From NCBI GenBank assembly GCA_903941105.1, contig CAJANL010000152.1, positions 1 through 64,000 of the forward strand: a DNA stretch of 64,000 nt, written 5' to 3'. The DNA is from an uncultured Rhodospirillaceae bacterium. GTDB lineage: Bacteria > Pseudomonadota > Alphaproteobacteria > Rhodospirillales > Magnetospirillaceae. Below, piece by piece: positions 1-64,000 of the stretch; positions within the stretch are counted from its first letter, which is position 1; each line of letters begins with the position of its first letter. The translations under genes were made by a program, and so were the position numbers. The notes beneath the pieces are model-generated. The model saw only the letters and a list, made by a program, of their open reading frames with translations, did not search any database and was not told the DNA's origin.

Positions 1-141
1 CCGTCCGGCCTGAGCGTCACGTCGGCACCTCGATCACAACGCTCCGCAGCGGCTTGATCCGAGCGTTGGCCCGACGATTACATCGCTGCCCCTGCTGTCA
101 GCGCCCAACATCGCATGTCGCCTACTTATGACACAGTAAGA

Positions 142-864
142 CTAAGCCCGCTCCAGCACCACCAGCATCCGGAAGCCGAGCCAGCGGCCCAGCAGCGGCG
201 ACAGCACGTCGTCCAACGCCAGGACGAGATCGGCGACCCGCCCCGGAAGCAGGGTCCAGCGCTTGAACCCGCCCGACAGCGGGTAGGCGAGGATCGACAA
301 GAAGCGTTTCTCCACCATACGAAGGGCGGGAAAGCGCTCCCGGCAACGCGCCAAGTGACGGCCGAACAACAGGGTCGGCACCGCCTGGTTTGCGTCATAG
401 GGATCGGTCGAGCACTGCGCCGCCGCCCCCAGGGGATCGACTCCCAACCGCACCGATTCCTGATGGATGTAGTGATAGAACGGCCAGGACAGCGGGGTGA
501 TGGCCGGCTCCATCAGCACCAGCCGCCCGCCCGGCACCAGCACCCGCTCGGCCTCGGCCAGGAAGCGGGACGGGTGCGGCAGATGATGCAGCACGTCCAT
601 CAGCACGATGTTGTCGAAGCTGCCATCGGCAAACGGCAGGTCCTGGGCGTCGGCGACAAGGTCGAGCCAGGGCGCGGCCTGAATGTCGGTGGTCACGACG
701 TCGGGCAGGTAGTCCTTGAACGAACCGATGCCACCGCCCAGTTCCAGCGTGCGGCCCGGCCGGCAGGCCCTGGCCATGCGCTGGTGCAGGGAGCGGTAGA
801 TCAGCCTGAGACAGCGCTTCCTCGCCCAAACCTCGCGGTGCTCGGCAAGCGTGTCCTCGGCCAT
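142..864 (-). CDS. Class I SAM-dependent methyltransferase
   Basis: A 240-residue methyltransferase of the Methyltransf_11 type. The SAM-binding motif I is visible near residue 40 (LELGGGIGSF). A TTDIQ acidic strand and the FDNIVLMDVLHHLPHP segment of these enzymes follow. The C-terminal third is less conserved and rich in aromatic and hydrophobic residues. The ATG at 862-864 overlaps the stop of the upstream gene (TAATG), so the two are translationally coupled; the open frame continues upstream only inside that gene. The neighbour is a glycosyltransferase fusion, so a sugar or lipid-linked glycan substrate is likely. The actual methyl acceptor cannot be read from the sequence. Confidence 0.85.
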   Translation of the reverse strand: MAEDTLAEHREVWARKRCLRLIYRSLHQRMARACRPGRTLELGGGIGSFKDYLPDVVTTDIQAAPWLDLVADAQDLPFADGSFDNIVLMDVLHHLPHPSRFLAEAERVLVPGGRLVLMEPAITPLSWPFYHYIHQESVRLGVDPLGAAAQCSTDPYDANQAVPTLLFGRHLARCRERFPALRMVEKRFLSILAYPLSGGFKRWTLLPGRVADLVLALDDVLSPLLGRWLGFRMLVVLERA

Positions 865-2303
865 TACAGCGCCTTCAACTTGAAGAAGGCGAAGCGCACC
901 ATCTTGATTAGCATCCAGCCATGCACGAAGCGCGAGATTTGGGTGCTGCCATAGGTACGGCTGGCATAGCGCACCGGAATTTCGACGATCTTCAGGTTGA
1001 GCTTGGCGGCGCCGAAAATCAGGTCGAAATCGCCGAACGGGTCGAAATCGCCGAAATAGGCACGGTTGGCCACCACCTGATGATAGGCCGCCCGGCTCAG
1101 CACCTTGGTGCCGCACAGGGTATCGGTGAAGCGCTGGTTCAGCAGGTAGCTGAAGATGCGGGCGAAGGTCCAGTTGGCCAGGTAGTTGAGGAACTGCATG
1201 GCATCGCTCTCCATGGGATAGACCATGCGCGTGCCGTTGACGAATTCACCCTTGCCGCTGGCGATGGCGCGGTAGAATTTGGGAATGTCCTCGGGCCGCA
1301 CCGTCAGGTCGGCATCCAGGATCATCAGGATGTCGCCGCGGGCATTGTCGAAGCCCTTCCACACCGCATCGGCCTTGCCCTTGCCGTCCTGCTGGAAGCA
1401 CTTGATGTCGTACTGGGGATAGGCGTCGCGCACCCGCAGGCACTCGTCCCAGGTGCCGTCCTGGCTGTGGCCCTCGACATAGATGATCTCGATGTCGTCG
1501 CAAAAGCGTGGCAGGCGCTTCACCGCATCCTCGATGTTGCCGCGCTCGTTGCGGCACGGCACCACCACCGACACCGAGGGCGGCTTGGCCGGCACCGGCG
1601 GCCGGGGGCGGGCCACCACATAGTTGCGCAGGCAGGCCTGGCGGATGATGGGCAGCGGCGCGATGAAGCGGTTGACCAGACGGCCCAGGCCCAACAGGTG
1701 GAACGGCAGCAGTTGCCGCCATTCCCGCTTCACCGGCTCGAAGTCCGCCAGGCTGAGCAGGGCGCCGATGTCACCGGGCGACAACCAGTTGAGCTCCGGC
1801 TGCGGCTGCTTCAATCCCAGCCGCTCGGCGATCTTGAGCCCGGGCTCCCACAGGTGGCTGTAATAGCCGATGACCACTCGGGTCTCGGGGGTGCAAAGCC
1901 GATGCAGCCGCCGCAGCATCTCCTCGCAATCGTCGAGAAACCCGATGGTGTCGGACAGCACGATGACGTCGAAGGGACCACCGAGGGCGGCGAGGATGGC
2001 GTCGTCCTCCACGTCGCCCACCACGAATTCCAGCCCGGGGTGGCGCTGGCCGGCCAATTCGATCACGCGCGGGCTGAGATCGACGCCGACGCCGCGCGAC
2101 GGCTTCAGTGCCGCCAGCAGGTCACCGTTGCCGCAGCCCAGGTCGAGCACGCGGAGGCCCTCCGGCACCAGGAAGCGCATGTAGCGGTGATCATCGTCGT
2201 GGTAGGCGCGGTGACGCTCGATCCAGTCGGCCCGCCGGTCGGCCTGCTGCTCGGCCTGCTGCAGGATGGCGGTCTTGCGAGGCGAAAGGGTGCTTTCCGA
2301 CAT
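864..2303 (-). CDS. Methyltransferase-GT2 glycosyltransferase fusion
   Basis: A 479-residue two-domain protein. Residues 1 to about 230 are a class I methyltransferase: LDLGCGNGDLL is motif I, near residue 55. From about residue 243 a family 2 glycosyltransferase begins (SVSVVVPCRNERGNIE), followed by the DAD metal-binding motif in ILDADLTV and a hydrophobic C terminus. The GT2 half resembles the DPM1/polyprenyl-phosphate glycosyltransferase subgroup, which usually lacks a methyltransferase. It sits in a minus-strand unit with a second methyltransferase downstream and a YfhO-like membrane protein 40 bp upstream, a set suited to making or modifying a lipid-linked sugar. Both domains look complete. 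Sugar donor and methyl target are unknown. Confidence 0.87.
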   Translation of the reverse strand: MSESTLSPRKTAILQQAEQQADRRADWIERHRAYHDDDHRYMRFLVPEGLRVLDLGCGNGDLLAALKPSRGVGVDLSPRVIELAGQRHPGLEFVVGDVEDDAILAALGGPFDVIVLSDTIGFLDDCEEMLRRLHRLCTPETRVVIGYYSHLWEPGLKIAERLGLKQPQPELNWLSPGDIGALLSLADFEPVKREWRQLLPFHLLGLGRLVNRFIAPLPIIRQACLRNYVVARPRPPVPAKPPSVSVVVPCRNERGNIEDAVKRLPRFCDDIEIIYVEGHSQDGTWDECLRVRDAYPQYDIKCFQQDGKGKADAVWKGFDNARGDILMILDADLTVRPEDIPKFYRAIASGKGEFVNGTRMVYPMESDAMQFLNYLANWTFARIFSYLLNQRFTDTLCGTKVLSRAAYHQVVANRAYFGDFDPFGDFDLIFGAAKLNLKIVEIPVRYASRTYGSTQISRFVHGWMLIKMVRFAFFKLKAL

Positions 2304-2343
2304 AGACGTCTATCCCTGGCGATGGCGACGCGCATATAGCACG

Positions 2344-4428
2344 TTATTTCCGTTGGGAGTAGGGCGGCACATAGCGGAAGGCCACCCGATGCGACCCCGG
2401 CGGCACCACCACGCCCCAGAAGGCATGGTCGGCTGGCAGCAACCGGGCCGGCTGCCCATCGATGGTGACGCGCCAGTAGGGCGAAAAGGCGTTGCTTGCC
2501 ACCAGAAAGCCCTCGCCGTCGCCCTCGGTGCCGACATCGATGGCATCGGCCCCGTAGCGTTCGAGCGTCACCCGCAGCGCCGCGAAGCGCTGTCCATGGG
2601 CAATGCCATCGGCCGCCGCCGCTTCCAGCACCGCCATGGACCGCAACGCTTCGGCATCGGCCGCCGCCACCGCCCGCAGCACCGCGTCGCCGTCCTTCTC
2701 CACCCGCACCTCACCCACCGCGAAGAAGCGCGGCAGCACCCGCGTGTTGCGGTAGAGGAACAGGTGGCTGCGGCCGGCAAGGTTGGCGGTGAAATTGACC
2801 GTGATCTTCTCGCGCTCCGACAGGCCGCTCCACGCGGCAGGCGCGGCGCGCTCCTCCACCAGGGAAGAATCGAGCAGCCGATCGCGCGACACCACATAGG
2901 CGACATTGGCCAGCGACAGCATGTTGAGGCGATAGGACTCGCCCAGGGTACGTTGGGGCAGGTGGTCGTCGGCGGTAAGGAAGACGCGGTCGCCACGGAA
3001 ATAGGGCGGTGAAACGGCGCCCTTGCGGTCGACATGGTCGAGCGGCAGCGCCGCCGCCCGCGGCTCCGACATCTTGGCCCAGTAGTCATAGGTGCGGCGC
3101 AGGAACAGCGGCTGATAGCCGCCGAGCGTCTCGATGCCGTAGGCGTGCAGGAAGGTGGTGTAGACCTGGAACATCTCCGCCCGCAGCGGCTCATTCGCCG
3201 CCGCCATGCGGCCGGCCAGGTCGCGCAGCACCGGACTTTCGAAATTGGCGACGTAATTGCCCTGGCTGAACCATTCGCGCAGCGCGGCATATTTCAGCGT
3301 CAGGTCATCGGCGATCGCCGCCAGTGCCACCACGGCGATGGCGGCGTGGCGCAGCCGGCGCGGGCGCTCGGCCATCAGCCGCTGCAGCGCCAGCGCGCCC
3401 AGGAACGGCAACGCCACCGTGGTGAGCACCATGAAGCGGCGGAGCTGGTAGCCGTAAAGCTGCGGTAGCCGGTCCAGGATCATCACCTGCACCGCCGTCG
3501 CGGCAATCGGCAGGAGAATGCCGGCCGCCACCATCAGCACCAGCCCGACGATGGCCCGGTTGCGCCACGCCCCGGTCCACAGGCCGAGCAGGGTGACGAT
3601 ACTCGCCGCCCGATGGCTCCAGTTATCCCAAAGCGGCGAGCCTTCGAACAGCATCTCGCGGACGATGTCGGCGACACGGGGCTGCGACCGCACCAGCGAG
3701 GCATGCGACAGCTGCGCCATGTCGACGAAGGCGGCGATCTCGCCAAGGCGGGGCACCAGCAACAGCGCACTCATACCGGCCGCCGCCAGCAGTGCCCACG
3801 GGCGGCGACGCTCCACCACCACGAACCAGGACAACAACACCAGGCTGGGAAAGGGGAACAGCCGCGACAGATAGGCGATATCGCCGACAAACAGCACCGC
3901 CGCGATGGCCGCCAGCCAGCGCGGCGCGGAGCTCGGCCGGTCCAGCGCCCACCCCGTCAGGGCGATCAGCGCCGGCAGCCAGCACAGGACATTGACGATC
4001 TGATTGGCGCCCTGAAAGGCGGTGAAGAGCAGCGCCGCCACCATGGCCGGGGCATGTTCCAGCTTCAGCGCGCGCCGCCCCAGGGCATAGGAGCCCAACA
4101 CGGCCGGCGCGATGGCGGCCAACACCAGAAGTTGCCCGGCCAGCCAGCCCGGCAACAGACGGAACAGCCACAGGTTGACCGGGGTATGGGCGCCCTGGGT
4201 CAGGCCGTCGCTGCCGGCGGCGGAAAAGCGATCGAGCAGGGTTCCCGCCGGCTCCAGCGCGGCGCTGATGAACCACGGCTGAAAGATCTCGGCATTGTCG
4301 CCGGTCAGCAGGACCGAGTACTTGCCCAAGGCCACATGCTCGCCGGCCAGAAATACCACCAGCGCCGCCAGCGCCACGGCCGGCGAACGGGTCAGTCCCT
4401 GCCATCCGACGGAGCGCTCGACGGCCAT
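2344..4428 (-). CDS. YfhO-like polytopic membrane protein
   Basis: A 694-residue integral membrane protein. Many hydrophobic segments fill the first 400 residues, starting with one at about residues 17-33, and a large non-membrane C-terminal part follows. The end (SNAFSPYWRVTIDGQ, then a VPPGSHRVAFRY strand) is the beta-rich tail typical of the YfhO family, whose members are thought to be GT-C-like glycosyltransferases using polyprenyl-linked sugars. The start at 4428 has a GGAG ribosome site about 8 bases upstream. The gene is divergent from the regulator at 4544 and leads a minus-strand unit with a GT2 fusion, so transfer of a lipid-linked sugar outside the membrane is the simplest role. 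The specific reaction is inference. Confidence 0.75.
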   Translation of the reverse strand: MAVERSVGWQGLTRSPAVALAALVVFLAGEHVALGKYSVLLTGDNAEIFQPWFISAALEPAGTLLDRFSAAGSDGLTQGAHTPVNLWLFRLLPGWLAGQLLVLAAIAPAVLGSYALGRRALKLEHAPAMVAALLFTAFQGANQIVNVLCWLPALIALTGWALDRPSSAPRWLAAIAAVLFVGDIAYLSRLFPFPSLVLLSWFVVVERRRPWALLAAAGMSALLLVPRLGEIAAFVDMAQLSHASLVRSQPRVADIVREMLFEGSPLWDNWSHRAASIVTLLGLWTGAWRNRAIVGLVLMVAAGILLPIAATAVQVMILDRLPQLYGYQLRRFMVLTTVALPFLGALALQRLMAERPRRLRHAAIAVVALAAIADDLTLKYAALREWFSQGNYVANFESPVLRDLAGRMAAANEPLRAEMFQVYTTFLHAYGIETLGGYQPLFLRRTYDYWAKMSEPRAAALPLDHVDRKGAVSPPYFRGDRVFLTADDHLPQRTLGESYRLNMLSLANVAYVVSRDRLLDSSLVEERAAPAAWSGLSEREKITVNFTANLAGRSHLFLYRNTRVLPRFFAVGEVRVEKDGDAVLRAVAAADAEALRSMAVLEAAAADGIAHGQRFAALRVTLERYGADAIDVGTEGDGEGFLVASNAFSPYWRVTIDGQPARLLPADHAFWGVVVPPGSHRVAFRYVPPYSQRK

Positions 4429-4507
4429 ATGGCGGATCTCCTGGTTGGGACGCCGGCACGATAGCCGCCACCGCCGGGGACGTCTACCCCGGCCGGACGT
4501 GACGCGT

Positions 4508-4534
4508 TTGACAATCGGTATACCTCGGGATAAT
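4508..4534 (+). promoter_or_regulatory. Candidate promoter with palindromic operator, near-leaderless
   Basis: A perfect TTGACA (4508-4513) is followed 15 bp later by GATAAT (4529-4534), five of six matches to a -10 box. The spacer holds the perfect 8-bp palindrome GGTATACC (4517-4524), a plausible operator for the regulator encoded next. Transcription would start about 4540, only a few bases before the ATG at 4544, and no Shine-Dalgarno sequence precedes that ATG, so the message would be nearly leaderless. This is the best-looking promoter in front of the 50-kb plus-strand gene block. It is read by eye only. Confidence 0.55.
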
Positions 4535-4543
4535 GTTCACGCC

Positions 4544-5242
4544 ATGAACGCCAGCGTCGAGCTATCCGCAAAGGGGAAGGGCGGCACCGCCCGCGACGGT
4601 CAGGTCCGCGAGACTGCCGACAGTCCCGAGATCATGCTCGGCCTGCTGAACGCCATCGCCGAGTCGGGGGATCGTTCGCAGCGCAGCCTGTCGGCCCAGT
4701 TGGGCGTCGCGCTGGGGCTGGCCAACGCCTATCTGGCGCGCTGCGTCAAGAAGGGGCTGATCAAGATCAGCCAGGTGCCGCCCAACCGCTATGCCTATTA
4801 CCTGACGCCGCAGGGCTTTCGCGAAAAGAGCCGGCTGACCAGCGAGTACCTGTCGCAGTCCTTCAACCTGTTCCGCCTCGCCCGCCACCAGTTCTCCGAC
4901 CTGCTGGGCGACTGTCAGCACCGCGGCTGGGGCCGGGTGGCGCTGTGGGGGGTGGGCGACGTGGCCGAGGTGGCGCTGCTGTGCCTGCTCGACCATCCCG
5001 TCACGGTGGTGGGGCTGGTGGACCCGTCGGGCACCCACACCCTGTTCCGCGGCTACCCGGTGGCGGCCGATCTCACCGGGCTGCCGGCGGCAGACGCGGT
5101 GCTGCTGACCGATCTCGACGACCCGCAGGGCAGCTACGACCGCCTGCTGGCGCTGCTGCCCGAAGAGCGCGTGCTGGCCCCCAAGGTGCTGGCGGTGACG
5201 CGCCGCCCGCCCGAGCCGAAGTCCGTGGAGGCCGGGGCATGA
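4544..5242 (+). CDS. EPS-associated MarR-type regulator with C-terminal Rossmann-like domain
   Basis: A 232-residue protein. Residues about 25-95 form a winged helix of the EPS-associated MarR family, with 'ERSQRSLSAQLG'-like helix-turn-helix spacing and the wing PPNRYAYYLTPQGF. Residues about 125-215 look like a nucleotide-binding Rossmann fold (RVALWGVGDVAEVALL, then VVGLVDP), similar to the N-terminal domain of NeuD/PglD sugar acyltransferases. A metabolite-sensing role is therefore possible. Family members usually end soon after the winged helix, so the extra domain is notable. ATG 4544 is chosen because the frame upstream runs into the promoter and the divergent gene. It overlaps the NusG-like gene by 4 bp (ATGA) and heads the big operon, which makes it the obvious local regulator. 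Confidence 0.8.
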   Translation: MNASVELSAKGKGGTARDGQVRETADSPEIMLGLLNAIAESGDRSQRSLSAQLGVALGLANAYLARCVKKGLIKISQVPPNRYAYYLTPQGFREKSRLTSEYLSQSFNLFRLARHQFSDLLGDCQHRGWGRVALWGVGDVAEVALLCLLDHPVTVVGLVDPSGTHTLFRGYPVAADLTGLPAADAVLLTDLDDPQGSYDRLLALLPEERVLAPKVLAVTRRPPEPKSVEAGA

Positions 5243-5748
5243 GCGAGCCCGTTACCCGCTGGTACGTGGTGCATACCCGCCCCAACGGCGAGGAGACGGC
5301 GCTGCGCAACCTGGAGCGCCAGGGCTTCATCGCCTATCTACCGCGCGGCCAGCGCCGGGTCAGCCATGCCCGCCGCAGCCGGACGGTGCTGCGGCCGTTC
5401 TTCCCGCGTTACCTGTTCGTCGGCCTCGACCTCGATGCCGAGCGCTGGCAGGCCATCCGCTCCACCTTCGGCGTCAGCGGCCTGATCGGCGACGGCGACC
5501 GGCCGCTGCCGGTGCCGGCCGGCGTCGTCGAGGACATCCGGTCCCGCGAGGACGACACCGGCGCCGTCACCCATGCCGAGCCGCCGCCCTTCGCGCTGGG
5601 CGAGCGGGTCCAGGTGCTGGACGGCCCGCTGCGCGACTCGTGGGGGCTGTTCGCCGGGGTGGGCGAGAATGAACGGATCCATGTCCTGCTGCAACTGATG
5701 GGCCGCCCCCTGCGGGTGACCCTGCCGCGCGAGGCGGTCGCCGGCTAG
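5239..5748 (+). CDS. NusG/RfaH-family transcription antitermination protein
   Basis: A 169-residue NusG paralogue. The N-terminal NGN domain is clear (WYVVHTRPNGEETALRNL, then FFPRYLFVGLDL). A short linker follows, then a C-terminal KOW domain from about residue 110 (FALGERVQVLDGPLRDSWGLF). The housekeeping nusG normally lies next to secE and ribosomal protein genes. This copy sits directly before a huge polysaccharide operon, the position typical of specialised paralogues such as RfaH, LoaP and UpxY. Known members load on RNA polymerase at a leader element and suppress Rho-dependent termination in long operons. An ops-like sequence lies 53 bp after its stop. The start overlaps the regulator's stop (ATGA). 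Confidence 0.88.
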   Translation: MSEPVTRWYVVHTRPNGEETALRNLERQGFIAYLPRGQRRVSHARRSRTVLRPFFPRYLFVGLDLDAERWQAIRSTFGVSGLIGDGDRPLPVPAGVVEDIRSREDDTGAVTHAEPPPFALGERVQVLDGPLRDSWGLFAGVGENERIHVLLQLMGRPLRVTLPREAVAG

Positions 5749-5779
5749 ACGGCGACGGGATTCATGGACGTTGCGACCG

Positions 5780-5828
5780 GGGGACACGAGTCACCCGGAG
5801 TGCGGTAGCCTTTGCCTGTGGAGTCCCC
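5780..5828 (+). promoter_or_regulatory. Leader inverted repeat closing on the dehydratase ribosome site
   Basis: The 80-bp leader between the NusG-like gene and the first biosynthetic gene contains a perfect 6-bp inverted repeat, GGGGAC (5780-5785) and GTCCCC (5823-5828), separated by 37 bases. The ops-like element lies in the loop. The right arm lies between the Shine-Dalgarno GGAG (5820-5823) and the TTG start at 5829, so pairing could limit translation of the first gene. The stem is short, and the folding is inferred, not computed. Confidence 0.4.
5801..5812 (+). promoter_or_regulatory. ops-like antiterminator recruitment element
   Basis: TGCGGTAGCCTT carries the octamer GCGGTAGC, the core of the ops element (consensus GGCGGTAGNNTG) that recruits RfaH to RNA polymerase in enterobacteria. 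It agrees with the consensus except at its first and last base. Its place, between a NusG-paralogue gene and the first gene of a very long glycan operon, is exactly where a functional ops site would be expected. The octamer also occurs by chance inside genes in this GC-rich window, so position is the main argument. Confidence 0.5.
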
Positions 5829-7034
5829 TTGAGCGGCCATTTCGATACCTCCGACGCCCTGCTCGCCCGCATCCTCGGGCGGCGGCGTTCGCTGTTCGCC
5901 GACGACGTCGAGGCCAACGAAGCGGCGCTGGCCGAGGCCATCGGCGGGGCGCGGCTGCTGGTGGTGGGGGCGGCCGGCTCCATCGGCGGCGCCTTCGTGC
6001 GACAGGTGGCACGCTATCGCCCGCGCGCCCTGCATCTGGTGGACATCAACGAGAACACCCTGGTGGAGGTGGTGCGCGATCTGCGCTCGTCGCGGCTGGC
6101 GCTGCCCGACGATTTCCGCTCCCTCAGCATCGACTTCGGCTCGGCGGAATTCGGCGGCGCGGTGCGGGCACTCGGCCCCTATGACGCCTTCGTCAACTTC
6201 TCGGCCATGAAGCATGTGCGCTCCGAGCGCGACGTCTTCAGCCTGATGCGGATGATCGAGGTCAACATCCGCGCCCTGGCCGACTGGCTGGCCTCGCCGC
6301 CGGCCGCCTCGCTGTCGCGGGCGTTCTCGGTCTCCACCGACAAGTCGGTGCGGCCGGTCAACCTGATGGGCGCCACCAAGAACCTGATGGAGCAGGCGCT
6401 GTTCGGCCATGGCGCGCGGCTGTCCGCCACCTCGGCCCGCTTCGCCAATGTCGCCTTCTCGGCCGGCAGCCTGCTGGAAGGCTTCGAGCTGCGCCTGGCC
6501 AAGCGCCAGCCCATCGCCGCCCCCATGGACGTGAAGCGCTATTTCATCAGCCACGAGGAGGCCGGGCAGCTATGCCTGCTGGGTTGCTTCCTCGGCCGCA
6601 GCGGCGAGGTGGTGTTCCCCAGGATGACGCCGGCCGACGACCTGATGGGCTTCGCCGACATCGCCACCGCCTTCCTGCACCACCACGGGCTGGAGCCGCT
6701 GCCCTGCGGCTCGGAGGACGAGGCACGCGCCATCACCGACATTCCCGCCGGCCGCTGGCCGTGCTTCTTCTCGCGCTCCGACACCACCGGCGAGAAGTCG
6801 TTCGAGGAATTCCACCGTCCGACCGACGTGCTGGACACCGCCCGCTACCGCGAGGTGGCGGTGGTGCGTGAGGCGGCGCCCGATCCCGCCGTGCTGGCGG
6901 GCTTCCTCGACACCATCCGGGCCTTGCGCGGGCGGGCGGAATGGCATAAGGCCGAGGTGGTGGACGCCATCCGTGCCGCGGTGCCGGAACTCGACCACGT
7001 CGAGCTCGACCGCAGCCTGGACCAGAAGATGTGA
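5829..7034 (+). CDS. legB: NDP-GlcNAc 4,6-dehydratase (legionaminate route)
   Basis: A 401-residue nucleotide-sugar dehydratase of the CapD/FlaA1 type. It has a Rossmann GAAGSIG near residue 42, the FSAMKHVRSERD segment, and STDKSVRPVNLMGATK, where MxxxK replaces the usual YxxxK dyad as in this family. It would convert NDP-GlcNAc to the 4-keto-6-deoxy sugar, the first committed step toward legionaminic- or pseudaminic-type acids. The matching aminotransferase, epimerase and synthase follow. Translation starts at TTG 5829 with GGAG five bases upstream; the next in-frame ATG lies more than 100 residues inside. UDP- versus GDP-sugar use is undecided; the PtmE-like gene nearby favours GDP. Confidence 0.85.
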   Translation: MSGHFDTSDALLARILGRRRSLFADDVEANEAALAEAIGGARLLVVGAAGSIGGAFVRQVARYRPRALHLVDINENTLVEVVRDLRSSRLALPDDFRSLSIDFGSAEFGGAVRALGPYDAFVNFSAMKHVRSERDVFSLMRMIEVNIRALADWLASPPAASLSRAFSVSTDKSVRPVNLMGATKNLMEQALFGHGARLSATSARFANVAFSAGSLLEGFELRLAKRQPIAAPMDVKRYFISHEEAGQLCLLGCFLGRSGEVVFPRMTPADDLMGFADIATAFLHHHGLEPLPCGSEDEARAITDIPAGRWPCFFSRSDTTGEKSFEEFHRPTDVLDTARYREVAVVREAAPDPAVLAGFLDTIRALRGRAEWHKAEVVDAIRAAVPELDHVELDRSLDQKM

Positions 7035-7100
7035 CGCCGGTGGAACCGATGCGGGCGCGACGCCAGCTCTCCGGGCCGCCCCCCTCCAGCCGCCATTGCG

Positions 7101-7149
7101 GCGGCGGCCAAGCGAGCGAATGCGAGCGCCCGGCGAGGGGAAAAATGAC
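7101..7149 (+). repeat. Intergenic repeat, copy C
   Basis: The 130-bp gap before the aminotransferase ends in GCCCGGC (7128-7134), GAGGGG (7135-7140) and ATGAC (7145-7149). The same three blocks in the same order end the two other repeat copies in this window (at 14304 and 56414). The block upstream is GC-rich with AGCGAGCGAATGCGAG-type wording. Here the ATG opens only a 7-codon frame whose TGA overlaps the GTG start at 7165. Confidence 0.45.
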
Positions 7150-7164
7150 TGTGAGGAGGATGCC

Positions 7165-8307
7165 GTGATTCCTTTGTGCGTCCCCAATCTCGGCGGCAAC
7201 GAGGGCCACTACCTGCAGCAATGCATCGAGACCACCTTCGTCTCGTCGGTGGGTCCCTTCGTGCGGCGCTTCGAGGAAGAAGTCGCCTCGGCCTGCGACT
7301 CGGCCGGGGCGGTCGCCACCTCGTCCGGTACCACCGCCTTGCATCTGGCGCTGGTGGCGGCGGGGGTCGGGCCGGGTGATCTGGTGGTGCTGCCATCCTA
7401 TACCTTCATCGCCAGCGCCAACGCCATCAGCCATTGCGGCGCCACGCCGTGGCTGTTCGACGTCGACGCCGCCTCGTGGACGCTGGACCCCGCCCTGCTG
7501 GCGGAAAGGCTGGCGGCCGAGACCGGGCGGCGCGGCGACGACCTCGTCCACCTCCCCAGCGGCCGGCGGGTGGCGGCGGTGATGCCGGTCTACACCCTGG
7601 GCACGCCCTGCGACATGGACCCCATCGTGATGACGGCGCGCGAGTTCGGCCTGCCGGTGGTGGCCGATGCCGCCGCGGCCATCGGCGCCACCTACAAGGG
7701 CCGCCCGCTGGCCGACATGGGCGCCGACCTGTCGGCGGTGTCGTTCAACGGCAACAAGACGGTGACCTCGGGCGGCGGCGGGGCGGTGATCGGCAACGAC
7801 GCCGAGGTGCTCGATCTGGTGCGCCACCTGTCCTCCACCGCGCGGGTGGGATCGGACTACAGCCACGACCGCGTCGGCTACAACTACCGCATGACCAACC
7901 TGCAGGCGGCGGTGGGCTGCGCCCAGATGGAGAGCCTGGCGGCCTTCGTCGGCGCCAAGCGCCAGATCCGCGCCACCTATGACCGCGAACTGGCCGGGCT
8001 GCCCGGAGTGGCGCCATTCCCGCAGCCGGAATGGTCGCATTCGGGCTGCTGGTTCTCCGGCGTGGTGCTGTCCGACCCGGCGCGACCCGCCGAGGACGTC
8101 CGCCAGCGCCTGCGCGGCGCCGGCATCGAGGCGCGGCCGTTCTGGAAGCCCATGCATCTGCAAGAGCCCTATGTCGACGCGCCGCGCACCGGCATGGCGG
8201 TCTCCGACGGCCTGTGGCACCGGGTGCTGACCCTGCCCTGCTCCACCAATCTGTCGGCCTCGGAGCAGGCCTTCGTCATCGATTCGCTGAAGAAGGCGCT
8301 GGCGTGA
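7165..8307 (+). CDS. legC: PLP-dependent sugar aminotransferase (LegC-like)
   Basis: A 380-residue DegT/DnrJ/EryC1-family aminotransferase. The N terminus IPLCVPNLGGNE is typical of LegC. The PLP lysine is K198 in FNGNKTVTSGGGG, and the cofactor-phosphate loop SSGTTALH and the D/A-rich strand VVADAAAAIGA are present. It would aminate C4 of the 4-keto-6-deoxy sugar made by the preceding enzyme. The GTG start is supported by a strong GAGGAGGA at 7153-7160; the frame upstream is repeat sequence with no homology-like features. The stop overlaps the next gene's GTG (GTGA). Confidence 0.88.
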   Translation: MIPLCVPNLGGNEGHYLQQCIETTFVSSVGPFVRRFEEEVASACDSAGAVATSSGTTALHLALVAAGVGPGDLVVLPSYTFIASANAISHCGATPWLFDVDAASWTLDPALLAERLAAETGRRGDDLVHLPSGRRVAAVMPVYTLGTPCDMDPIVMTAREFGLPVVADAAAAIGATYKGRPLADMGADLSAVSFNGNKTVTSGGGGAVIGNDAEVLDLVRHLSSTARVGSDYSHDRVGYNYRMTNLQAAVGCAQMESLAAFVGAKRQIRATYDRELAGLPGVAPFPQPEWSHSGCWFSGVVLSDPARPAEDVRQRLRGAGIEARPFWKPMHLQEPYVDAPRTGMAVSDGLWHRVLTLPCSTNLSASEQAFVIDSLKKALA

Positions 8308-9482
8308 CCGGGCACCGCCGCATCTGCCTGTTCACCAGCACGCGGGCCGAGTGGGGCCTGCTGAGCTGGCTGGCCCACGACCTCAAGGCCGACGCCTCGG
8401 TCGAGCTGTCGCTGCTGGTCAGCGGCTCGCATCTCAGCCCGCAGTTCGGCGAAACCTGGCGTGCCATCGCCGCCGAAGGCTTCACCCTCGACGAACGGGT
8501 CGAGATGCTGCTGGACAGCGACAGCCGTACCGGCATGGCCACCTCCATGGGCCTCGGCCTGATGCGCTTCGCCGAGGCGCTGGACCGCCTCAAGCCCGAC
8601 CTGCTGGTGCTGCTGGGCGACCGCACCGAGCTGCTGGCCGCCGCCTCGGCCGCCGCCTGCCTCAACATCCCCGTCGCCCACCTGCATGGCGGCGAGGCCA
8701 CCGAGGGCGCCATCGACGACGCCATCCGCAACGCCGTCACCGCCCTGGCCCACCTGCATTTTCCCTCGGCCGAGCCCTATCGCCGCCGCATCCTGCAAAT
8801 GGGCGTCGCCCCCGGGCGCATCACGCTGGCCGGCGCCCCGGCGCTCGACACCTTTGCCCGCCTGGCCCTGCTGGACCGCCCCGCCCTGGAAGCCGATCTC
8901 GGCTTTTCCCTGGCGCCGCCGTTGTTCATGGTCACCTATCACCCGGTGACTGCCGGCGACAGCGAACCGGTGGCCGAGATCGCCGAGCTCTGCGCCGGCC
9001 TCGACTGTTTCCCCGACGCCCGCATCATCGTCAGCCGCGCCAATCAGGACGCCGGCGCGCGGGCTATCAATGCCTTCCTGGAAGACTGGGCGGCGCGACA
9101 TCCCGAACGAGTGCGGCTGGTGGCCTCGCTGGGGACACGGCGCTACCTGTCGGTGGTCAAGGCGGCCGCCGTGGTGGTGGGAAACTCGTCCTCGGGAGTG
9201 ATCGAGGTGCCGGCCGCCGGCACCGCCTCGGTCAATGTCGGCGACCGCCAGAAGGGCCGCCTGCGCTCGCCCGGCGTCATCGACTGCGCCTGTGAGCGCG
9301 ACGCCGTCGCCGCCGCCGTCGCCCGGGCACTGACGCCGGAGCACCAGACGGTTGCCAAGCGGGCCGAAACCCCCTATGGCGGACCCGGCGCCTCGGCCCG
9401 CATCGCCAAGGTGCTGACCACGGTGCCCCTCGACGGCCTGCTGAAGAAGCCGTTCCACGATCTGGATATGCCATGCCCGTAA
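8304..9482 (+). CDS. legG: Hydrolysing NDP-sugar 2-epimerase (LegG/NeuC-like)
   Basis: A 392-residue WecB/NeuC-family enzyme with the GT-B-like epimerase fold. Recognisable parts are the N-terminal CLFTSTRAEWGLL, the DLLVLLGDRTELLAAA strand, the AHLHGGEATEG loop and, near the C terminus, VVGNSSSGVIEVP, which binds the nucleotide. It should hydrolyse and epimerise NDP-2,4-diacetamido-trideoxy-glucose to the free manno sugar used by the synthase next door. It starts at GTG 8304, overlapping the previous stop by 4 bp, and overlaps the synthase gene by 10 bp. Such overlaps point to translation as one unit. Confidence 0.88.
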   Translation: MTGHRRICLFTSTRAEWGLLSWLAHDLKADASVELSLLVSGSHLSPQFGETWRAIAAEGFTLDERVEMLLDSDSRTGMATSMGLGLMRFAEALDRLKPDLLVLLGDRTELLAAASAAACLNIPVAHLHGGEATEGAIDDAIRNAVTALAHLHFPSAEPYRRRILQMGVAPGRITLAGAPALDTFARLALLDRPALEADLGFSLAPPLFMVTYHPVTAGDSEPVAEIAELCAGLDCFPDARIIVSRANQDAGARAINAFLEDWAARHPERVRLVASLGTRRYLSVVKAAAVVVGNSSSGVIEVPAAGTASVNVGDRQKGRLRSPGVIDCACERDAVAAAVARALTPEHQTVAKRAETPYGGPGASARIAKVLTTVPLDGLLKKPFHDLDMPCP

Positions 9483-10513
9483 CCGTCATCGCCGAAGCCG
9501 GCGTCAACCATAACGGCGACATCGGCCGCGCCCTGGCGCTGGTGGACGCGGCGGCCGAGGCCGGCGCCGACATCGTCAAGTTCCAGACCTTCCGGCTGGC
9601 CGAACTGGTCACCGCAGCCGCCCCCAAGGCCGAATACCAGACCGCCAACGACGGCGCCGGCAGCCAGATGGAGATGCTGGCCCGGCTGGAACTGAAGCCC
9701 GAGGCGCATTTCCGGCTGGCCGAGCGCTGCCGCCAACGGGGCATCCGCTTCCTCTCGACGCCGTTCGACATCCCCTCGCTGCGCTTCCTGGTGGACGAAC
9801 TGGCCATGGACCGCATCAAGGTGCCCTCGGGCGAGATCACCAACGCGCCCCTGCTGCTGGCGGCGGCCGGCACCGGCCTGCCGGTGATCCTGTCCACCGG
9901 CATGAGCACCCTCGATGAGGTCCGCGAGGCGCTGGGCGTGCTGGCCTGGGGGCAATCGGGGCAAGGGGCTCCGTGCCGCGCCGCGTTCGGCGCGGCGGGC
10001 CTTCCCGAGGCCGTCACCCTGCTCCACTGCACCACCGAATACCCCACCCCCTTCGCCGAGGTGAACCTGCGCGCCATGGCGACGCTGCATCGGGAATTCG
10101 GCCTGCCGGTGGGATTCTCCGACCACTCGGTGGGCATCCACGCCGCCATGGCGGCGGTGGCGCTGGGGGCGGTGGTGATCGAGAAGCATTTCACCCTCGA
10201 CCGCACCCTGCCCGGCCCCGACCACAAGGCCTCGCTGGAACCGGACGAACTGGCCGCCCTGGTGCGCGGCGTGCGCGACATCGAGGCGGCCCTGGGCGAC
10301 GGCGTCAAGGCGCCGCAGCCCTCCGAGCTGAAGAACATGACGGTGGCGCGCAAGGTGCTGGTGGCCCTGGCGCCGATCCGCCGCGGCGAACCCCTGTCAC
10401 CCGCCAATCTGGGGGTGAAGCGGGCCGGGCGGGGGATCTCGCCCATGGACTACTGGGCGCGGCTGGGCACCCCGGCGGCCCGCGACTTCGCCGCCGGCGA
10501 AGCCCTCGAATAG
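9473..10513 (+). CDS. legI: Legionaminate/N-acetylneuraminate synthase
   Basis: A 346-residue NeuB-family synthase condensing phosphoenolpyruvate with a 2-acetamido (here probably 2,4-diacetamido-trideoxy) hexose to give a nine-carbon ulosonic acid. The TIM-barrel NeuB domain (IAEAGVNHNGD, KFQTF, LSTPFD, KVPSGEITN, LHCTTEYPTP, GFSDHSVG, EKHFTLD) fills residues 1 to about 275. A SAF antifreeze-like domain closes the protein (RKVLVALAPIRRGEPLSPAN). The linker before LLHCTTEYP is longer than in sialic acid synthases, as is common in LegI. It follows LegG in the same translation unit. Confidence 0.9.
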   Translation: MPVTVIAEAGVNHNGDIGRALALVDAAAEAGADIVKFQTFRLAELVTAAAPKAEYQTANDGAGSQMEMLARLELKPEAHFRLAERCRQRGIRFLSTPFDIPSLRFLVDELAMDRIKVPSGEITNAPLLLAAAGTGLPVILSTGMSTLDEVREALGVLAWGQSGQGAPCRAAFGAAGLPEAVTLLHCTTEYPTPFAEVNLRAMATLHREFGLPVGFSDHSVGIHAAMAAVALGAVVIEKHFTLDRTLPGPDHKASLEPDELAALVRGVRDIEAALGDGVKAPQPSELKNMTVARKVLVALAPIRRGEPLSPANLGVKRAGRGISPMDYWARLGTPAARDFAAGEALE

Positions 10514-10524
10514 GACGGACGCAC

Positions 10525-11589
10525 GTGCATCGCTGGCAGAAGACCATCCTGGGACCCGACGGCACCGTCGCCGACGCCATCCGCATCATCGAGGAGAGCG
10601 GCATCCAGTTCTGCATGGTGGTGGACGCCCAGCACCGGCTGCTGGGCACCGTCACCGACGGCGACGTCCGCCGCGGCATCCTGCGGGCGGTGCCGCTCGA
10701 CGCCACCGCCACCCACATCATGAAGGACAACCCGCGCGCCGGGCATCCCGACGACACCCCCGAGATCCTGCTGACCATCATGAACCAGGCGGTGATCCGC
10801 CAGCTTCCCTTGTGCGACGGTGGCGGCCATGTGGTCGGGCTGGTGACCATCGACGAGCTGATCGCGGCGCCGCATGGCCGCGACAACTGGGTGATGCTGA
10901 TGGCCGGCGGGCTGGGCAAGCGCCTGCGCCCGCTCACCGAGGACACCCCCAAGCCGCTGCTGAAGGTCGGCCACAAGCCGCTGCTGGAAACCATCCTGGA
11001 GACCTTCCTGGCGCACGGCTTCGCCAAGTTCTACCTGTCGGTCAACTACAAGGCCGAGATGGTCAAGGCGCATTTCGGCGACGGGCGGAAGTGGAACTGC
11101 ACCATCCGTTACGTCGAGGAGACCCAGCGCATGGGCACCGCCGGCGCCCTGTCGCTGCTGCCCGAGCCGCCCACCGCGCCGATGATCGTGATGAACGGCG
11201 ACGTGCTGACCAAGATCAACTTCTCCAGCCTGGTGGAATTCCACGCCGAGCAGGGCGCCCGCGCCACCATGTGCGTGCGCGAATACGATTTCCAGGTCCC
11301 CTATGGTGTCGTCGAGATCGAGCACGGCCGCATCACCGGCCTGGTGGAAAAGCCGGTGCACAATTTCTTCGTCAATGCCGGCATCTACGTGCTCGACCCC
11401 GAGCTGGTGGCGGCGCTGCCGCCGGGGCAATCGCTGGACATGCCGCAGCTATTCACCGAGGTCATTGCCGCCGGCCAGCCCACCGCGGTATTCCCCATCC
11501 GGGAATACTGGCTGGACATCGGCCAGCCCGACGACTTCACCCGCGCCAACGGCGAATTCGCCGCCAATTTCGCCGCCATCCTGGACTGA
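10525..11589 (+). CDS. ptmE: PtmE-like CBS-domain sugar-1-phosphate nucleotidyltransferase
   Basis: A 354-residue protein with two CBS domains (about residues 10-115), then a nucleotidyltransferase domain of the GlmU/RfbA fold from about residue 124 (MLMAGGLGKRLRPLTEDTPKPLL is the signature). VMNGDVLTKI is the metal site. This architecture is that of PtmE of the Campylobacter legionaminate pathway, which makes GDP-glucosamine-type donors; that supports a GDP-linked route here. The GTG start at 10525 has AGGACGG upstream; the frame before it lies inside the synthase gene. It ends 5 bp before the amidotransferase gene. Confidence 0.82.
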   Translation: MHRWQKTILGPDGTVADAIRIIEESGIQFCMVVDAQHRLLGTVTDGDVRRGILRAVPLDATATHIMKDNPRAGHPDDTPEILLTIMNQAVIRQLPLCDGGGHVVGLVTIDELIAAPHGRDNWVMLMAGGLGKRLRPLTEDTPKPLLKVGHKPLLETILETFLAHGFAKFYLSVNYKAEMVKAHFGDGRKWNCTIRYVEETQRMGTAGALSLLPEPPTAPMIVMNGDVLTKINFSSLVEFHAEQGARATMCVREYDFQVPYGVVEIEHGRITGLVEKPVHNFFVNAGIYVLDPELVAALPPGQSLDMPQLFTEVIAAGQPTAVFPIREYWLDIGQPDDFTRANGEFAANFAAILD

Positions 11590-11594
11590 GGCCC

Positions 11595-12908
11595 ATGCAA
11601 ATCTTTCCCCGCACCCAGCCCATCGACCTCGCACCCTTCCAGCGCGACCACGACCTGCCCACCCGCTACGGCCTGCCGGGCGAGGTCAAGTTCTGCCGGA
11701 GCTGCGTCATCTCGAACCAGCGCCCCAACTCGGCGCCGGAATACCGCACCACCGCCGACTCGCTGAAGACCACCATCAACTTCGACGAGCACGGGGTCTG
11801 CGACGCCTGCAATGCCGTCGCCCGCAAGACCGCCATCGACTGGGCCGCCCGCGAGGCCGAGCTGATCGAGCTGTGCGACCGCCACCGCCGCCATGACGGC
11901 CGCTACGACTGCATCCTGCCCGGTTCGGGCGGCAAGGACAGCGTCTACGCCGCCCATGTGCTGAAATACAAATACGGCATGCACCCGCTGACGGTGACCT
12001 GGGCGCCCCACATCCACACCGACTGGGGCTGGCGCAACTTCCAGCGCTGGATCCATGCCGGCTTCGACAACCAGCTGGTCACCCCCAACGGCCGCGTCCA
12101 CCGGCTGCTGACCCGGCTGTCGCTGGAGACGATCTTCCACCCTTTCCAGTCCTTCATCATCGGCCAGAAGTCCATCGCGGCCAAGTTCTCCACCCTCCAC
12201 GACATCCCGCTGGTGTTCTACGGCGAGAACGAGGCCGAGTACGGCAACCCGGTGGCCGACAACACCTCGGCCACCCGCGACTGGCGCTATTTCACCGCCG
12301 ACGACAAGTCGAAGATCCATCTCTCGGGGGTGTCGGTGGCCGATCTCAAGAGCGAGTTCGGCCTCGACGACAACGACCTGCTGCCCTACATGCCGGCCGA
12401 CCCCGAGGCCATGCGGCGCGTCAATACCGAGGTCCACTACCTGGGCTACTACCTCAATTGGCACCCGCAGAGCTGCTATTATTACTGCGTCGACCATATC
12501 GGCTTCGAGCCCTCGCCCGAGCGCACCGCCGGCACCTATTCCAAGTACAACAGCATCGACGACCGGCTCGACGACCTGCACTACTACAGCACCCATGTGA
12601 AGTTCGGCATCGGGCGGGCCACCTACGACGCCTCGCAGGAGGTGCGCAGCCGCGACATCACCCGCGAGGAAGGGGTGGCCCTGGTGCGCAAGTACGACGG
12701 CGAGTTCCCCGAGCGCTTCATCGACCAGCTGTTCGAGTACCTGTCGCTGCCCGAGGAGCAGTTTCCGGTGGCCTCGCGCCGGTTCGAGCAGCCGCTGATG
12801 GACCGCGACTACTTCAACCACCTGGCCGACCGCTTCCGGCCGGCGCATCTGTGGAAGCACGAGAACGGCGCCTGGGCGCTGCGCCACACCGTCTGGGGCG
12901 GAAACTAG
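11595..12908 (+). CDS. N-acetyl sugar amidotransferase (PseA/WbpG family)
   Basis: A 437-residue enzyme with an N-terminal zinc-ribbon-like cysteine set (CRSCVISNQRPN, CDACNA) and a PP-loop ATP-binding motif (LPGSGGKDSVYAA) at about residue 113. This is the arrangement of the PseA/WbpG family, which converts an N-acetyl group to an acetamidino group. Ammonia for the WbpG reaction comes from a HisH/HisF-like pair, and both are encoded directly downstream. The product is therefore probably an acetamidino-substituted nonulosonic acid or hexosamine. The true start is ATG 11595. Confidence 0.85.
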   Translation: MQIFPRTQPIDLAPFQRDHDLPTRYGLPGEVKFCRSCVISNQRPNSAPEYRTTADSLKTTINFDEHGVCDACNAVARKTAIDWAAREAELIELCDRHRRHDGRYDCILPGSGGKDSVYAAHVLKYKYGMHPLTVTWAPHIHTDWGWRNFQRWIHAGFDNQLVTPNGRVHRLLTRLSLETIFHPFQSFIIGQKSIAAKFSTLHDIPLVFYGENEAEYGNPVADNTSATRDWRYFTADDKSKIHLSGVSVADLKSEFGLDDNDLLPYMPADPEAMRRVNTEVHYLGYYLNWHPQSCYYYCVDHIGFEPSPERTAGTYSKYNSIDDRLDDLHYYSTHVKFGIGRATYDASQEVRSRDITREEGVALVRKYDGEFPERFIDQLFEYLSLPEEQFPVASRRFEQPLMDRDYFNHLADRFRPAHLWKHENGAWALRHTVWGGN

Positions 12909-12912
12909 GCCG

Positions 12913-13674
12913 TTGTCGACCCTCCGCCTCATCTCGCGCCTCGACGTCAAGGGACCCGACCTGATCAAGCCCATCCAGCTGGAGGGCGTGCGCAAGGTCG
13001 GCGACCCGCAGGCGTTCGCCCGGCGCTACTACGCGCAAGGGGCCGACGAGATCCTCTACATGGACGCGGTGGCCAGCCTCTACAGCCGCGACACCCTGAC
13101 CACCATCGTGCGCCGCACCGCCCTTGAGGTCTTCGTCCCCATCACCGTCGGCGGCGGCCTGCGGTCGGTGGAGGACGTGCGCGACATGCTGCGGGCCGGC
13201 GCCGACAAGGTGGCGATCAACTCGGCCGCCACCCAGCGCCCCGAGCTGATTTCCGAGGTGGCCGAGACCTTCGGCTCGCAATGCATGGTGCTGCAGATCG
13301 ACGCCAAGCGCCGCCCGGACGGAGGCTGGGAGGTCTATCGCGACTGCGGCCGCGAGCACACCGGCCTCGACGCGGTGGAGTGGGCGCGGCGAGGCCAGAG
13401 CCTCGGCGCCGGCGAAATCCTGCTGACCTCGGTCGACCGCGAGGGCACCCGCAAGGGCTTCGACATCGAACTGACCCGCGCCGTCTCGGACGCCGTCGGC
13501 ATCCCGGTGATCGCCTCGGGCGGCATGGGCAGCTTCCAGCATCTGGTGGAGGTGGTGGAGAATGGCCGCGCCGACGCGGTGGCCGTCGCCTGGCTGCTGC
13601 ACTACGACAAGCTGCCGCTGCCCGAGATGCGCGCCCGCGCCCATGCGCACGGCCTGCCGGTAAGAAGCATATGA
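12913..13674 (+). CDS. hisF: HisF-like cyclase subunit of the amidotransferase set
   Basis: A 253-residue beta/alpha barrel matching HisF throughout (RLISRLDVKG at the start, PITVGGGLRSVEDV, KVAINSAA, ILLTSVDREGTRKGFD, VIASGGMGS). No other histidine gene is present, and the gene lies between a PseA/WbpG-type amidotransferase and a HisH paralogue, as in the Pseudomonas aeruginosa wbpG-hisH2-hisF2 group. It should therefore channel ammonia for sugar amidination, not make histidine. Translation begins at TTG 12913, four bases after the previous stop, and its own stop overlaps the HisH start. Confidence 0.85.
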   Translation: MSTLRLISRLDVKGPDLIKPIQLEGVRKVGDPQAFARRYYAQGADEILYMDAVASLYSRDTLTTIVRRTALEVFVPITVGGGLRSVEDVRDMLRAGADKVAINSAATQRPELISEVAETFGSQCMVLQIDAKRRPDGGWEVYRDCGREHTGLDAVEWARRGQSLGAGEILLTSVDREGTRKGFDIELTRAVSDAVGIPVIASGGMGSFQHLVEVVENGRADAVAVAWLLHYDKLPLPEMRARAHAHGLPVRSI

Positions 13675-14306
13675 CCGCCGTCACCATCGCCGACTTCGGC
13701 AGCGGCAACCTGCTGTCGGTCCATCGCGCCCTGGCCCATCTCGGCGCCACCATCACCGTCGCCACCACGGCGGCCGAGATCGCCGGTGCCGCGCGGCTGA
13801 TCGTGCCCGGCGTCGGTGCCTTCGCCGATTCCATGACCAATCTGACCTCGCGCGGGCTGGCCCAGCCGGTCAAGGACTTCGCCGCCTCGGGACGGCCCTG
13901 CCTGGGCATCTGCGTCGGCATGCAGATGCTGTTCGATTCGGGCGAGGAATTCGGCGACAGCGCCGGCCTTGGCCTGATCCCCGGCGCGGTGCGACGCATC
14001 CCCGCCACCGGCACCGACGGCCGGCCGCACAAGGTGCCGCATGTGGGCTGGAACCGGCTGGCGGCGGTATCCGACTGGAGCGGCACCATCCTCGACGGCA
14101 CCCCCGAGGGCGCCTTCGTCTACTACGTCCACTCCTTCGCCGGCCACCCGGCCTCCGAGTCGCACCGGCTGGCCGACAGCGACTATGACGGCTGCCGCAT
14201 CGCCGGTGTGGTGCGACGGGGCAACCTGTACGGCTGCCAGTTCCATCCCGAGAAATCGGGCGAGATCGGTCTCGCCATCCTGGCCAATTTCCTGAGGCTG
14301 TCGTGA
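13671..14306 (+). CDS. hisH: HisH-like glutamine amidotransferase subunit
   Basis: A 211-residue class I glutaminase. It shows the nucleophile elbow LGICVGMQ (catalytic Cys about residue 83), PGVGAF near residue 45, and the His-Glu pair in FHPEKS near the C terminus. It would release ammonia from glutamine for the HisF partner encoded immediately upstream, with which it overlaps by 4 bp. In this cluster the pair most likely feeds the PseA/WbpG-type amidotransferase. Complete length; no damage seen. The stop overlaps the GTG of the dehydrogenase subunit that follows. Confidence 0.86.
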   Translation: MTAVTIADFGSGNLLSVHRALAHLGATITVATTAAEIAGAARLIVPGVGAFADSMTNLTSRGLAQPVKDFAASGRPCLGICVGMQMLFDSGEEFGDSAGLGLIPGAVRRIPATGTDGRPHKVPHVGWNRLAAVSDWSGTILDGTPEGAFVYYVHSFAGHPASESHRLADSDYDGCRIAGVVRRGNLYGCQFHPEKSGEIGLAILANFLRLS

Positions 14307-15274
14307 GCGAGCCGCAGCAAAGCCGAGGCAGCCAAGCCCGCGCATGCGGCAGCCCGGCGCCTGAGGGGCGATATGACGAACACGCCCTCGGCCTCGACCT
14401 GTCCTGGCGCGCCCGCGCCTATTACCAGATGGCGCTGATCCGGCGGGTGGAGAGCGGGCTGCTCGACCTGTTCGCCCGCAACCTGCTGTTCGGCACCACC
14501 CACACCTGCCTGGGCCAGGAGGCCGATGCGGTCGGCGTCATCGGCGCGCTCGACCGCGGCCGCGATCTGGTGTTCAGCAACCACCGCTGCCACGGCCATT
14601 TCCTCGCCTATTGCGGCAAGGCCCACGGGCTGGTGGCCGAGATCATGGGGCGCGCGACGGGAGTGTGCGGCGGGCGGGGCGGCAGCCAGCACCTGCACTG
14701 GAACAACTTCTTCAGCAACGGCATCCAGGGCGGCATGTCCCCCATCGCGGTGGGCGCCGCCCTGGCCGAGAAGGAGGCCGGCGGCATCGCCTGCATCTTC
14801 CTCGGCGACGGCACCCTGGGACAGGGCGTGCTGTACGAGAGCCTCAACATGGCGTCGCTGTGGAATGCCCCGGTGCTGTTCGTGGTCGAGGACAACGCCA
14901 TCGCCCAGACCACCCCCGGCAGCCTGAACCTGGCCGGCGAGGTGGGTGTCCGGGCCGCCGCCTTCGGCATTCGCGGCTTCCACCACGCCGGCACCGATGT
15001 GGAGGCGATCCTGACCCTGGCCGCCGAGGCGGTCGATTACGTGCGGAGTGGCCGCCCGGCCTGGCTGCACCTGGAGACGGTGCGCATGGGGCCGCACAGC
15101 AAGGGCGACGACACCCGCCCGGCCGAGGAGATTGAGCGCGCCCACGGCCTCGACCCGCTGCTGCTGCAGCGTGCCCGGGTGCCCGAGTGGGAAGCGCTGG
15201 AGGCCCGCGCCGCCGCCCTCGCCGAGGCCGCCCTGACCCAAGCCATGGAAGACCCGCCGGCATGCGCGTCGTAG
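14303..15274 (+). CDS. 2-oxoacid dehydrogenase E1-alpha-like subunit (TPP-dependent)
   Basis: A 323-residue thiamine-diphosphate enzyme of the AcoA/PdhA type: ALIRRVE, FSNHRCHGHFLAY, GGRGGSQHL, and the TPP/magnesium motif GDG (168-170) through VVEDN. Together with the next gene it would decarboxylate a 2-oxoacid and load the acyl group onto a lipoyl domain. The first 25 or so residues are odd: they are encoded by a copy of the intergenic repeat, and the repeat's own ATG (14373) is one base out of frame with the enzyme. No in-frame ATG precedes ALIRRVE, so GTG 14303 (overlapping the HisH stop) is the only reasonable start. Confidence 0.82.
   Translation: MSEPQQSRGSQARACGSPAPEGRYDEHALGLDLSWRARAYYQMALIRRVESGLLDLFARNLLFGTTHTCLGQEADAVGVIGALDRGRDLVFSNHRCHGHFLAYCGKAHGLVAEIMGRATGVCGGRGGSQHLHWNNFFSNGIQGGMSPIAVGAALAEKEAGGIACIFLGDGTLGQGVLYESLNMASLWNAPVLFVVEDNAIAQTTPGSLNLAGEVGVRAAAFGIRGFHHAGTDVEAILTLAAEAVDYVRSGRPAWLHLETVRMGPHSKGDDTRPAEEIERAHGLDPLLLQRARVPEWEALEARAAALAEAALTQAMEDPPACAS
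14304..14377 (+). repeat. Intergenic-type repeat, copy B, inside the E1-alpha N terminus
   Basis: This stretch repeats the wording of the gap at 56414: GAGCGAG at the left, GCCGAGGCA and AAGCC in the middle, then GCCCGGC (14352-14358), GAGGGG (14363-14368) and ATGAC (14373-14377). Here it is read through as the N terminus of the E1-alpha gene. The repeat-borne ATG is in the wrong frame for that enzyme, suggesting a past single-base shift rescued by the upstream GTG. Confidence 0.5.
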
Positions 15275-16194
15275 AAAGCCTCAACGCCGCCCTGCACGGC
15301 CTGATGCGCGACATCCCCGCCATGCGGGTGATCGGCGAGGATCTGCTCGACCCCTATGGCGGCGCCTTCAAGGTGACGGCGGGGCTGTCCACCGCCTTCC
15401 CCGACCGCGTGTTGACCACGCCCATCTCCGAGGCCGGTCTGGTGGGAGTCGCCACCGGGCTGGCGCTGCGCGGCAAGCCGGCGGTGGCCGAGATCATGTT
15501 CGGCGATTTCCTCACCCTGGCCATGGACCAGTTGCTCAACCACGCCACCAAATTTGCCTGGATGTTCGGCCAGGGCGTCGCGGTGCCGCTGGTGGTGCGC
15601 ACCCCCATGGGGGGAGGGCGCGGCTATGGCCCGACCCATTCCCAGAGCCTGGAAAAGCACTTCTGCGGCATCCCCGGCCTGACGGTGATGGCGGTCCACC
15701 AGTACGGCGATCCCGGCCGGTTGCTGCGCGACGCCTGCGCCCTGGGCAGCCCCTGCCTGCTGGTCGAGAACAAGGTGCTCTACGCCAAGGCGATGCAGGA
15801 TCTTCCCGCCGCCCCCGCCCGCCCCGATGTGGCGGTGGTGGCCTATGGCGCCGGGGTCGAGCAGGCGGTCAAGGCCGCCGCCGCGCTGACCGGGGAAGAG
15901 GTCGCCGTCGAGGTGGTGGCGCTGACCACGCTGAAGCCGTTCCCCTCCGCCATGGTGCGCGCCGCCGCCCGCCGCGCCGGCCGCCTGGTGGTGGTGGAGG
16001 AGGGCAGCCCCGGCTGGGACATGGCCGGCGAATGCGCCAAGGCGGTGGTGGACCTCGGCGTGCGCTTCCGCCAGGTCGCGGGACCCGACCACCCCATCCC
16101 CAACAGCCGGAGCTGGGAAGAGGTGGTGCTGCCGGGCGAAGCCGCCATCACCGCCGCCTGCGTCGGCCTGCTCACCGAAGGAAAGCCGCTGTAA
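15262..16194 (+). CDS. 2-oxoacid dehydrogenase E1-beta-like subunit
   Basis: A 310-residue transketolase-like subunit of the AcoB/PdhB type: ESLNAALHGLM, VIGEDLLDPYGGAFKVT, TPISEAGLVGVATGLAL, the MFGDFLTLAMDQLLNHATK segment and a C-terminal transketolase domain (VVEEGSPGWDMAGE). It forms the E1 heterotetramer with the preceding alpha subunit, which it overlaps by 13 bp. The TAA stop overlaps the ATG of the lipoyl-domain gene. No E3 gene is present here, so the housekeeping dihydrolipoamide dehydrogenase would have to be shared. The 2-oxoacid used is unknown. Confidence 0.85.
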   Translation: MRVVESLNAALHGLMRDIPAMRVIGEDLLDPYGGAFKVTAGLSTAFPDRVLTTPISEAGLVGVATGLALRGKPAVAEIMFGDFLTLAMDQLLNHATKFAWMFGQGVAVPLVVRTPMGGGRGYGPTHSQSLEKHFCGIPGLTVMAVHQYGDPGRLLRDACALGSPCLLVENKVLYAKAMQDLPAAPARPDVAVVAYGAGVEQAVKAAAALTGEEVAVEVVALTTLKPFPSAMVRAAARRAGRLVVVEEGSPGWDMAGECAKAVVDLGVRFRQVAGPDHPIPNSRSWEEVVLPGEAAITAACVGLLTEGKPL

Positions 16195-17258
16195 TGGACG
16201 TCGTCGTTCCCCGCCTCAATGCCAACGAGGACGAGGTGCTGGTCGCCCAGGTGATGGTCGCCGCCGGTGCCCCGGTGGCCGAGGGCCAGCTGCTGTTCGT
16301 GGTGGAAAGCACCAAGGCGGCCTCCGAGGTGCACGCCCCCGCCGCCGGCACCGTCTCCGAGCTGCTCGCCGAAGCGGGCGCCATGGCCGAGGTCGGCAGC
16401 GTGCTGTGCCGCCTCGGCGGTGCCGCCGCCGCACCGGTGGCAGCGAAGACGGCGGTCTCGGCCGAACCCACCCTCAAGGCCCGCCTGCGCGCCGCCGAGC
16501 TGGGCATCGAGCTTGCCGGCGTGAAACCCGAGGGCGAGCGCGTCACCGTCGCCGATGTGGAACGCCATGCCCAGGCGCACGGTCTCGGTCCGCGCACCGC
16601 CATCGCCGCGATCAGGCCCGGCCGCGCCGTCATCGTCGGCGGCGGCGGCCACGCCGCCACCGTCTACGACGCGCTGCTGCCGCTGGGCTGGGAGGTGGTG
16701 GGCTGCACCGACGCCAGGCTTGCCGCCGGGACCACCGTGGTCGAGACCCTGAAAATCATCGGCGACGATGCGGCGCTGGAGCGCCTGCTGGCCGAGGGCG
16801 TCACCGCCGCCTTCCTCGGCGTCGGCGGCGCGGTGGACAACGGCGCCCGGGCACGAGTGTTCGAGACGCTCTCGGCCATGGGATTCGCCCTGCCGTCCTT
16901 CGTCCATCCCCGCGCCCATGTGGGTCTGGGAACCCTGCTGGGCGCCGGCACCCAGGTCTTCGCCGGAGCGGTGATCGGGCCGCGCGTCACGGTGGGCGCC
17001 GATGTCATCGTCAATCAGGGCGTCCAGCTCTGCCACGACAGCAGCGTCGGCGACCATGCCCATCTGGCCCCCGGCGCCATCATCGCCGGCGGCTGCGCCA
17101 TCGGCGCCGGCACCACCATCGGCATGGCCGCCACGGTGCTGTTCGGCGCCCAGGTCGGCCGCGACTGCCTGGTGCACAACGGTGCCGCCGTGCTCGGCCG
17201 TCTGGGCGACGGCATCGAGCTGCGCCGCGACGGCACCCACGCCGAGCGCGGCCGGTGA
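16194..17258 (+). CDS. Lipoyl-PSBD-PglD/NeuD acyltransferase fusion (E2-like)
   Basis: A 354-residue fusion in three parts. Residues 1-76 are a lipoyl domain with the lipoylation motif ESTKA (K41). Residues about 95-130 look like a peripheral subunit-binding domain (LKARLRAAELGIEL, then GERVTVADVERH). From about 145 a NeuD/PglD-type sugar acyltransferase follows, with a Rossmann part (AVIVGGGGHAATVYDAL) and a left-handed beta-helix of hexapeptide repeats from about 235. The catalytic-base histidine motif CHDSSVGDHAHLAPGA is present. The usual E2 chloramphenicol-acetyltransferase-like core is missing. With the E1 genes upstream, it could pass an acyl group from lipoate straight to an amino sugar, replacing LegH. 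Confidence 0.85.
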   Translation: MDVVVPRLNANEDEVLVAQVMVAAGAPVAEGQLLFVVESTKAASEVHAPAAGTVSELLAEAGAMAEVGSVLCRLGGAAAAPVAAKTAVSAEPTLKARLRAAELGIELAGVKPEGERVTVADVERHAQAHGLGPRTAIAAIRPGRAVIVGGGGHAATVYDALLPLGWEVVGCTDARLAAGTTVVETLKIIGDDAALERLLAEGVTAAFLGVGGAVDNGARARVFETLSAMGFALPSFVHPRAHVGLGTLLGAGTQVFAGAVIGPRVTVGADVIVNQGVQLCHDSSVGDHAHLAPGAIIAGGCAIGAGTTIGMAATVLFGAQVGRDCLVHNGAAVLGRLGDGIELRRDGTHAERGR

Positions 17259-19099
17259 GCCTGCCGGCCGATCTTTCGGTGCTGGCGGAACCGCCGGGGC
17301 TGCGCGAGCGCTACCGGCGGCTGGTGCTGATCTCGCACCGCCGCCACCTCGCCGCCCTGGCCCCCGACGACGCCACCCTGGTGGTCAGCACCGACTGGCT
17401 GGCCTGGCGCGAGGCCCGGGCCAAGGGCCTGCACGCGCTGCATTTCGAGTTCGCCCTCGGCGAATGGCCGGCGGAGCGGGGCGAGGCGGCCGGCACCCAT
17501 CTGCGTTATGGCGGCTGGGTCGATCAGGGCGGCCGCGACATCACCCTGTTCCTGGGCGTCTCGCTGGGCCGGCTGTTCGTCCGCGACGTGACGGTGTTCT
17601 GCAACGCCTTCGAGCGCATGTGGCACGCGCTGGACCGCCTGTGCGCCCGCTTCCGCCCCGCCACCCTGGAGCTGGTGGACATCCGCGCCGAGCACGACCT
17701 GCTGGACGGGGCGGTCAAGCGCCAGATCGCCGCCGAGGTGGCCGAGCGCAGCGGCGCCACCCTGGTCGAGCGCCTCGACGCGCCGCCAGCCGCCGATCCC
17801 GGCTTCCCCGAGCGCCCCGACGGGCTGGGGCACGACGCCGCCGAGCCGGCACTGAAGGCCCTGGCGAGGCGGCTCTACGGCCGCGCCATCGCGGCGCTGT
17901 TCGGGCTGCGCCGGCTGGTGGACCGGCGCGGCGCGGTGCTGCTGATCCACAACTGGAGCTCGACCCGGCCGCTGCTGGAATGCCACGACAGCGCCACCGT
18001 GGTTCCCGCCGTGCTGGCCGGGCAGATGCCGAAGTCGCCCGCCTTCCTCGCCGCCTGTTTCCGCCGTGGCGTCCGCATGATCAACCTCGCCGAGCGTCCC
18101 TTCACCGCCGCCGAGGAAGCCCGGCTGGCCGAGATCGCCCGCCATATCCGCGCCCTGCCCGCCGCCGCCGGGCTGGAGCGCGCCCTGGCCGCCTTCCTTG
18201 CCGCGCGCCTGCTGGACTCGGGCCGGTTGCGCGCCGCCGCCGCCGAGTTGAAGGCGCAAACGGCCGCCATCGCCCAGGGTGGCATCCGCCGGGTGCTGCT
18301 GGGCGATTCCACCAGCATGAGCACCCGCATCGCCGGCGAGGCGGGGCGGTTGGCCGGGCTGCCGGTGGACGAGCAGGCCAACGGCATGTTCGTCACCCAC
18401 CAACGCTACGACACCCGCTGCGGCGACGGCGCCGTGCGGCCCCTGGTATCGCGCATGCTGTGCTGGGGTGTGCTCAACGAGGCCTGGATCGCCGCCCAGG
18501 CGCCCAGCCTGCCGCGGTGGCGCACCGGCTATCCCGCCATGGACCCGCTGCGGGCGCCGCCCCGGCCGCTGACCCGGCTGGAACACGCCCTGGTGCTGCC
18601 CATCTACGCCGACTGCGACGACGTCGCCGCCCTGACCGGCAACATCTTCGGCTGGCTGGCGGGGGTGGTGCGCACCCTGGCCGGGCGCGGCTGCCGCCAC
18701 ATCCGCGTCAAGGTGCATGGCGGGCCGCAGAACGAGACCTATTACCGCGATGTCCTGGCCGAAGCCGGCGTCGCCGCCGAGGTGATCAAGGGCGGGCCGC
18801 TGGCGCCGCATCTGGCCTGGGCCGACCTGGTGGTGGGGCCGGCCAATTCCGGGGCGCTGGCCGAGTCGCTGGCCGCCGGGGTGCCCTATTTCGGCGTGCT
18901 GCCCTCGCCTTCGATCATCGACCCGGCCTTGCTGCCCGCCGATGTGCTGATCCGCTCGCTGGACGAGCTGGACCGCCGGCTTGCCGGCCTCGATGCCCCC
19001 GACGTCGCGGCGGCCCGCGATGCCCTGTGTGCCTATTCCGAAATCCCCGACGCCGCCCGCGCCACCTGGCGGGCCTTGGAGCAGATGCCGGTCCGATGA
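17255..19099 (+). CDS. Large protein with GT-B-like C terminus, function unknown
   Basis: A 614-residue protein I cannot assign to a named family. The C-terminal third resembles the donor half of GT-B glycosyltransferases or of capsule/surface-carbohydrate proteins: RHIRVKVHGGPQN, AEVIKGGPLAPHLAWADLVVGPANSGALAESLAAGVPYFGVL. The N-terminal two thirds are alpha/beta with no signal peptide or membrane segment, so it should be cytoplasmic. It starts at GTG 17255, overlapping the lipoyl fusion by 4 bp, and its stop overlaps the next radical SAM gene. A glycosyltransferase acting on the modified sugar is a reasonable guess. Confidence 0.7.
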   Translation: MSLPADLSVLAEPPGLRERYRRLVLISHRRHLAALAPDDATLVVSTDWLAWREARAKGLHALHFEFALGEWPAERGEAAGTHLRYGGWVDQGGRDITLFLGVSLGRLFVRDVTVFCNAFERMWHALDRLCARFRPATLELVDIRAEHDLLDGAVKRQIAAEVAERSGATLVERLDAPPAADPGFPERPDGLGHDAAEPALKALARRLYGRAIAALFGLRRLVDRRGAVLLIHNWSSTRPLLECHDSATVVPAVLAGQMPKSPAFLAACFRRGVRMINLAERPFTAAEEARLAEIARHIRALPAAAGLERALAAFLAARLLDSGRLRAAAAELKAQTAAIAQGGIRRVLLGDSTSMSTRIAGEAGRLAGLPVDEQANGMFVTHQRYDTRCGDGAVRPLVSRMLCWGVLNEAWIAAQAPSLPRWRTGYPAMDPLRAPPRPLTRLEHALVLPIYADCDDVAALTGNIFGWLAGVVRTLAGRGCRHIRVKVHGGPQNETYYRDVLAEAGVAAEVIKGGPLAPHLAWADLVVGPANSGALAESLAAGVPYFGVLPSPSIIDPALLPADVLIRSLDELDRRLAGLDAPDVAAARDALCAYSEIPDAARATWRALEQMPVR

Positions 19100-20085
19100 G
19101 AACCAATCCCCTGACGCCGCTCTACGACCTGTGCAACGCCGACGGCTCGAAGGCCAAGCTGGCCGACCTGCCGGCCTTTCCGCGCATGATCGACATGGAG
19201 CTAACCAACCTCTGCAACTTCCGCTGCCTGATGTGCCCCACCGGCAACCGGTCGCAGAAGCGCGCCCAGGGCTTCATGCCCGACGAGGTGTTCTACAAGG
19301 TGCTGGAGGACATCAAGGGCCACGACATCGCGCTGCGCTTCATCCGCTGGGGCGAGCCCCTGATGCACCCCAGCCTGTTGCCCTTCCTGCGGGCGGCCAA
19401 GGCGCAAGGCGTGCTGATCCACCTCAACACCAACGGCAGCCACCTCACCGAGGAGCTGGCGGGCGAGCTGCTGGCGGTGCCCATCGACAGCATCAAGTTC
19501 TCGTTCCAGGGCGTCGACCGCCAGAGCTACCGCGAGATGCGCAACACCGACTTCTTCGACGAGCTGCACGGCAAGATTGCCATGCTGGCGCGGTTGCGCG
19601 GCGAGGCGCCGACCCCCTTCGTCCAGGTCTCCACCACCATCACCTACGAGACCGAGGCCCAGGTGGCCGAGTTCCTCCGCCTGTTCGAGCCGCTGGCCGA
19701 TCTGGTCAATGTCGGCCACACCAATTTCGACTGGCTCGACCTCAAGGCGGTGCGCCTCAAGCCGGAGGAGATGGCGCTGCTGGAAAAGCTGGCCCAGGCC
19801 CAGACGGTGACCCGCGTCCACCCGGAATGCCCCGAGGTGTTCGATAAATTGTCCATCAACTGGGACGGCAAGGTCACCGCCTGCTGCATGGACAGCGACA
19901 ACCTGATGGTGATTGGCAACGTGCTGGAGGCGCCCGTCGCCACCATCTGGCACAACGAGACCATGACCCATTACCGCGAGATGCTGGCCGACATGCGCCA
20001 CGACGAGCTGCCGCTGTGCGCCAGTTGCTGGGACACCCACGGGCTGTCGGCCGCGCTCAAGAACGGCGATCGGGAGGACGCCTGA
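19096..20085 (+). CDS. Radical SAM/SPASM domain protein
   Basis: A 329-residue radical SAM enzyme with the 4Fe-4S motif C40-x3-C44-x2-C47 (NLCNFRCLMC), the GEPLMHP loop and a short C-terminal SPASM-type cluster (CCMDSD, then CASCWD). SPASM proteins bind one or two extra Fe-S clusters and act on peptides, cofactors or sugars. The position between two unassigned genes in a nonulosonate operon suggests a sugar or lipid-linked substrate. The ATG overlaps the previous stop by 4 bp. It lacks a B12-binding domain, unlike the three other radical SAM proteins of the window. Confidence 0.83.
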   Translation: MRTNPLTPLYDLCNADGSKAKLADLPAFPRMIDMELTNLCNFRCLMCPTGNRSQKRAQGFMPDEVFYKVLEDIKGHDIALRFIRWGEPLMHPSLLPFLRAAKAQGVLIHLNTNGSHLTEELAGELLAVPIDSIKFSFQGVDRQSYREMRNTDFFDELHGKIAMLARLRGEAPTPFVQVSTTITYETEAQVAEFLRLFEPLADLVNVGHTNFDWLDLKAVRLKPEEMALLEKLAQAQTVTRVHPECPEVFDKLSINWDGKVTACCMDSDNLMVIGNVLEAPVATIWHNETMTHYREMLADMRHDELPLCASCWDTHGLSAALKNGDREDA

Positions 20086-20088
20086 CCC

Positions 20089-20895
20089 ATGCGCGTGCCT
20101 GACTTGGCCAATGGCTACATGGTCAACACCTATGACGGCTACAACCGTTTCCAGACCTTCGTGGAATGCGCCCTGGAGACGGAGACCGCCTCCGGCATCG
20201 AGACCGCCTACCTGTCCAGCCGCTGCCGGCCGGAGAGCCTGTCGCCCGACAGCATCTTCAACGGGCTGATGTACACCTTCGGCATCGTCCACACCACGCG
20301 CGGCACCTGGCAGCTTCATAGCGGCAGCTCGCAGGCCAGCCGCAACCCCTTCGGCGCCGTGGTTCCCGAGATCAAGCCCACCGAGCAGCGCTCGATCGTC
20401 CATTGCCCGGTGGTGGAGGTCGCGGAGGTCGGCTTCGACGAAGCCCTGGCCTGGCTGCAGACCGACACGCCCGACAAGCACAACCGGCTCTACATGGAAG
20501 TGGCGTGGCAGGCGGGGGAGGTTCGCCATCGCCTGTTCACCCCCTGCCGCTACACCAATTTCCCCAACCCCACCCTGGACCACGCCCTGCTGTGGCGCGA
20601 CAAGCCGCGCTATCCCCGCCACGAGCACCGCTACATCCAGCCCATCTCGGGCTGGGTGGTGTTCCACGACGGGGCCGCCTTCCATCCCGCCTATGTCGCC
20701 GTCCATCTCACCGCCCAGGGGGCGCAGCGGGTGGAATTCTGCCTGCGGGCGCCCACCAGCTTCTTCTCGTTGCGCCGCGGCCGGCTGGCGCGCTGGCTGG
20801 CGGCGACGCCGTTGGGGCGCTATTTCGCCGTCTCGGAGTTCCACAAGGTGGTTCCGCTCGATGCCACCTGCCGGCTGTACCGCCATGACCTCTGA
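20089..20895 (+). CDS. Conserved-looking protein of unknown function
   Basis: A 268-residue protein that I do not recognise. It has no signal peptide or clear membrane segment. It is rich in aromatic residues and histidines (YRHDL at the end, HAL, HEHRYIQPISGWVVFHDG in the middle), and its strand-like spacing suggests a mostly beta fold. It begins 3 bp after the radical SAM stop and overlaps the ABC exporter start by 11 bp, so it belongs to the operon. A role with the neighbouring radical SAM protein is possible but unsupported by any motif. Confidence 0.65.
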   Translation: MRVPDLANGYMVNTYDGYNRFQTFVECALETETASGIETAYLSSRCRPESLSPDSIFNGLMYTFGIVHTTRGTWQLHSGSSQASRNPFGAVVPEIKPTEQRSIVHCPVVEVAEVGFDEALAWLQTDTPDKHNRLYMEVAWQAGEVRHRLFTPCRYTNFPNPTLDHALLWRDKPRYPRHEHRYIQPISGWVVFHDGAAFHPAYVAVHLTAQGAQRVEFCLRAPTSFFSLRRGRLARWLAATPLGRYFAVSEFHKVVPLDATCRLYRHDL

Positions 20896-22753
20896 GAAGG
20901 ACGCCAAGGCGGTGGGGCTGTTCGGCGCCATGGCGCTGATGCTGTCGGTGATCGATCCCGCCACCCGGCGCGGTTTCTTCCTGATCGGCATCGGCTCGGT
21001 GTTCTGCGCCTTCCTGGAGACCTTCAGCGTGGGCATGTTCCTGCCGCTGATGCAGCTGCTGCTGGCGCCGGAAAGCGTCGCCCGCATGCCGGTGCTGGGC
21101 AAGCTGCTGGCGCCGCTGATGGGCGAGCATTCGGCCGAGCTGATCCTCACCGGCACGTTGGGGCTGACCCTGTTCTTCGTGTTCAAGAACATCCTGCTGG
21201 GGGTGCTGAACTGGCAGCACAAGAAGTTCGTCTATGTCTCGGAGGCCCGCTTCCAGACCGACCTGTTCGCCGCCTACATGCGGTCGAGCTATCTCGACGC
21301 CGTCAACCGCAACACCGCCGAGGCCACCCGGACGCTGGTGCGCTCGGTGCCGGTGATGTTCACCAAGGGCCTGATGCCATCCATCGAGTTCTCGCAGGAG
21401 GCCCTGCTGGCCCTGGGCGCCGTGGTGGCGCTGATGCTGGTCGAGCCCATGGGGACGCTGGTGGCGGGCGGCACCATCGGTCTGGTGGGCGGCCTCTACT
21501 TCGTCATCGTGCGCGGCCGGCTGTCGCGGTGGGGCCAGCATATCGAGCAGGGCACCGGCCACCTGTTCAAGGCCATCGCGCTGGGCTTCGGCGTGTTCAA
21601 GGCGGCCCGCGTGCTGGGGCGCGAGCGCTTCTTCATCGACCATTTCGGCAACGCCGCCAACAATGCCGCCCACTACTCGTACCGCTTCATGGGCCTGGGA
21701 ACGGTGCCCCGGCTGCTGGGCGAGGTGATCGTGCTGCTGGCCATCAGCCTGCTGGTGCTGATGGTGCACCTGCGCGGCCAGCCCATCTCGGACGTGCTGC
21801 CGGTGATGGGCGTGTTCGCCGCCGCCGCCTTCCGCATCCTGCCCTCCATGAACCGCATGCTGCACGCCGCCTCCACCGTGCGCCAGTCGGTGCCGGCCAT
21901 CGACGACGTGCGCGCCGCCCTGGCCCTGGTCAACCTGCACGGACCGGCCGAGGGGCCGCAGGCGGACGAGGTGGTACCGCTGCCCTTCACCGGCGAGCTG
22001 GTGGCCTCCGGCCTGAGCTTCCGCTACCCCGGACGGCCGCTGCCGGCGCTGACCGGCGTCGACCTCACCGTGCGCCAGGGCGAGATGGTGGCCCTGGTCG
22101 GGCGCTCGGGCTCGGGCAAGTCGACTCTGGCCGACCTCCTCCTCGGCCTGCTGACCCCCGAGGCCGGCGCCATCACCGTCGACGGCATCGACATCCGCGA
22201 CGCCATGCGGGCATGGCAACGCCGCATCGCCTATGTGCCGCAGAGCATCTTCGTCGCCGACGACTCCCTGGCCCGCAACGTGGCGCTCGGGCTGCCGGAC
22301 GCCGCCATCGACCGCGGCCGCGTCCTCGACGCCCTCACGGCTGCCCAGCTGGGCAGCCTGCTCGACGAGCTGCCCGACGGCCTCGACACCCGGCTGGGCG
22401 AGAACGGCTCGCGCCTGTCGGGCGGACAGCGCCAGCGCATCGGCATCGCCCGCGCCCTCTACGAGGGCGACGACGTGATGATCCTCGACGAGGCCACCAG
22501 CGCGCTCGACAACAAGACCGAACACGAGCTGGCCCAGGTCATCGAGGCCTTGCGCGGCGAGCGCACCATCATCGTCATCGCCCACCGTCTTGCCACCGTG
22601 CGCCGCTGCGACCGGGTGGTGATGATGGACGAGGGCCGTGTCATCGGCGCCGGCCGCTACGACGCGCTGGTGGCCAGCTGTCCGACCTTCGCCCACATGA
22701 CCGCCCTGGCCGAGCGCGGCGGCCACGACGATCTCGATGAGGTCGAGGCATGA
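20885..22753 (+). CDS. PglK/MsbA-type ABC exporter, likely glycan flippase
   Basis: A 622-residue half-transporter. Six hydrophobic helices span about residues 25-330. A nucleotide-binding domain follows with Walker A GRSGSGKST, the signature LSGGQRQR, Walker B VMILDEATSALD and the switch histidine IAHRLATV. The architecture matches PglK and MsbA, which flip lipid-linked oligosaccharides or lipid A. No Wzx or Wzy is encoded in the window, so this is the best candidate for moving a lipid-linked product across the inner membrane. It overlaps the preceding gene by 11 bp and the CMP-sugar synthetase by 4 bp. Confidence 0.86.
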   Translation: MTSEKDAKAVGLFGAMALMLSVIDPATRRGFFLIGIGSVFCAFLETFSVGMFLPLMQLLLAPESVARMPVLGKLLAPLMGEHSAELILTGTLGLTLFFVFKNILLGVLNWQHKKFVYVSEARFQTDLFAAYMRSSYLDAVNRNTAEATRTLVRSVPVMFTKGLMPSIEFSQEALLALGAVVALMLVEPMGTLVAGGTIGLVGGLYFVIVRGRLSRWGQHIEQGTGHLFKAIALGFGVFKAARVLGRERFFIDHFGNAANNAAHYSYRFMGLGTVPRLLGEVIVLLAISLLVLMVHLRGQPISDVLPVMGVFAAAAFRILPSMNRMLHAASTVRQSVPAIDDVRAALALVNLHGPAEGPQADEVVPLPFTGELVASGLSFRYPGRPLPALTGVDLTVRQGEMVALVGRSGSGKSTLADLLLGLLTPEAGAITVDGIDIRDAMRAWQRRIAYVPQSIFVADDSLARNVALGLPDAAIDRGRVLDALTAAQLGSLLDELPDGLDTRLGENGSRLSGGQRQRIGIARALYEGDDVMILDEATSALDNKTEHELAQVIEALRGERTIIVIAHRLATVRRCDRVVMMDEGRVIGAGRYDALVASCPTFAHMTALAERGGHDDLDEVEA

Positions 22754-23457
22754 TCGACGGCAAGCGTGTCCTGGCGGTGATCGCGGCGCGCGGCGGCTCC
22801 AAGGGCCTGCCGCGCAAGAACGTGCTCGACCTGGGCGGCCGCCCCATGGTGGCGTGGAGCGTCGTCGCCGCCCATGGCGCCGCCACGGTGGACCGCACCG
22901 TGCTCTCCACCGACGACGACGAGATCATCGCCGCCGCCCGCGCCGCCGGCTGCGAGGTGCCTTTCAAGCGTCCGCCCGAGCTGGCCACCGACACCGCCGG
23001 CATCCAGGACGCCATGATCCACGCCCTCGACAGCCTGGGCGAGGACCCCGATTACCTGGTGCTGCTGCAGGCGACGTCGCCGTTGCGCCACGCCGCCGAT
23101 ATCGATGCGGCGGTGGAGCTGTGCCACCGCTCCGGCGCCTCGTCGGCGGTCTCGGTAACCGAGGCGGCCAAGGCACCGTTCTGGATGTTCACCCTGGACG
23201 GCGACGGCGGCATGCACCGCGTCGTCGAGCCGCCGGGCGAGGCCGGACGGCGCCAGGACCTGCCGCGCTGCTATGCGCTGAACGGCGCCGTCTATGTGGT
23301 GCGGCTGCCCTGGTTCCGGGAAAACCGCAAATTCATTGCCGATGACACCCGCGCCTATGTTATGACGGCGGACCGATCGGTGGACGTGGACAGCCGCCTC
23401 GACCTGCTGCTGGCGCGGGCGATACTGGCCGATCGAACAGGAGAATGCGACGCATGA
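22750..23457 (+). CDS. legF: CMP-nonulosonate cytidylyltransferase (LegF/NeuA-like)
   Basis: A 235-residue CMP-sialic-acid-synthetase-family protein with the N-terminal signature IAARGGSKGLPRKN, LSTDDDEI and LLQATSPLR. It would activate the ulosonic acid made by the synthase at 9473 as the CMP sugar. It is one of three CMP-ulosonate transferases in the window (others at 37412 and 47105). The assignment to the first pathway rests on operon order only. Its stop overlaps the start of a 55-codon gene. Confidence 0.87.
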   Translation: MIDGKRVLAVIAARGGSKGLPRKNVLDLGGRPMVAWSVVAAHGAATVDRTVLSTDDDEIIAAARAAGCEVPFKRPPELATDTAGIQDAMIHALDSLGEDPDYLVLLQATSPLRHAADIDAAVELCHRSGASSAVSVTEAAKAPFWMFTLDGDGGMHRVVEPPGEAGRRQDLPRCYALNGAVYVVRLPWFRENRKFIADDTRAYVMTADRSVDVDSRLDLLLARAILADRTGECDA

Positions 23458-23621
23458 GCTCGGTGCTGAAGGGCAATTTCCAGCCCAAGACCAAGGTCGA
23501 GGCCAAGACCGAGGTGGAGAACGAGAACCTCGAAAGCCGCTTCGAGAAGGAGGCGCTGAAGCGCCTCGGCGGCTCCATCGCCTTCGTCAAGAAGAAGACC
23601 GTCACCTGGACCGTGGATTGA
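23454..23621 (+). CDS. 55-residue charged microprotein, function unknown
   Basis: A small frame from ATG 23454 to TGA 23621 encoding 55 residues. It has a lysine- and glutamate-rich helical middle (KTKVEAKTEVENENLESR) and a C-terminal strand-like end (FVKKKTVTWTVD). The start overlaps the NeuA-like stop by 4 bp (ATGA) and the stop overlaps the next gene's ATG by 1 bp (TGATG), the coupling seen between undoubted genes here. Without it there would be a 163-bp hole. No membrane segment or signal peptide. No family recognised; it could be an accessory factor of either neighbour. Confidence 0.65.
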   Translation: MSSVLKGNFQPKTKVEAKTEVENENLESRFEKEALKRLGGSIAFVKKKTVTWTVD

Positions 23622-24655
23622 TGACGCCAACCGGTGCTGAGGGCGGCTCGCTCGGCTTCGAGCTGGTCGCCAACATGGACCGCATGACGCGGGACCGCTA
23701 CGGTTCGCTGGCCGGCGAGAACGTGGCGCGCAACCAGCCCCTGCTGCATCTCGGCCGCTCGCTGGCCGAGCTGGCCGGCGAGACGGTGGGCCGGGGCGAC
23801 GGCGCCATCGTCATCGCCGCCGGCCCCAGCATCCGCCGCCACGATCCCATCCGGTTCATCCGCGACTCGGGCTACAGCGGCGCGGTGATCGCCACCGACA
23901 GCGCCCTGGCCTATTGCCTGCGCAACGGCGTGGTGCCCGATCTGGTGGTGACGCTCGACCCCCACGCCAAGCGCATCGTGCGCTGGTTCGGCGACCCCGA
24001 GCTGACCGAGGAGTGCCTGCGCGCCGACGACTATTACCGGCGCCAGGACATGGACACCGTCTTCGCCGACGAGATGGCCAACAACCGCGCCCTGATGGCG
24101 CTGATGGACGAGCACGGACCCAAGATCCGCATCGCCCTGTGCACCGCCGCCTCGGAGGCGGTGGTGCGCCGGGTGACCGGCTCGGGCATGAAGGTCTACT
24201 GGTGGAACCCCATGGTGGACGACCCGGCCGAGCCCGACTCGGAAAGCCGCGCCTTCTACCGGATGAACAAGATGCCGCTGGTCAACACCGGCGGCAATGT
24301 CGGCACCGCCTGCTGGATGATGGCCCACGCCGTGCTGGGCAAGCGCCACGTCGCGGTGACCGGCATGGACTTCGCCTATTACGACGACACCCCCTACAAC
24401 GCCACCCAGTATTATCACGAGGCGGTGGCGCTGGTGGGCGAGGAGAACCTCGACCGCGTCTACATGCGGATGCTGAATCCGCACACCGGCACCTGGTTCT
24501 ACACCGATCCGGCCTATATGTGGTACCGCCAGAGCATGCTGGAGATGGTGGCCGACGCCGATTGCCGCACCTACAACTGCTCGGGCGGCGGCATTTTCTT
24601 CGGGGAGGGCGTCGAGTTCCTCCCGCTTCAGGACTTCCTGGCCCGCAGCGGCTGA
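23621..24655 (+). CDS. DUF115/MptE-like protein, candidate nonulosonate glycosyltransferase
   Basis: A 344-residue DUF115 protein: IVIAAGPSIRRHDPIRFI, VIATDSALAYCLRNGVVPDLVVTLDPH, and GGNVGTACWMMAHAVLGKRHVAVTGMD. The domain is shared with archaeal MptE and with the Maf/flagellin glycosylation factors of Campylobacter, Helicobacter and Magnetospirillum, some of which transfer nonulosonic acids. Placed right after a CMP-nonulosonate synthetase, it may be the transferase. ATG 23621 is chosen because it overlaps the small gene's stop; a TTG one codon earlier is the only alternative. Confidence 0.78.
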   Translation: MTPTGAEGGSLGFELVANMDRMTRDRYGSLAGENVARNQPLLHLGRSLAELAGETVGRGDGAIVIAAGPSIRRHDPIRFIRDSGYSGAVIATDSALAYCLRNGVVPDLVVTLDPHAKRIVRWFGDPELTEECLRADDYYRRQDMDTVFADEMANNRALMALMDEHGPKIRIALCTAASEAVVRRVTGSGMKVYWWNPMVDDPAEPDSESRAFYRMNKMPLVNTGGNVGTACWMMAHAVLGKRHVAVTGMDFAYYDDTPYNATQYYHEAVALVGEENLDRVYMRMLNPHTGTWFYTDPAYMWYRQSMLEMVADADCRTYNCSGGGIFFGEGVEFLPLQDFLARSG

Positions 24656-24671
24656 AGAACAAGGGCATTCC

Positions 24672-26237
24672 ATGGCCAAGGTACTGTTCATCAATCCGGT
24701 CGTCCGCGAGGAGGACGTGCCCCGGCACGTTCCCTACGGCATCGCCCTCCTGGCCGCCATCGTCATGGACAAGGGCCATCAGGTGCAGGTCTACGACGCC
24801 AACGCCTGGCGCCTCGGCGACGAGGTGCTGCGCGAGGTGCTGGCCGCCGACGACTGGCAGGTGATCGCCCTGGGCGGCATGACCACCACCTACGCCTCGG
24901 TGAAGAAGGTCGCCACCATCGCCCGCGAGGTCTGCCCGAGCGCGTTGATCGTGCTGGGTGGCGGCATCCTGACCTCGATCCCCCAGGACATGATGCGGCT
25001 GCTGCCGCAGGTGGACGTGGGCTGCGTCGGCGAGGGCTTCGTCACCTTCCCCGAGATGCTGGAGCGGGTCGACGCCGGCAATCCCGACTGGAGCACCTGC
25101 AAGGGCACCATCTCGCGCGCGGACAATGGCCGGCTGGTGGTGGCGCCGCAGCGCGAGCTGATCCACGACCTCGACAGCCTGCCCTATCCCGCCTGGGACC
25201 TGTTCCCGCTGGAGGAGGTCTATTTCAAGAATTCCGAGATGATGTTCTCGGTGGAAGGCATGATGGCCAAGCGGCGGCTGGACATCAACGCCAGCTACGG
25301 CTGCTCCATGGTGTGCCGCTACTGCTACCACCTGGGCATCGCCGGCGACATGCGCTACGAGGACGACGGCGAGGGCGGCACCCGCATCGCCTTCGACCAG
25401 CCCGGCGCCTATACCCGCACCATCCGCTACCACAGCGCCGAGTACATCGTGAAGATGGTCCGTCACATGGTCGACACCTACGACATCGACTACGTGCTGT
25501 TCCTCGACGAAAACCTGATGACCATGGACCAGTACTCGGGCCGGACCTGGCTGAACGACATCTGCCGGCTGTGGCACGAGGACGGCCTGGCGCCCAAATA
25601 CACCTATGACGCCGAGGGCAACAAGACCGGCTGGAGCGGCATCCACTGGTCGGGCACCAGCCACGCCACCCTGTGCACCCAGCAGGTGCTGAAGACCATG
25701 CGCGAGGCCGGCTGCTCGCACCTGACCTACGGCTACGAATCCTTCGCGCCGCATGTGATGAAGACCATCGGCAAGGGCGCCACCCCCAAGACCAACCTGC
25801 GCAGCTTCGGCTGGACCCTGGACTCAGGCATCCGGCCGGTGCCCAACCAGATCATCGGCTTCCCGGCCGAGGACTTCGATTCGATCCGCCAGAACATGAA
25901 GGCGTGGGAAGACCTCGGCATGATCGTCAAGCCGCACTTCGCCACCCCCTATCCCGGCAGCGAGTGGTTCACCGTCTATCGCGACCGCATCCTGGCCCAG
26001 TACGGCGGCGACCTGGAGGCGTTCATCCTCGACCTCGGCGACGCCAGCAAGATCTCGGCGGTGATCAGCCACAACTTCAATGCCGTCGAGCTGATCGGCC
26101 TGCGCGACCTGATGCTGAACTGGCAGTGGTCGAAGATCGACGAGTACGAACGCACCTGGCGGCGCAACCACGCCATTCCCGAGGGCGCGCCCTCGACCCT
26201 CTACCGCGGCGACCGGGTCGTCGGGGACGCCGTATGA
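24672..26237 (+). CDS. B12-binding-domain radical SAM protein
   Basis: A 521-residue protein of the cobalamin-dependent radical SAM type. The N-terminal half has a B12-binding-like fold (YGIALLAAIVMDKGHQVQVYDAN, VIALGGMTT, IVLGGGILTS). The radical SAM core carries C211-x3-C215-x2-C218 (CSMVCRYC). The base-off DxHxxG motif is not evident, so cobalamin binding may be different or lost. Such enzymes methylate unreactive carbons or phosphorus, or rearrange substrates. It stands 16 bp after the DUF115 gene and overlaps the SGNH gene by 4 bp. Its substrate is presumably a sugar or a sugar-linked group. Confidence 0.83.
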   Translation: MAKVLFINPVVREEDVPRHVPYGIALLAAIVMDKGHQVQVYDANAWRLGDEVLREVLAADDWQVIALGGMTTTYASVKKVATIAREVCPSALIVLGGGILTSIPQDMMRLLPQVDVGCVGEGFVTFPEMLERVDAGNPDWSTCKGTISRADNGRLVVAPQRELIHDLDSLPYPAWDLFPLEEVYFKNSEMMFSVEGMMAKRRLDINASYGCSMVCRYCYHLGIAGDMRYEDDGEGGTRIAFDQPGAYTRTIRYHSAEYIVKMVRHMVDTYDIDYVLFLDENLMTMDQYSGRTWLNDICRLWHEDGLAPKYTYDAEGNKTGWSGIHWSGTSHATLCTQQVLKTMREAGCSHLTYGYESFAPHVMKTIGKGATPKTNLRSFGWTLDSGIRPVPNQIIGFPAEDFDSIRQNMKAWEDLGMIVKPHFATPYPGSEWFTVYRDRILAQYGGDLEAFILDLGDASKISAVISHNFNAVELIGLRDLMLNWQWSKIDEYERTWRRNHAIPEGAPSTLYRGDRVVGDAV

Positions 26238-27538
26238 AGGGCCTCCGCACCGCCCTGGTCTATGGCGCCATCATCGCCGTGACCATGGCGATGATCGAGC
26301 TGATATCCTTCGGCGCTATCGCCTTCCTTGCCCGCCAGCCCGGCAACGGCAGCCTCGCCAGCCACGTCGAGCGCTTCCATCCGCTGTTCCGGCCACCGGC
26401 GAAGCAGGGCAACATCGCCCAGCTGGGCAATCGTGGCGATGCCGACAATCCCTATGTCTTCGATTCACGGCTGTCCTATCGCAACCGCATCGGCGTCAAG
26501 TTCACCGAGACCCTGCCCATCGGGCCGCACGGCTTCATCTGCAACGCCCGCTGCGAGGACTTCCCCCGGGCCAAGCCCGAGGGCGAACTGCGCGTCATGC
26601 TGTTCGGCGGCTCGTCGGTGGCGGGGTTCGGTCCGGGCATCACCGGCGCCGACACCATTTCGGCCCAGATGGAGGCGGCGTTGCAGCCGCAGGTCCCCGG
26701 CAAGCGGGTGCGGGTCATCAATGCCGGCGTCGGCGGCTGGTTCTCCGGGCAGGAGCTGACCCTGCTGGCGCTGGAGGCCCTGTCGTTCCAGCCCGACATG
26801 GTGGTGTTCCTCGACGGCTTCAACGACGGCCAGCAGTGGATCTCCGAGCTGACCAACAAGCCCCGGCTGGTCGAGCTGAAGGACATCGTGCTGCCCAACA
26901 CCCATTACTACGGCTACAGCCTGATCACCGGCTTCGAGCGCGTCCAGAGCATGGGCGGCGCGGTGGCCCACACCCTGAGCCTGGCCTCGCAGCACTATCC
27001 GGTACTCTATTACACGGCGGCACTGGCCAAGCACGCCCGGCGCATGTCCATGGGGGCGGCCGCCGCCGACGTCAAGGATGCCGGCGACCCTGCCGCCCAG
27101 CAGGCGATCGTCGACGGCTTCGCGCCCCGGCTCGATGACCTGTCCATCAACTCGGTGGCCACCTATGCCGCCAATCTGCGCTCGGCGGCGGGCATCGCCG
27201 CGTCGCACCGCATTCCCGGCCTGTTCGTACTGCAACCCGGCGCCCACCATGCCGCCAAGGCCGAGCGCACCGCCACCGAGGCGGCCTTCGTCGATCCCGC
27301 CAGGATGCGGGTCGAGGACCGCATGACCCTGATGTTCTTCCAGGCGGCGGCGCGGCGGTTCGCCGGGCTGGCCACGGAGAACGGCCGCTGGACCCGTTAC
27401 CTGGACCTCACCGGCCTGTTCGCCGCCGAGCGCGAGCCGGTGTGGAGCGACGACATCCACTACACCGCCCATGCCAACCGTCTGATCGCCGCCGCGCTGT
27501 CGCGCCAGGTGACGGACATGCTGGACAAGGCCAAGTAA
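26234..27538 (+). CDS. Membrane-anchored SGNH-hydrolase-like protein
   Basis: A 434-residue protein. An N-terminal membrane anchor (about residues 6-34, VYGAIIAVTMAMIELISFGAI) is followed by an SGNH domain: block I FGGSSVAGFG with the candidate serine, block II NAGVGGWFSGQE, block III FLDGFND, and block V WSDDIHYTAHAN with the Asp-His pair. This suggests a periplasmic esterase or acyl/acetyltransferase acting on the exported glycan. No MBOAT gene lies next to it, unlike the second SGNH gene at 51178. The start overlaps the radical SAM stop (ATGA); the stop overlaps the deacetylase start. Confidence 0.78.
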   Translation: MKGLRTALVYGAIIAVTMAMIELISFGAIAFLARQPGNGSLASHVERFHPLFRPPAKQGNIAQLGNRGDADNPYVFDSRLSYRNRIGVKFTETLPIGPHGFICNARCEDFPRAKPEGELRVMLFGGSSVAGFGPGITGADTISAQMEAALQPQVPGKRVRVINAGVGGWFSGQELTLLALEALSFQPDMVVFLDGFNDGQQWISELTNKPRLVELKDIVLPNTHYYGYSLITGFERVQSMGGAVAHTLSLASQHYPVLYYTAALAKHARRMSMGAAAADVKDAGDPAAQQAIVDGFAPRLDDLSINSVATYAANLRSAAGIAASHRIPGLFVLQPGAHHAAKAERTATEAAFVDPARMRVEDRMTLMFFQAAARRFAGLATENGRWTRYLDLTGLFAAEREPVWSDDIHYTAHANRLIAAALSRQVTDMLDKAK

Positions 27539-28458
27539 TGGCCCACGGGCTGCTGTTCCACCACTTCCACGGCAAGGGGCATCCGCCCAGCCAGGGCTCC
27601 CTGTCGGCGGAGGGCTTCGCCGCCATGCTCGACGCGGTGGGCCTTGACCGCTTCCTGCCGGCGCAGGCATGGCGGGAACGGGCCCTGGCCGGCCGCCTGC
27701 GGCCCGGCGACCTGTGCCTGACCTTCGACGACAACCTGCGCTGCCAGGCCGACATCGCGGTGCCGGTGCTGGAAAGGCTGGGCCTCACCGCCTTCTTCTT
27801 CGTCAACAGCGCGCCCCTGGCGGGCCAGCCCGACCGGCTGGAGCTGTACCGCCACTTCCGCAGCACCCGCTTCGCCGGCGTCGAGGCCTTCTACGCCGCC
27901 TTCGAGGCCGCCGTCGGTGCCGAGCGGGTCGAAGCCGCCCTGGACGGCGTCGACATCGACACCTATCTGGCCGCCAAGCCGTTCTACAGCCGCGCCGACC
28001 GCCGCTTCCGCTACCTGCGCGACCGGGTGTTGAGCGAGGACGACTACACCGCCGCCATGGACCGCATGATCGCCGCCGACGGCCTCGACATCACGGCGGT
28101 GGCGACGGGGCTGTGGATGGATGCCGACACGCTGCGCCGTCTCGACCGCGGCGGCCACGTGGTCGGGCTGCATTCGCACGGCCATCCCACCTGCCTCAGC
28201 GCCCTGCCCGGAGAGCGTCAGGCCGCGGAATGGCGCACCAACCGCGAACTGCTGGCCGGCATCCTCGGCCATGCCCCCGACACCGCCGCCTTTCCCTGCG
28301 GCGACTACGACACGGTCAGCCTGGACATCCTGGGCGGCCTGGGCGTACGCCTGGCCTTCCGCGCCGATATGGCAGCGGGCTCGGGATCATTGCTGGAACT
28401 ACCCCGCGAGAACCATTCGGTGACCCTCGCGCGACTTGGAAAAGGACTGCACGGATGA
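27538..28458 (+). CDS. Polysaccharide deacetylase family protein (NodB-like)
   Basis: A 306-residue carbohydrate esterase family 4-like protein. Motif 1 is TFDD (D64, D65) and motif 2 is H212-S213-H214-G215-H216, fitting the H-S/T-x-x-H metal site; FPCGDYD supplies a motif 3-like segment. It would remove N- or O-acyl groups from a sugar. No signal peptide is visible, so a cytoplasmic precursor or lipid-linked intermediate on the inner face is more likely than finished polymer. TAATG couples it to the SGNH gene, and its stop overlaps the epimerase start. Confidence 0.8.
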   Translation: MAHGLLFHHFHGKGHPPSQGSLSAEGFAAMLDAVGLDRFLPAQAWRERALAGRLRPGDLCLTFDDNLRCQADIAVPVLERLGLTAFFFVNSAPLAGQPDRLELYRHFRSTRFAGVEAFYAAFEAAVGAERVEAALDGVDIDTYLAAKPFYSRADRRFRYLRDRVLSEDDYTAAMDRMIAADGLDITAVATGLWMDADTLRRLDRGGHVVGLHSHGHPTCLSALPGERQAAEWRTNRELLAGILGHAPDTAAFPCGDYDTVSLDILGGLGVRLAFRADMAAGSGSLLELPRENHSVTLARLGKGLHG

Positions 28459-29426
28459 CGTCCACCTGGCTGATCACCGGCTGCGCCGGCTTCATCGGCT
28501 CCAACCTGGCCTCGCATCTGCTGGACCGTGGCGTCCGGGTGGTGGGGCTGGACAACTACGAGACCGGCACCCGGGAAAATGCCGCCCGCGTCGCCGCCAA
28601 GGGCGGCGGGCGCTTCCGCATGGTGGAAGGCGACATCCGCGACGCCGCCCTGGTCGGGGAGCTGGCCACCGGGGCCGAGGTGGTGGTGCATCTGGCGGCG
28701 CAGGTCTCGGTGCCGCGCTCCATGGACGATCCGCGGCACACCAATGCCGTCAATGTCGACGGCTTCCTCAACGTGCTGCTGGCGGCCGGCGAGGCGCGGG
28801 CGCGCAAGCTGGTCTACGCCTCGTCCTGCGCCGTCTATGGCGACAACCCCGCCCTGCCGCTCGGCGAGCGCGAGGCGCCCCGGCCCATGAGCCCCTACGC
28901 CGCCACCAAGCTGATCAACGAGCACTACGCCGCCACCCTGACCCACCGCTTTCCCCATACCGGCGCCGTGGGCCTGCGCTTCTTCAACGTCTACGGCCCG
29001 TGGCAGAGCGCCACCGGCGGCTATGCCTCGGTGATCCCGCGCTGGGTCGCCAACTGCCTCGACGGCCGGCGGCCGCCCATGTTCGGCGACGGCACCGCGA
29101 CGCGGGACTTCGTCGAGGTGGGCGACGTCTGTGCCGGCATCCTGTGCGCCGCCGGGCTACCGGGGCAGGCACCGCGCCCCGCCTACAACCTGGGCACCGG
29201 CCGGCCCACCAGCCTGCTCGACCTGTTCGCCGCCATCCGCGACGCCCTGGCCGCCAAGGGCCGCACCCTGCCCTTCGACGGCCCCGAGCGCCAGGGCGAG
29301 CGGGCCGGTGACATTTTGCATTCCGTAGCCGACATCAATGCCGCCCGCACCGAGTTGGGATACGATCCCGCCACCGACCTCACCCGCGGCATCGCCCGCC
29401 TGTTCGCCGAGCAATACGGCCTCTGA
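28455..29426 (+). CDS. NAD-dependent nucleotide-sugar epimerase/dehydratase (SDR)
   Basis: A 323-residue extended SDR protein. GCAGFIGSNL binds NAD, VHLAAQVSVPRSMDDP is the family loop, SSCAVYGD holds the catalytic serine region and YAATK is the YxxxK dyad. The pattern is closest to UDP-glucose/GlcNAc 4-epimerases (GNE/WbpP-like). It could supply a galacto-configured or uronic nucleotide sugar to the cluster. Length is normal for the family. ATG 28455 overlaps the deacetylase stop by 4 bp. The next gene follows 18 bp later. Confidence 0.85.
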   Translation: MTSTWLITGCAGFIGSNLASHLLDRGVRVVGLDNYETGTRENAARVAAKGGGRFRMVEGDIRDAALVGELATGAEVVVHLAAQVSVPRSMDDPRHTNAVNVDGFLNVLLAAGEARARKLVYASSCAVYGDNPALPLGEREAPRPMSPYAATKLINEHYAATLTHRFPHTGAVGLRFFNVYGPWQSATGGYASVIPRWVANCLDGRRPPMFGDGTATRDFVEVGDVCAGILCAAGLPGQAPRPAYNLGTGRPTSLLDLFAAIRDALAAKGRTLPFDGPERQGERAGDILHSVADINAARTELGYDPATDLTRGIARLFAEQYGL

Positions 29427-29444
29427 CCAAAAGCGACCGCAGCC

Positions 29445-30482
29445 ATGATCACCATTCCGCGCAAGGACAAGTACACCGCCGCCGTCATCGGAACGGGGCG
29501 CATCGGCATGCTGCTGGAGAGCGATCCCAAGCGCCGCAAGCCGGCCACCCATTTCGGCATGTGGAACAGCCACGAGCGCTTCGACCTCGCGGCCGCCTGT
29601 GACAACGACCCCGCCAAGTTCGAGGTGGCCCGCTCGCTGAACCCCGAGGTGCGCTGCTACACCGACCCGGCCCAGCTGCTGCGCGAGATCAAGCCCGACG
29701 TGGTATCCATCTCAACCTGGCGCGACAGCCACTACGAGATGCTGAAGCTGTGCCTGGAGGCCGGGGTTCCCGCCATCGTCTGCGAGAAGCCCATCGCCGA
29801 GAAGCAGGAGCATGCCGACGAGGTGGTGGCCGAGGCCCGCCGCCGCGGCATCCACCTGCTGATCAACCACCGCCGCCGCTTCGACCCGCTGCTCTATCCG
29901 TTCCGCGACGACCTCAGGAACGGCATCATCGGCGAGATCCTCCAGGTCAACTGCTTCTATGTCTACGGCCTGATCACCACCGGCACCCATCTGGTGGACG
30001 CGCTGCGCTTCTTCCTCAAGGACATCGCCGGCGAAATGGTGTGGACCTCGGCCTTCCCCAACGCCTTCTCCACCATCACGCCGCCCGACGACCCCAACAT
30101 CGACGGCTTCATCGGCTTCGAGAACGGGCTGAAGGTGGCGATCCAGACCCTCAGCATGAAGGACTGGGACAATTTCGATTTCGCCTTCCACGGCCGCAAG
30201 GGCCGTGCCGTGTTCAAGAACATCGGCCGCGACATCGAGATCTTCCGCGCCCGGGAATCGCCCGAGCATCTGGGCTTCACCGAGCTGGAGAACACGCCGT
30301 CGGAATTCCGCGGCGGCGAGCCGCGCAACCAGTTCGGCTTCATGGCCGACAACGTGGTCGACTGCCTGGAGGGCCGCGGCCAGTCGCTCAGCACCGGCGA
30401 GGATTCCCTGAAGGCGCTGCAGGTGCTGCTGGCCATGCAAAAGAGCGCCGCCAGCGGCGGTGCCGTCGTCCGGATCGATTGA
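29445..30482 (+). CDS. Gfo/Idh/MocA-family oxidoreductase
   Basis: A 345-residue NAD(P)-dependent dehydrogenase. The Rossmann start AAVIGTGRIGML and the family signature CEKPIAE are clear, followed by NHRRRFDP and an alpha/beta C-terminal domain. Members act on nucleotide sugars, inositols or amino sugars, often producing 3-keto intermediates for amination. It is followed 4 bp later by an AsnB-type amidotransferase, so an oxidised sugar acid that is then amidated is one possibility. It is one of three such enzymes in the window. Confidence 0.82.
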   Translation: MITIPRKDKYTAAVIGTGRIGMLLESDPKRRKPATHFGMWNSHERFDLAAACDNDPAKFEVARSLNPEVRCYTDPAQLLREIKPDVVSISTWRDSHYEMLKLCLEAGVPAIVCEKPIAEKQEHADEVVAEARRRGIHLLINHRRRFDPLLYPFRDDLRNGIIGEILQVNCFYVYGLITTGTHLVDALRFFLKDIAGEMVWTSAFPNAFSTITPPDDPNIDGFIGFENGLKVAIQTLSMKDWDNFDFAFHGRKGRAVFKNIGRDIEIFRARESPEHLGFTELENTPSEFRGGEPRNQFGFMADNVVDCLEGRGQSLSTGEDSLKALQVLLAMQKSAASGGAVVRID

Positions 30483-30486
30483 CGCC

Positions 30487-32361
30487 ATGTGCGGGTTCGC
30501 GGCCATTTTCGATCACACCGGCGCGCCGGCCCCGGCCGCCGTGCTGTCGGCCATGGCGCAGGCGCTGCACCATCGCGGACCCGACGACCGGGGGGTGTTC
30601 ACCGATGGTCCGGTGGGGCTGGCCTCGACCCGGCTATCGATCCATGACCTGTCGCCGGCGGGCCACATGCCCATGGTCGACGACGAGACCGGCAACGTCA
30701 TCGCCTTCAACGGCGAGGTCTACAACTTCAAGGAAATCCGCGACCAGCTGGGCCGCGAGCGCTTCCGCACCGGCACCGACACCGAAGTCGTCCTCAAGGC
30801 CTATGCCACCCACGGCGAGCGGTGCCTGGAGCTGTTCAACGGCATTTTCGCCTTCGCCCTTTACGACCGCAAGGCCCGGCGGCTGTTCTGCGCCCGCGAC
30901 CGCATGGGGGTGAAGCCGTTCTTCCATGCCCGCATGGGCGGCCGCATCCTGCTGGCCTCGGAGGTCAAGGGCATCCTGGCGGCCGGCGTCGCCGCGACCC
31001 CCGACCGGACCACTATCGGCGAATACCTGACCCTGGGATTGTACGACCATTCCCGCCGCAGCTTCTTCGACGGCATTTCGCAACTGCCCCCCGGTTCGGC
31101 CATGACCATCGACGCCGCCGGCATCCGCGAATGGCGCTACTGGGACCTGCGGCCGGCCGACGAGGCGGCCTCGACGCAGGCCGGCCCCGGCGCGCTGGAG
31201 GCAGCGCAGGACGAGCTGGTGGCGCTGCTGCAGGACAGCATCCGCCTGCAGATGCGCTCGGACGTGCCCATCGCCCTGCACGTCTCGGGCGGACTGGATT
31301 CCACCTTGCTGCTGGGGCTGGTCCATGCGGCGGCCGGCGGCCAGGGCGGCATCCGCGCCTACCACTACTGCTATGGCGAGCCGCGCTACGACGAGACGCC
31401 GCATGTGGAGGAGGTCGGACGCCGCATGGGCTGGCGCATCGAGCCGGTGGTGCTGCGCCCCGCCGAGGTGCCCGCACTGGCCGCGGAGGCGATGTGGCAG
31501 CAGGAGCAACCCTATCCCGGCGTGGTCGGCCTCGCCCGCCACAACCTGATCCGCCGCGCCTATGCGCCCGAATGCAAGGTGATCCTGGAGGGCCAGGGCG
31601 GCGACGAGGTGTTCGCCGGCTATCGCTATTATCTCGGTCCGCATGTGATGGACCTGCTGCGCGAGGGCGATGTCGACGAGGCCGAGGCCACCATCGCCGC
31701 CTTCGCCCGCCGCAACGGCATGACCGAGGCAGCGGCGCAGCGGGTGATGATGAACGGGCTGGCGGCCTATTTCCGCGCCGACCGCTCGGCCGACGGCTCG
31801 TCCTTCGTCAAGCTGGACTGCATCCATCCCAGCCTGCGCCAGACCCCGGCGCCCGAGTGGGAGCAGCCGTTCCGCTCGCAGTTGCTCAACATGCAGTACC
31901 GCGACCTGTTCCACACCAAGCTGCCGCGCATCCTGCGCTCGTGCGACCGAGCCTCCATGGGCTATGGCAAGGAGCTGCGGGTTCCCTTCCTCGACCACCG
32001 TCTGGTGGAATTCTCGTTCCGCCTGCCCGGGCGCCTCAAGATCGTCGATGGCCAGCAGCGGGCACTGCTGCGCGACGCGGCGCGGCGCTTCCTGCCCGAT
32101 GCCCTGATCGACGCGCCCAAGCGGCCGGTGGTCGACCCACAGCGCGACTGGCTGGCGGGACCCCTGGCCGAGTGGGCCGGCGACATCCTCGCCAGCCGCG
32201 GCCTGGCCGAGCGCGGCATCCTCGACCAGCCCGCCGTGCTGGCCGAGTTCGACCGTTACCGCGCCGACGACGGCCGGGCGAATTCCTTTCACATCTGGCA
32301 GTGGATCAGCTTGGAAATGTGGTTTCAGACCTTTGTCGATAATCGTGGAGAGGCGTCATGA
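30487..32361 (+). CDS. asnB: Asparagine-synthase-like glutamine amidotransferase
   Basis: A 624-residue two-domain protein. The class II glutaminase starts with Cys2 (MCGFAAIF) and includes HRGPDDRG and FNGEVYNF. The synthetase domain has the PP-loop SGGLDST near residue 269 and EGQGGDEVFAGY. In glycan clusters such proteins often amidate sugar carboxylates instead of making asparagine. The ATG is 4 bp after the oxidoreductase stop; no sensible start lies upstream because Cys2 must be N-terminal. It overlaps the radical SAM gene by 4 bp. A second, distinct copy is at 59342. Confidence 0.86.
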   Translation: MCGFAAIFDHTGAPAPAAVLSAMAQALHHRGPDDRGVFTDGPVGLASTRLSIHDLSPAGHMPMVDDETGNVIAFNGEVYNFKEIRDQLGRERFRTGTDTEVVLKAYATHGERCLELFNGIFAFALYDRKARRLFCARDRMGVKPFFHARMGGRILLASEVKGILAAGVAATPDRTTIGEYLTLGLYDHSRRSFFDGISQLPPGSAMTIDAAGIREWRYWDLRPADEAASTQAGPGALEAAQDELVALLQDSIRLQMRSDVPIALHVSGGLDSTLLLGLVHAAAGGQGGIRAYHYCYGEPRYDETPHVEEVGRRMGWRIEPVVLRPAEVPALAAEAMWQQEQPYPGVVGLARHNLIRRAYAPECKVILEGQGGDEVFAGYRYYLGPHVMDLLREGDVDEAEATIAAFARRNGMTEAAAQRVMMNGLAAYFRADRSADGSSFVKLDCIHPSLRQTPAPEWEQPFRSQLLNMQYRDLFHTKLPRILRSCDRASMGYGKELRVPFLDHRLVEFSFRLPGRLKIVDGQQRALLRDAARRFLPDALIDAPKRPVVDPQRDWLAGPLAEWAGDILASRGLAERGILDQPAVLAEFDRYRADDGRANSFHIWQWISLEMWFQTFVDNRGEAS

Positions 32362-33746
32362 GAGTTCTTCTGGTCGTCTACGACAACGGAAGTTACACCC
32401 ACGTCTTCCCCATGGGACTGGGTTACATCACTGCTGTTCTGGAGAAGAACGGTTATCAGGTCGATATCTTCAATCAGGACGTCCACCACTATCCCGACAG
32501 CCATCTCACCAAACTGCTCGACGAGACCCACTATGACATGGTCGGCGTCAGCCTGATCGCCGGCTACTACCAGTACCGCAAGCTGCTGGGGATTTCCGAG
32601 GCGATCAACCGCTCGAAGAACCGGCCGTTCTATGTGCTGGGCGGCTATGGCCCGTCGCCCGAGCCCGCCTACTTCCTCAGGAAGACCGGCGCCGATGCCG
32701 TCGTCATGGGCGAGGGCGAGGTCACCGTGCTGGAGCTGATGGAGGCCCTGGCCAACAAGACCGGGCTGAAGAAGATCAACGGCCTGGCCTGGCGCGACGG
32801 CGACGAGGTGACGGTGAACCCCGAGCGGTCGCTGATCACCGACGTCGACAGCATTCCGTGGCCGGCCTACGACCGCTTCCCCATCTGGTACTATCGCCTG
32901 CTGCGCAAGGAGCGCTGCAAGCCCACCGATTTCGTCATGACCATGATGTCGGGGCGCGGCTGCACCTTCAAGTGCACCTTCTGCTACCGCATGGACAAGG
33001 GCTTCCGCGCCCGCACCCCCGAGGCCATCATGGAGGAGGTGAAGTACCTTCACCTCGACCACGGCATCACCTATTTCGCCTTCTACGACGACCTGCTGAT
33101 GTCGTCGGTGCAGCGCACCGAGGAGATCTCCAACGCCTTCCTCAAGGCCAACCTGCCGGTGGTGTGGAACTGCAACGGGCGCCTGAACTACGCCACGCCC
33201 GACCTGCTGCGGCTGATGAAGCAGTCCGGCTGCGTCTTCATCAACTACGGCATCGAGGCCCTCGACAACGAGGTTCTCAAGAACATGAAGAAGGGCCTGC
33301 GGGTCGACCAGATCGTCAAGGGCGTCGAGGCCACCCTGGCATCGGGCATCAGCCCCGGCCTCAACGTCATCTTCGGCAATATCGGCGACAACCGCGAGAC
33401 CTTGAACAAGGCGGTCGATTTCATGCTGAAATACGACGACTTCGCCCAGATGCGCACCATCCGCCCCGTCACCCCCTATCCCGGCTCGCCGCTTTACTAC
33501 GACGCCATCGCCAAGGGGATGCTGGAGGGTGCCGAGGACTTCTACGAGCGCAAGCACCTCAATTCCGACCTGATGTGCTGCAACTTCACCGAACTCAGCG
33601 ACGACGAGTTCTACGACGCGCTGCTCGACGCCAACAAGCGGTTGCAGGCCAATTACTGGGACTCGGCGCGCAAGCGGGCGCTGGATCAGGTGGAGCAGCT
33701 CTACACCGTGCGTGACGTCAATTTCCGTGGCTTTCGCCAGATATGA
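32358..33746 (+). CDS. B12-binding-domain radical SAM protein
   Basis: A 462-residue protein with a B12-binding-like N-terminal domain (LLVVYDNGSYTHVFPMGLGYI, then DVHHYP where DxHxxG would be, VGVSLIAGY, VLGGYGPSPEP). The radical SAM core has C202-x3-C206-x2-C209 (CTFKCTFC). The DxH part of the cobalamin motif is kept but its glycine is not. Members methylate or rearrange carbon centres. It overlaps both neighbours by 4 bp and lies between an amidotransferase and a formyltransferase, so it probably modifies an amino or amide sugar. Confidence 0.84.
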   Translation: MRVLLVVYDNGSYTHVFPMGLGYITAVLEKNGYQVDIFNQDVHHYPDSHLTKLLDETHYDMVGVSLIAGYYQYRKLLGISEAINRSKNRPFYVLGGYGPSPEPAYFLRKTGADAVVMGEGEVTVLELMEALANKTGLKKINGLAWRDGDEVTVNPERSLITDVDSIPWPAYDRFPIWYYRLLRKERCKPTDFVMTMMSGRGCTFKCTFCYRMDKGFRARTPEAIMEEVKYLHLDHGITYFAFYDDLLMSSVQRTEEISNAFLKANLPVVWNCNGRLNYATPDLLRLMKQSGCVFINYGIEALDNEVLKNMKKGLRVDQIVKGVEATLASGISPGLNVIFGNIGDNRETLNKAVDFMLKYDDFAQMRTIRPVTPYPGSPLYYDAIAKGMLEGAEDFYERKHLNSDLMCCNFTELSDDEFYDALLDANKRLQANYWDSARKRALDQVEQLYTVRDVNFRGFRQI

Positions 33747-34546
33747 AGATCGCCGTCTTCACCAGCAACCTGCCCCGCCACCTGTCCCTGGTGGAAACCA
33801 TGGCCGGCATCGCCGACGAGGTGTTCGCCATCCAGGAATGCCGGACCATCCGGCCGGGGGAAGTGGACGGTTTCATCCGCCAGTCGGCCACCATGCAGCG
33901 CTATTTCACCAAGGTGAACGACGCCGAGCGGCAGGTGTTCGGCGATGTCCGCTTCCTGCCGGGCAACGTCCGCCAGCTGGCACTGGAGCGCGGCGACCTG
34001 CAACGCTCCGGTGTCACCGGGCTGCTGGCTCCGGCCTTGACGGCGGACGTCATCGTGGTGTTCGGCGCCAGCTACATCAAGTCGCCGCTGATCGAGGCCC
34101 TGGTGGGCCGGCGCGCCGTCAACATCCACATGGGCCTGTCGCCCTACTACCGCGGCAATTCCTGTAATTTCTGGGCGATCAGGGACGGCCGGCCCGATCT
34201 GGTGGGCGCCACCATCCACATGTTGAGCAAGGGGCTGGACTCGGGCGCCATCCTGTTCCACGCCCTGCCCGAGCCGGCGGAGGTGGACGGCTTCCTGCTG
34301 GGAATGCGGGCGGTGCGCGCCGCCCATCTGGCGCTGGCGCGGCGCATCGCCGATGGCAGCCTGTTCGCCCACGACCCGGTGCCGCAGGACCGCGGCCTGG
34401 AGAAGCGCTACACCCGCGCCGCCGACTTCACCGACGCCGACGCCGAGGCCTTCCTTGCCGACCCGCCGGCCGCCGAGGCCATCCTGCGGGGGTGCCAGTC
34501 ACCACCCGAGGCCCGCCAACTGGTCCAGGCGGTGTTCGCCGCATGA
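33743..34546 (+). CDS. Sugar N-formyltransferase-like protein
   Basis: A 267-residue formyltransferase-family protein. The catalytic triad Asn127-x-His129 ... Asp166 is visible in NIHMGLSPYYRG and GLDSGAIL, matching methionyl-tRNA formyltransferase and the sugar N-formyltransferases WlaRD, VioF and ArnA. The protein lacks the tRNA-binding C-terminal domain of Fmt, which supports a small-molecule amino sugar as acceptor and N10-formyl-tetrahydrofolate as donor. It is coupled by ATGA overlaps to a radical SAM gene upstream and to a large unknown gene downstream. Confidence 0.82.
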   Translation: MKIAVFTSNLPRHLSLVETMAGIADEVFAIQECRTIRPGEVDGFIRQSATMQRYFTKVNDAERQVFGDVRFLPGNVRQLALERGDLQRSGVTGLLAPALTADVIVVFGASYIKSPLIEALVGRRAVNIHMGLSPYYRGNSCNFWAIRDGRPDLVGATIHMLSKGLDSGAILFHALPEPAEVDGFLLGMRAVRAAHLALARRIADGSLFAHDPVPQDRGLEKRYTRAADFTDADAEAFLADPPAAEAILRGCQSPPEARQLVQAVFAA

Positions 34547-36309
34547 CGGCACCCACCCGCTACGTGATCCTCGACGAAGCGCTGATTCCCTGGTTGCTGT
34601 GGCAGGTGGCCCGGCGCCGCGCCGTGGGGGTGATCGCGGTACGGCCGGCCATTCCGCCGCTGAAGCGGCTGCTGGACATGCTGGTCGCCGCCCTGCGCCG
34701 CAGGGGCCTCGTCCGCCTCGTGCTCGACGACCTGCCCGAACTGGTGCCCGGCGGCGGCTACGACAACTACGCCTGCGCCAACGACCACTTCGCCGAAAGC
34801 GAGCCGTGGGCCGAGGGTGCCTTCGACTTCGCCGATGCCGAAGCACGTTTCGACCGCTATGGCCGACCGCTGAAGCATCTCGCCTGCAACTACACCCAAA
34901 CCCTCGCCTTCCATGCCGAGATCGTCGACCGCATCCTGGTCGCGGTGGAGGGCGCCCGGGTGCTGGGGGCGACGCCGGAACTGATCGGCCTGCAACGCTT
35001 CCGCACCGGGCGCGTCTTCGCCGACGCGGCCCTTCCCCCCCACCGCCCGGTGCGCGCCCCGGTCGCCGCCCTGATGGCCGTGGGGCTCGCCCTGTTCGCC
35101 CTGGCCTGGATCATCCTGCGCACACGGCGGGCGCTTGCGCCGCCGAAACGCTATTTCATCGTCTTCGATCACGCCCACCACCCCAAGGAATCGCGCTGGT
35201 GGCAGGAGTTCGACGACGCCCCCGGCGGCGTGGCGGTGCTGTTCCGCAACCGGGGCCGCGCCGATGCCTGCGGCGGCGACCTCAACCGCGACTGGTACGT
35301 GGTCGATTCCGGCAAGGTGCGGCCCGGCCAGATTCCAGGGCTGGCTCGCATCGCCGTGGCCGACACCCTGCGCATTCTCACGGCCGGGTGGCGCCTGCCG
35401 CCGGACCTGTTCTGGCAGATGATCAAGCTGCCGTTCCGGCGGGTGGGATACCGGGCGCTGTTCAACCTGTTCCGCAGCGAGGTGTTCTTCGCCAAGGACG
35501 ACTACAACGTCGAGCACATCATCCGCTCGCAGGAACTGCGGCCGCTGGGCACCCGCCATGTGGGCGTGCTGCACGGGCTGCCGGCCTATCCGCCGATCAT
35601 GGCCCAGTATCGCTATCTCGACCTCGACACCTATTTCACCTTCGGGCGCGAGTGGGGCGAGCGCTTCTACCGCAGCCGCTGGCCGGCCGCCATGCAGGTG
35701 ATCCCGGTGGGCCAGGTCAACATGAGCCGCGAGGAACTGCAGGCCCTGGCGGTGCCACGACCCAAGGATATCGGCTTCTTCCTCAAGGACCTGATCCAGA
35801 CCGAGGCGGTGCTGGCCATCATCCGCGCCACTGCGCTGGCCTTTCCCGACCGCACCGTCTACGTCAAGACCAAGGGCAACCCGCGGCCGGCCTATGGCGA
35901 GCAGGTTCACGGCCGGCTGGCGGGCCTGGCCAACGTGGTGGTGACCACCGAGGACAGCTATACCCTGATCCCCAGGATCAACTATGCGTTCAATGAGCCG
36001 TCGTCCCTGGTGGTCGAATGCATCATCTACGGCCTGTTCTCCTATTGCCTGGTCCCCGGCACCGAGTGGAAGATCAACTACTTCGCCGAGTTCCCGGGCC
36101 TGTGCGTGCGGAGCGCCGACGACGTCATCGCGGCGGTTCGCGGCGTCGAGGCCGGCTCCAGCCAATATCCACGAGCCGGCTTCGCGGAGCTGGTGGAGTT
36201 GTCGGGGGTGGTCGCCTGGGACAAGATCCGCCACGCATTGGGTGTCGGCCCGGCCCCACAGCCTTTGCCCCATTTGACATTCATCGCGGAGCGGGCGGAG
36301 ACACGATAG
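34543..36309 (+). CDS. Large protein with one membrane segment and GT-B-like end, unknown
   Basis: A 588-residue protein without a recognised family. Residues about 167-185 (AALMAVGLALFALAWIIL) form a single hydrophobic helix between two soluble parts. The C-terminal part reads like the donor half of a GT-B transferase or CDP-glycerol-transferase-like protein: GFFLKDLIQTEAVLAIIRATA, VYVKTKGNPRPAY, and FNEPSSLVVECIIYGLFSYCLVPG. It begins with ATGA overlap after the formyltransferase. A membrane-tethered glycosyl- or polyol-phosphate transferase is my best guess; the N-terminal domain is unexplained. Confidence 0.68.
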   Translation: MTAPTRYVILDEALIPWLLWQVARRRAVGVIAVRPAIPPLKRLLDMLVAALRRRGLVRLVLDDLPELVPGGGYDNYACANDHFAESEPWAEGAFDFADAEARFDRYGRPLKHLACNYTQTLAFHAEIVDRILVAVEGARVLGATPELIGLQRFRTGRVFADAALPPHRPVRAPVAALMAVGLALFALAWIILRTRRALAPPKRYFIVFDHAHHPKESRWWQEFDDAPGGVAVLFRNRGRADACGGDLNRDWYVVDSGKVRPGQIPGLARIAVADTLRILTAGWRLPPDLFWQMIKLPFRRVGYRALFNLFRSEVFFAKDDYNVEHIIRSQELRPLGTRHVGVLHGLPAYPPIMAQYRYLDLDTYFTFGREWGERFYRSRWPAAMQVIPVGQVNMSREELQALAVPRPKDIGFFLKDLIQTEAVLAIIRATALAFPDRTVYVKTKGNPRPAYGEQVHGRLAGLANVVVTTEDSYTLIPRINYAFNEPSSLVVECIIYGLFSYCLVPGTEWKINYFAEFPGLCVRSADDVIAAVRGVEAGSSQYPRAGFAELVELSGVVAWDKIRHALGVGPAPQPLPHLTFIAERAETR

Positions 36310-36420
36310 GGCAGCGGCCGCTCCCATTGACCACCGACCGCGACACCGCCCTTTACGCCGTCTCCGCGGTCCGCTATCTCCTTACGAAACATTCGGGCTG
36401 TACCGGAAGGGCCCCACTCC

Positions 36421-37407
36421 ATGTCCAGACACGTCTTCGTCACCGGCGGCGCCGGTTTCATCGGCCGCGAGCTGACCTCCAAGCTGCTGGCGAAGGGCTA
36501 TCGCGTCACCTGCTTCGATGTGGGCGAGCAGTTCCTCAGCAACGCCGCCTTCTTCGAGGCCCTGCCCAACCAGGACAGGCTGACCTGCGTCCGCGGCACC
36601 ATCCTCGACCGCTGGGCCATGCAGAACGCCATGCGCGGTGCCGAGGTCTGCGTCCACCTCGCCGCCATGCTGGGGGTGAAGCGCACCGAGGACAACAAGC
36701 TGCGCTGCATGGAGATCAACGTCACCGGCACCGACCGGACGCTCTCGGCCTGCGCCTTCAACAACATCAAGCACGTCATCCTGGCCTCGTCGTCCGAGGT
36801 CTATGGCGAGCCGACCCGCAATCCCATCCAGGAATGCGACGAGACCAAGGGCAAGACCGTCTACGCCGTCTCCAAGATGGCCGGCGAGGAACTGGTCAAG
36901 GGCTACAACCAGCTGTTCCCCGCCATGGACTACACCATCATCCGCTTCTTCAACACCTATGGCGAAGGCCAGGTGGCGCAGTTCGTGCTGGCGAAATTCG
37001 TCAAGGCGGTGCTGGAGGGCCGGAACCCGGTGGTGTTCGGCGACGGCAGCCAGAAGCGCAGCTATTGCCACGTGGACGACAGCACCGACGGCGTCATCCG
37101 CATCATCGAGAACCCCATCGCGCGCGGCAAGGTCTACAACATCGGCAATTCGGCCGAGCTCAGCACCCTGAAGCAGCTGGCCCAGACGGTGATCGACGTG
37201 CTGAAGCCGGGCTCGTCGCTGGGCGTCGATGTGCTGGGCGGCTTCGACGGTTCCGACCGCTCGCATGAGCGCGAGATCTTCCAGCGCTTCTGCGACAACT
37301 CGCTGGCCCGCGCCGAGCTGGGCTTCGACCCCCGCATCACCGTCGAGGAAGGCATCCGCCGCATCGCCGCCGCCGGGTGGATCCGCGACAACTGGCCGAA
37401 CTCCTGA
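36421..37407 (+). CDS. NAD-dependent nucleotide-sugar epimerase/dehydratase (SDR)
   Basis: A 328-residue extended SDR enzyme: TGGAGFIGREL for NAD, ASSSEVYGEP with the catalytic serine region, and YAVSK as the YxxxK dyad. It opens the second sugar-acid gene group, after a 111-bp gap that is one of the few real spaces in the plus-strand block. The gap holds a TTGACC at 36327 but no convincing -10 box, so an internal promoter is unproven. The enzyme could supply an epimerised UDP-sugar to the NeuC-type enzyme three genes on. Confidence 0.83.
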   Translation: MSRHVFVTGGAGFIGRELTSKLLAKGYRVTCFDVGEQFLSNAAFFEALPNQDRLTCVRGTILDRWAMQNAMRGAEVCVHLAAMLGVKRTEDNKLRCMEINVTGTDRTLSACAFNNIKHVILASSSEVYGEPTRNPIQECDETKGKTVYAVSKMAGEELVKGYNQLFPAMDYTIIRFFNTYGEGQVAQFVLAKFVKAVLEGRNPVVFGDGSQKRSYCHVDDSTDGVIRIIENPIARGKVYNIGNSAELSTLKQLAQTVIDVLKPGSSLGVDVLGGFDGSDRSHEREIFQRFCDNSLARAELGFDPRITVEEGIRRIAAAGWIRDNWPNS

Positions 37408-37411
37408 CGCC

Positions 37412-38092
37412 ATGATCGGCGGGAAACGCATCGTCGCGGTGGTGCCGGCGCGCGGCGGCTCGAAGAGCGTGCCGCGCAAGAACATCAAGCCGCTGGCCGG
37501 CCGGCCGCTGATCGCCTGGACCGCCGACCAGCTCGCCGCCCTGCCCGAGCTGGACCGTGCCGTGCTCTCCACCGAGGACGCCGAGATCAAGGCGGTGGCG
37601 GAGGGCTGCGGCTTCCAGGTGCTCGACCGCCCGGCCGAACTGGCCACCGACGCCGCCCGCACCGAGCCGGTGCTGCTCCAGGTGCTCGACGCCCTGGCCG
37701 CCCGGGGCGAGGAGTTCGACTACCTGCTGTGCCTGGAGCCGACCTCGCCCCTGCGCCGGGTCGCGACCATCCGCGCCGCCATGGAAGCCTTCGTTGCCTC
37801 GGGGGCGCCGTCACTGGTGGCCGTGACCCCGGTGAAGGATTTCCTCGGCGAGATCGAGGACGGCTTCTTCCGTCCCTATTGGCCCAACGAGCGCGGCCGG
37901 CGCCAGGACATGAAGCCGCGCTACCGGGTCGCCGGCACCCTGTTCGCCTGCACCGTCGCCCACCTGCGCGCCACCCGCGAGCTGATGGCCGCCGACTGGT
38001 TCGCCTGGCCCGTCGACGGCGACGACCTGGTGGACATCAATACCCCGGACGATTTCGACTACGCGGACTTCCTGATGAGGAAACGGCCATGA
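37412..38092 (+). CDS. neuA: CMP-nonulosonate cytidylyltransferase (NeuA-like)
   Basis: A 226-residue NeuA-family protein with VVPARGGSKSVPRKN, LSTEDAEIKAV and LCLEPTSPLR. It activates an ulosonic acid with CTP. It heads the neuA-neuB-neuC order of the second nonulosonate set and overlaps the synthase gene by 4 bp. It is clearly divergent from the copy at 22750, which implies a different acid or a different substitution pattern. ATG 37412 is the natural start; the frame upstream lies inside the epimerase gene. Confidence 0.87.
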   Translation: MIGGKRIVAVVPARGGSKSVPRKNIKPLAGRPLIAWTADQLAALPELDRAVLSTEDAEIKAVAEGCGFQVLDRPAELATDAARTEPVLLQVLDALAARGEEFDYLLCLEPTSPLRRVATIRAAMEAFVASGAPSLVAVTPVKDFLGEIEDGFFRPYWPNERGRRQDMKPRYRVAGTLFACTVAHLRATRELMAADWFAWPVDGDDLVDINTPDDFDYADFLMRKRP

Positions 38093-39126
38093 GCAAGACA
38101 ATCGACATCGGCGGCCGCCTGGTCGGCGAGGGCCAGCCTCCCTACATCATCGCCGAGGCCTGCATCAACCATCAGGGCGACGTCGCCATCGCCCGGCGCA
38201 TGGTCTATGTCGCCCACGCCATGGGCTGCGACGCCATCAAGTTCCAGATGCACGTGCTCGACGACGAGATGCTGCGCCAGGCGCCGCAGTCGGCCAATTT
38301 CGCCGAGCCGCTCTATGATACGCTCCATAAGACCAACCTGTCGGTGCCCGAGCACCTGGAGCTGAAGGCGCTGTGCCGGCAGATCGGCATCGACTATCTC
38401 TGCACGCCGTTCTCCAAGGCCTCGGCCGATCTGGTGGCCGAGGTGGGCGTGCCGGCCATGAAGACCGGCTCGGGCGAGCTGACCAACCTGCCCTTGCAGC
38501 GCCACATCGCCTCCAAGGGCGTGCCGATGATCGTGTCGACCGGCATGACCACCTTCGACGAGGTAGGCGAGACGGTGGCGGCCCTGAAAGCCACCGGCAT
38601 CCCCTTCGCGCTGACCCATTGCGTCTCGGCCTATCCCTGCCCCTACAACCGGGTCAACCTGGGCAACATCCCGCGTTACGCCGCAGCCTTCGGCGTGCCG
38701 GTAGGGCTGTCCGACCACACCGTGGGCATCTACACCTCGATCGGGGCGGTGGCGCTGGGCGCCTGCGTCATCGAGAAGCACTTCACGCTCGACCGCTCGT
38801 GGAGCGGCCCCGACCACGCTTCCTCCATCGAGCCCTATGAGCTGGGCGAGCTGGTCAAGGGCTGCCGCGCCGTGTTCGAGGCGGGCGGCGCCAACCGCGA
38901 CATCTTCCCCGAGGAGCGCGAGATCGTCGCCTGGGCGCGCGAGACGGTGGTGTCGGTGACCGACATCGCCGCCGGCCAGCGCATCACCGCCGACATGGTG
39001 ACGGTCAAGCGCCCCAGCCCCGGCCCCGGCGCCGTCGCCGCCAAGCATCTCGACGAGGTCATCGGCAAGACCGCCACGGCGGCCATCGCCCGCGACCGCC
39101 AACTGCTGTGGAGCGAGATCGCCTGA
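38089..39126 (+). CDS. neuB: Nonulosonate synthase (NeuB-like), second copy
   Basis: A 345-residue NeuB-family synthase using phosphoenolpyruvate and an N-acyl manno-type sugar. Visible parts are IIAEACINHQGDV, KFQMHVLDDE, LCTPFSKASAD, KTGSGELTN, THCVSAYPCP, GLSDHTVG, EKHFTLDRSWSGPDH and a C-terminal SAF domain (ITADMVTVKRP). Where the first copy reads LHCTTEYP, this one reads THCVSAYP, suggesting a different substrate. TGATG couples it to the NeuC-type gene. Confidence 0.89.
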   Translation: MSKTIDIGGRLVGEGQPPYIIAEACINHQGDVAIARRMVYVAHAMGCDAIKFQMHVLDDEMLRQAPQSANFAEPLYDTLHKTNLSVPEHLELKALCRQIGIDYLCTPFSKASADLVAEVGVPAMKTGSGELTNLPLQRHIASKGVPMIVSTGMTTFDEVGETVAALKATGIPFALTHCVSAYPCPYNRVNLGNIPRYAAAFGVPVGLSDHTVGIYTSIGAVALGACVIEKHFTLDRSWSGPDHASSIEPYELGELVKGCRAVFEAGGANRDIFPEEREIVAWARETVVSVTDIAAGQRITADMVTVKRPSPGPGAVAAKHLDEVIGKTATAAIARDRQLLWSEIA

Positions 39127-40274
39127 TGGCCCGCAAAATCCTCTGCATCCTGGAGTCGCGCGCCACCTACGGCTACTCCAAGAACGTCATGCTGGCCATG
39201 CGCGACTTCCCCGAGCTGGAGGCGCAGACCCTGGTCACCGGCATGCATCTGGTGCCCGAACTGGGCAACAGCATCGAGCTGATCCGTGCCGACGGCTTCC
39301 CCATCTCGGCCGAGGTGCCGCTGGCACCGGTCGACCAGCGCCAGGGTGCGTGGTCGCGCGCCATGGGCGGCGCCATGACCGGCATGGCCGAGGCCTTCGA
39401 GCGCCTGGCCCCCGACGTGGTGCTGCTGTCGGGCGACCGGGTCGAGACCTTCACCGCCTGCGTCACCGCCTCTTACATGGGCATCCCCACCGCCCACATT
39501 CAGGCCGGCGACAAATCGGGCCACATCGACGACATCGCCCGCATGGCTTTGGCCAAGCTGTCCCATATCCACCTGGCCTCATGCGAGGATTCGGCCGAGC
39601 GGGTGCGGCGCATGGGCGAGCAGGACTTCCGCATCTTCAATGTCGGCGCGCCGCAGCTGGACAACATCGTCGGCCGCGACTACCGCGCCCCGGCGCTGAC
39701 GGTGGGCGGGCAGCGGCTCGACCTCGCCCGGCCCTACATCCTGCTGGTGCAACATCCGGTGATGGTGGAGCGCGACGAGGCCAGCCTGCACATGGCCGCC
39801 TGCCTGCGCGCCTGCCTGGCCTCGGGGCTGCCGGTGGTGTGGATCTATCCCAACGCCGATCTCGGCTATCAGCAGATCGTCCAGGTGATCGAGCGGTTCG
39901 AGGGCTCGGCCGGAGTCACCACCCTCAAGAACGTCGACCGCGAGGACTACCTGACCCTGCTGGCCAACGCCGCCGCCCTGGTGGGAAACTCGTCGAGCGG
40001 CATCCTGGAAGCGCCGTCGTTCAAGGTGCCGGTGGTCAACATCGGCAACCGCCAGCGCGGCCGCATGCAGGCCGCCAACATCCACAACTGCGGCTACGAC
40101 GAGCCCGACATCGCCGCCGCCATCCGCCACGTGCTGGACGATGCCGGCTTCAAGGCGGCCTGCGCCGCCGCCGCCAACCCCTATGGCGACGGGCAGTCGG
40201 GCCGCCGCATCTGCGAAATCCTGCGCGACATTCCGCTGGACCGCCGGCTGATCGACAAGGAAACGGTGTATTGA
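39126..40274 (+). CDS. neuC: UDP-N-acetylglucosamine 2-epimerase, hydrolysing (NeuC-like)
   Basis: A 382-residue epimerase: ILCILESRATYGYSKNVM, DVVLLSGDRVETFTA, AHIQAGDKSGHIDD, LVQHPVM, and ALVGNSSSGILEAP near the C terminus. It releases a free manno-configured sugar for the preceding synthase. The set contains no 4,6-dehydratase or aminotransferase of its own, so it may use UDP-GlcNAc directly (sialic acid route) or draw on the first set's intermediates. ATG 39126 overlaps the synthase TGA by one base and gives the family's normal N terminus. Confidence 0.88.
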   Translation: MARKILCILESRATYGYSKNVMLAMRDFPELEAQTLVTGMHLVPELGNSIELIRADGFPISAEVPLAPVDQRQGAWSRAMGGAMTGMAEAFERLAPDVVLLSGDRVETFTACVTASYMGIPTAHIQAGDKSGHIDDIARMALAKLSHIHLASCEDSAERVRRMGEQDFRIFNVGAPQLDNIVGRDYRAPALTVGGQRLDLARPYILLVQHPVMVERDEASLHMAACLRACLASGLPVVWIYPNADLGYQQIVQVIERFEGSAGVTTLKNVDREDYLTLLANAAALVGNSSSGILEAPSFKVPVVNIGNRQRGRMQAANIHNCGYDEPDIAAAIRHVLDDAGFKAACAAAANPYGDGQSGRRICEILRDIPLDRRLIDKETVY

Positions 40275-40319
40275 GCCGCCGCTCCGTCAGGACCATGGGA
40301 ACGGCGTGGTAGCACGGGC

Positions 40320-41945
40320 ATGACGGACAGCGTCGATCTCATCCTGATCTGCCAGTCCAACGTGGTGAATTACGACGGCTCCTCCACCCTGCCGCTGGAG
40401 GAACTGAGCCGCTACCAGACCCTCATCTATCCGCGCATGGTGCGCCACGGCGACCGCTTCGTCAGCCATCTCGACGCGATCAACCTGATCAAACACGGCC
40501 AGACCTATTTCGAGGCCGATTATCCCGGCCGCCGCGAACGCCTCAACATCTGGAACATGCCCTCGGCCAGCGGCCTGCACCTGGCCAATCTGCTGAGCGG
40601 CGAGGGTATCCGCACCAAGATCATCAACAATCTCGACTCCGAGTGGGATCTGTTCGTTGCGGCCTATGGCGCCTGCCGGCGGCCGCCGCTGGTGGGCATC
40701 TCGTCCACTTTCTACCTCGGCTTCAAGGAGATCGGCCGCATCGCCCGCCGGCTGCGTGCCGTCGATGCCGACATGGACATCATGGTGGGCGGCGCCCATG
40801 CCAATTCCAAGGTTCTGTCCACCGGGGTGGGCAGCCTGGAACAGCCCATGCGCAAGTATGGCATCGACTATGTGCTGCATGCCTTCAACTCCGACGCCGA
40901 CCTACGCGACGTCCTGCTGGCGCGGCGCGATGGCCGCGGCCTCGATGCGGTACGCAATCTCACCTATTTCGAAAACCGCGACCGCGCCAAGGGCCGCTTC
41001 GTCACCACCGCCACCCAGTGGAACACTCCGATGCTCGACGAGGTGCCGGCCAACTGGCACCGCATCGAGGCGCCGTTCCTCAACCGCACCCTGCAGATCC
41101 GCACCGCCTCGGGCTGCCCGTTCTCCTGTGCCTTCTGCTCGTACCCCACCACCGCCGGCGGGTGGAAGACCATCGATCCGGCGCGGGTGCGCCAACACCT
41201 GGACAGTGTCAAGGCCATTCCCGGCATCGACCGGCTGATCTTCATCGACGACACCTTCAACGTGCCCAAACAGCGCTTCAAGGAGCTGCTGAACATCTTC
41301 AAGGACTACGATTTCGAGTGGTTCTCGTTCCTTCGAGTGCAGTACGTCGACGACGACATCGTGCGCGCCATGAAGGATTCGGGCTGCCGCGGTGTCTATC
41401 TCGGGGTGGAATCGGCCGACGACCGCGTTCTGGCAAACATGAACAAGAAGGCGCGCCGCGCCGACTTCGCTCGCGGCATCGACCTGCTCAACAAGTATGA
41501 CATCAGTTCGCTCTCGGCCTTCGTGCTGGGCTTCCCCGGCGAGGATGATAAAAGCATCCGCACCAACATCGACTTCATCGAGAACTGCGGCGTAAGCTTC
41601 TACTCGCTGAAAGAATTCTTCTACATGGAGCACACCGACGTCCACAAGCGCCGGGAAGAATTCGGCCTGACCGGCATGGGCAACAGCTGGTCGCACCGCA
41701 CCATGGACTATTCCCAGGCCGCCGAGATCAAGCTTCAGATGTTCCGCGAGATCAAGAACGCCATCTCGGTCGATCCCGACACCAGCCTATGGTACATGGC
41801 CTATCTCTACGACCAAGGTTATGACTTCGACCGCATCGCCGCCGTGCAGCGCGGCCTCAACGGCGTGATGGACGACCAACTAGGCGGCGAGATGGGGCTG
41901 GACACCGCCGCCTGGACCGCGCTGAAGGCAGCCGTGGCACCATGA
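40320..41945 (+). CDS. B12-binding-type radical SAM protein
   Basis: A 541-residue radical SAM enzyme with an extended N-terminal domain that has weak B12-binding features (VGISSTFYLGFKEIGRIA, IMVGGAHANSK). The Fe-S motif is C266-x3-C270-x2-C273 (CPFSCAFC). LRVQYVDDDIVRAMKDSGCRGVYLGVES is the typical later core. It begins 45 bp after the NeuC gene and overlaps the FkbH-like gene by 4 bp, making it the first gene of the acyl-carrier part of the block. Substrate unknown; methylation of a carbon on a sugar or acyl group is possible. Confidence 0.83.
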   Translation: MTDSVDLILICQSNVVNYDGSSTLPLEELSRYQTLIYPRMVRHGDRFVSHLDAINLIKHGQTYFEADYPGRRERLNIWNMPSASGLHLANLLSGEGIRTKIINNLDSEWDLFVAAYGACRRPPLVGISSTFYLGFKEIGRIARRLRAVDADMDIMVGGAHANSKVLSTGVGSLEQPMRKYGIDYVLHAFNSDADLRDVLLARRDGRGLDAVRNLTYFENRDRAKGRFVTTATQWNTPMLDEVPANWHRIEAPFLNRTLQIRTASGCPFSCAFCSYPTTAGGWKTIDPARVRQHLDSVKAIPGIDRLIFIDDTFNVPKQRFKELLNIFKDYDFEWFSFLRVQYVDDDIVRAMKDSGCRGVYLGVESADDRVLANMNKKARRADFARGIDLLNKYDISSLSAFVLGFPGEDDKSIRTNIDFIENCGVSFYSLKEFFYMEHTDVHKRREEFGLTGMGNSWSHRTMDYSQAAEIKLQMFREIKNAISVDPDTSLWYMAYLYDQGYDFDRIAAVQRGLNGVMDDQLGGEMGLDTAAWTALKAAVAP

Positions 41946-43789
41946 GCGGCCCCGCCGACTGGACGACGGTAAAGGTCCTGGCCGACGATGGCGATGCACA
42001 GGCCGCCTACCACCTGCTGGGCCGCCTGGCCAAGCCCGAGGACGATTTCCCCACCCAGCGCAAGCATGCCCGCCTGTTCGCCCGGCTGCCGCGCCACGAG
42101 TTGGGCCTGCGGCCGCTGCGGGTGGCGCTGCTGGCGACCTCCACCACCGACCATTTCGCCGAGGTGCTGACGCTATGGCTGGGGTTGCAAGGCTTCGACG
42201 CCGAGATCCACCAGCCGCCCTTCGGCCAGGCGGTGCAAAGCGTGCTCGATCCCGCCAGCGCGCTCTACGCCTTCGAGCCCGACATAGTGTGGTTCTTCGA
42301 GACCTGGCGCGACGTTCCCTTCGACCTGCCCATCGGCGCCGGCCGCGATGCCGTCGAGGCGGCAGTGGGCGCAGCGGTGGAGCGCAATGCCGCCCTGTGG
42401 CGAATGCTGCAACACCGCTCGCCGGCCCTGGTGGTGCACAACACCGCCGATATTCCGGCCCGCGACGTTTTGGGCCACTTCGAGGCCAGCGTGCCGTGGA
42501 GCCGCCGCTCGCTGCTGCGCCGCTATAATCTTGCGCTGGCCGACGCGGTGCCGGCCGGAGTGACGCTGTTCGACCTCGACCACCTCGCCGCCTGCTGGGG
42601 CAAGGACCGCTGGATCGACGAACGCTACTGGTACCACTCCAAACACGCCTTCGCCTTCGACGCGGTAGGTCCGGTGGCCTTCCAGTTCGCCCGGCTGATG
42701 ATGGGCGCCAGGGGCCTGTCACGCAAATGCCTGGTGCTCGACCTCGACAACACCCTGTGGGGCGGCGTCATCGGCGACGACGGCATGGACGGCATCGACC
42801 TGGGCAGCGGCGCCGTCGGCGAAGCTTTCACCGATTTTCAGGACTATGTGCACCGCCTCAAGGAGCGCGGCGTCATCCTGGCGGTATGCAGCAAGAACGA
42901 GGATGCCAACGCCCGCGAGCCGTTCCTGCACCACCCCGGCATGCGCTTGAGCCTCGACGACGTCGCCGTGTTCCGCGCCAACTGGGACAACAAGGCCGAC
43001 AACATCCGCAGCATCGCCGCCACGCTGAACATCGGCCTCGACGCCGTGGTGTTCGTCGACGACAACCCGGCCGAACGGGCCCTGGTGCGCGACTGCCTGC
43101 CCATGGTGGCGGTGCCCGAGCTGCCCCTCGACCCCAGCGCCTACGCCGCCACCCTGCACCGCGCCCGCCTGTTCGAGACCGTGTCGTTCTCGCAGGAGGA
43201 CACCCGACGCAACGACTATTACCGCGCCAATGCCGGGCGTGATGACCTGCGGACACAGTTCGCCGATCTCGGGGCCTATCAGAAGAGCCTGGAGATGGTG
43301 GCGCGGGTCGACACCATCGACGCCTTCCACCTGCCGCGCGCCACGCAGCTCGTCAACAAGAGCAACCAGTTCCACCTGACCGGCCACCGCTACGGCGAGG
43401 CCGAGCTGCGCGCCCTGGTCGAGCCGCCGGACTGGGCCGGGCGCGTCTTCTCCCTGACCGACCGCTTCGGCGACAACGGGTTGATCGCGGTGGTGCTGCT
43501 GCACCGTGACGGCGACGAGGCCCATGTGGATACCTGGGTGATGTCATGCCGCGTGTTGGGCCGCGGCATGGAGGAGTTCATCGCCAACGAGATGGCCACG
43601 CTGGCCGCCGCCATGGGCTGCCGCCACCTTGGGGGACGTTATGTGCCCAGCAAAAAGAACAAGCTGGTGGCCGATCTCTACCCGCGCCTGGGCTTCACCC
43701 GGGACGGCGAGGACGAGGGCGGTGAAACCCGCTGGCGGCTGGACCTCGACGGCTTCCGGCCACTGGCAACCCACGTCCGACCGGCCTGA
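41942..43789 (+). CDS. FkbH-like HAD-IIIC protein, first copy
   Basis: A 615-residue FkbH-like protein. Residues about 55-250 form an SGNH-like N-terminal domain (VALLATSTTDHFAEVLTL). About 258-400 is the HAD-IIIC domain with the nucleophile motif D267-L-D269-N-T (LDLDNTLWGGVIGDDG) and VFVDDNPAER. The last third is GNAT-like (TQLVNKSNQFHLTGHRY, DRFGDNGLIAVV). FkbH enzymes take 1,3-bisphosphoglycerate and load glyceryl-phosphate-derived glyceryl onto an acyl carrier protein. An ACP gene lies at 47884. A second FkbH-like gene at 49203 differs in sequence and may have another role. Confidence 0.85.
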   Translation: MSGPADWTTVKVLADDGDAQAAYHLLGRLAKPEDDFPTQRKHARLFARLPRHELGLRPLRVALLATSTTDHFAEVLTLWLGLQGFDAEIHQPPFGQAVQSVLDPASALYAFEPDIVWFFETWRDVPFDLPIGAGRDAVEAAVGAAVERNAALWRMLQHRSPALVVHNTADIPARDVLGHFEASVPWSRRSLLRRYNLALADAVPAGVTLFDLDHLAACWGKDRWIDERYWYHSKHAFAFDAVGPVAFQFARLMMGARGLSRKCLVLDLDNTLWGGVIGDDGMDGIDLGSGAVGEAFTDFQDYVHRLKERGVILAVCSKNEDANAREPFLHHPGMRLSLDDVAVFRANWDNKADNIRSIAATLNIGLDAVVFVDDNPAERALVRDCLPMVAVPELPLDPSAYAATLHRARLFETVSFSQEDTRRNDYYRANAGRDDLRTQFADLGAYQKSLEMVARVDTIDAFHLPRATQLVNKSNQFHLTGHRYGEAELRALVEPPDWAGRVFSLTDRFGDNGLIAVVLLHRDGDEAHVDTWVMSCRVLGRGMEEFIANEMATLAAAMGCRHLGGRYVPSKKNKLVADLYPRLGFTRDGEDEGGETRWRLDLDGFRPLATHVRPA

Positions 43790-43876
43790 CCCGCCGTGTC
43801 ACGCCCCTCCGGCCCGCTTGTGCGGCCTGGGAAAATAGCGGATAAGACCGGCATCGCCGTTGAAAGTAGCATCGTC

Positions 43877-44977
43877 ATGACTCTGCCCGCCCCGCGCCCG
43901 CCCGTTGCCGATCCGGCTCTGTCGCGTCCCGACTGGACCAAGCCGCAGCCCCGCGACCCGGCAATGCTGTGGCTGGACAAGAACGAGAACACCGACCCCA
44001 AGCTGGCGACGGTGCTGGCCGGCGTGATGAAGGGGCTGCCGACCGAGGCCTATTACACCTACCCCGATTCGGCGGCGCTCTACGCCAAGCTGGCCGACTG
44101 GGTCGGCTGCGAGGCGCGCAACCTGCTGCTGGCCGCCGGTTCCGACGGGGTCATCCGCAGCGTGTTCGAGGCCTATGTCGGCGAGGGCGACACGGTGCTG
44201 CACACGGTGCCCACCTTCGCCATGTACCCGGTCTATTGCCGCATCTACGGCGCCCGCGCCGTCGGTATCGGCTACGAGGCCAGCGACGGCGGCCCGCGTC
44301 TCGACGCAGCGACGGTGATCGCCGCCATTGCCGCCGAGCGGCCCCGGCTGGTCTGCCTGCCCAACCCCGACAGCCCCACCGGCACCGTGTTTGCTCCCGA
44401 CGCGCTGGAGGCCATCGTCGCCGCCGCGGGGGATGCCGGCGCCCTGATCCTGATCGACGAGGCCTATCACCCGTTCCATCCCGACACAGTGGCACCGTGG
44501 ATCGCCCGCCATCCGCATCTCGTGGTGGCGCGCTCCACCGGCAAGGCCTGGGGCATGGCGGGATTGCGCATCGGCTACGGCATCGCCTCGCCCGAAGTGG
44601 CGGTGATGCTGCACAAGGTGCGGCCCATGTACGAGGTCAACACCGTGGCGGTGCACGCCTTCGAGCGCATGCTCGACCACAGCGACACCATGCAGGCCTC
44701 GGTGGGCCGGCTGATGGAGGGCAAGGCGCTGTTCCTCGGCGCCATGATCGCCATGGGCTTCAAGACGCTGTCCGGCCGCGGCAACTTCCTGCACGTGGCC
44801 TTCGGCCCGCACGCCCCAAAGGTGCACGCCGCACTGGCCGACATGGTCCTTTACCGCCAGGATTTCGCCGAGCCCTGCCTCAAGGGCTTCTCGCGCTTTT
44901 CCTGCACCACCCCCACGCTGTTCGCGCCGGTGATCGAACGCATCCGCGACGCCGTCCGCCAAGGAGTCCGTTCATGA
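43877..44977 (+). CDS. Histidinol-phosphate-aminotransferase-like PLP enzyme
   Basis: A 366-residue class I/II aminotransferase. LDKNENTDP near the N terminus, NPDSPTGTVF, LILIDEAYHPFHP and the PLP lysine K223 in STGKAWGMAGLRIGYG follow the HisC pattern. With no histidine genes other than the sugar-linked hisF/hisH nearby, it probably aminates a keto sugar or cyclitol. I chose ATG 43877; a GTG at 43796 in the same frame would add 27 residues that look non-conserved. The 87-bp gap upstream contains no clear promoter. Its stop overlaps a Gfo/Idh dehydrogenase start. Confidence 0.8.
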   Translation: MTLPAPRPPVADPALSRPDWTKPQPRDPAMLWLDKNENTDPKLATVLAGVMKGLPTEAYYTYPDSAALYAKLADWVGCEARNLLLAAGSDGVIRSVFEAYVGEGDTVLHTVPTFAMYPVYCRIYGARAVGIGYEASDGGPRLDAATVIAAIAAERPRLVCLPNPDSPTGTVFAPDALEAIVAAAGDAGALILIDEAYHPFHPDTVAPWIARHPHLVVARSTGKAWGMAGLRIGYGIASPEVAVMLHKVRPMYEVNTVAVHAFERMLDHSDTMQASVGRLMEGKALFLGAMIAMGFKTLSGRGNFLHVAFGPHAPKVHAALADMVLYRQDFAEPCLKGFSRFSCTTPTLFAPVIERIRDAVRQGVRS

Positions 44978-46059
44978 CCGTGAAAGTCGCCATCATCGGC
45001 TGCGGCCGGGTGTCCGGCCACCACCTGCGCTCCATCGCCAAGGTGGAGGGCGGCGAGATCGTCGCCGTCTGCGACCTGCTGGCCGACAAGGCCAGGGCGT
45101 ATTCCGAACAGTTCGGCTGCCGCTGGTTCACCAGCTACCACGCCATGCTGACCGAGATGCCCGAGATCGACGTGGTCGCCGTCGTCACGCCATCGGGGAT
45201 GCACCACGAGCACTGCATGGAGGTGATGCGGCGCTACAGGAAGCACATCATCATGGAGAAGCCGACCTTCATGCGGCCGAGCCAGATGATCGAGGCCTAC
45301 GACGAGGCGGCCCGGCTGGGGGTCGAGATCTTCCCGGTGTTCCAGAACCGCCATAACCGCGCCGTCCAGCGGGTCAAGTCCTCGCTGGACAACGGCGAGC
45401 TGGGCGACATCCGCATCATGAACGTGCGCCTGCGCTGGTGCCGGCCGCAACGCTATTACGACATGGCGCCGTGGCGCGGCACCTTCAGCCATGACGGCGG
45501 CGCGTTGTCGAACCAGGGCATCCACCATGTCGACCTGCTGCGCTATCTCGGCGGCGAGGTGGAGGCGGTCAGCGCCACCATGCGCACCCTGGGCGCCACC
45601 ATCGAGGTGGAAGACGCGGTGGTCGCCACCTACACCTACCCCTCGGGCGCCATCGGCTCACTGGAGGTGACCACGGCGGCCCGGCCCGACGACTTCGAGG
45701 CCAGCCTGTCCATCGTCGGCTCGAAGGGCCTGGCGCAGCTGGGCGGCTGGGCGGTCAACGAGTTGCAGGTGTTCACCCCCGACCCCGAGGCCTGCCAGAC
45801 CGCCTCGCAGGTCATCCCCGACGCCTACGGCTTCGGCCATGTCACCGTCTACGAGAACATCGTCGCCCACCTCACCGGCCGCCGGCCGTTCGACGTCAAC
45901 CGCGAGGACTGCCTGAACAGCCTGCGGCTGTGGCATTCGTTCTATTGCTCGGACGAGAGGGGCGGCGCCTGGGTCAAGCTGGCGGACAAGCCCGAATCGG
46001 CCCGCCTGGGACGCCCCGACGAGGCCATTTCCGGCCTCTACCGCACACCGGCGCCGTGA
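44974..46059 (+). CDS. Gfo/Idh/MocA-family oxidoreductase
   Basis: A 361-residue dehydrogenase: KVAIIGCGRVSGHHL for the dinucleotide, VVTPSGMHHEH, MEKPTFM as the EKP signature, and GGGALSNQG-like GGALSNQGIHHVDLL in the catalytic region. A clean AAGGAG (44961-44966) lies 7 bases before the ATG. The closest functional types are WbpB/WlbA-like UDP-sugar 3-dehydrogenases and inositol dehydrogenases. It is flanked by an aminotransferase and a second Gfo/Idh enzyme, the pattern of oxidation followed by amination of a sugar ring. Confidence 0.85.
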   Translation: MTVKVAIIGCGRVSGHHLRSIAKVEGGEIVAVCDLLADKARAYSEQFGCRWFTSYHAMLTEMPEIDVVAVVTPSGMHHEHCMEVMRRYRKHIIMEKPTFMRPSQMIEAYDEAARLGVEIFPVFQNRHNRAVQRVKSSLDNGELGDIRIMNVRLRWCRPQRYYDMAPWRGTFSHDGGALSNQGIHHVDLLRYLGGEVEAVSATMRTLGATIEVEDAVVATYTYPSGAIGSLEVTTAARPDDFEASLSIVGSKGLAQLGGWAVNELQVFTPDPEACQTASQVIPDAYGFGHVTVYENIVAHLTGRRPFDVNREDCLNSLRLWHSFYCSDERGGAWVKLADKPESARLGRPDEAISGLYRTPAP

Positions 46060-47108
46060 GCGGCATGGACAAGCTTCGGGTCGGCATCGCCGGCTACGGC
46101 GTGGTGGGCCGGCGGCGGCGCCAGTTCATCGATCTCAGGCCCGACATGACCACGGTGGCGGTGTGCGACCGCAGCTTCGCCGAGGTCGGCACCCTGCCCG
46201 ACGGCGTCCGCCACTATCGCACCCCGGACGAGCTGCTGAACGCCGAGAAGCTCGACGCCCTGTTCGTCTGCCTGACCAACGACGTCGCCGCCGACATCAC
46301 CATCGCCGGGCTGGAGCACGGCCTGCACGTCTTCTGCGAGAAGCCGCCGGGCCGCGACGTCGGCGACATCCGCCGAGTGATCGGGGCCGAGGGGCGGTGT
46401 CCCGGCCGGGTGCTGAAATACGGCTTCAACCACCGCTATCACGACTCGGTTCGGGACGCGCTGGCCATTCTGGCCCGGGGCGAGATGGGCCGCGTGCTCA
46501 ACATGCGCGGCGTCTACGGCAAGAGCCAGTTCATCAGCTTCGGCGCCCATTCCGACTGGCGCACCCAGCGCGCCGTGGCCGGCGGCGGCATCCTGCTCGA
46601 CCAGGGCATCCACATGGTCGACCTGATGCGGCTGTTCGGCGGCGAGTTCGACGAGGTGCGCAGCATCGTCACCAACGACCATTGGGGCCACGACATCGAG
46701 GACAACGCCTATGCCCTGATGCGGTCGCGCTCGGGCGTGGTGGCCATGCTGCATTCCACCGCCACCCAGTGGCGGCATCGTTTCAATCTCGAAATCACCA
46801 TGGAACGGGGGGCGCTGATCCTGTCGGGCATCCTGTCGGGCTCGAAATCCTATGGCGCCGAGACCCTGACCGTGGTGTGGGCCGAGGAGGACGACCAGGG
46901 CGACCCCAAGGAACAGACCACCCGTTACAACCAGGACCCTTCCTGGGCCGACGAGATCGCCGAGTTCGCCGACGCCACCCTGCGCGGCGGCCGCGTCCAG
47001 GCCGGCTCGTCCGACGACGCGCTCCGGACCATGGAGCTGGTCTATCGCATCTACTGCGCCGACCCGGAATGGAAGGCGCGCTGGAACCTCACGGAGCCCT
47101 CGGCATGA
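46056..47108 (+). CDS. Gfo/Idh/MocA-family oxidoreductase
   Basis: A 350-residue dehydrogenase with RVGIAGYGVVGRRR, FCEKPPGRD and GGGILLDQGIHMVDLMRLF. It is distinct from its upstream neighbour, so the two likely act on different carbons or different steps. GTG 46056 overlaps the previous stop by 4 bp and is taken as the start; ATG 46065 three codons later is equally possible. It overlaps the KdsB-like gene by 4 bp. The substrate is probably a sugar, sugar acid or cyclitol. Confidence 0.84.
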   Translation: MSGMDKLRVGIAGYGVVGRRRRQFIDLRPDMTTVAVCDRSFAEVGTLPDGVRHYRTPDELLNAEKLDALFVCLTNDVAADITIAGLEHGLHVFCEKPPGRDVGDIRRVIGAEGRCPGRVLKYGFNHRYHDSVRDALAILARGEMGRVLNMRGVYGKSQFISFGAHSDWRTQRAVAGGGILLDQGIHMVDLMRLFGGEFDEVRSIVTNDHWGHDIEDNAYALMRSRSGVVAMLHSTATQWRHRFNLEITMERGALILSGILSGSKSYGAETLTVVWAEEDDQGDPKEQTTRYNQDPSWADEIAEFADATLRGGRVQAGSSDDALRTMELVYRIYCADPEWKARWNLTEPSA

Positions 47109-47872
47109 CCAAGATCATCGGCCTGATCCCCGCCCGCATGGCCGCCAGCCGCTTCCCCGGCAAGCCGCTGTTCCCCATCTTCGGCCGCCCGATGATCGAG
47201 CACGTCTTCGAGCGCGCCCGCCAGTTCGGCCGCTGGGACGTGCTGGCCATCTGCACCTGCGACGAGGAGATCCGCGCCTTCGCCGAGTCCAAGGGCTATC
47301 CGGTGATCATGACCGCCGATACCCACACCCGGGCGCTGGACCGCGTCGCCGAAGCCACCACCAAATGCGGCATCGCGGTGTCGGACAACGACATCGTGCT
47401 CAACGTCCAGGGCGACGAGCCGATGATGCATCCCGCCATGATCACCGCCACCATCCAGCCCATGGAGGAGCACGCCCATGTGCGCGGCACCATGCTGGCC
47501 ATGGACATCGTCGACGAGGCGCAGTTCAGGAACCCCGACACGCTGAAGATCATCCACGACCTGTCGGGCCGCGTGCTCTACACCTCGCGCCAGCCCATCC
47601 CGCACTGCAAGCAATTCGGCCCCGAACTGGAGGCCAAGCGGATCTACGGCATCTTCGGCTTCCGCTGGGAGTTCCTCAAGCTGTTCACCCAGTTGCCGCC
47701 CTCGCCGTTGGAAATCAAGGAAGCCTGCGACTCCAACCGCCTCTACGACCACGGTTTCCACCAGCACATCGCCCCCTACCCGTTCTGCCCCAGCTATTCG
47801 GTGGACAGCCCGCACGACATCGGCATCGTCGAGGCGGCCATGGCCAAGGACCCGCTGTGGGGCAGCTACTAG
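47105..47872 (+). CDS. CMP-ulosonate cytidylyltransferase of the KdsB type
   Basis: A 255-residue protein with the KdsB signature near the start (IGLIPARMAASRFPGKPL) and NVQGDEPMMHP, SRQPIPHC and a C-terminal SVDSPHDIGIVEAA. KdsB makes CMP-Kdo for lipopolysaccharide. A third CMP-acid transferase here, next to dehydrogenases and an aminotransferase and away from any kdsA or Kdo transferase, suggests a Kdo-like or modified 8- or 9-carbon acid, comparable to the CMP-Kdo8N route of Shewanella. Housekeeping KdsB is the alternative. Confidence 0.83.
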   Translation: MTKIIGLIPARMAASRFPGKPLFPIFGRPMIEHVFERARQFGRWDVLAICTCDEEIRAFAESKGYPVIMTADTHTRALDRVAEATTKCGIAVSDNDIVLNVQGDEPMMHPAMITATIQPMEEHAHVRGTMLAMDIVDEAQFRNPDTLKIIHDLSGRVLYTSRQPIPHCKQFGPELEAKRIYGIFGFRWEFLKLFTQLPPSPLEIKEACDSNRLYDHGFHQHIAPYPFCPSYSVDSPHDIGIVEAAMAKDPLWGSY

Positions 47873-47883
47873 AGGACACACCC

Positions 47884-48132
47884 ATGGCCCTGACCGACGA
47901 CATCATCTACCAGCGCCTGGCCACGGTGTTCCAGGACGTGTTCGACGACGACGCCCTGACGCCCCATGCCGCCATGTCGGCCAAGGATGTCCCCGAATGG
48001 GACAGCATGAGCCACATCCGACTGGTGGTGGCCGTCGAGGAGGAGTTCGCCATCAAGCTCTCCACCGCCGAACTGGCCAAGCTGGAGAATGTCGGCCAGA
48101 TGGTGGTGCTGATCCGGGCAAAGGCGGCATGA
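47884..48132 (+). CDS. Acyl carrier protein
   Basis: An 82-residue four-helix acyl carrier protein. The phosphopantetheine attachment serine is S41 in EWDSMSHI, and the sequence is acidic around it (VAVEEEFAIKLSTAELAKL is helix 3). An AGAGGA ribosome site lies at 47871-47876. The gene overlaps the MaoC gene by 4 bp and is followed by an SDR, a FkbH-like protein and an MBOAT acyltransferase, so it should carry a glyceryl-type or short hydroxyacyl group for glycan acylation, not fatty acids. No ketosynthase is encoded nearby. Confidence 0.86.
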   Translation: MALTDDIIYQRLATVFQDVFDDDALTPHAAMSAKDVPEWDSMSHIRLVVAVEEEFAIKLSTAELAKLENVGQMVVLIRAKAA

Positions 48133-48551
48133 GCGCTCCGTCGGTCCACAGCCTGTCCGACATTCCCGAGGGCACCACGGCGCGGCTACCCTTCCGCATT
48201 GCCGCCGCCGACATGGACGCCTTCGCCCGCCTGTCCGGCGACGTCAACCCGCTGCACACCGACGACGCCTTCGCCCAGGGCCGGGGCTTTCCCGGCCGGG
48301 TGGTCTATGGCGGCCTGCTGGTGGCGCAGGTATCGCGCCTGCTGGGCATGGAACTGCCGGGCCGCGACGGGGTGTGGATGGGACTGAGGATGGATTTCCG
48401 GGCGCCGCTGCACATCGACGAGGACGCCGTGCTGGAGGCGGTGGTCGACCGCGTCTCGGAGGCGGTCAGGCTGGTGCGCCTCAAGCTGACCATCCGGGCC
48501 GGCGAGCGGCTGATCGCCACCGGCAGCGTCGAAAGCACCCTGAATGGCTGA
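48129..48551 (+). CDS. MaoC-like (R)-specific enoyl hydratase/dehydratase
   Basis: A 140-residue single hot-dog-fold protein. The hydratase-2 motif is clear: FARLSGDVNPLHTDDAFAQGRGFPGRVVYGGLL has the Asp and His of the active site with the expected spacing. It hydrates or dehydrates a 3-hydroxyacyl group on CoA or ACP. Standing between the ACP and an SDR reductase, it suggests that the carried acyl group is reshaped before transfer, for example a 3-hydroxyacyl or a dehydrated glyceryl derivative. It overlaps the ACP gene by 4 bp and the SDR by 8 bp. Confidence 0.84.
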   Translation: MSAPSVHSLSDIPEGTTARLPFRIAAADMDAFARLSGDVNPLHTDDAFAQGRGFPGRVVYGGLLVAQVSRLLGMELPGRDGVWMGLRMDFRAPLHIDEDAVLEAVVDRVSEAVRLVRLKLTIRAGERLIATGSVESTLNG

Positions 48552-49206
48552 GGCTGTACTGGTCACCGGCGGCTCGGGCGGCATCGGCGCCGCCACCTGC
48601 CGTGCCCTGGCCGCCGCCGGCTTCCGGCCGCTGGTGGGCTATGCCACCGGCCGCGAGCGCGCCCTGGCGGTGGCCGCCGCCACCGGCGGACTCGCGGTGG
48701 CCTGCGACATGGCCGACGATGCCTCCATCGACGCCGCGGTGGCCGAGGCCGCCGCCACCACCCTGGCCGGCGTCGTGCTGGCCGCCTCGCCGCCGCCGGC
48801 ATCGCTGCCCTTCACCAAGGTGACCGCCGAGGCCGGGCTGCAATGGCGGGTCAACGTCGCCGGGCCACGCCGCCTGCTGGCCGGGCTGGTGAAATCCTGC
48901 TTCCGCCCACGCCGCGCCGGCTTCGCCGTGGCGGTGCTCAGCCGCGCCATGGGAGTGGGCGAGGCCGCCGCCCTGTCCGGCATGGCCGACTACGTGGTGG
49001 CCAAGCACGGGCTGCTGGGACTGATGAAGGCGGCGGCGGCCGAGTTCCCCTGGCTGCGCAGCCATGCCGTCACTCCCGGCTTCACCGAAACCGCCATGCT
49101 GGCCGCCTTCGACGCGCGCTTCCTGGAACAGGCCCGCGCCACCACCCGCTTCGCCACCCCGGACGAGGTGGCGGCCGAGATCCTCGCCTTGGTGACGGCG
49201 CCGTGA
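48544..49206 (+). CDS. Short-chain dehydrogenase/reductase (FabG-like)
   Basis: A 220-residue classical SDR: VTGGSGGIGAAT binds the dinucleotide, VLSRAMGVGE supplies the serine and YVVAK the YxxxK dyad, and HAVTPGFTET is the substrate loop. It resembles 3-oxoacyl-ACP reductases, a little shorter than usual. It is embedded between MaoC and the second FkbH-like gene, overlapping both, so it most likely reduces or oxidises the acyl group on the neighbouring ACP. Confidence 0.83.
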   Translation: MAEAVLVTGGSGGIGAATCRALAAAGFRPLVGYATGRERALAVAAATGGLAVACDMADDASIDAAVAEAAATTLAGVVLAASPPPASLPFTKVTAEAGLQWRVNVAGPRRLLAGLVKSCFRPRRAGFAVAVLSRAMGVGEAAALSGMADYVVAKHGLLGLMKAAAAEFPWLRSHAVTPGFTETAMLAAFDARFLEQARATTRFATPDEVAAEILALVTAP

Positions 49207-51068
49207 GCCTGTCCCTGGCCGACCTGCCCTGGCTGCCGCCGGCCCCGGATGACTTCCGCGGCGCCCTGGCCGCCGCCGCCTCGGCCGCCGGGCTGGCCCG
49301 CCTCGCCAATCACCGCCTCGGCGAACCGCAGCTGGTGCGGCTGGCCAAGGCGTTGGGACGCCTATCCGACACCGCACCACTGACACCCTTTCGCCTCGCC
49401 GTGCTCAGCAACGCCACCACCGAACTGCTGCTGCCGGCGCTGGTCGGCACCGCCCTGCGCCACGGGCTGGCGCTGGAGGTCAGCGCCGCGCCCTTCGATC
49501 AGGCGGTGCAGCAGGCGCTCGATCCCGCCTCGGCCCTGCACGGCGTCCGCCCCGACGCGGTGCTGCTGGCGTTCGATGCGCGCGGCTACGGCATCGACGG
49601 CCACCACCCGGCGCTGACCGGCGCCGAGGCCGCCGCCAAGATCGACGGCGCCCTGGCCAAGGTCGCCACCATCCGCGCCGGGCTGGCGCGGGGCTGTGCC
49701 GCGCCGCTGCTGGTGCAGACCCTGGCGCCACCGCCCAAGCGGCTGTTCGGCGGCCTCGACCGTCGCATTCCCGGCAGCGCCTCGCGCCTCGCCGCCGCCT
49801 TCAACGACCGGCTGGCCGAGGCCGGCGACCTGCTGTTCGACGTGGCGGCATTGGCCGAGACGGTGGGGCTGGAGAGCTGGCACGATCCCTCGCGCTGGCA
49901 CCACGCCAAGCTGGCCTTCGCGCCCCGACTGGTGCCGCTCTATGCCGACCACCTTGCCCGCCTGCTGGCCGCGCTGCGCGGCAAGGCGCGCAAATGCCTG
50001 GTGCTCGACCTCGACAACACCTGCTGGGCCGGGGTGATCGGCGACGACGGGCTGGAGGGCATCGGCATCGGCCAGGGCGACGCGCTGGGCGAGGCGCATC
50101 TGGCGGTGCAGCGGGCCGCCCTCGACCTCAGGACGCGCGGCGTGGTGCTGGCGGTGTGTTCGAAGAACGACGACGCCATCGCCCGCCGCCCCTTCCGCGA
50201 CCATCCCGACATGCTGCTGCGCGAGGACCACATCGCGGTGTTCCAGGCCAACTGGATCGACAAGCCGACCAATCTCAAGGCCATCGCCAAGCAGCTCAAC
50301 ATCGGCACCGACGCGCTGGTGTTCCTCGACGACAACCCCGTGGAGCGTGCCCTGGTGCGCCGCGAGATGCCCGAAGTCGCCGTCCCCGAGCTGCCCGAGG
50401 ACGCCGCCTATTATCCCCGCATGCTGCTGGCGGCGGGCTATTTCGAGGCGGTGGCGTTCTCGGCCGAGGACCGCGGCCGCGCCGAGCAGTATCAGGCCAA
50501 CGCACGGCGCGCCGAGTTGGAATCCAGCGCCACCGACCTGGATTCCTACCTGCGCTCGCTGGAAATGGTGCTGACCCTGGCGCCGTTCGACGCGCTGGGC
50601 CGCGCCCGCATCGCCCAGCTGATCAACAAGTCCAACCAGTTCAACCTCACTACCCGGCGCTACACCGAGGCCGAGGTCGCCCGTCTGGAAGACGATGCCG
50701 CCGTCTTCACCCTGCAGGCGCGGCTGCTGGATGGTTTCGGCGACAACGGCATGATCAGCGTCGTCATCGTCCGGGCATCGGCCGCCGTCTGGGAGTTCGA
50801 CACCTGGCTGATGAGCTGCCGCGTGCTCGGCCGCCGCGTCGAGGAGGCGGTGCTGGCCGCCGTGGCCGGGGCGGCCCGGACGGCGGGCGCCAAGGCACTG
50901 GTCGGCCGCTACATCGCCTCGGGCCGCAACGGCATGGTGGAAGACCACTACCGCAAGCTGGGTTTCGCGCCGGCCGGGACCGAGGGCGAGGCAACCCTGT
51001 GGCGCCTCGACCTCGCCGGCTGGACACCGCCCGCCCTGCCGCTGGCCATCGAAAGCACCCTGCCGTGA
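49203..51068 (+). CDS. FkbH-like HAD-IIIC protein, second copy
   Basis: A 621-residue protein with the same three-part layout as the copy at 41942: an SGNH-like N-terminal domain (LAVLSNATTELLLPAL), the HAD-IIIC domain with D269-L-D271 (LDLDNTCWAGVIGDDG), and a GNAT-like C-terminal domain (AQLINKSNQFNLTTRRY). FkbH loads glyceryl from 1,3-bisphosphoglycerate onto an ACP; the ACP gene is three genes upstream. It starts at GTG 49203, overlapping the SDR stop, and its stop overlaps the GTG of a 37-codon gene leading into the SGNH and MBOAT genes. This copy is thus the one tied to export. Confidence 0.86.
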   Translation: MSLSLADLPWLPPAPDDFRGALAAAASAAGLARLANHRLGEPQLVRLAKALGRLSDTAPLTPFRLAVLSNATTELLLPALVGTALRHGLALEVSAAPFDQAVQQALDPASALHGVRPDAVLLAFDARGYGIDGHHPALTGAEAAAKIDGALAKVATIRAGLARGCAAPLLVQTLAPPPKRLFGGLDRRIPGSASRLAAAFNDRLAEAGDLLFDVAALAETVGLESWHDPSRWHHAKLAFAPRLVPLYADHLARLLAALRGKARKCLVLDLDNTCWAGVIGDDGLEGIGIGQGDALGEAHLAVQRAALDLRTRGVVLAVCSKNDDAIARRPFRDHPDMLLREDHIAVFQANWIDKPTNLKAIAKQLNIGTDALVFLDDNPVERALVRREMPEVAVPELPEDAAYYPRMLLAAGYFEAVAFSAEDRGRAEQYQANARRAELESSATDLDSYLRSLEMVLTLAPFDALGRARIAQLINKSNQFNLTTRRYTEAEVARLEDDAAVFTLQARLLDGFGDNGMISVVIVRASAAVWEFDTWLMSCRVLGRRVEEAVLAAVAGAARTAGAKALVGRYIASGRNGMVEDHYRKLGFAPAGTEGEATLWRLDLAGWTPPALPLAIESTLP

Positions 51069-51178
51069 CCCTGCCGCCCGCCGTTTCGCTGGCCTGGATG
51101 GCGGCCAAACTGATCGTATTCGTCGTGCTCGCCAACCAGGGCCTCAAGGTCGTGGTGGTGGCCTACCAGCAGTTCTGA
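51065..51178 (+). CDS. 37-residue membrane microprotein, possible DltX analogue
   Basis: A tiny frame from GTG 51065 to TGA 51178 encoding 37 residues: a short N terminus, then a mostly hydrophobic stretch (about residues 7-33, with an Asn-Gln-Gly break) and a C terminus ending in Tyr34-Gln-Gln-Phe37. The GTG overlaps the FkbH stop by 4 bp and the stop overlaps the SGNH ATG by 1 bp (TGATG), so the gene exactly fills the space between them. Gram-positive Dlt systems include DltX, a single-pass microprotein with a conserved C-terminal tyrosine motif working with the MBOAT DltB. The terminal YxxF and the neighbours match that pattern. Homology is not shown. Confidence 0.6.
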   Translation: MTLPPAVSLAWMAAKLIVFVVLANQGLKVVVVAYQQF

Positions 51179-52347
51179 TGACAAGCCCCCTGCGCCCGTT
51201 CCGATGGATGCTGACCGCCGCCGTGGTGGGGGCGGCGGTCGAGCTGCTGTTCCGGCTGGCGCTGTTTCCCGGCTGGCGCGACCTGCACCACGACATGTAC
51301 GTGCCGCATCCGGTGTTCGAGCACTACAGCCGCCCCAACCTCGACATCCGCCGGCTCAACCCCGGCAATTGGGACGTGCGAGTCCACACCAACGCGCGGG
51401 GCATGCGCGGGCGCGAGGCCGACCGCGAGGCCGAGCTGGCCGGGCTGTGGGTGGTGGGCGATTCCAACGCCTTCGGCGGCTATCTCGACGATGGCGAGGT
51501 CTTCGCGGCCCGGCTGGCCGGTCATGGCCTGCGCGCCGCCAACCTGTCGAGCGAGGGCCACGACCTGCTGCGGCAATCCCGCGTGCTGCGCAGTCTGGCG
51601 GCCGAGGGGCGGCGGCCCCGGGCGGTGGTGGCGGCGGTGACGCTCTATCACGGCATCAAGCCCTATCGCACCGACATGGCCGAACTGGACCAGCCGCTGC
51701 CCGAGGTCAAGGCCAGCGCGCCGGCCGGCGGCGCCGCCACGGCGCTGGGCCGCGGCATCGGCCGCCTGCTGGACAGCTGGCCGCGCGACCTGTTCGCGGT
51801 GCGGGTCTTCCTCGGCAGCAACAGCGCCGCCTATGGCTGGCTGAAGTCGGGCATCATGGGCATTCCGGCCTTGCGCGAGTGGACCCTGGCGCGCGGCCTG
51901 CGCGCCGACCTCGACATGATCTATCCCTTCGGCCTCGACCTGCTGCGGCCGCTGACGGCGGATAATCCCCGTCTGGACGACGTCCGCGCCACCGCCGACC
52001 TGCTGGCCCGCCTGTCCGGGCTGGTGCGGCGCGACCTCGGCGCCCCCTTCGCGGTGGTGCTGCTGCCGGCCCACCACCAGATCTATCCCGCCGCCTTCGC
52101 CCGCTGGCGCACCGCCAACGGTTTTGCCGGCGAGGATCTCGACCCGCTGCGCCCGCTGGCGGCATTGCAGACCGAACTGACGGCCCGCGGCGTGCCCACC
52201 CTGGCGACGCTGGACGCCCTGCGCGCCTCGCCGTGGCGCGTCACCTTCCCCGACGACGGCCATCTCAACGCCGCCGGCCACAGGATCGTCGCCGAGGCGT
52301 TGGCCGGCTGGCTGCCGGGAGCCCTGGGCATCGAGGCGCGGCCATGA
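51178..52347 (+). CDS. Membrane-anchored SGNH/DltD-like acyl-transfer partner
   Basis: A 389-residue protein with an N-terminal membrane helix (about residues 10-28) and an extracytoplasmic SGNH domain. The nucleophile is S96 in VVGDSNAFGG and the Asp-His pair is D359-x-x-H362 in FPDDGHLNAAGH. Partner proteins of MBOAT acyltransferases (DltD, AlgJ/AlgX, PatB) have this design and complete acyl transfer to the glycan in the periplasm. Its gene lies between the 37-residue microprotein and the MBOAT gene, overlapping both. That makes it a different functional type from the SGNH protein at 26234. Confidence 0.82.
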   Translation: MTSPLRPFRWMLTAAVVGAAVELLFRLALFPGWRDLHHDMYVPHPVFEHYSRPNLDIRRLNPGNWDVRVHTNARGMRGREADREAELAGLWVVGDSNAFGGYLDDGEVFAARLAGHGLRAANLSSEGHDLLRQSRVLRSLAAEGRRPRAVVAAVTLYHGIKPYRTDMAELDQPLPEVKASAPAGGAATALGRGIGRLLDSWPRDLFAVRVFLGSNSAAYGWLKSGIMGIPALREWTLARGLRADLDMIYPFGLDLLRPLTADNPRLDDVRATADLLARLSGLVRRDLGAPFAVVLLPAHHQIYPAAFARWRTANGFAGEDLDPLRPLAALQTELTARGVPTLATLDALRASPWRVTFPDDGHLNAAGHRIVAEALAGWLPGALGIEARP

Positions 52348-53546
52348 TCCCCAACCTCGCCCCCATCACCGTTGACTCACTGGCCTTCCTGGTGCTGGCC
52401 GGCATGGCCGTGCTCACCGCCTGGAGCCGCCCGGCCCGCTTCCCCATGGTGCTGACCGGCCTCAGCCTGGTGATGCTGGCCTCGTGGCTGAAGCCGCTGG
52501 ACGCGGCGGCGCTGGCGCTGGTGCTGGTGCCGCCCTACCTGATCGCCCGCCGCCTGTGGGGCCGCGGCGAGGCCGGCGGCAGCGTGGTGCCGGCGCTGGT
52601 GCTGTGGCAGGTGGCGCTGTTCGTGGCCTTGCGCCGCTACGAGCCGCTCGACCGCTGGCTCGACCACCCCATCGCCATCATCGGCCTGTCCTATATGCTG
52701 TTCCGCACCCTGCATCTGGTGATCGAGGCGCCGCTGTCGGGCCACCTGCCGCTGACGCCGGAGCGCTATCTCGGCTACGTCACCGGCTTCTGGACCCTGC
52801 TGGCCGGACCGATCCAGCGTTACGACGACTTCTGCGCCGGCCTCGCCGCGGCGGCCCGGCCGGCACCCGATCAGGCGCTCGCCGCCGGCCATCGCGCCGT
52901 CAACGGCCTGCTCAAGGCTTTCCTGCTGGCGCCCCTGGCGCTGGAGGCCTCGACCCTCGACTTCCTGACGGCGCCCGGCGCCGGCTGGAGCGACGGGCTG
53001 ATGGCGTTCTACGGCTATCCCGTCTACCTCTACCTGAACTTCTCGGGCTACACCGACGTGGTGCTCGGGCTGGCCGCCCTGTGCGGCATGCGCCTGCCGG
53101 AGAATTTCGACCGCCCCTATCTGGCGCGCAACGTCGCCGAGTTCTGGGGCCGCTGGCACATGTCGTTCGGCGTCTGGATCCGCGCCTATGTCTTCACGCC
53201 CCTGTGCAAGACCCTGCTGAGCCGCGCCCGCGGCCGGCACGCCGACCCGCTGACGGCGCTGACGGTGTTGATCACCTTCGTGCTGGTCGGCCTGTGGCAC
53301 GGCACCACCGCCGCCTTCGTGGTATTCGGCCTCGCCCACGGCGCCGCCATCGTCGCCGGCGGAGTGTGGGGCGGGCTGCTGAAGGCGCGCCTCGGCAAGA
53401 AGGGGCGGAGCGCCTTCCTGGCCCATCCCGCCACCACGGCGGTTTCCACCCTGCTGACCTTCCATTTCGTCTGCCTCAGCCTGCAACTGGTGGCCAATCC
53501 GCTGGGCAAGGTGGTGACGGCGTGGTCCGCCTTCCTGGCCGGATGA
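52344..53546 (+). CDS. MBOAT-family membrane O-acyltransferase
   Basis: A 400-residue polytopic membrane protein of the AlgI/DltB type. It has about ten hydrophobic segments, FWTLLAGPIQRY, YLNFSGYTDVVLGLA, EFWGRWHMS with H272, and VGLWHGTT with the conserved MBOAT histidine H319. Family members take an acyl group from a thioester carrier in the cytoplasm and pass it across the membrane to an extracytoplasmic acceptor. The upstream ACP and FkbH genes suggest a glyceryl-type or hydroxyacyl donor. ATGA overlaps join it to the SGNH gene and to the methyltransferase that follows. Confidence 0.88.
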   Translation: MIPNLAPITVDSLAFLVLAGMAVLTAWSRPARFPMVLTGLSLVMLASWLKPLDAAALALVLVPPYLIARRLWGRGEAGGSVVPALVLWQVALFVALRRYEPLDRWLDHPIAIIGLSYMLFRTLHLVIEAPLSGHLPLTPERYLGYVTGFWTLLAGPIQRYDDFCAGLAAAARPAPDQALAAGHRAVNGLLKAFLLAPLALEASTLDFLTAPGAGWSDGLMAFYGYPVYLYLNFSGYTDVVLGLAALCGMRLPENFDRPYLARNVAEFWGRWHMSFGVWIRAYVFTPLCKTLLSRARGRHADPLTALTVLITFVLVGLWHGTTAAFVVFGLAHGAAIVAGGVWGGLLKARLGKKGRSAFLAHPATTAVSTLLTFHFVCLSLQLVANPLGKVVTAWSAFLAG

Positions 53547-54649
53547 CGGACGCGTATACTGCCGGCCACGAAACCATTACGAGTCTTCCCGCCTTGATCC
53601 TGCCCACCTTGACCCTGCGCTGCCCCGAATGCCACCACCCCGGACTGGACGGCGCCGCCGGCGAACTGGTCTGCGCCGGTTGCGGCGCCCGTTTTCCGGT
53701 GGATGCCCGCACCGGCGTGGCGGCCTTGCTGGCGCGGCGCTCGGGCACCGAGCAGAAGGCCGACATCCGCGCCTGGTGGGGCGACCTCTACGAGCAGCTC
53801 TACGGCCCCACCGACCGCAGCCTGACACCCGAGAGCCTGGAAGCGCTGCTGTCCGAGACCGAGGATCTGTTCCGCCGCCGCCGCCTGCTGCCGGTGGTCG
53901 AGATGCCGCTGGCCGAACTGCGCGGCAAGCAGGTACTGGAGATCGGTCCCGGCGGCGGGGCGCATTCCTGCCTGTTCAAGCGCCACGGCGCCCAGGTCAC
54001 CGCCGTCGACATCACCCCCGAGCGGGCCATGTCCACCGCCTTCAAGCTGTCGCTCATCAAAGGCGGCGAGGGTCGCGCCTTCAACGCCGACGCCGAGAAC
54101 CTGCCCTTCGCCGACGCCAGCTTCGACATCGTCTATTCCAACGGCGTGCTGCACCACTCGGCCGATACCGACCGCACCCTGGCCGAGGTTCACCGCGTGC
54201 TGAAGCCGGGTGGCCGGGCGGTATTGATGCTGTATTCGCGCCATTCGGCGGTCTACTGGGGCACCATCGTGCCGCGCGGGCTGGTCTCGGGCGAAATGTT
54301 CCGCTGGCCGGAGCCGGAATGGATCGGCCGCGTCACCGAGGGCAAGCCCAAATTCGGCCAGACCCGCAATCCCTTCACCCGGGTCTATTCCGAGGCCGAA
54401 TTGCGCCGGACCCTGGCCGCCTTCACCATGGTCAGCCTGCGCAAGAACAGCTTCCAGTTCGACAATTTCGCCATTCCCCGCCTGACTCAGCTACGGGTGG
54501 CGGTGCTGAAGGCGCTGGGCTACCGGCCGCATCCCGGCGCCCTGCTGGTCTATGGCGGCGCCGACTTCGTGCCCGAAACGGCGCTGGAGCTGTGGCTCGG
54601 GCGGCATATGGGGTTCGCATGGAACATCGTGGTGGAGAAACCGCAATGA
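53543..54649 (+). CDS. SAM-dependent methyltransferase with N-terminal zinc ribbon
   Basis: A 368-residue protein. A Trm112-like zinc ribbon lies at about residues 27-50 (CPECHHPG ... CAGCGARFPVD). A class I methyltransferase follows, with motif I LEIGPGGGAHSCLF near residue 132 and FDIVYSNGVLHHSAD. The C-terminal part is long. Such ribbon-plus-methyltransferase proteins are common in glycan clusters and methylate sugars or sugar acids. Coupled to the MBOAT gene by a 4-bp overlap; it could cap or decorate the acylated unit. Confidence 0.83.
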   Translation: MTDAYTAGHETITSLPALILPTLTLRCPECHHPGLDGAAGELVCAGCGARFPVDARTGVAALLARRSGTEQKADIRAWWGDLYEQLYGPTDRSLTPESLEALLSETEDLFRRRRLLPVVEMPLAELRGKQVLEIGPGGGAHSCLFKRHGAQVTAVDITPERAMSTAFKLSLIKGGEGRAFNADAENLPFADASFDIVYSNGVLHHSADTDRTLAEVHRVLKPGGRAVLMLYSRHSAVYWGTIVPRGLVSGEMFRWPEPEWIGRVTEGKPKFGQTRNPFTRVYSEAELRRTLAAFTMVSLRKNSFQFDNFAIPRLTQLRVAVLKALGYRPHPGALLVYGGADFVPETALELWLGRHMGFAWNIVVEKPQ

Positions 54650-55362
54650 GGAAGGCGTTGGGGACGACGGCCCTGGTCACCGGCGGCACCCGCGGCATCG
54701 GGCGGGCCATCGCCCTGCGGCTGACGGCCGACGGCGTCGCCGTCACCGTCACCGGCACCCGCCCCGACGGCGAAGCCCCCGAGGGCTGCGCCTATCTCGC
54801 CATCGATTTCTCGGACACCGCCGCCACGGAACGTTTCGCCACCGGAATTGCCGCGCAGGGCTTCGACATCCTGGTCAACAACGCCGGCATCAACAAGCTC
54901 AGCCCCTTCGCCGAGATTTCGCTGGCCGAGTTCGAACTCATCCAGCGGATCAACGTCACCGCGCCCATGCTGCTGGCCCGCGCCGTGGTGCCGGGCATGC
55001 GGGCGCGGAACTGGGGCCGCATCGTCAATGTCGGCTCCATCTGGAGCATCATTTCGAAGGAGCAACGGGCCAGCTATTCCGCCTCGAAATTCGCCCTCGA
55101 CGGTCTGACCGCCGCCCTGGCGGCGGAAGTCGCCGTCGACAACGTGCTGGTCAACACCGTGGCGCCCGGCTTCATCGACACCGAACTGACGCGGCGCATG
55201 CTGGGCGACGAGGGGATGCGGACACTGACCGCCAGCGTGCCCATGCGCCGCGCCGGCACCCCGGAAGAAATCGCCGTCTTCGTCGCCTGGATGGCCGGGC
55301 CGGAGAACACCTTCATCAGCGGGCAGTGCATCGCCATCGACGGAGGTTTCACCCGTGTCTGA
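54646..55362 (+). CDS. Short-chain dehydrogenase/reductase
   Basis: A 238-residue classical SDR: LVTGGTRGIGRAIAL, LVNNAGINKLSPF, NVGSIWSIIS with the catalytic serine, YSASK as the YxxxK dyad and a C-terminal ISGQCIAIDGGF typical of FabG-like enzymes. It precedes an AroB-like cyclase with an 8-bp overlap, so a keto-sugar or cyclitol substrate is as likely as an acyl-ACP. Complete and normal in length. Confidence 0.85.
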   Translation: MRKALGTTALVTGGTRGIGRAIALRLTADGVAVTVTGTRPDGEAPEGCAYLAIDFSDTAATERFATGIAAQGFDILVNNAGINKLSPFAEISLAEFELIQRINVTAPMLLARAVVPGMRARNWGRIVNVGSIWSIISKEQRASYSASKFALDGLTAALAAEVAVDNVLVNTVAPGFIDTELTRRMLGDEGMRTLTASVPMRRAGTPEEIAVFVAWMAGPENTFISGQCIAIDGGFTRV

Positions 55363-56413
55363 CACCCTGACCATCCAAAGCCACAAGGGTCCCTATACCG
55401 TCACCTTCGACGACGATGCGCTGGAGCGGCTCACCCCCGGCGGCGCCCATTTCATCATCGACGCCCGGGTGGCCGAACTTTACCGCGACCGCATGGCCGC
55501 CGTCCTGGCCTCGCCCAGCGTCCTGATCATCGAGGCCACCGAGGCCAACAAGTCGCTGGAGTGCATGCCGGCCTATGTCGGCCATCTGGTGGAGCGCGGA
55601 CTGCGGCGCGAGCAGACCCTGGTCGCCATCGGCGGCGGCATCATCCAGGACATCACCTGCTTCCTCGCCGCCACCATGCTGCGCGGCGTCGCCTGGACGT
55701 TCCTGCCCACCACCCTGCTGGCCCAGTGCGATTCCTGCATCGGCTCGAAAAGCAGCATCAACTGCGGCGACGCCAAGAACATCCTCGGCACCTTCACCCC
55801 GCCGGGCGAGGTCATCATCTCCACCCGCTTCCTCGACACCCTCGACGTGCGCGAACTGCAGTCCGGGGTGGGTGAGATGCTGAAGGTGCACGCCATCGAC
55901 GGCCCCGCCAGCTTCGCCGGCTTCGCCGCCGGCTACGACGCCCTGTTCCGCAACCGCGCCGCCATGGTCGCCGCCATCCGCCGCTCGCTGGAAATCAAAC
56001 GAGGCTACATCGAACGGGATGAATTCGACCGCGGGCCCCGGCTGGTGTTCAACTACGGCCATTCCTTCGGCCACGCCATCGAGGCCGCCACCGATTTCGC
56101 CGTGCCGCACGGCATCGCGGTGACCATGGGCCTCGACATGGCCAACTGGATTTCCGCCGGGCTGGGCCACGGCACCCTGGCCCACTGGGCCGCCGCCCAT
56201 CCGCTGCTGGCGAAGAACTACCGCGGCTTCGAACGCCGCCCGGTGCCGCTGGACCGCTTCCTCGCCGCCCTGGCCAAGGACAAGAAGAATACCGGCACCG
56301 GCTCGGTGACACTGATCCTGCCCGACGCTGAAGGCCGCATATTCCGCGGCACCCATGCGGCCGACGAGCGATTCCGCGAATTATGCCGGCGTTACCTGGA
56401 GGAAATCCGATGA
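55355..56413 (+). CDS. 3-dehydroquinate-synthase-like sugar-phosphate cyclase
   Basis: A 352-residue AroB-family protein. VAIGGGIIQDITCFLAATMLRG, the FLPTTLLAQCDSCIGSKSSINCGDAKNILGTF block (K/N-rich active site), GVGEMLKVHAI and the metal-ligand segment FNYGHSFGHAIEAA are all present. Substitutions against shikimate-pathway AroB in the DSSVGGK-type block (here DSCIGSK) suggest another substrate. Sugar-phosphate cyclases make dehydroquinate, deoxy-inosose or valiolone; the surrounding dehydrogenases and aminotransferase would fit an aminocyclitol. The GTG start overlaps the SDR stop. Confidence 0.8.
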   Translation: MSDTLTIQSHKGPYTVTFDDDALERLTPGGAHFIIDARVAELYRDRMAAVLASPSVLIIEATEANKSLECMPAYVGHLVERGLRREQTLVAIGGGIIQDITCFLAATMLRGVAWTFLPTTLLAQCDSCIGSKSSINCGDAKNILGTFTPPGEVIISTRFLDTLDVRELQSGVGEMLKVHAIDGPASFAGFAAGYDALFRNRAAMVAAIRRSLEIKRGYIERDEFDRGPRLVFNYGHSFGHAIEAATDFAVPHGIAVTMGLDMANWISAGLGHGTLAHWAAAHPLLAKNYRGFERRPVPLDRFLAALAKDKKNTGTGSVTLILPDAEGRIFRGTHAADERFRELCRRYLEEIR

Positions 56414-56515
56414 GCGAGGTGAAGCCGAGCGCACCGAGCGCCCCACAGCGCCAGCGGAGGCAAGCCAGGTGGACCGAAGGCGCGCGCCCGGCATTTGAGG
56501 GGCAGAAACAATGAC
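56414..56515 (+). repeat. Intergenic repeat, copy A
   Basis: This 97-bp gap and the first codons of the next gene form the fullest copy of a short repeat: GAGCGAGGTGAAGCCGAGCG at the left, then GCGGAGGCAAGCC, GCCCGGC (56486-56492), GAGGGG (56497-56502) and ATGAC (56511-56515). The last three blocks recur at 7128 and 14352. Here the GAGGGG can serve as ribosome site and the ATGAC is the actual start of the dehydrogenase gene. Confidence 0.5.
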
Positions 56516-57458
56516 CCGTGTCGCCGTCGCCTCGCGCTCGTTCTCACGCCATCCGGTGCTGCGGGCGGAATTGCTGTGCCATTACCCGGACGTAACGTTC
56601 AACGATGCCGGCCGGTCGCTGAAGGACGATGAGTTGGTGGCGTTCCTGGCCGGCCACGACCGAGCCATCACCGCCCTGGAGCACCTCGACGAGGCGATCC
56701 TGTCGCGGCTGCCCGAGCTCAAGGTGGTGGGCAAATACGGCGTCGGCCTCGACATGATCGACCTTGCCGCCATGAGCCGGCTGGGCAAGAAGCTGGGCTG
56801 GACCGGCGGAGTCAACAAACGTTCCGTCTCCGAACTGGTCATTTCCGCCGCCATCGCCCTGTTGCGCCACATGCCGCAGGGGCAGGCGCTGGTGCGCGGC
56901 GGCGAGTGGCACCAGCTGATGGGCCGCCTGCTGTCCGACCGTACCGTCGGCATCATCGGCTGCGGCCATATCGGCAAGGACCTTGCCCTGCTGCTGCGGG
57001 CGTTCGGCTGCCGCGTGCTGGCGCATGACATCCGGGATTTCCCCAATTTCTACCCCATCCACCACGTCACGCCGCTGGGCCTCGACGACCTGCTGGCCGC
57101 CTCCGAGGTGGTAACGCTGCACCTGCCCTACGACGCCTCGACCCGCAACATCCTCGACGGGGAGCGCCTGGGACGGATGCGGCCGGGCGCCATCCTGATC
57201 AACATGGCGCGTGGCGGCCTGGTGGACGAGGCGGTGCTGAAGGCCATGCTGCTGGACGGACGCCTGGGTGGCGCCGCCTTCGACGTCTTCGCCTGCGAGC
57301 CGCCCACCGATCTTGAGCTGCTGCGCCTGCCCAACATGCTGGCGCTGCCCCATATCGGCGGCTCGGCCGAGGAAGCGGTGCTGGCCATGGGCCGCGCCGC
57401 CATCGCCGGGCTCGACCATGCCCGCGACCCGCTGGAGTTCGCGGGGCAGGGGGGATGA
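56511..57458 (+). CDS. D-isomer-specific 2-hydroxyacid dehydrogenase (SerA-like)
   Basis: A 315-residue NAD-dependent dehydrogenase. VGKYGVGLDMIDL, the Rossmann motif GIIGCGHIGKDLA, and the catalytic Arg (NMARGGLVDE), Glu (FACEPP) and His (LPHIGGS) are in order. It is close to phosphoglycerate dehydrogenase without the regulatory C-terminal ACT domain. In this block it might act on a glycerate-type acid related to the FkbH chemistry or on a sugar acid. The start lies at the end of the repeat copy, and its stop overlaps a 78-codon gene. Confidence 0.85.
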   Translation: MTRVAVASRSFSRHPVLRAELLCHYPDVTFNDAGRSLKDDELVAFLAGHDRAITALEHLDEAILSRLPELKVVGKYGVGLDMIDLAAMSRLGKKLGWTGGVNKRSVSELVISAAIALLRHMPQGQALVRGGEWHQLMGRLLSDRTVGIIGCGHIGKDLALLLRAFGCRVLAHDIRDFPNFYPIHHVTPLGLDDLLAASEVVTLHLPYDASTRNILDGERLGRMRPGAILINMARGGLVDEAVLKAMLLDGRLGGAAFDVFACEPPTDLELLRLPNMLALPHIGGSAEEAVLAMGRAAIAGLDHARDPLEFAGQGG

Positions 57459-57691
57459 GCGATCACGGTGTGGACGATCTGCTGGCCCGCAAGGATGCCC
57501 TGGTCCTGGAGCTGGCCGACCGGCTGGTCCGGCTGGGCCTGCCGCTCGACTACGCCATCCCGGTGATGCGGTCGGCCGGCACCCTGCCGCCCGAGGAGCG
57601 CATCGCGGTGCTGGAGGCGCTGGTGGAGATCGAGGCGCTGAAATACACGCTGGCCGCCCGCCGGGTCCGCGAGCTGGAGGACGAGTCATGA
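57455..57691 (+). CDS. 78-residue helical protein, function unknown
   Basis: A small protein, predicted by eye to be almost all helix, acidic overall, with two amphipathic helices (VDDLLARKDALVLELADRLV and EERIAVLEALVEIEALKY). It has no membrane segment, signal peptide or cysteine. Both ends overlap the neighbouring genes by 4 bp (ATGA), which strongly supports it as a gene. No family recognised. It might be a partner of the dehydrogenase upstream or the methyltransferase downstream. Confidence 0.7.
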   Translation: MSDHGVDDLLARKDALVLELADRLVRLGLPLDYAIPVMRSAGTLPPEERIAVLEALVEIEALKYTLAARRVRELEDES

Positions 57692-58368
57692 CCGCCGGCA
57701 ACGCCGATGCCTGGAGCATGCCGGGGGTGCTCGGGTTCTTCGACACCGAGCGGCGGACCACCGCCCAGGTCTACGCCTCGGAATGGTTCTTCCTCAAGGA
57801 CCGGCTGCGCGAGGGGGTCGGCGTGCTCGACGTCGGCTGCGCCCAGGGCGGGTTCGCCTCGGTCCTGGAAGAAAACCTGACCTCATTCGGCTACACCGGC
57901 ATCGACATCAGCGCCGCCATGATCGAACGCGCCCGGACGCGGCATCCCCGGCAGCGCTTCGAGGCCGTTTCGGAAGCGGATTGGTCGCCGCTGGGGGCGG
58001 AAACCTTCGAACTGGTGCTGGTTCTAGGCATCCTGCACCTGCACGAATCGTGGCGGGACACCATCGCGCGGGCCTGGACCCATACCGCCGGCAGCCTGAT
58101 CCTCGACCTGCGCGAGCACGACGGCCCCACCATCGAGGACAAGGCGGTGTCATCGCTGCGCATGGACTTCGGCGGCAACAGCGCCGCCTATGCCGAGACC
58201 CAGGTGCCCTATGTGCTGGTCAATTCCGCCGAGGCCCTGGCCACCGTGCGCCGCCTGACGCCGGGAGCGCGGCGGATCAGCCATTTCGGCTACCTGCATC
58301 CGGTCTCCGGCTCGGCGAGCTGCCCGGTGGCCGAGGCCATGGCCAATGTGTGGTGCATCGAGCGATGA
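57688..58368 (+). CDS. SAM-dependent methyltransferase
   Basis: A 226-residue class I methyltransferase: motif I LDVGCAQGGFASVL near residue 50, YTGIDISAAMIERA, and ELVLVLGILHLHESW. It is the last gene of the long plus-strand block and ends 4 bp from the end of a convergent gene. ATG 57688 overlaps the small gene's stop. The acceptor is unknown; the operon context favours a sugar or sugar acid. Confidence 0.83.
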   Translation: MTAGNADAWSMPGVLGFFDTERRTTAQVYASEWFFLKDRLREGVGVLDVGCAQGGFASVLEENLTSFGYTGIDISAAMIERARTRHPRQRFEAVSEADWSPLGAETFELVLVLGILHLHESWRDTIARAWTHTAGSLILDLREHDGPTIEDKAVSSLRMDFGGNSAAYAETQVPYVLVNSAEALATVRRLTPGARRISHFGYLHPVSGSASCPVAEAMANVWCIER

Positions 58369-58372
58369 ACGC

Positions 58373-59185
58373 TCAGGCCACCTTCTCGACCTCGATGAAC
58401 CAGAAATAGCCCAACGGCCCCTTGGCCTCGGTATCGGAATGCAGCCAGGGCAGGCTGTAGCCCACCGGGTACAATTCATTGATGCGGAAGTCGGAGAACA
58501 TCCGGCGCATCTCGACCTCGTCGTAGCAGTCGAGATGCGGCACGCCGAAGCATTCCAGCACGGCGGTGCCGAGGAAACGCTCGAAGTGGTAGCCCTTGAC
58601 CAGGGCATAGAGGCAGCGCTCGCGCCCCAGGGCGGCGTCGAGCAGGCGCTGGATCGCCCGCAGGGCCTTGGCCACCATCACCTTGGGACCCCAGGTCCGG
58701 TAGAGGTAGACATAGGCGCGGCCGCCCGGCTGCAGCACCCGCATGATCTCGTCGATGGCGCGCTGGGGATGGGCGGTGTGGTGCAGCACGCCCATGGAAT
58801 AGACGCACTCCACCGAGCCGCTTTCCAGGTCCAGCGCCTCGGCGTTGGCGACGCGGAAACTGGGCCGCACCTTGAGTTGGCCGGCCTCGGCCACGGCGGC
58901 CTCGGCGGCGGCGATGCTGTCGGGCGAGTAGTCGAGGCCGAGATAGCGGCCGTGCTCGGGCAGTTGGGCACAGAGATTGAAGGCGTCGGTGCCCATGCCG
59001 CAGCCCACCTCCACCACCTGGGCATGGCGCGAGGCGATGCGGCGCGCCGTTTCGGGCAGGTAGGGCTCGACGGTGTAGCGATAGCGGCGGCGCGCTTCCA
59101 GCGTCGACTGCCCATTGCAGGGCGACGAGTTCCAGAACGACCGCGTCGACTCGAGGGCGGCAACGGCATGGTCTTTCGGCGACAT
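58373..59185 (-). CDS. SAM-dependent methyltransferase, convergent to the operon
   Basis: A 270-residue methyltransferase on the minus strand. WNSSPCNGQ near the N terminus, VVEVGCGMGTDAFNL as motif I, LGLDYSPDSI, and CVYSMGVLHHTAHPQ are present. It is the only minus-strand gene to the right of 4428. It meets the plus-strand block tail to tail with four bases between the stop codons, and is divergent from asnB with a 156-bp space. It therefore has its own transcription, which would run against the long operon if termination there were leaky. Confidence 0.85.
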   Translation of the reverse strand: MSPKDHAVAALESTRSFWNSSPCNGQSTLEARRRYRYTVEPYLPETARRIASRHAQVVEVGCGMGTDAFNLCAQLPEHGRYLGLDYSPDSIAAAEAAVAEAGQLKVRPSFRVANAEALDLESGSVECVYSMGVLHHTAHPQRAIDEIMRVLQPGGRAYVYLYRTWGPKVMVAKALRAIQRLLDAALGRERCLYALVKGYHFERFLGTAVLECFGVPHLDCYDEVEMRRMFSDFRINELYPVGYSLPWLHSDTEAKGPLGYFWFIEVEKVA

Positions 59186-59341
59186 GGCGGCATCCGGATG
59201 CTGGCGGGTGCGCTGGTGTTGTTGGATCGCGGCCGGCGAGTCAAGGGGAGATTGGCCGCCGCAGGTTTTTCTGGACGCGGTCCGGGCCAGCCTGCATGTT
59301 CACCGGCGCCCTGGCGGCGAGAGTGGGGGAGTTTCTTTCCG

Positions 59342-61246
59342 ATGTGCGGGTTTTTCGGCTGGGTCCGGACGGCAGGCGAGCTGGGGGCGGACGAGCGCGC
59401 CCGGGCGCGCGCCGCGCTCGACACCCTGACCCACCGCGGCCCCGACGGCAGCGGCGAATGGGCGGCGGGCGGCGTCTGGCTCGGTCACCGCCGGCTCAAG
59501 ATCATCGACCTGTCCGACGCCGCCGCCCAGCCCTTTCACCACGAGGACGGCCGCCACGTCCTGGTGTTCAACGGCGAGATCTACAATTACGTCGAGCTGC
59601 GCGCCGAACTGGAGGCGGCGGGCCAACGCTTCGCCACCCGATCCGACACCGAGGTGCTGCTGAAGGCGCTGCTGTGCTGCGGGAAGGCGGTCCTGCCCCG
59701 CCTCGACGGCATGTTCGCCTTCGCCCTTTACGACCGCGAGGCCGGCACCGTGCTGATGGCGCGCGACGCCCTCGGCCAGAAACCGCTCTATTACACCCAG
59801 GCCGGCGGTGACCTGCTGTTCGGCTCGGAGCTGCGGGCGGTGCTGCGGGCACGGCCGCAGGGCTGGCGACTCGACCGCGACGCCTTCGCCCGCTTCCTCA
59901 TGCTGGGCTACTACGCCGGCGAGGAGACGCCGGTGACCGGCATCCGCAAGCTGCCGCCCGGCTGCCTGATGGAGATCGGACCGGCCGGCGCGCGCATCGA
60001 GCGCTATTGGCGGTCGCGACCGGGCAGGCCGGTCCGCCCCCTGGCCGCAAAGGCGGTGGGTGAAGACGAGGCGGTGGCCGAGTTCGAGCGCCTGTTCGCC
60101 GCCTCGTGCCGCCGTGCCATGCGGGCCGACGTGCCCTATGGCGTGTTCCTCAGCGGCGGCATCGACAGCTCGCTGGTGGCGGCCTTCTGCGTCGAGGCGG
60201 AACCGCGGCTGCGCTCGTTCAGCGTCGCCATGGCCGAACGCGACTTCGACGAAAGCGACAAGGCCCGGCTGATGGCCGGCCATCTCGGCATCACCGAGCA
60301 CCACGTCTTCATCATGGACCAGGATGCCATCGCCCGGGCGCTGGGCGGGGTGCTCGACAGCCTGGACGAGCCGCATGGCGACCCCGGCTTCGTCAACAGC
60401 TACTTCCTGGCCCAGTCGTGCCGGCCGCACCTGACCGTCGGCCTGGCCGGCGACGGCGGCGACGAGCTGTTCGCCGGCTACGCCCCCTTCGCCGGGCTGA
60501 AGGCGGTGGGTCCGCTGGCCGCCCTGCCCGGCCCGCTGCTGGCGGGGCTCAAGGCGGCGGTGGAGCTGCTGCCCGGCAACGACACCTATCTCGGGCTGAA
60601 GTTCAAGGCGCGCGCCTACCTGCAAGGCTTCCCCGCCAGCGAGTCGGCGCGGTTCCCGCTGTGGCTGTCGGCGGTGTCGCCGGCCGAGCTGGGCCGCCTG
60701 CTGCCCTGGCTCGACCCGAGGGGACTGTTCGCCGGCGTCGAGGACGAGTTGACGGACATGGCCGGGGCCAGCCGGCAGCAATTGCTGCTGCACTACTACC
60801 AGCGCCGCTTCCTGGCGGAGTTCGTCTGTACCCACACCGACCGGGCGGCCATGCAGTTCGGGCTGGAGGTGCGTGCTCCCTTCCTGTCGCCCGAGCTGAT
60901 CGACTTCGCCAATGGCCTGCCGGATTCGTTGCGCATCCGTGACGGCAGCCTGAAATGGCTGCTGAAGCGGGTGGCGGCCAAGCGCGGCTTCCCCGACGGC
61001 ATCATAGCCCAGCGCAAGCAGGGCTTCACCTTCCCGCTGGCGCGCTGGCTGAAGGGACCGTTGCGTTCGCGCATGGAGGAGGCCCTCGATCCCGCCCAGT
61101 GGGAGGATGGCCTGCTGGACACCGCCGAGATGGGCCGCCTGATGCAGGGGCACCTGACGGGGCGGGTCAACAATTACCGCATCCTCTACAACCTCATGGT
61201 CTTCCGGGCCTGGCGGCGGAACCATCCGCAGGTCGGGATCGGCTGA
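59342..61246 (+). CDS. asnB: Asparagine-synthase-like glutamine amidotransferase, second copy
   Basis: A 634-residue two-domain protein: class II glutaminase with Cys2 (MCGFFGWV), HRGPDGSG and FNGEIYNY, then a synthetase domain with SGGIDSS near residue 275 and AGDGGDELFAGY. ATG 59342 is fixed by the need for an N-terminal cysteine. It is not closely similar to the copy at 30487 and belongs to a separate unit with a heparinase-like protein and a GT2 enzyme. In such settings it usually amidates a sugar acid or peptide on a glycan. The 156 bp upstream show no clear promoter. Confidence 0.86.
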   Translation: MCGFFGWVRTAGELGADERARARAALDTLTHRGPDGSGEWAAGGVWLGHRRLKIIDLSDAAAQPFHHEDGRHVLVFNGEIYNYVELRAELEAAGQRFATRSDTEVLLKALLCCGKAVLPRLDGMFAFALYDREAGTVLMARDALGQKPLYYTQAGGDLLFGSELRAVLRARPQGWRLDRDAFARFLMLGYYAGEETPVTGIRKLPPGCLMEIGPAGARIERYWRSRPGRPVRPLAAKAVGEDEAVAEFERLFAASCRRAMRADVPYGVFLSGGIDSSLVAAFCVEAEPRLRSFSVAMAERDFDESDKARLMAGHLGITEHHVFIMDQDAIARALGGVLDSLDEPHGDPGFVNSYFLAQSCRPHLTVGLAGDGGDELFAGYAPFAGLKAVGPLAALPGPLLAGLKAAVELLPGNDTYLGLKFKARAYLQGFPASESARFPLWLSAVSPAELGRLLPWLDPRGLFAGVEDELTDMAGASRQQLLLHYYQRRFLAEFVCTHTDRAAMQFGLEVRAPFLSPELIDFANGLPDSLRIRDGSLKWLLKRVAAKRGFPDGIIAQRKQGFTFPLARWLKGPLRSRMEEALDPAQWEDGLLDTAEMGRLMQGHLTGRVNNYRILYNLMVFRAWRRNHPQVGIG

Positions 61247-61259
61247 GCGGGACGACGAC

Positions 61260-62945
61260 ATGACCAACGACTTCGACACCCAGATCCGCTTCGTCGCCGG
61301 CGCCGCCTGGCGCCTGATGGAGATGCAGGACAAGAACCCGCTGTCGCCGAGCTGGGGCTGCTTCCACTATGCCTACTGGCGCGACAAGACCAGCGAGTTC
61401 GCCGACGCCCGCTTCCAGGAGGCCGGTCCCGCCCTGGCGCTGCTGTCGCTGCCCGCCTTCGACGCGGTGCGGACCGAGGCCGGGCTGCCCTCGCCGGTGG
61501 TGCTGCGGCAGGCCTTCTCCGCCGCCCTGGCCAACTGGCAGGCGCAGCAGTATCCCGACGGCTGCTTCGACGAATGGTACAAGGGCGAGCGCGGCTTCGC
61601 CGCCACCGAGTTCACCATGATCGCCTACGGTCTGGCCGCCCGCTTCCTGGGTGACGCCATGGCCGCCGCCGACCGTGCCCGCCTGAGCGAGACCATGGCA
61701 CGGGCCGGCCGCTGGCTGGCCCGCCGCCACGACCGCGTCAAGGCCAACCACGAGGCCGCCGCCGCCGCCGCCCTGGCCCTGGCCTGGGAGGTCACCGGTA
61801 ACGAGGAGTTCCGCCGCGCCGCCCGCGACAAGCTGGACGACACCCTGGCCCGCCAGCGGCCCGAGGGCTGGTTCCCCGAGGTGGGCGGCATGGACCTGGG
61901 CTACTGCTCGGTGCTGCTGGACTACGTCATGCTGCACGGGCTGGTCACCGGCGATCAAACCGCCGTGCCGGCCATGCGGCGCCTGTTCGCCTATATGCTG
62001 CCGCACCTGCATCCCGACGGCACCATCACCGCCGAATCGGGCCTGTGCCTCAACCCCTATGTCAGCCGGCTCGGCCTCGGCCTGCTGTCGGCCCATGACG
62101 ACGACGCGGCGGCGCTGGTGACCACCTTCCGCTCCAGCTCGCCAGGCATCGCCGGGCTGCGCCCGACCCTGGCCGACGACCTCCGGCTGTGCCGCTGGTC
62201 CTATCTGCCGCTGACCACGGCGCTGCTGGCCGAACGCTTCCGCGGCATCGGCGAAGGCCCGGAGGCTTTCGCCGCCCGCCTGCCGCAGGGTTGGACACAC
62301 CGGGCCGAGTCGGCGGTGGCGGCCTGTCACCAGGGCCGCCTGCACGTCTATTTCGCCCCCGCCGGCGGCGGCGTGGTGCGGATCTATGACGGCCGCGCGC
62401 TGCTGCTGGAGGACGACGGCCTGCACATGGACGACGGCACCGCCAAATGGGCCAGCCTGGGCTATGATCCCGACCGCCCGGTGGAGCCGGTGGTGGGCGG
62501 CTTCGGCATGGCCTCGGCGCTGGGGCCGGCTTCGTTTTTCTACCCGAGCTTCCTGTCGCGGCTGGTGCTGCGGGTCGGCTGCATCGTGCCGCAGCTGTCC
62601 TACCTGCTGCGCGCCGCCATCGACTTCTACCGCCTGCGCGCCCGCACCGCGGTCAACCAGTCCGCCGCGCCCATGGCCAAGGGCAAAAGCCCCTACGGCT
62701 ACCGCCGCGACGTGGTGGTAATGGACGGCACGGTGCGGATCCGCGACCGCCTGGAGTGCCGCGGCGGCAGCTTCGACACCGCGCGGGTGGTCGCCACCGC
62801 CCGCCGCCGCGGCGAGCCGCTGGCGGTCGCCATGCCGGCGGGCAGCTGGCCGGCGCTGGAGATCGAGAAGACGGTGGGGCCGGGGGGCGAGGTGGAGGTG
62901 GCGGCGCGGACGGATGGGCTTGCGCCACCCCAGTCGAGCCGCTAA
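61260..62945 (+). CDS. Alpha/alpha-toroid protein, heparinase II/III-like
   Basis: A 561-residue protein. The first 320 or so residues have the helical-hairpin spacing of an alpha/alpha toroid with aromatic and acidic motifs (QYPDGCFDEWYKGE, ATEFTMIAYGLAARF, NHEAAAAAALALAWE, RPEGWFPEVGGMDLGY). A beta-rich second half follows (VAACHQGRLHVYFAPAGGGVVRIYDGRALLLEDDG). This resembles polysaccharide lyases and hydrolases of the heparinase II/III group, often seen beside AsnB in exopolysaccharide clusters. No signal peptide is evident, so export or cytoplasmic action is open. Catalytic residues cannot be fixed by eye. Confidence 0.65.
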   Translation: MTNDFDTQIRFVAGAAWRLMEMQDKNPLSPSWGCFHYAYWRDKTSEFADARFQEAGPALALLSLPAFDAVRTEAGLPSPVVLRQAFSAALANWQAQQYPDGCFDEWYKGERGFAATEFTMIAYGLAARFLGDAMAAADRARLSETMARAGRWLARRHDRVKANHEAAAAAALALAWEVTGNEEFRRAARDKLDDTLARQRPEGWFPEVGGMDLGYCSVLLDYVMLHGLVTGDQTAVPAMRRLFAYMLPHLHPDGTITAESGLCLNPYVSRLGLGLLSAHDDDAAALVTTFRSSSPGIAGLRPTLADDLRLCRWSYLPLTTALLAERFRGIGEGPEAFAARLPQGWTHRAESAVAACHQGRLHVYFAPAGGGVVRIYDGRALLLEDDGLHMDDGTAKWASLGYDPDRPVEPVVGGFGMASALGPASFFYPSFLSRLVLRVGCIVPQLSYLLRAAIDFYRLRARTAVNQSAAPMAKGKSPYGYRRDVVVMDGTVRIRDRLECRGGSFDTARVVATARRRGEPLAVAMPAGSWPALEIEKTVGPGGEVEVAARTDGLAPPQSSR

Positions 62946-62972
62946 AACACAGCCATCCTGCTCGGGGTTCCC

Positions 62973-63986
62973 ATGTCCGCTGAAGCCTCCCCCACCTACT
63001 CGGTCGTCGTGCCGGTATTCTGCGAGGCGGTCAGCCTGCCGGAACTGTGCAGCCGCATCCACGCGGCCTTCCAGCGGCTGGGCAAGGACGGCGCCTTCGA
63101 GATCGTCTTCGTCGACGACGGCTCCACCGACGAAACGCCCGAGATCATCGTCGCCCTGGCGCGCGCCCACGACTTCGTCCGCTCGGTCAACCTGCGGCGC
63201 AACTGCGGCAAGGCCCTGGCGCTGATGGCGGGCTTCCGCCATGCCAGGGGCGCGGTGGTGATCACCATGGACGGCGACCTGCAGGACAAGCCCGAGGACA
63301 TTCCCGCCCTGCTGGCCAAGCTGGACGAGGGTTTCGACCTCGTCAACGGCTGGCGCACCGAACGCGAGGACAGCGGGTTCCGCAAGCTGGGCTCGCGGCT
63401 GTACAACGCCACCGTCAAGAAGGCCTCGGGCCTGGCGCTGCACGACATGAACTGCGGCTTCAAGGCCTATCGCTCCGAATTGACCGCCAGCCTGTGCATC
63501 TACGGCCAGTACCACCGCTACATCCCGCTGCAGGCCGCCCTGGCCGGCTTCAAGGTGACCGAGGTGCCGGTGGCCAACGACAAGCGCAAATACGGCCACT
63601 CCAAGTACCGCGCCCTGCGCTACGAGGGGCTGTTCGACCTGCTGTCCATGCTGTTCACCCACAAATACGGCCTCAACCCGCTGCATTTCTTCGGCGTGGT
63701 CGGCGCTTTGGTGTCGCTGGTGTCGCTGTCGGTGGTGGGCTTCATGGTGTTCGAACAGGCGCTGTACTGGCTGGGCTTCGGCGCCGCGGTGCCCAACCGG
63801 CCGCTGCTGGCCATGGCGTTGACCGGGCTCAGCGTCGGCATGGTCATCTTCTTCACCGGCTTCGTCTGCGACTTCATCCTGCACCACCAGATTCGCGGCT
63901 CCATGGCCTCGATCCTGGAACTCAGCATCGCCAGCCGCACCGAGGCCGGCGGCGTGCGCGTCAAACCGACGGCCCCCGGGCAATGA
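62973..63986 (+). CDS. GT2 polyprenyl-phosphate-type glycosyltransferase
   Basis: A 337-residue family 2 glycosyltransferase of the GtrB/ArnC/DPM kind. It has YSVVVPVFCEAVSLPEL, the DDGSTDET nucleotide-binding motif, MDGDLQDKPEDIP for the metal, and NDKRKYGHSKY. Two C-terminal membrane helices follow (about residues 240-265 and 280-305). It would move a sugar from a nucleotide donor to undecaprenyl phosphate on the cytoplasmic face. The ATG lies 27 bp after the previous gene, and the stop overlaps the next start (ATGA). Confidence 0.88.
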   Translation: MSAEASPTYSVVVPVFCEAVSLPELCSRIHAAFQRLGKDGAFEIVFVDDGSTDETPEIIVALARAHDFVRSVNLRRNCGKALALMAGFRHARGAVVITMDGDLQDKPEDIPALLAKLDEGFDLVNGWRTEREDSGFRKLGSRLYNATVKKASGLALHDMNCGFKAYRSELTASLCIYGQYHRYIPLQAALAGFKVTEVPVANDKRKYGHSKYRALRYEGLFDLLSMLFTHKYGLNPLHFFGVVGALVSLVSLSVVGFMVFEQALYWLGFGAAVPNRPLLAMALTGLSVGMVIFFTGFVCDFILHHQIRGSMASILELSIASRTEAGGVRVKPTAPGQ

Positions 63987-64000
63987 GCCGCCGCCTCGCC
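63983..64000 (+). CDS. Start of a further gene, cut by the window edge
   Basis: ATG 63983 overlaps the GT2 stop by 4 bp, as at most junctions here, and an open frame of six codons (MSRRLA) runs to the right edge. Nothing can be said about the product. Confidence 0.4.

Follow-up and report, generated by a model that had tools for sequence, protein, structure and literature searches.

A predicted carrier-protein-fed glycan acylation locus with an FkbH-type loader in an uncultured Rhodospirillaceae bacterium

Results

Seven overlapping genes at a surface-glycan locus

The DNA analysed here (the window) is a stretch of 64,000 nucleotides from an uncultured Rhodospirillaceae bacterium (contig CAJANL010000152.1). 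It contains seven plus-strand genes, each overlapping or abutting the next, and both their positions and their families are as given in a preliminary description made from the sequence alone (Table 1). Matches above Pfam or NCBIfam cut-offs were obtained for the ACP, MaoC, SDR, FkbH and MBOAT proteins, and active-site residues were intact in the set wherever checked. Directly upstream, two Gfo/Idh genes and a cytidylyltransferase gene probably provide the route to the acceptor sugar, and Pfam matches of neighbouring genes indicate that a NeuB-type sugar is made by the locus. A second FkbH gene is also present, and labour may be divided between the two FkbH proteins.

Table 1. Genes of the seven-gene set and its surroundings, with positions in the window
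Feature	Position	Strand	Evidence
Second FkbH	41942..43789		
Gfo/Idh, Gfo/Idh and cytidylyltransferase, directly upstream of ACP	44974..47872	+	Pfam
ACP, 82 aa	47884..48132	+	PP-binding 22.1 bits; Ser of DSM motif
MaoC-type (R)-hydratase/dehydratase, 140 aa	48129..48551	+	PF01575 50 bits; SGDVNPLH motif
SDR-family reductase, 220 aa	48544..49206	+	adh_short PF00106 66 bits; GGSGGIG and YVVAK motifs
FkbH-family protein, 621 aa, the expected loader of glyceryl	49203..51068	+	TIGR01686 288 bits (cut-off 147); FkbH_N 33.5
Membrane microprotein, 37 aa, GTG start, proposed acyl-shuttle peptide, Tyr34	51065..51178	+	C-terminus VVAYQQF; conserved in L032/L043, L042, L044
SGNH-type protein, 389 aa, N-terminal membrane helix	51178..52347	+	Ser96, His362; AF2 model
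Short MBOAT acyltransferase, 400 aa, lacking the shuttle motif at its C-terminus, His319	52344..53546	+	PF03062 62 bits
Methyltransferase, overlapping MBOAT stop	53543..54649	+	Pfam; 48% identical relative in L032 (tblastn)

In the FkbH protein the HAD aspartates D269 and D271, together with C539, are invariant in an alignment of 26 FkbH proteins. A WDS motif of the ACP is conserved in approximately 20 ACPs encoded beside related MBOATs. The nearest PDB relative of the MaoC protein is an (R)-specific enoyl-CoA hydratase (1IQ6, E 8e-19). It is also possible that the MaoC and SDR next to the window ACP contribute to a different product.

The only PDB sequence relatives of the window MBOAT are DltB structures (E 1e-31), and DltB was also the best fold match of its AF2 model (pLDDT 88.5, TM 0.77–0.80). 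His319 is invariant in 16 MBOATs. The protein ends AWSAFLAG, the shuttle motif being found instead on the 37 aa protein. Its score against the DltB equivalog model TIGR04091 is 175 bits, far below the cut-off of 375 bits, and in a tree of 66 rows it groups with the short MBOATs of L042, L043, L044 and L048 (support 97/89), this group being sister to ten FkbH-linked long MBOATs (99/94) and placed away from two Dlt-type rows. The sub-threshold DltB score and the placement with FkbH-linked MBOATs indicate that the window MBOAT is not a DltB orthologue, and, judging from the tree, the shuttle peptide seems either to have separated from the MBOAT or to have become part of it inside the FkbH-linked lineage.

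For the SGNH protein a single sub-threshold match, to ALGX (19.6 bits), was obtained, and there was no match to the DltD family PF04914. Ser96 (in GDSN) and His362 (in DDGH) are nonetheless invariant in ten relatives, and an AF2 model of moderate confidence (pLDDT 74) resembles SGNH hydrolases, the fold search returning generic SGNH hydrolases only. On these motifs and this model the protein resembles the SGNH type. Proteins of 377 aa, 363 aa and 409 aa encoded at related loci in L129, L154 and Sinorhizobium meliloti, respectively, gave no Pfam match and are suspected SGNH partners.

A conserved microprotein accompanies short MBOATs

Relatives of the 37 aa microprotein are encoded at the same position in L032/L043, L042 and L044, that of L032 being 47% identical to the window protein (E 4e-7). 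Across these relatives AYQQF is kept despite changes of TAC/TAT, CAG/CAA and TTC/TTT and the use of three different stop codons, and this retention of position and sequence through synonymous codon changes indicates that the reading frame is a real gene. A chance open reading frame is ruled out by the same conservation and by the low background: of 10,384 small open reading frames spread over 1.27 Mb, four qualified as shuttle-type microproteins, and one or more of these four is genuine. The YxxF end is similar to the acyl-shuttle motif of DltX; compared with FxYxxF, the terminal VAYQQF has the Tyr and the last Phe, with Val at the position of the first Phe. No match to the DltX family PF12459 was detected for the window microprotein at E<=1, and the L093 microprotein gave a sub-threshold score of 14.2 bits.

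A separate small hydrophobic protein with Tyr at position -4 (-5 in L101) was found near every short MBOAT examined (23/23: the window, L037, L038, L040, L042, L043, L044, L048, L058, L063, L071, L075, L093, L101, L119, L129, L154, L202, L204, L205, L206, L207 and L209; the short MBOAT of L142, whose microprotein is encoded on the opposite strand, next to a second MBOAT, was excluded). The last residue is usually Phe, with Met, Asn or Gln in L037, L038, L154, L205 and L101, and in L063 the microprotein is encoded on the opposite strand. Long MBOATs carry the shuttle motif at their own C-terminus, and a shuttle-type microprotein was present at 3 of approximately 125 long-MBOAT loci, one of the three being a misclassified short MBOAT; this contrast is not strictly like for like, since the microproteins of L040, L042, L101, L205, L206 and L209 were spotted by eye or by a looser rule after the automatic rule had missed them. 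The Tyr of the shuttle motif has been shown experimentally to be acylated in PatA, and DltX is described with the same shuttle (PMC12148441).

The gene set recurs across several phyla

Absence of co-occurrence in other genomes, named in the preliminary description as grounds for abandoning the idea, is not what was found. Among all loci gathered, 39 contained both FkbH and MBOAT, and of these 37 had an ACP and ten a short MBOAT, although MBOAT similarity guided part of the collection and the sample is not free of bias. FkbH was present in 51 of 299 Pseudomonadota genomes. At 68 stand-alone FkbH loci an ACP was adjacent in 43, a MaoC in 27, and an MBOAT lay within 6 kb in 15; an MBOAT at this distance was found at 14/43 loci with an adjacent ACP versus 1/25 without (p=0.006). 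None of 52 long MBOATs away from FkbH, a sample that omits the FkbH loci gathered earlier, had an ACP within 6 kb, so the ACP is not a general MBOAT neighbour.

In L129, from another Pseudomonadota class, the same set is reordered as FkbH-ACP-micro-MBOAT-MaoC-SDR followed by the 377 aa suspected SGNH protein, and in L202 the order is MBOAT-micro-SGNH-ACP-MaoC-FkbH. Versions with a short MBOAT come also from MAGs whose labels are Omnitrophota, Nitrospinota and Desulfobacteraceae (L048, L075, L119 and L093). A fused-MBOAT version with most of the set was present in 39 of 40 Sinorhizobium pSymB-type records, including strain 1021, where it is at NC_003078 631205-636239, and Tistrella mobilis pTM1 is another named carrier of the FkbH-ACP-MBOAT association. 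A search of window protein P0007 against plasmids returned nothing useful.

Nearest relatives of the core have a different predicted loader

In L043/L032 and L044, which hold the closest relatives of the window core, the ACP, microprotein, SGNH and MBOAT genes are kept together, and directly after the MBOAT lies a homologue of amino acid--[acyl-carrier-protein] ligases. These two homologues match PDB 3MEY with E values of 4e-35 and 2e-36 and are 58% identical to each other; a KASIII-like gene is nearby in both cases. No FkbH match was found in the genomes holding these relatives (G041, 98% complete, and G711), which rules out that the core requires FkbH as a partner. Conversely, a search for the carrier-protein ligase in the window genome gave no match. 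Beside its ACP-micro-SGNH-MBOAT genes L032 has two Gfo/Idh genes and a cytidylyltransferase gene in the same order as in the window (63–67% identity), and because L032 thus shares the sugar genes of the window but has a carrier-protein ligase, one kind of glycan locus apparently takes different acyl loaders. Two carrier-protein ligases of genome G242 likewise lie beside long MBOATs, and the short MBOATs of L101, L205, L206 and L209 stand with AMP-binding ligases, as in Dlt. From these gene arrangements the loader looks interchangeable, with FkbH one of several.

Discussion

Proposed mechanism and the group transferred

The seven genes are likely to encode a machine that O-acylates an extracytoplasmic glycan and is fed by a carrier protein, Dlt-like in its working but with a different loader. 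Both the architecture and the predicted ACP-fed mechanism are well supported by comparison. In polyketide pathways, FkbH proteins charge ACPs with glyceryl taken from 1,3-bisphosphoglycerate (PMC7489565), and by this chemistry the window FkbH would load its ACP with glyceryl from the same donor, perhaps via Cys539. MaoC might then strip the beta-hydroxyl of glyceryl-ACP, giving enolpyruvyl- or pyruvyl-ACP, which the SDR would reduce to lactyl-ACP. By analogy with Dlt and PatA, the MBOAT would pass the acyl group from the ACP on the cytoplasmic side to the microprotein (Tyr34 of its C-terminal YQQF), from which it would move to Ser96 of the SGNH protein; the latter would esterify a glycan outside the membrane, probably one with a CMP-activated sugar supplied by the neighbouring genes. 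Taken as a whole, the set very probably carries a three-carbon acid from a glycolysis intermediate onto a carrier protein, across the membrane and to a surface sugar.

Loading of glyceryl by FkbH and its reshaping by MaoC and the SDR had been proposed in the preliminary description, and to this the recurrence of the MaoC-SDR pair can be added. A single fused protein combines the two at 8 of the 39 FkbH+MBOAT loci, and such fusions beside FkbH/ACP also occur in L124, L128, L192 and L266. Their fusion in so many genomes indicates that they probably act in sequence, and the recurrent pair suggests lactyl, rather than plain glyceryl, as the likelier product on the ACP here. The main competing reading, that the same machine transfers plain glyceryl or another C3 acid, with MaoC and SDR acting elsewhere or adjusting stereochemistry, is possible but doubtful. 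Gellan bears glyceryl esters, and many FkbH-ACP-MBOAT loci, for example that of S. meliloti pSymB, have no MaoC or SDR nearby; these may transfer plain glyceryl. FkbH also produces glyceryl-ACP in known pathways (PMC7489565). In the window, however, MaoC and SDR sit between the ACP and FkbH, and their fusion beside FkbH/ACP elsewhere likewise speaks against a role apart. Literature searches on lactyl starter chemistry, lactyl or glyceryl esters, gellan glyceryl-transfer genes and FkbH in surface glycans gave nothing useful.

An ACP-fed MBOAT, as favoured here, would be mistaken if FkbH, ACP, MaoC and SDR fed cytoplasmic N-acylation of an amino sugar while the MBOAT, SGNH protein and microprotein separately O-acetylated from acetyl-CoA. 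The NeuB-type sugar of the locus fits such a division, at least one FkbH-ACP-MaoC/SDR set adjoins a WcbI-type transferase rather than an MBOAT, and most FkbH loci have no MBOAT near them. We nevertheless judge it improbable, as ACP, microprotein, SGNH and MBOAT stay together where FkbH is missing, long MBOATs away from FkbH have no ACP within 6 kb (52/52), and the FkbH gene directly overlaps that of the microprotein.

Comparison with known systems

A part-by-part comparison with Dlt, as drawn in the preliminary description, holds for the carrier protein, the separate one-helix YxxF microprotein (Tyr -4/Phe -1), the short DltB-like MBOAT and the SGNH-type partner. The set differs from Dlt in having FkbH, with MaoC and SDR, in place of the AMP-ligase DltA (no AMP-binding match was found among the seven genes), in giving no DltX or DltD family match, in having an MBOAT of another lineage, and in lying at a Gram-negative surface-glycan locus. 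A true Dlt (D-alanylation) system with acquired extra genes, towards which the 175-bit DltB score and the exclusively DltB PDB sequence relatives of the MBOAT point, is very improbable indeed, being ruled out on four defining features (AMP-ligase, DltB score below 375 bits, DltX and DltD) and by clustering of the MBOAT with FkbH-linked rather than Dlt-type rows; by comparison, a genuine dlt locus among these data gave high AMP-binding and DltD scores (DltD 318 bits).

With PatA/PatB and alginate-type O-acetylation the window set shares an MBOAT and SGNH pair, including the invariant MBOAT His (H319) and the Ser and His of the partner (S96 and H362), and a Tyr shuttle motif. Those systems, however, use acetyl-CoA without a carrier protein and have the motif at the C-terminus of the MBOAT itself, an arrangement not found in the window set, where an ACP is present. 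Unlike FkbH/ACP polyketide pathways (tetronates, methoxymalonyl-ACP), the locus has no polyketide synthase among the genes examined and its ACP is linked to a membrane acyltransferase; the modifiers in methoxymalonyl-ACP synthesis are two dehydrogenases, those here MaoC and SDR. The amino acid--[acyl-carrier-protein] ligases (Bradyrhizobium, PDB 3MEY) resemble FkbH in charging a stand-alone carrier protein with a small acid, and occur in the FkbH-less relatives, but have an aminoacyl-tRNA-synthetase fold and gave no match in the window genome.

According to a 2025 study (PMC12148441), neither a carrier protein nor a DltX-like microprotein is found in MBOAT-SGNH pathways other than Dlt; the genes of the window locus and its relatives contradict this statement. 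No description of such an FkbH-fed system was found in the open-access literature, most subscription papers lying outside the search, in agreement with the preliminary description, whose author knew of none. We rate the predicted FkbH-fed system as a new variant of MBOAT-SGNH glycan acylation. More broadly, we lean slightly towards a single transfer core (ACP, Tyr-shuttle peptide separate or fused, MBOAT and SGNH) served across bacteria by interchangeable loaders, namely AMP-ligases, FkbH (whether MaoC-SDR accompanies it or not) and amino acid:[carrier protein] ligases that resemble aminoacyl-tRNA synthetases. If so, different acids of central metabolism could be placed on the same surface glycan, and FkbH/ACP pairs and some carrier-protein ligases would have a role outside natural products, as the loader swap already suggests for some of the ligases.

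The esters predicted on surface glycans, lactyl or glyceryl, would be drawn directly from glycolysis and could influence the properties of the surface, interactions with a host and the texture of bacterial gums. Because a fused-MBOAT version is found on S. meliloti pSymB, a genetic model is available for testing the idea; there the set is located close to the rkp capsule/K-antigen export genes.

Acyl supply and sugar genes around the MBOAT loci

Upstream of the main locus the window holds a second FkbH gene, encoding a protein of 615 amino acids, which overlaps a B12-binding/radical SAM gene and has no adjoining ACP gene. In L048, the comparison locus whose short MBOAT groups with that of the window, a radical SAM gene followed by an FkbH gene lies immediately upstream of the ACP-MBOAT-microprotein genes, and these proteins are 49% (radical SAM) and 53% (FkbH) identical to the window pair. 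Since the pair directly precedes ACP-MBOAT-microprotein in L048, an acyl unit carrying a C-methylation is conceivable from gene order. NeuB-type, UDP-GlcNAc 2-epimerase-type and 3-dehydroquinate-synthase-like genes share the cluster with the main locus and represent an unusual sugar pathway, probably a nonulosonate-like one.

Other genomes carry different combinations of these genes. In S. meliloti the pSymB MBOAT ends in PPFLYQGF, and the 409-aa protein contains GGST and DPGH motifs; its annotation as a TonB-dependent receptor looks wrong. The rkp capsule export genes are close to this set. The Niveispirillum locus pairs acyl supply genes like those of the main locus with another transferase. 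Amino acid--[acyl-carrier-protein] ligase homologues of ~400 aa adjoin MBOATs in four comparison loci (L032, L044, L270 and L271), with an ACP nearby in L032, L044 and L271; ~310-aa homologues in other genomes had no nearby MBOAT. The dlt set of L063 is split: one strand encodes MBOAT and DltD, and the other encodes an AMP-ligase together with a protein of 78 amino acids and a microprotein whose C-terminus is FIYNQF.

Positions of the genes in the window and comparison loci
Feature	Location	Strand	Remark
B12-binding/radical SAM and second FkbH genes	window 40320-43789		overlapping
NeuB-type synthase, UDP-GlcNAc 2-epimerase-type and 3-dehydroquinate-synthase-like genes	window 37729-40274 and 55355-56413		
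MBOAT, 409-aa protein, ACP, FkbH	L262 8729-13764; NC_003078 631205-636239		S. meliloti pSymB
FkbH, ACP, WcbI-type putative acetyltransferase, MaoC-SDR fusion	L266 7563-12043		consecutive; Niveispirillum cyanobacteriorum plasmid
Amino acid--[acyl-carrier-protein] ligase homologue	L032 2228-3478	-	FkbH-less relative of window core
Amino acid--[acyl-carrier-protein] ligase homologue	L044 11247-12497	+	FkbH-less relative of window core
dlt set, two convergent halves	L063 1-4288	both	record labelled Actinomycetota MAG
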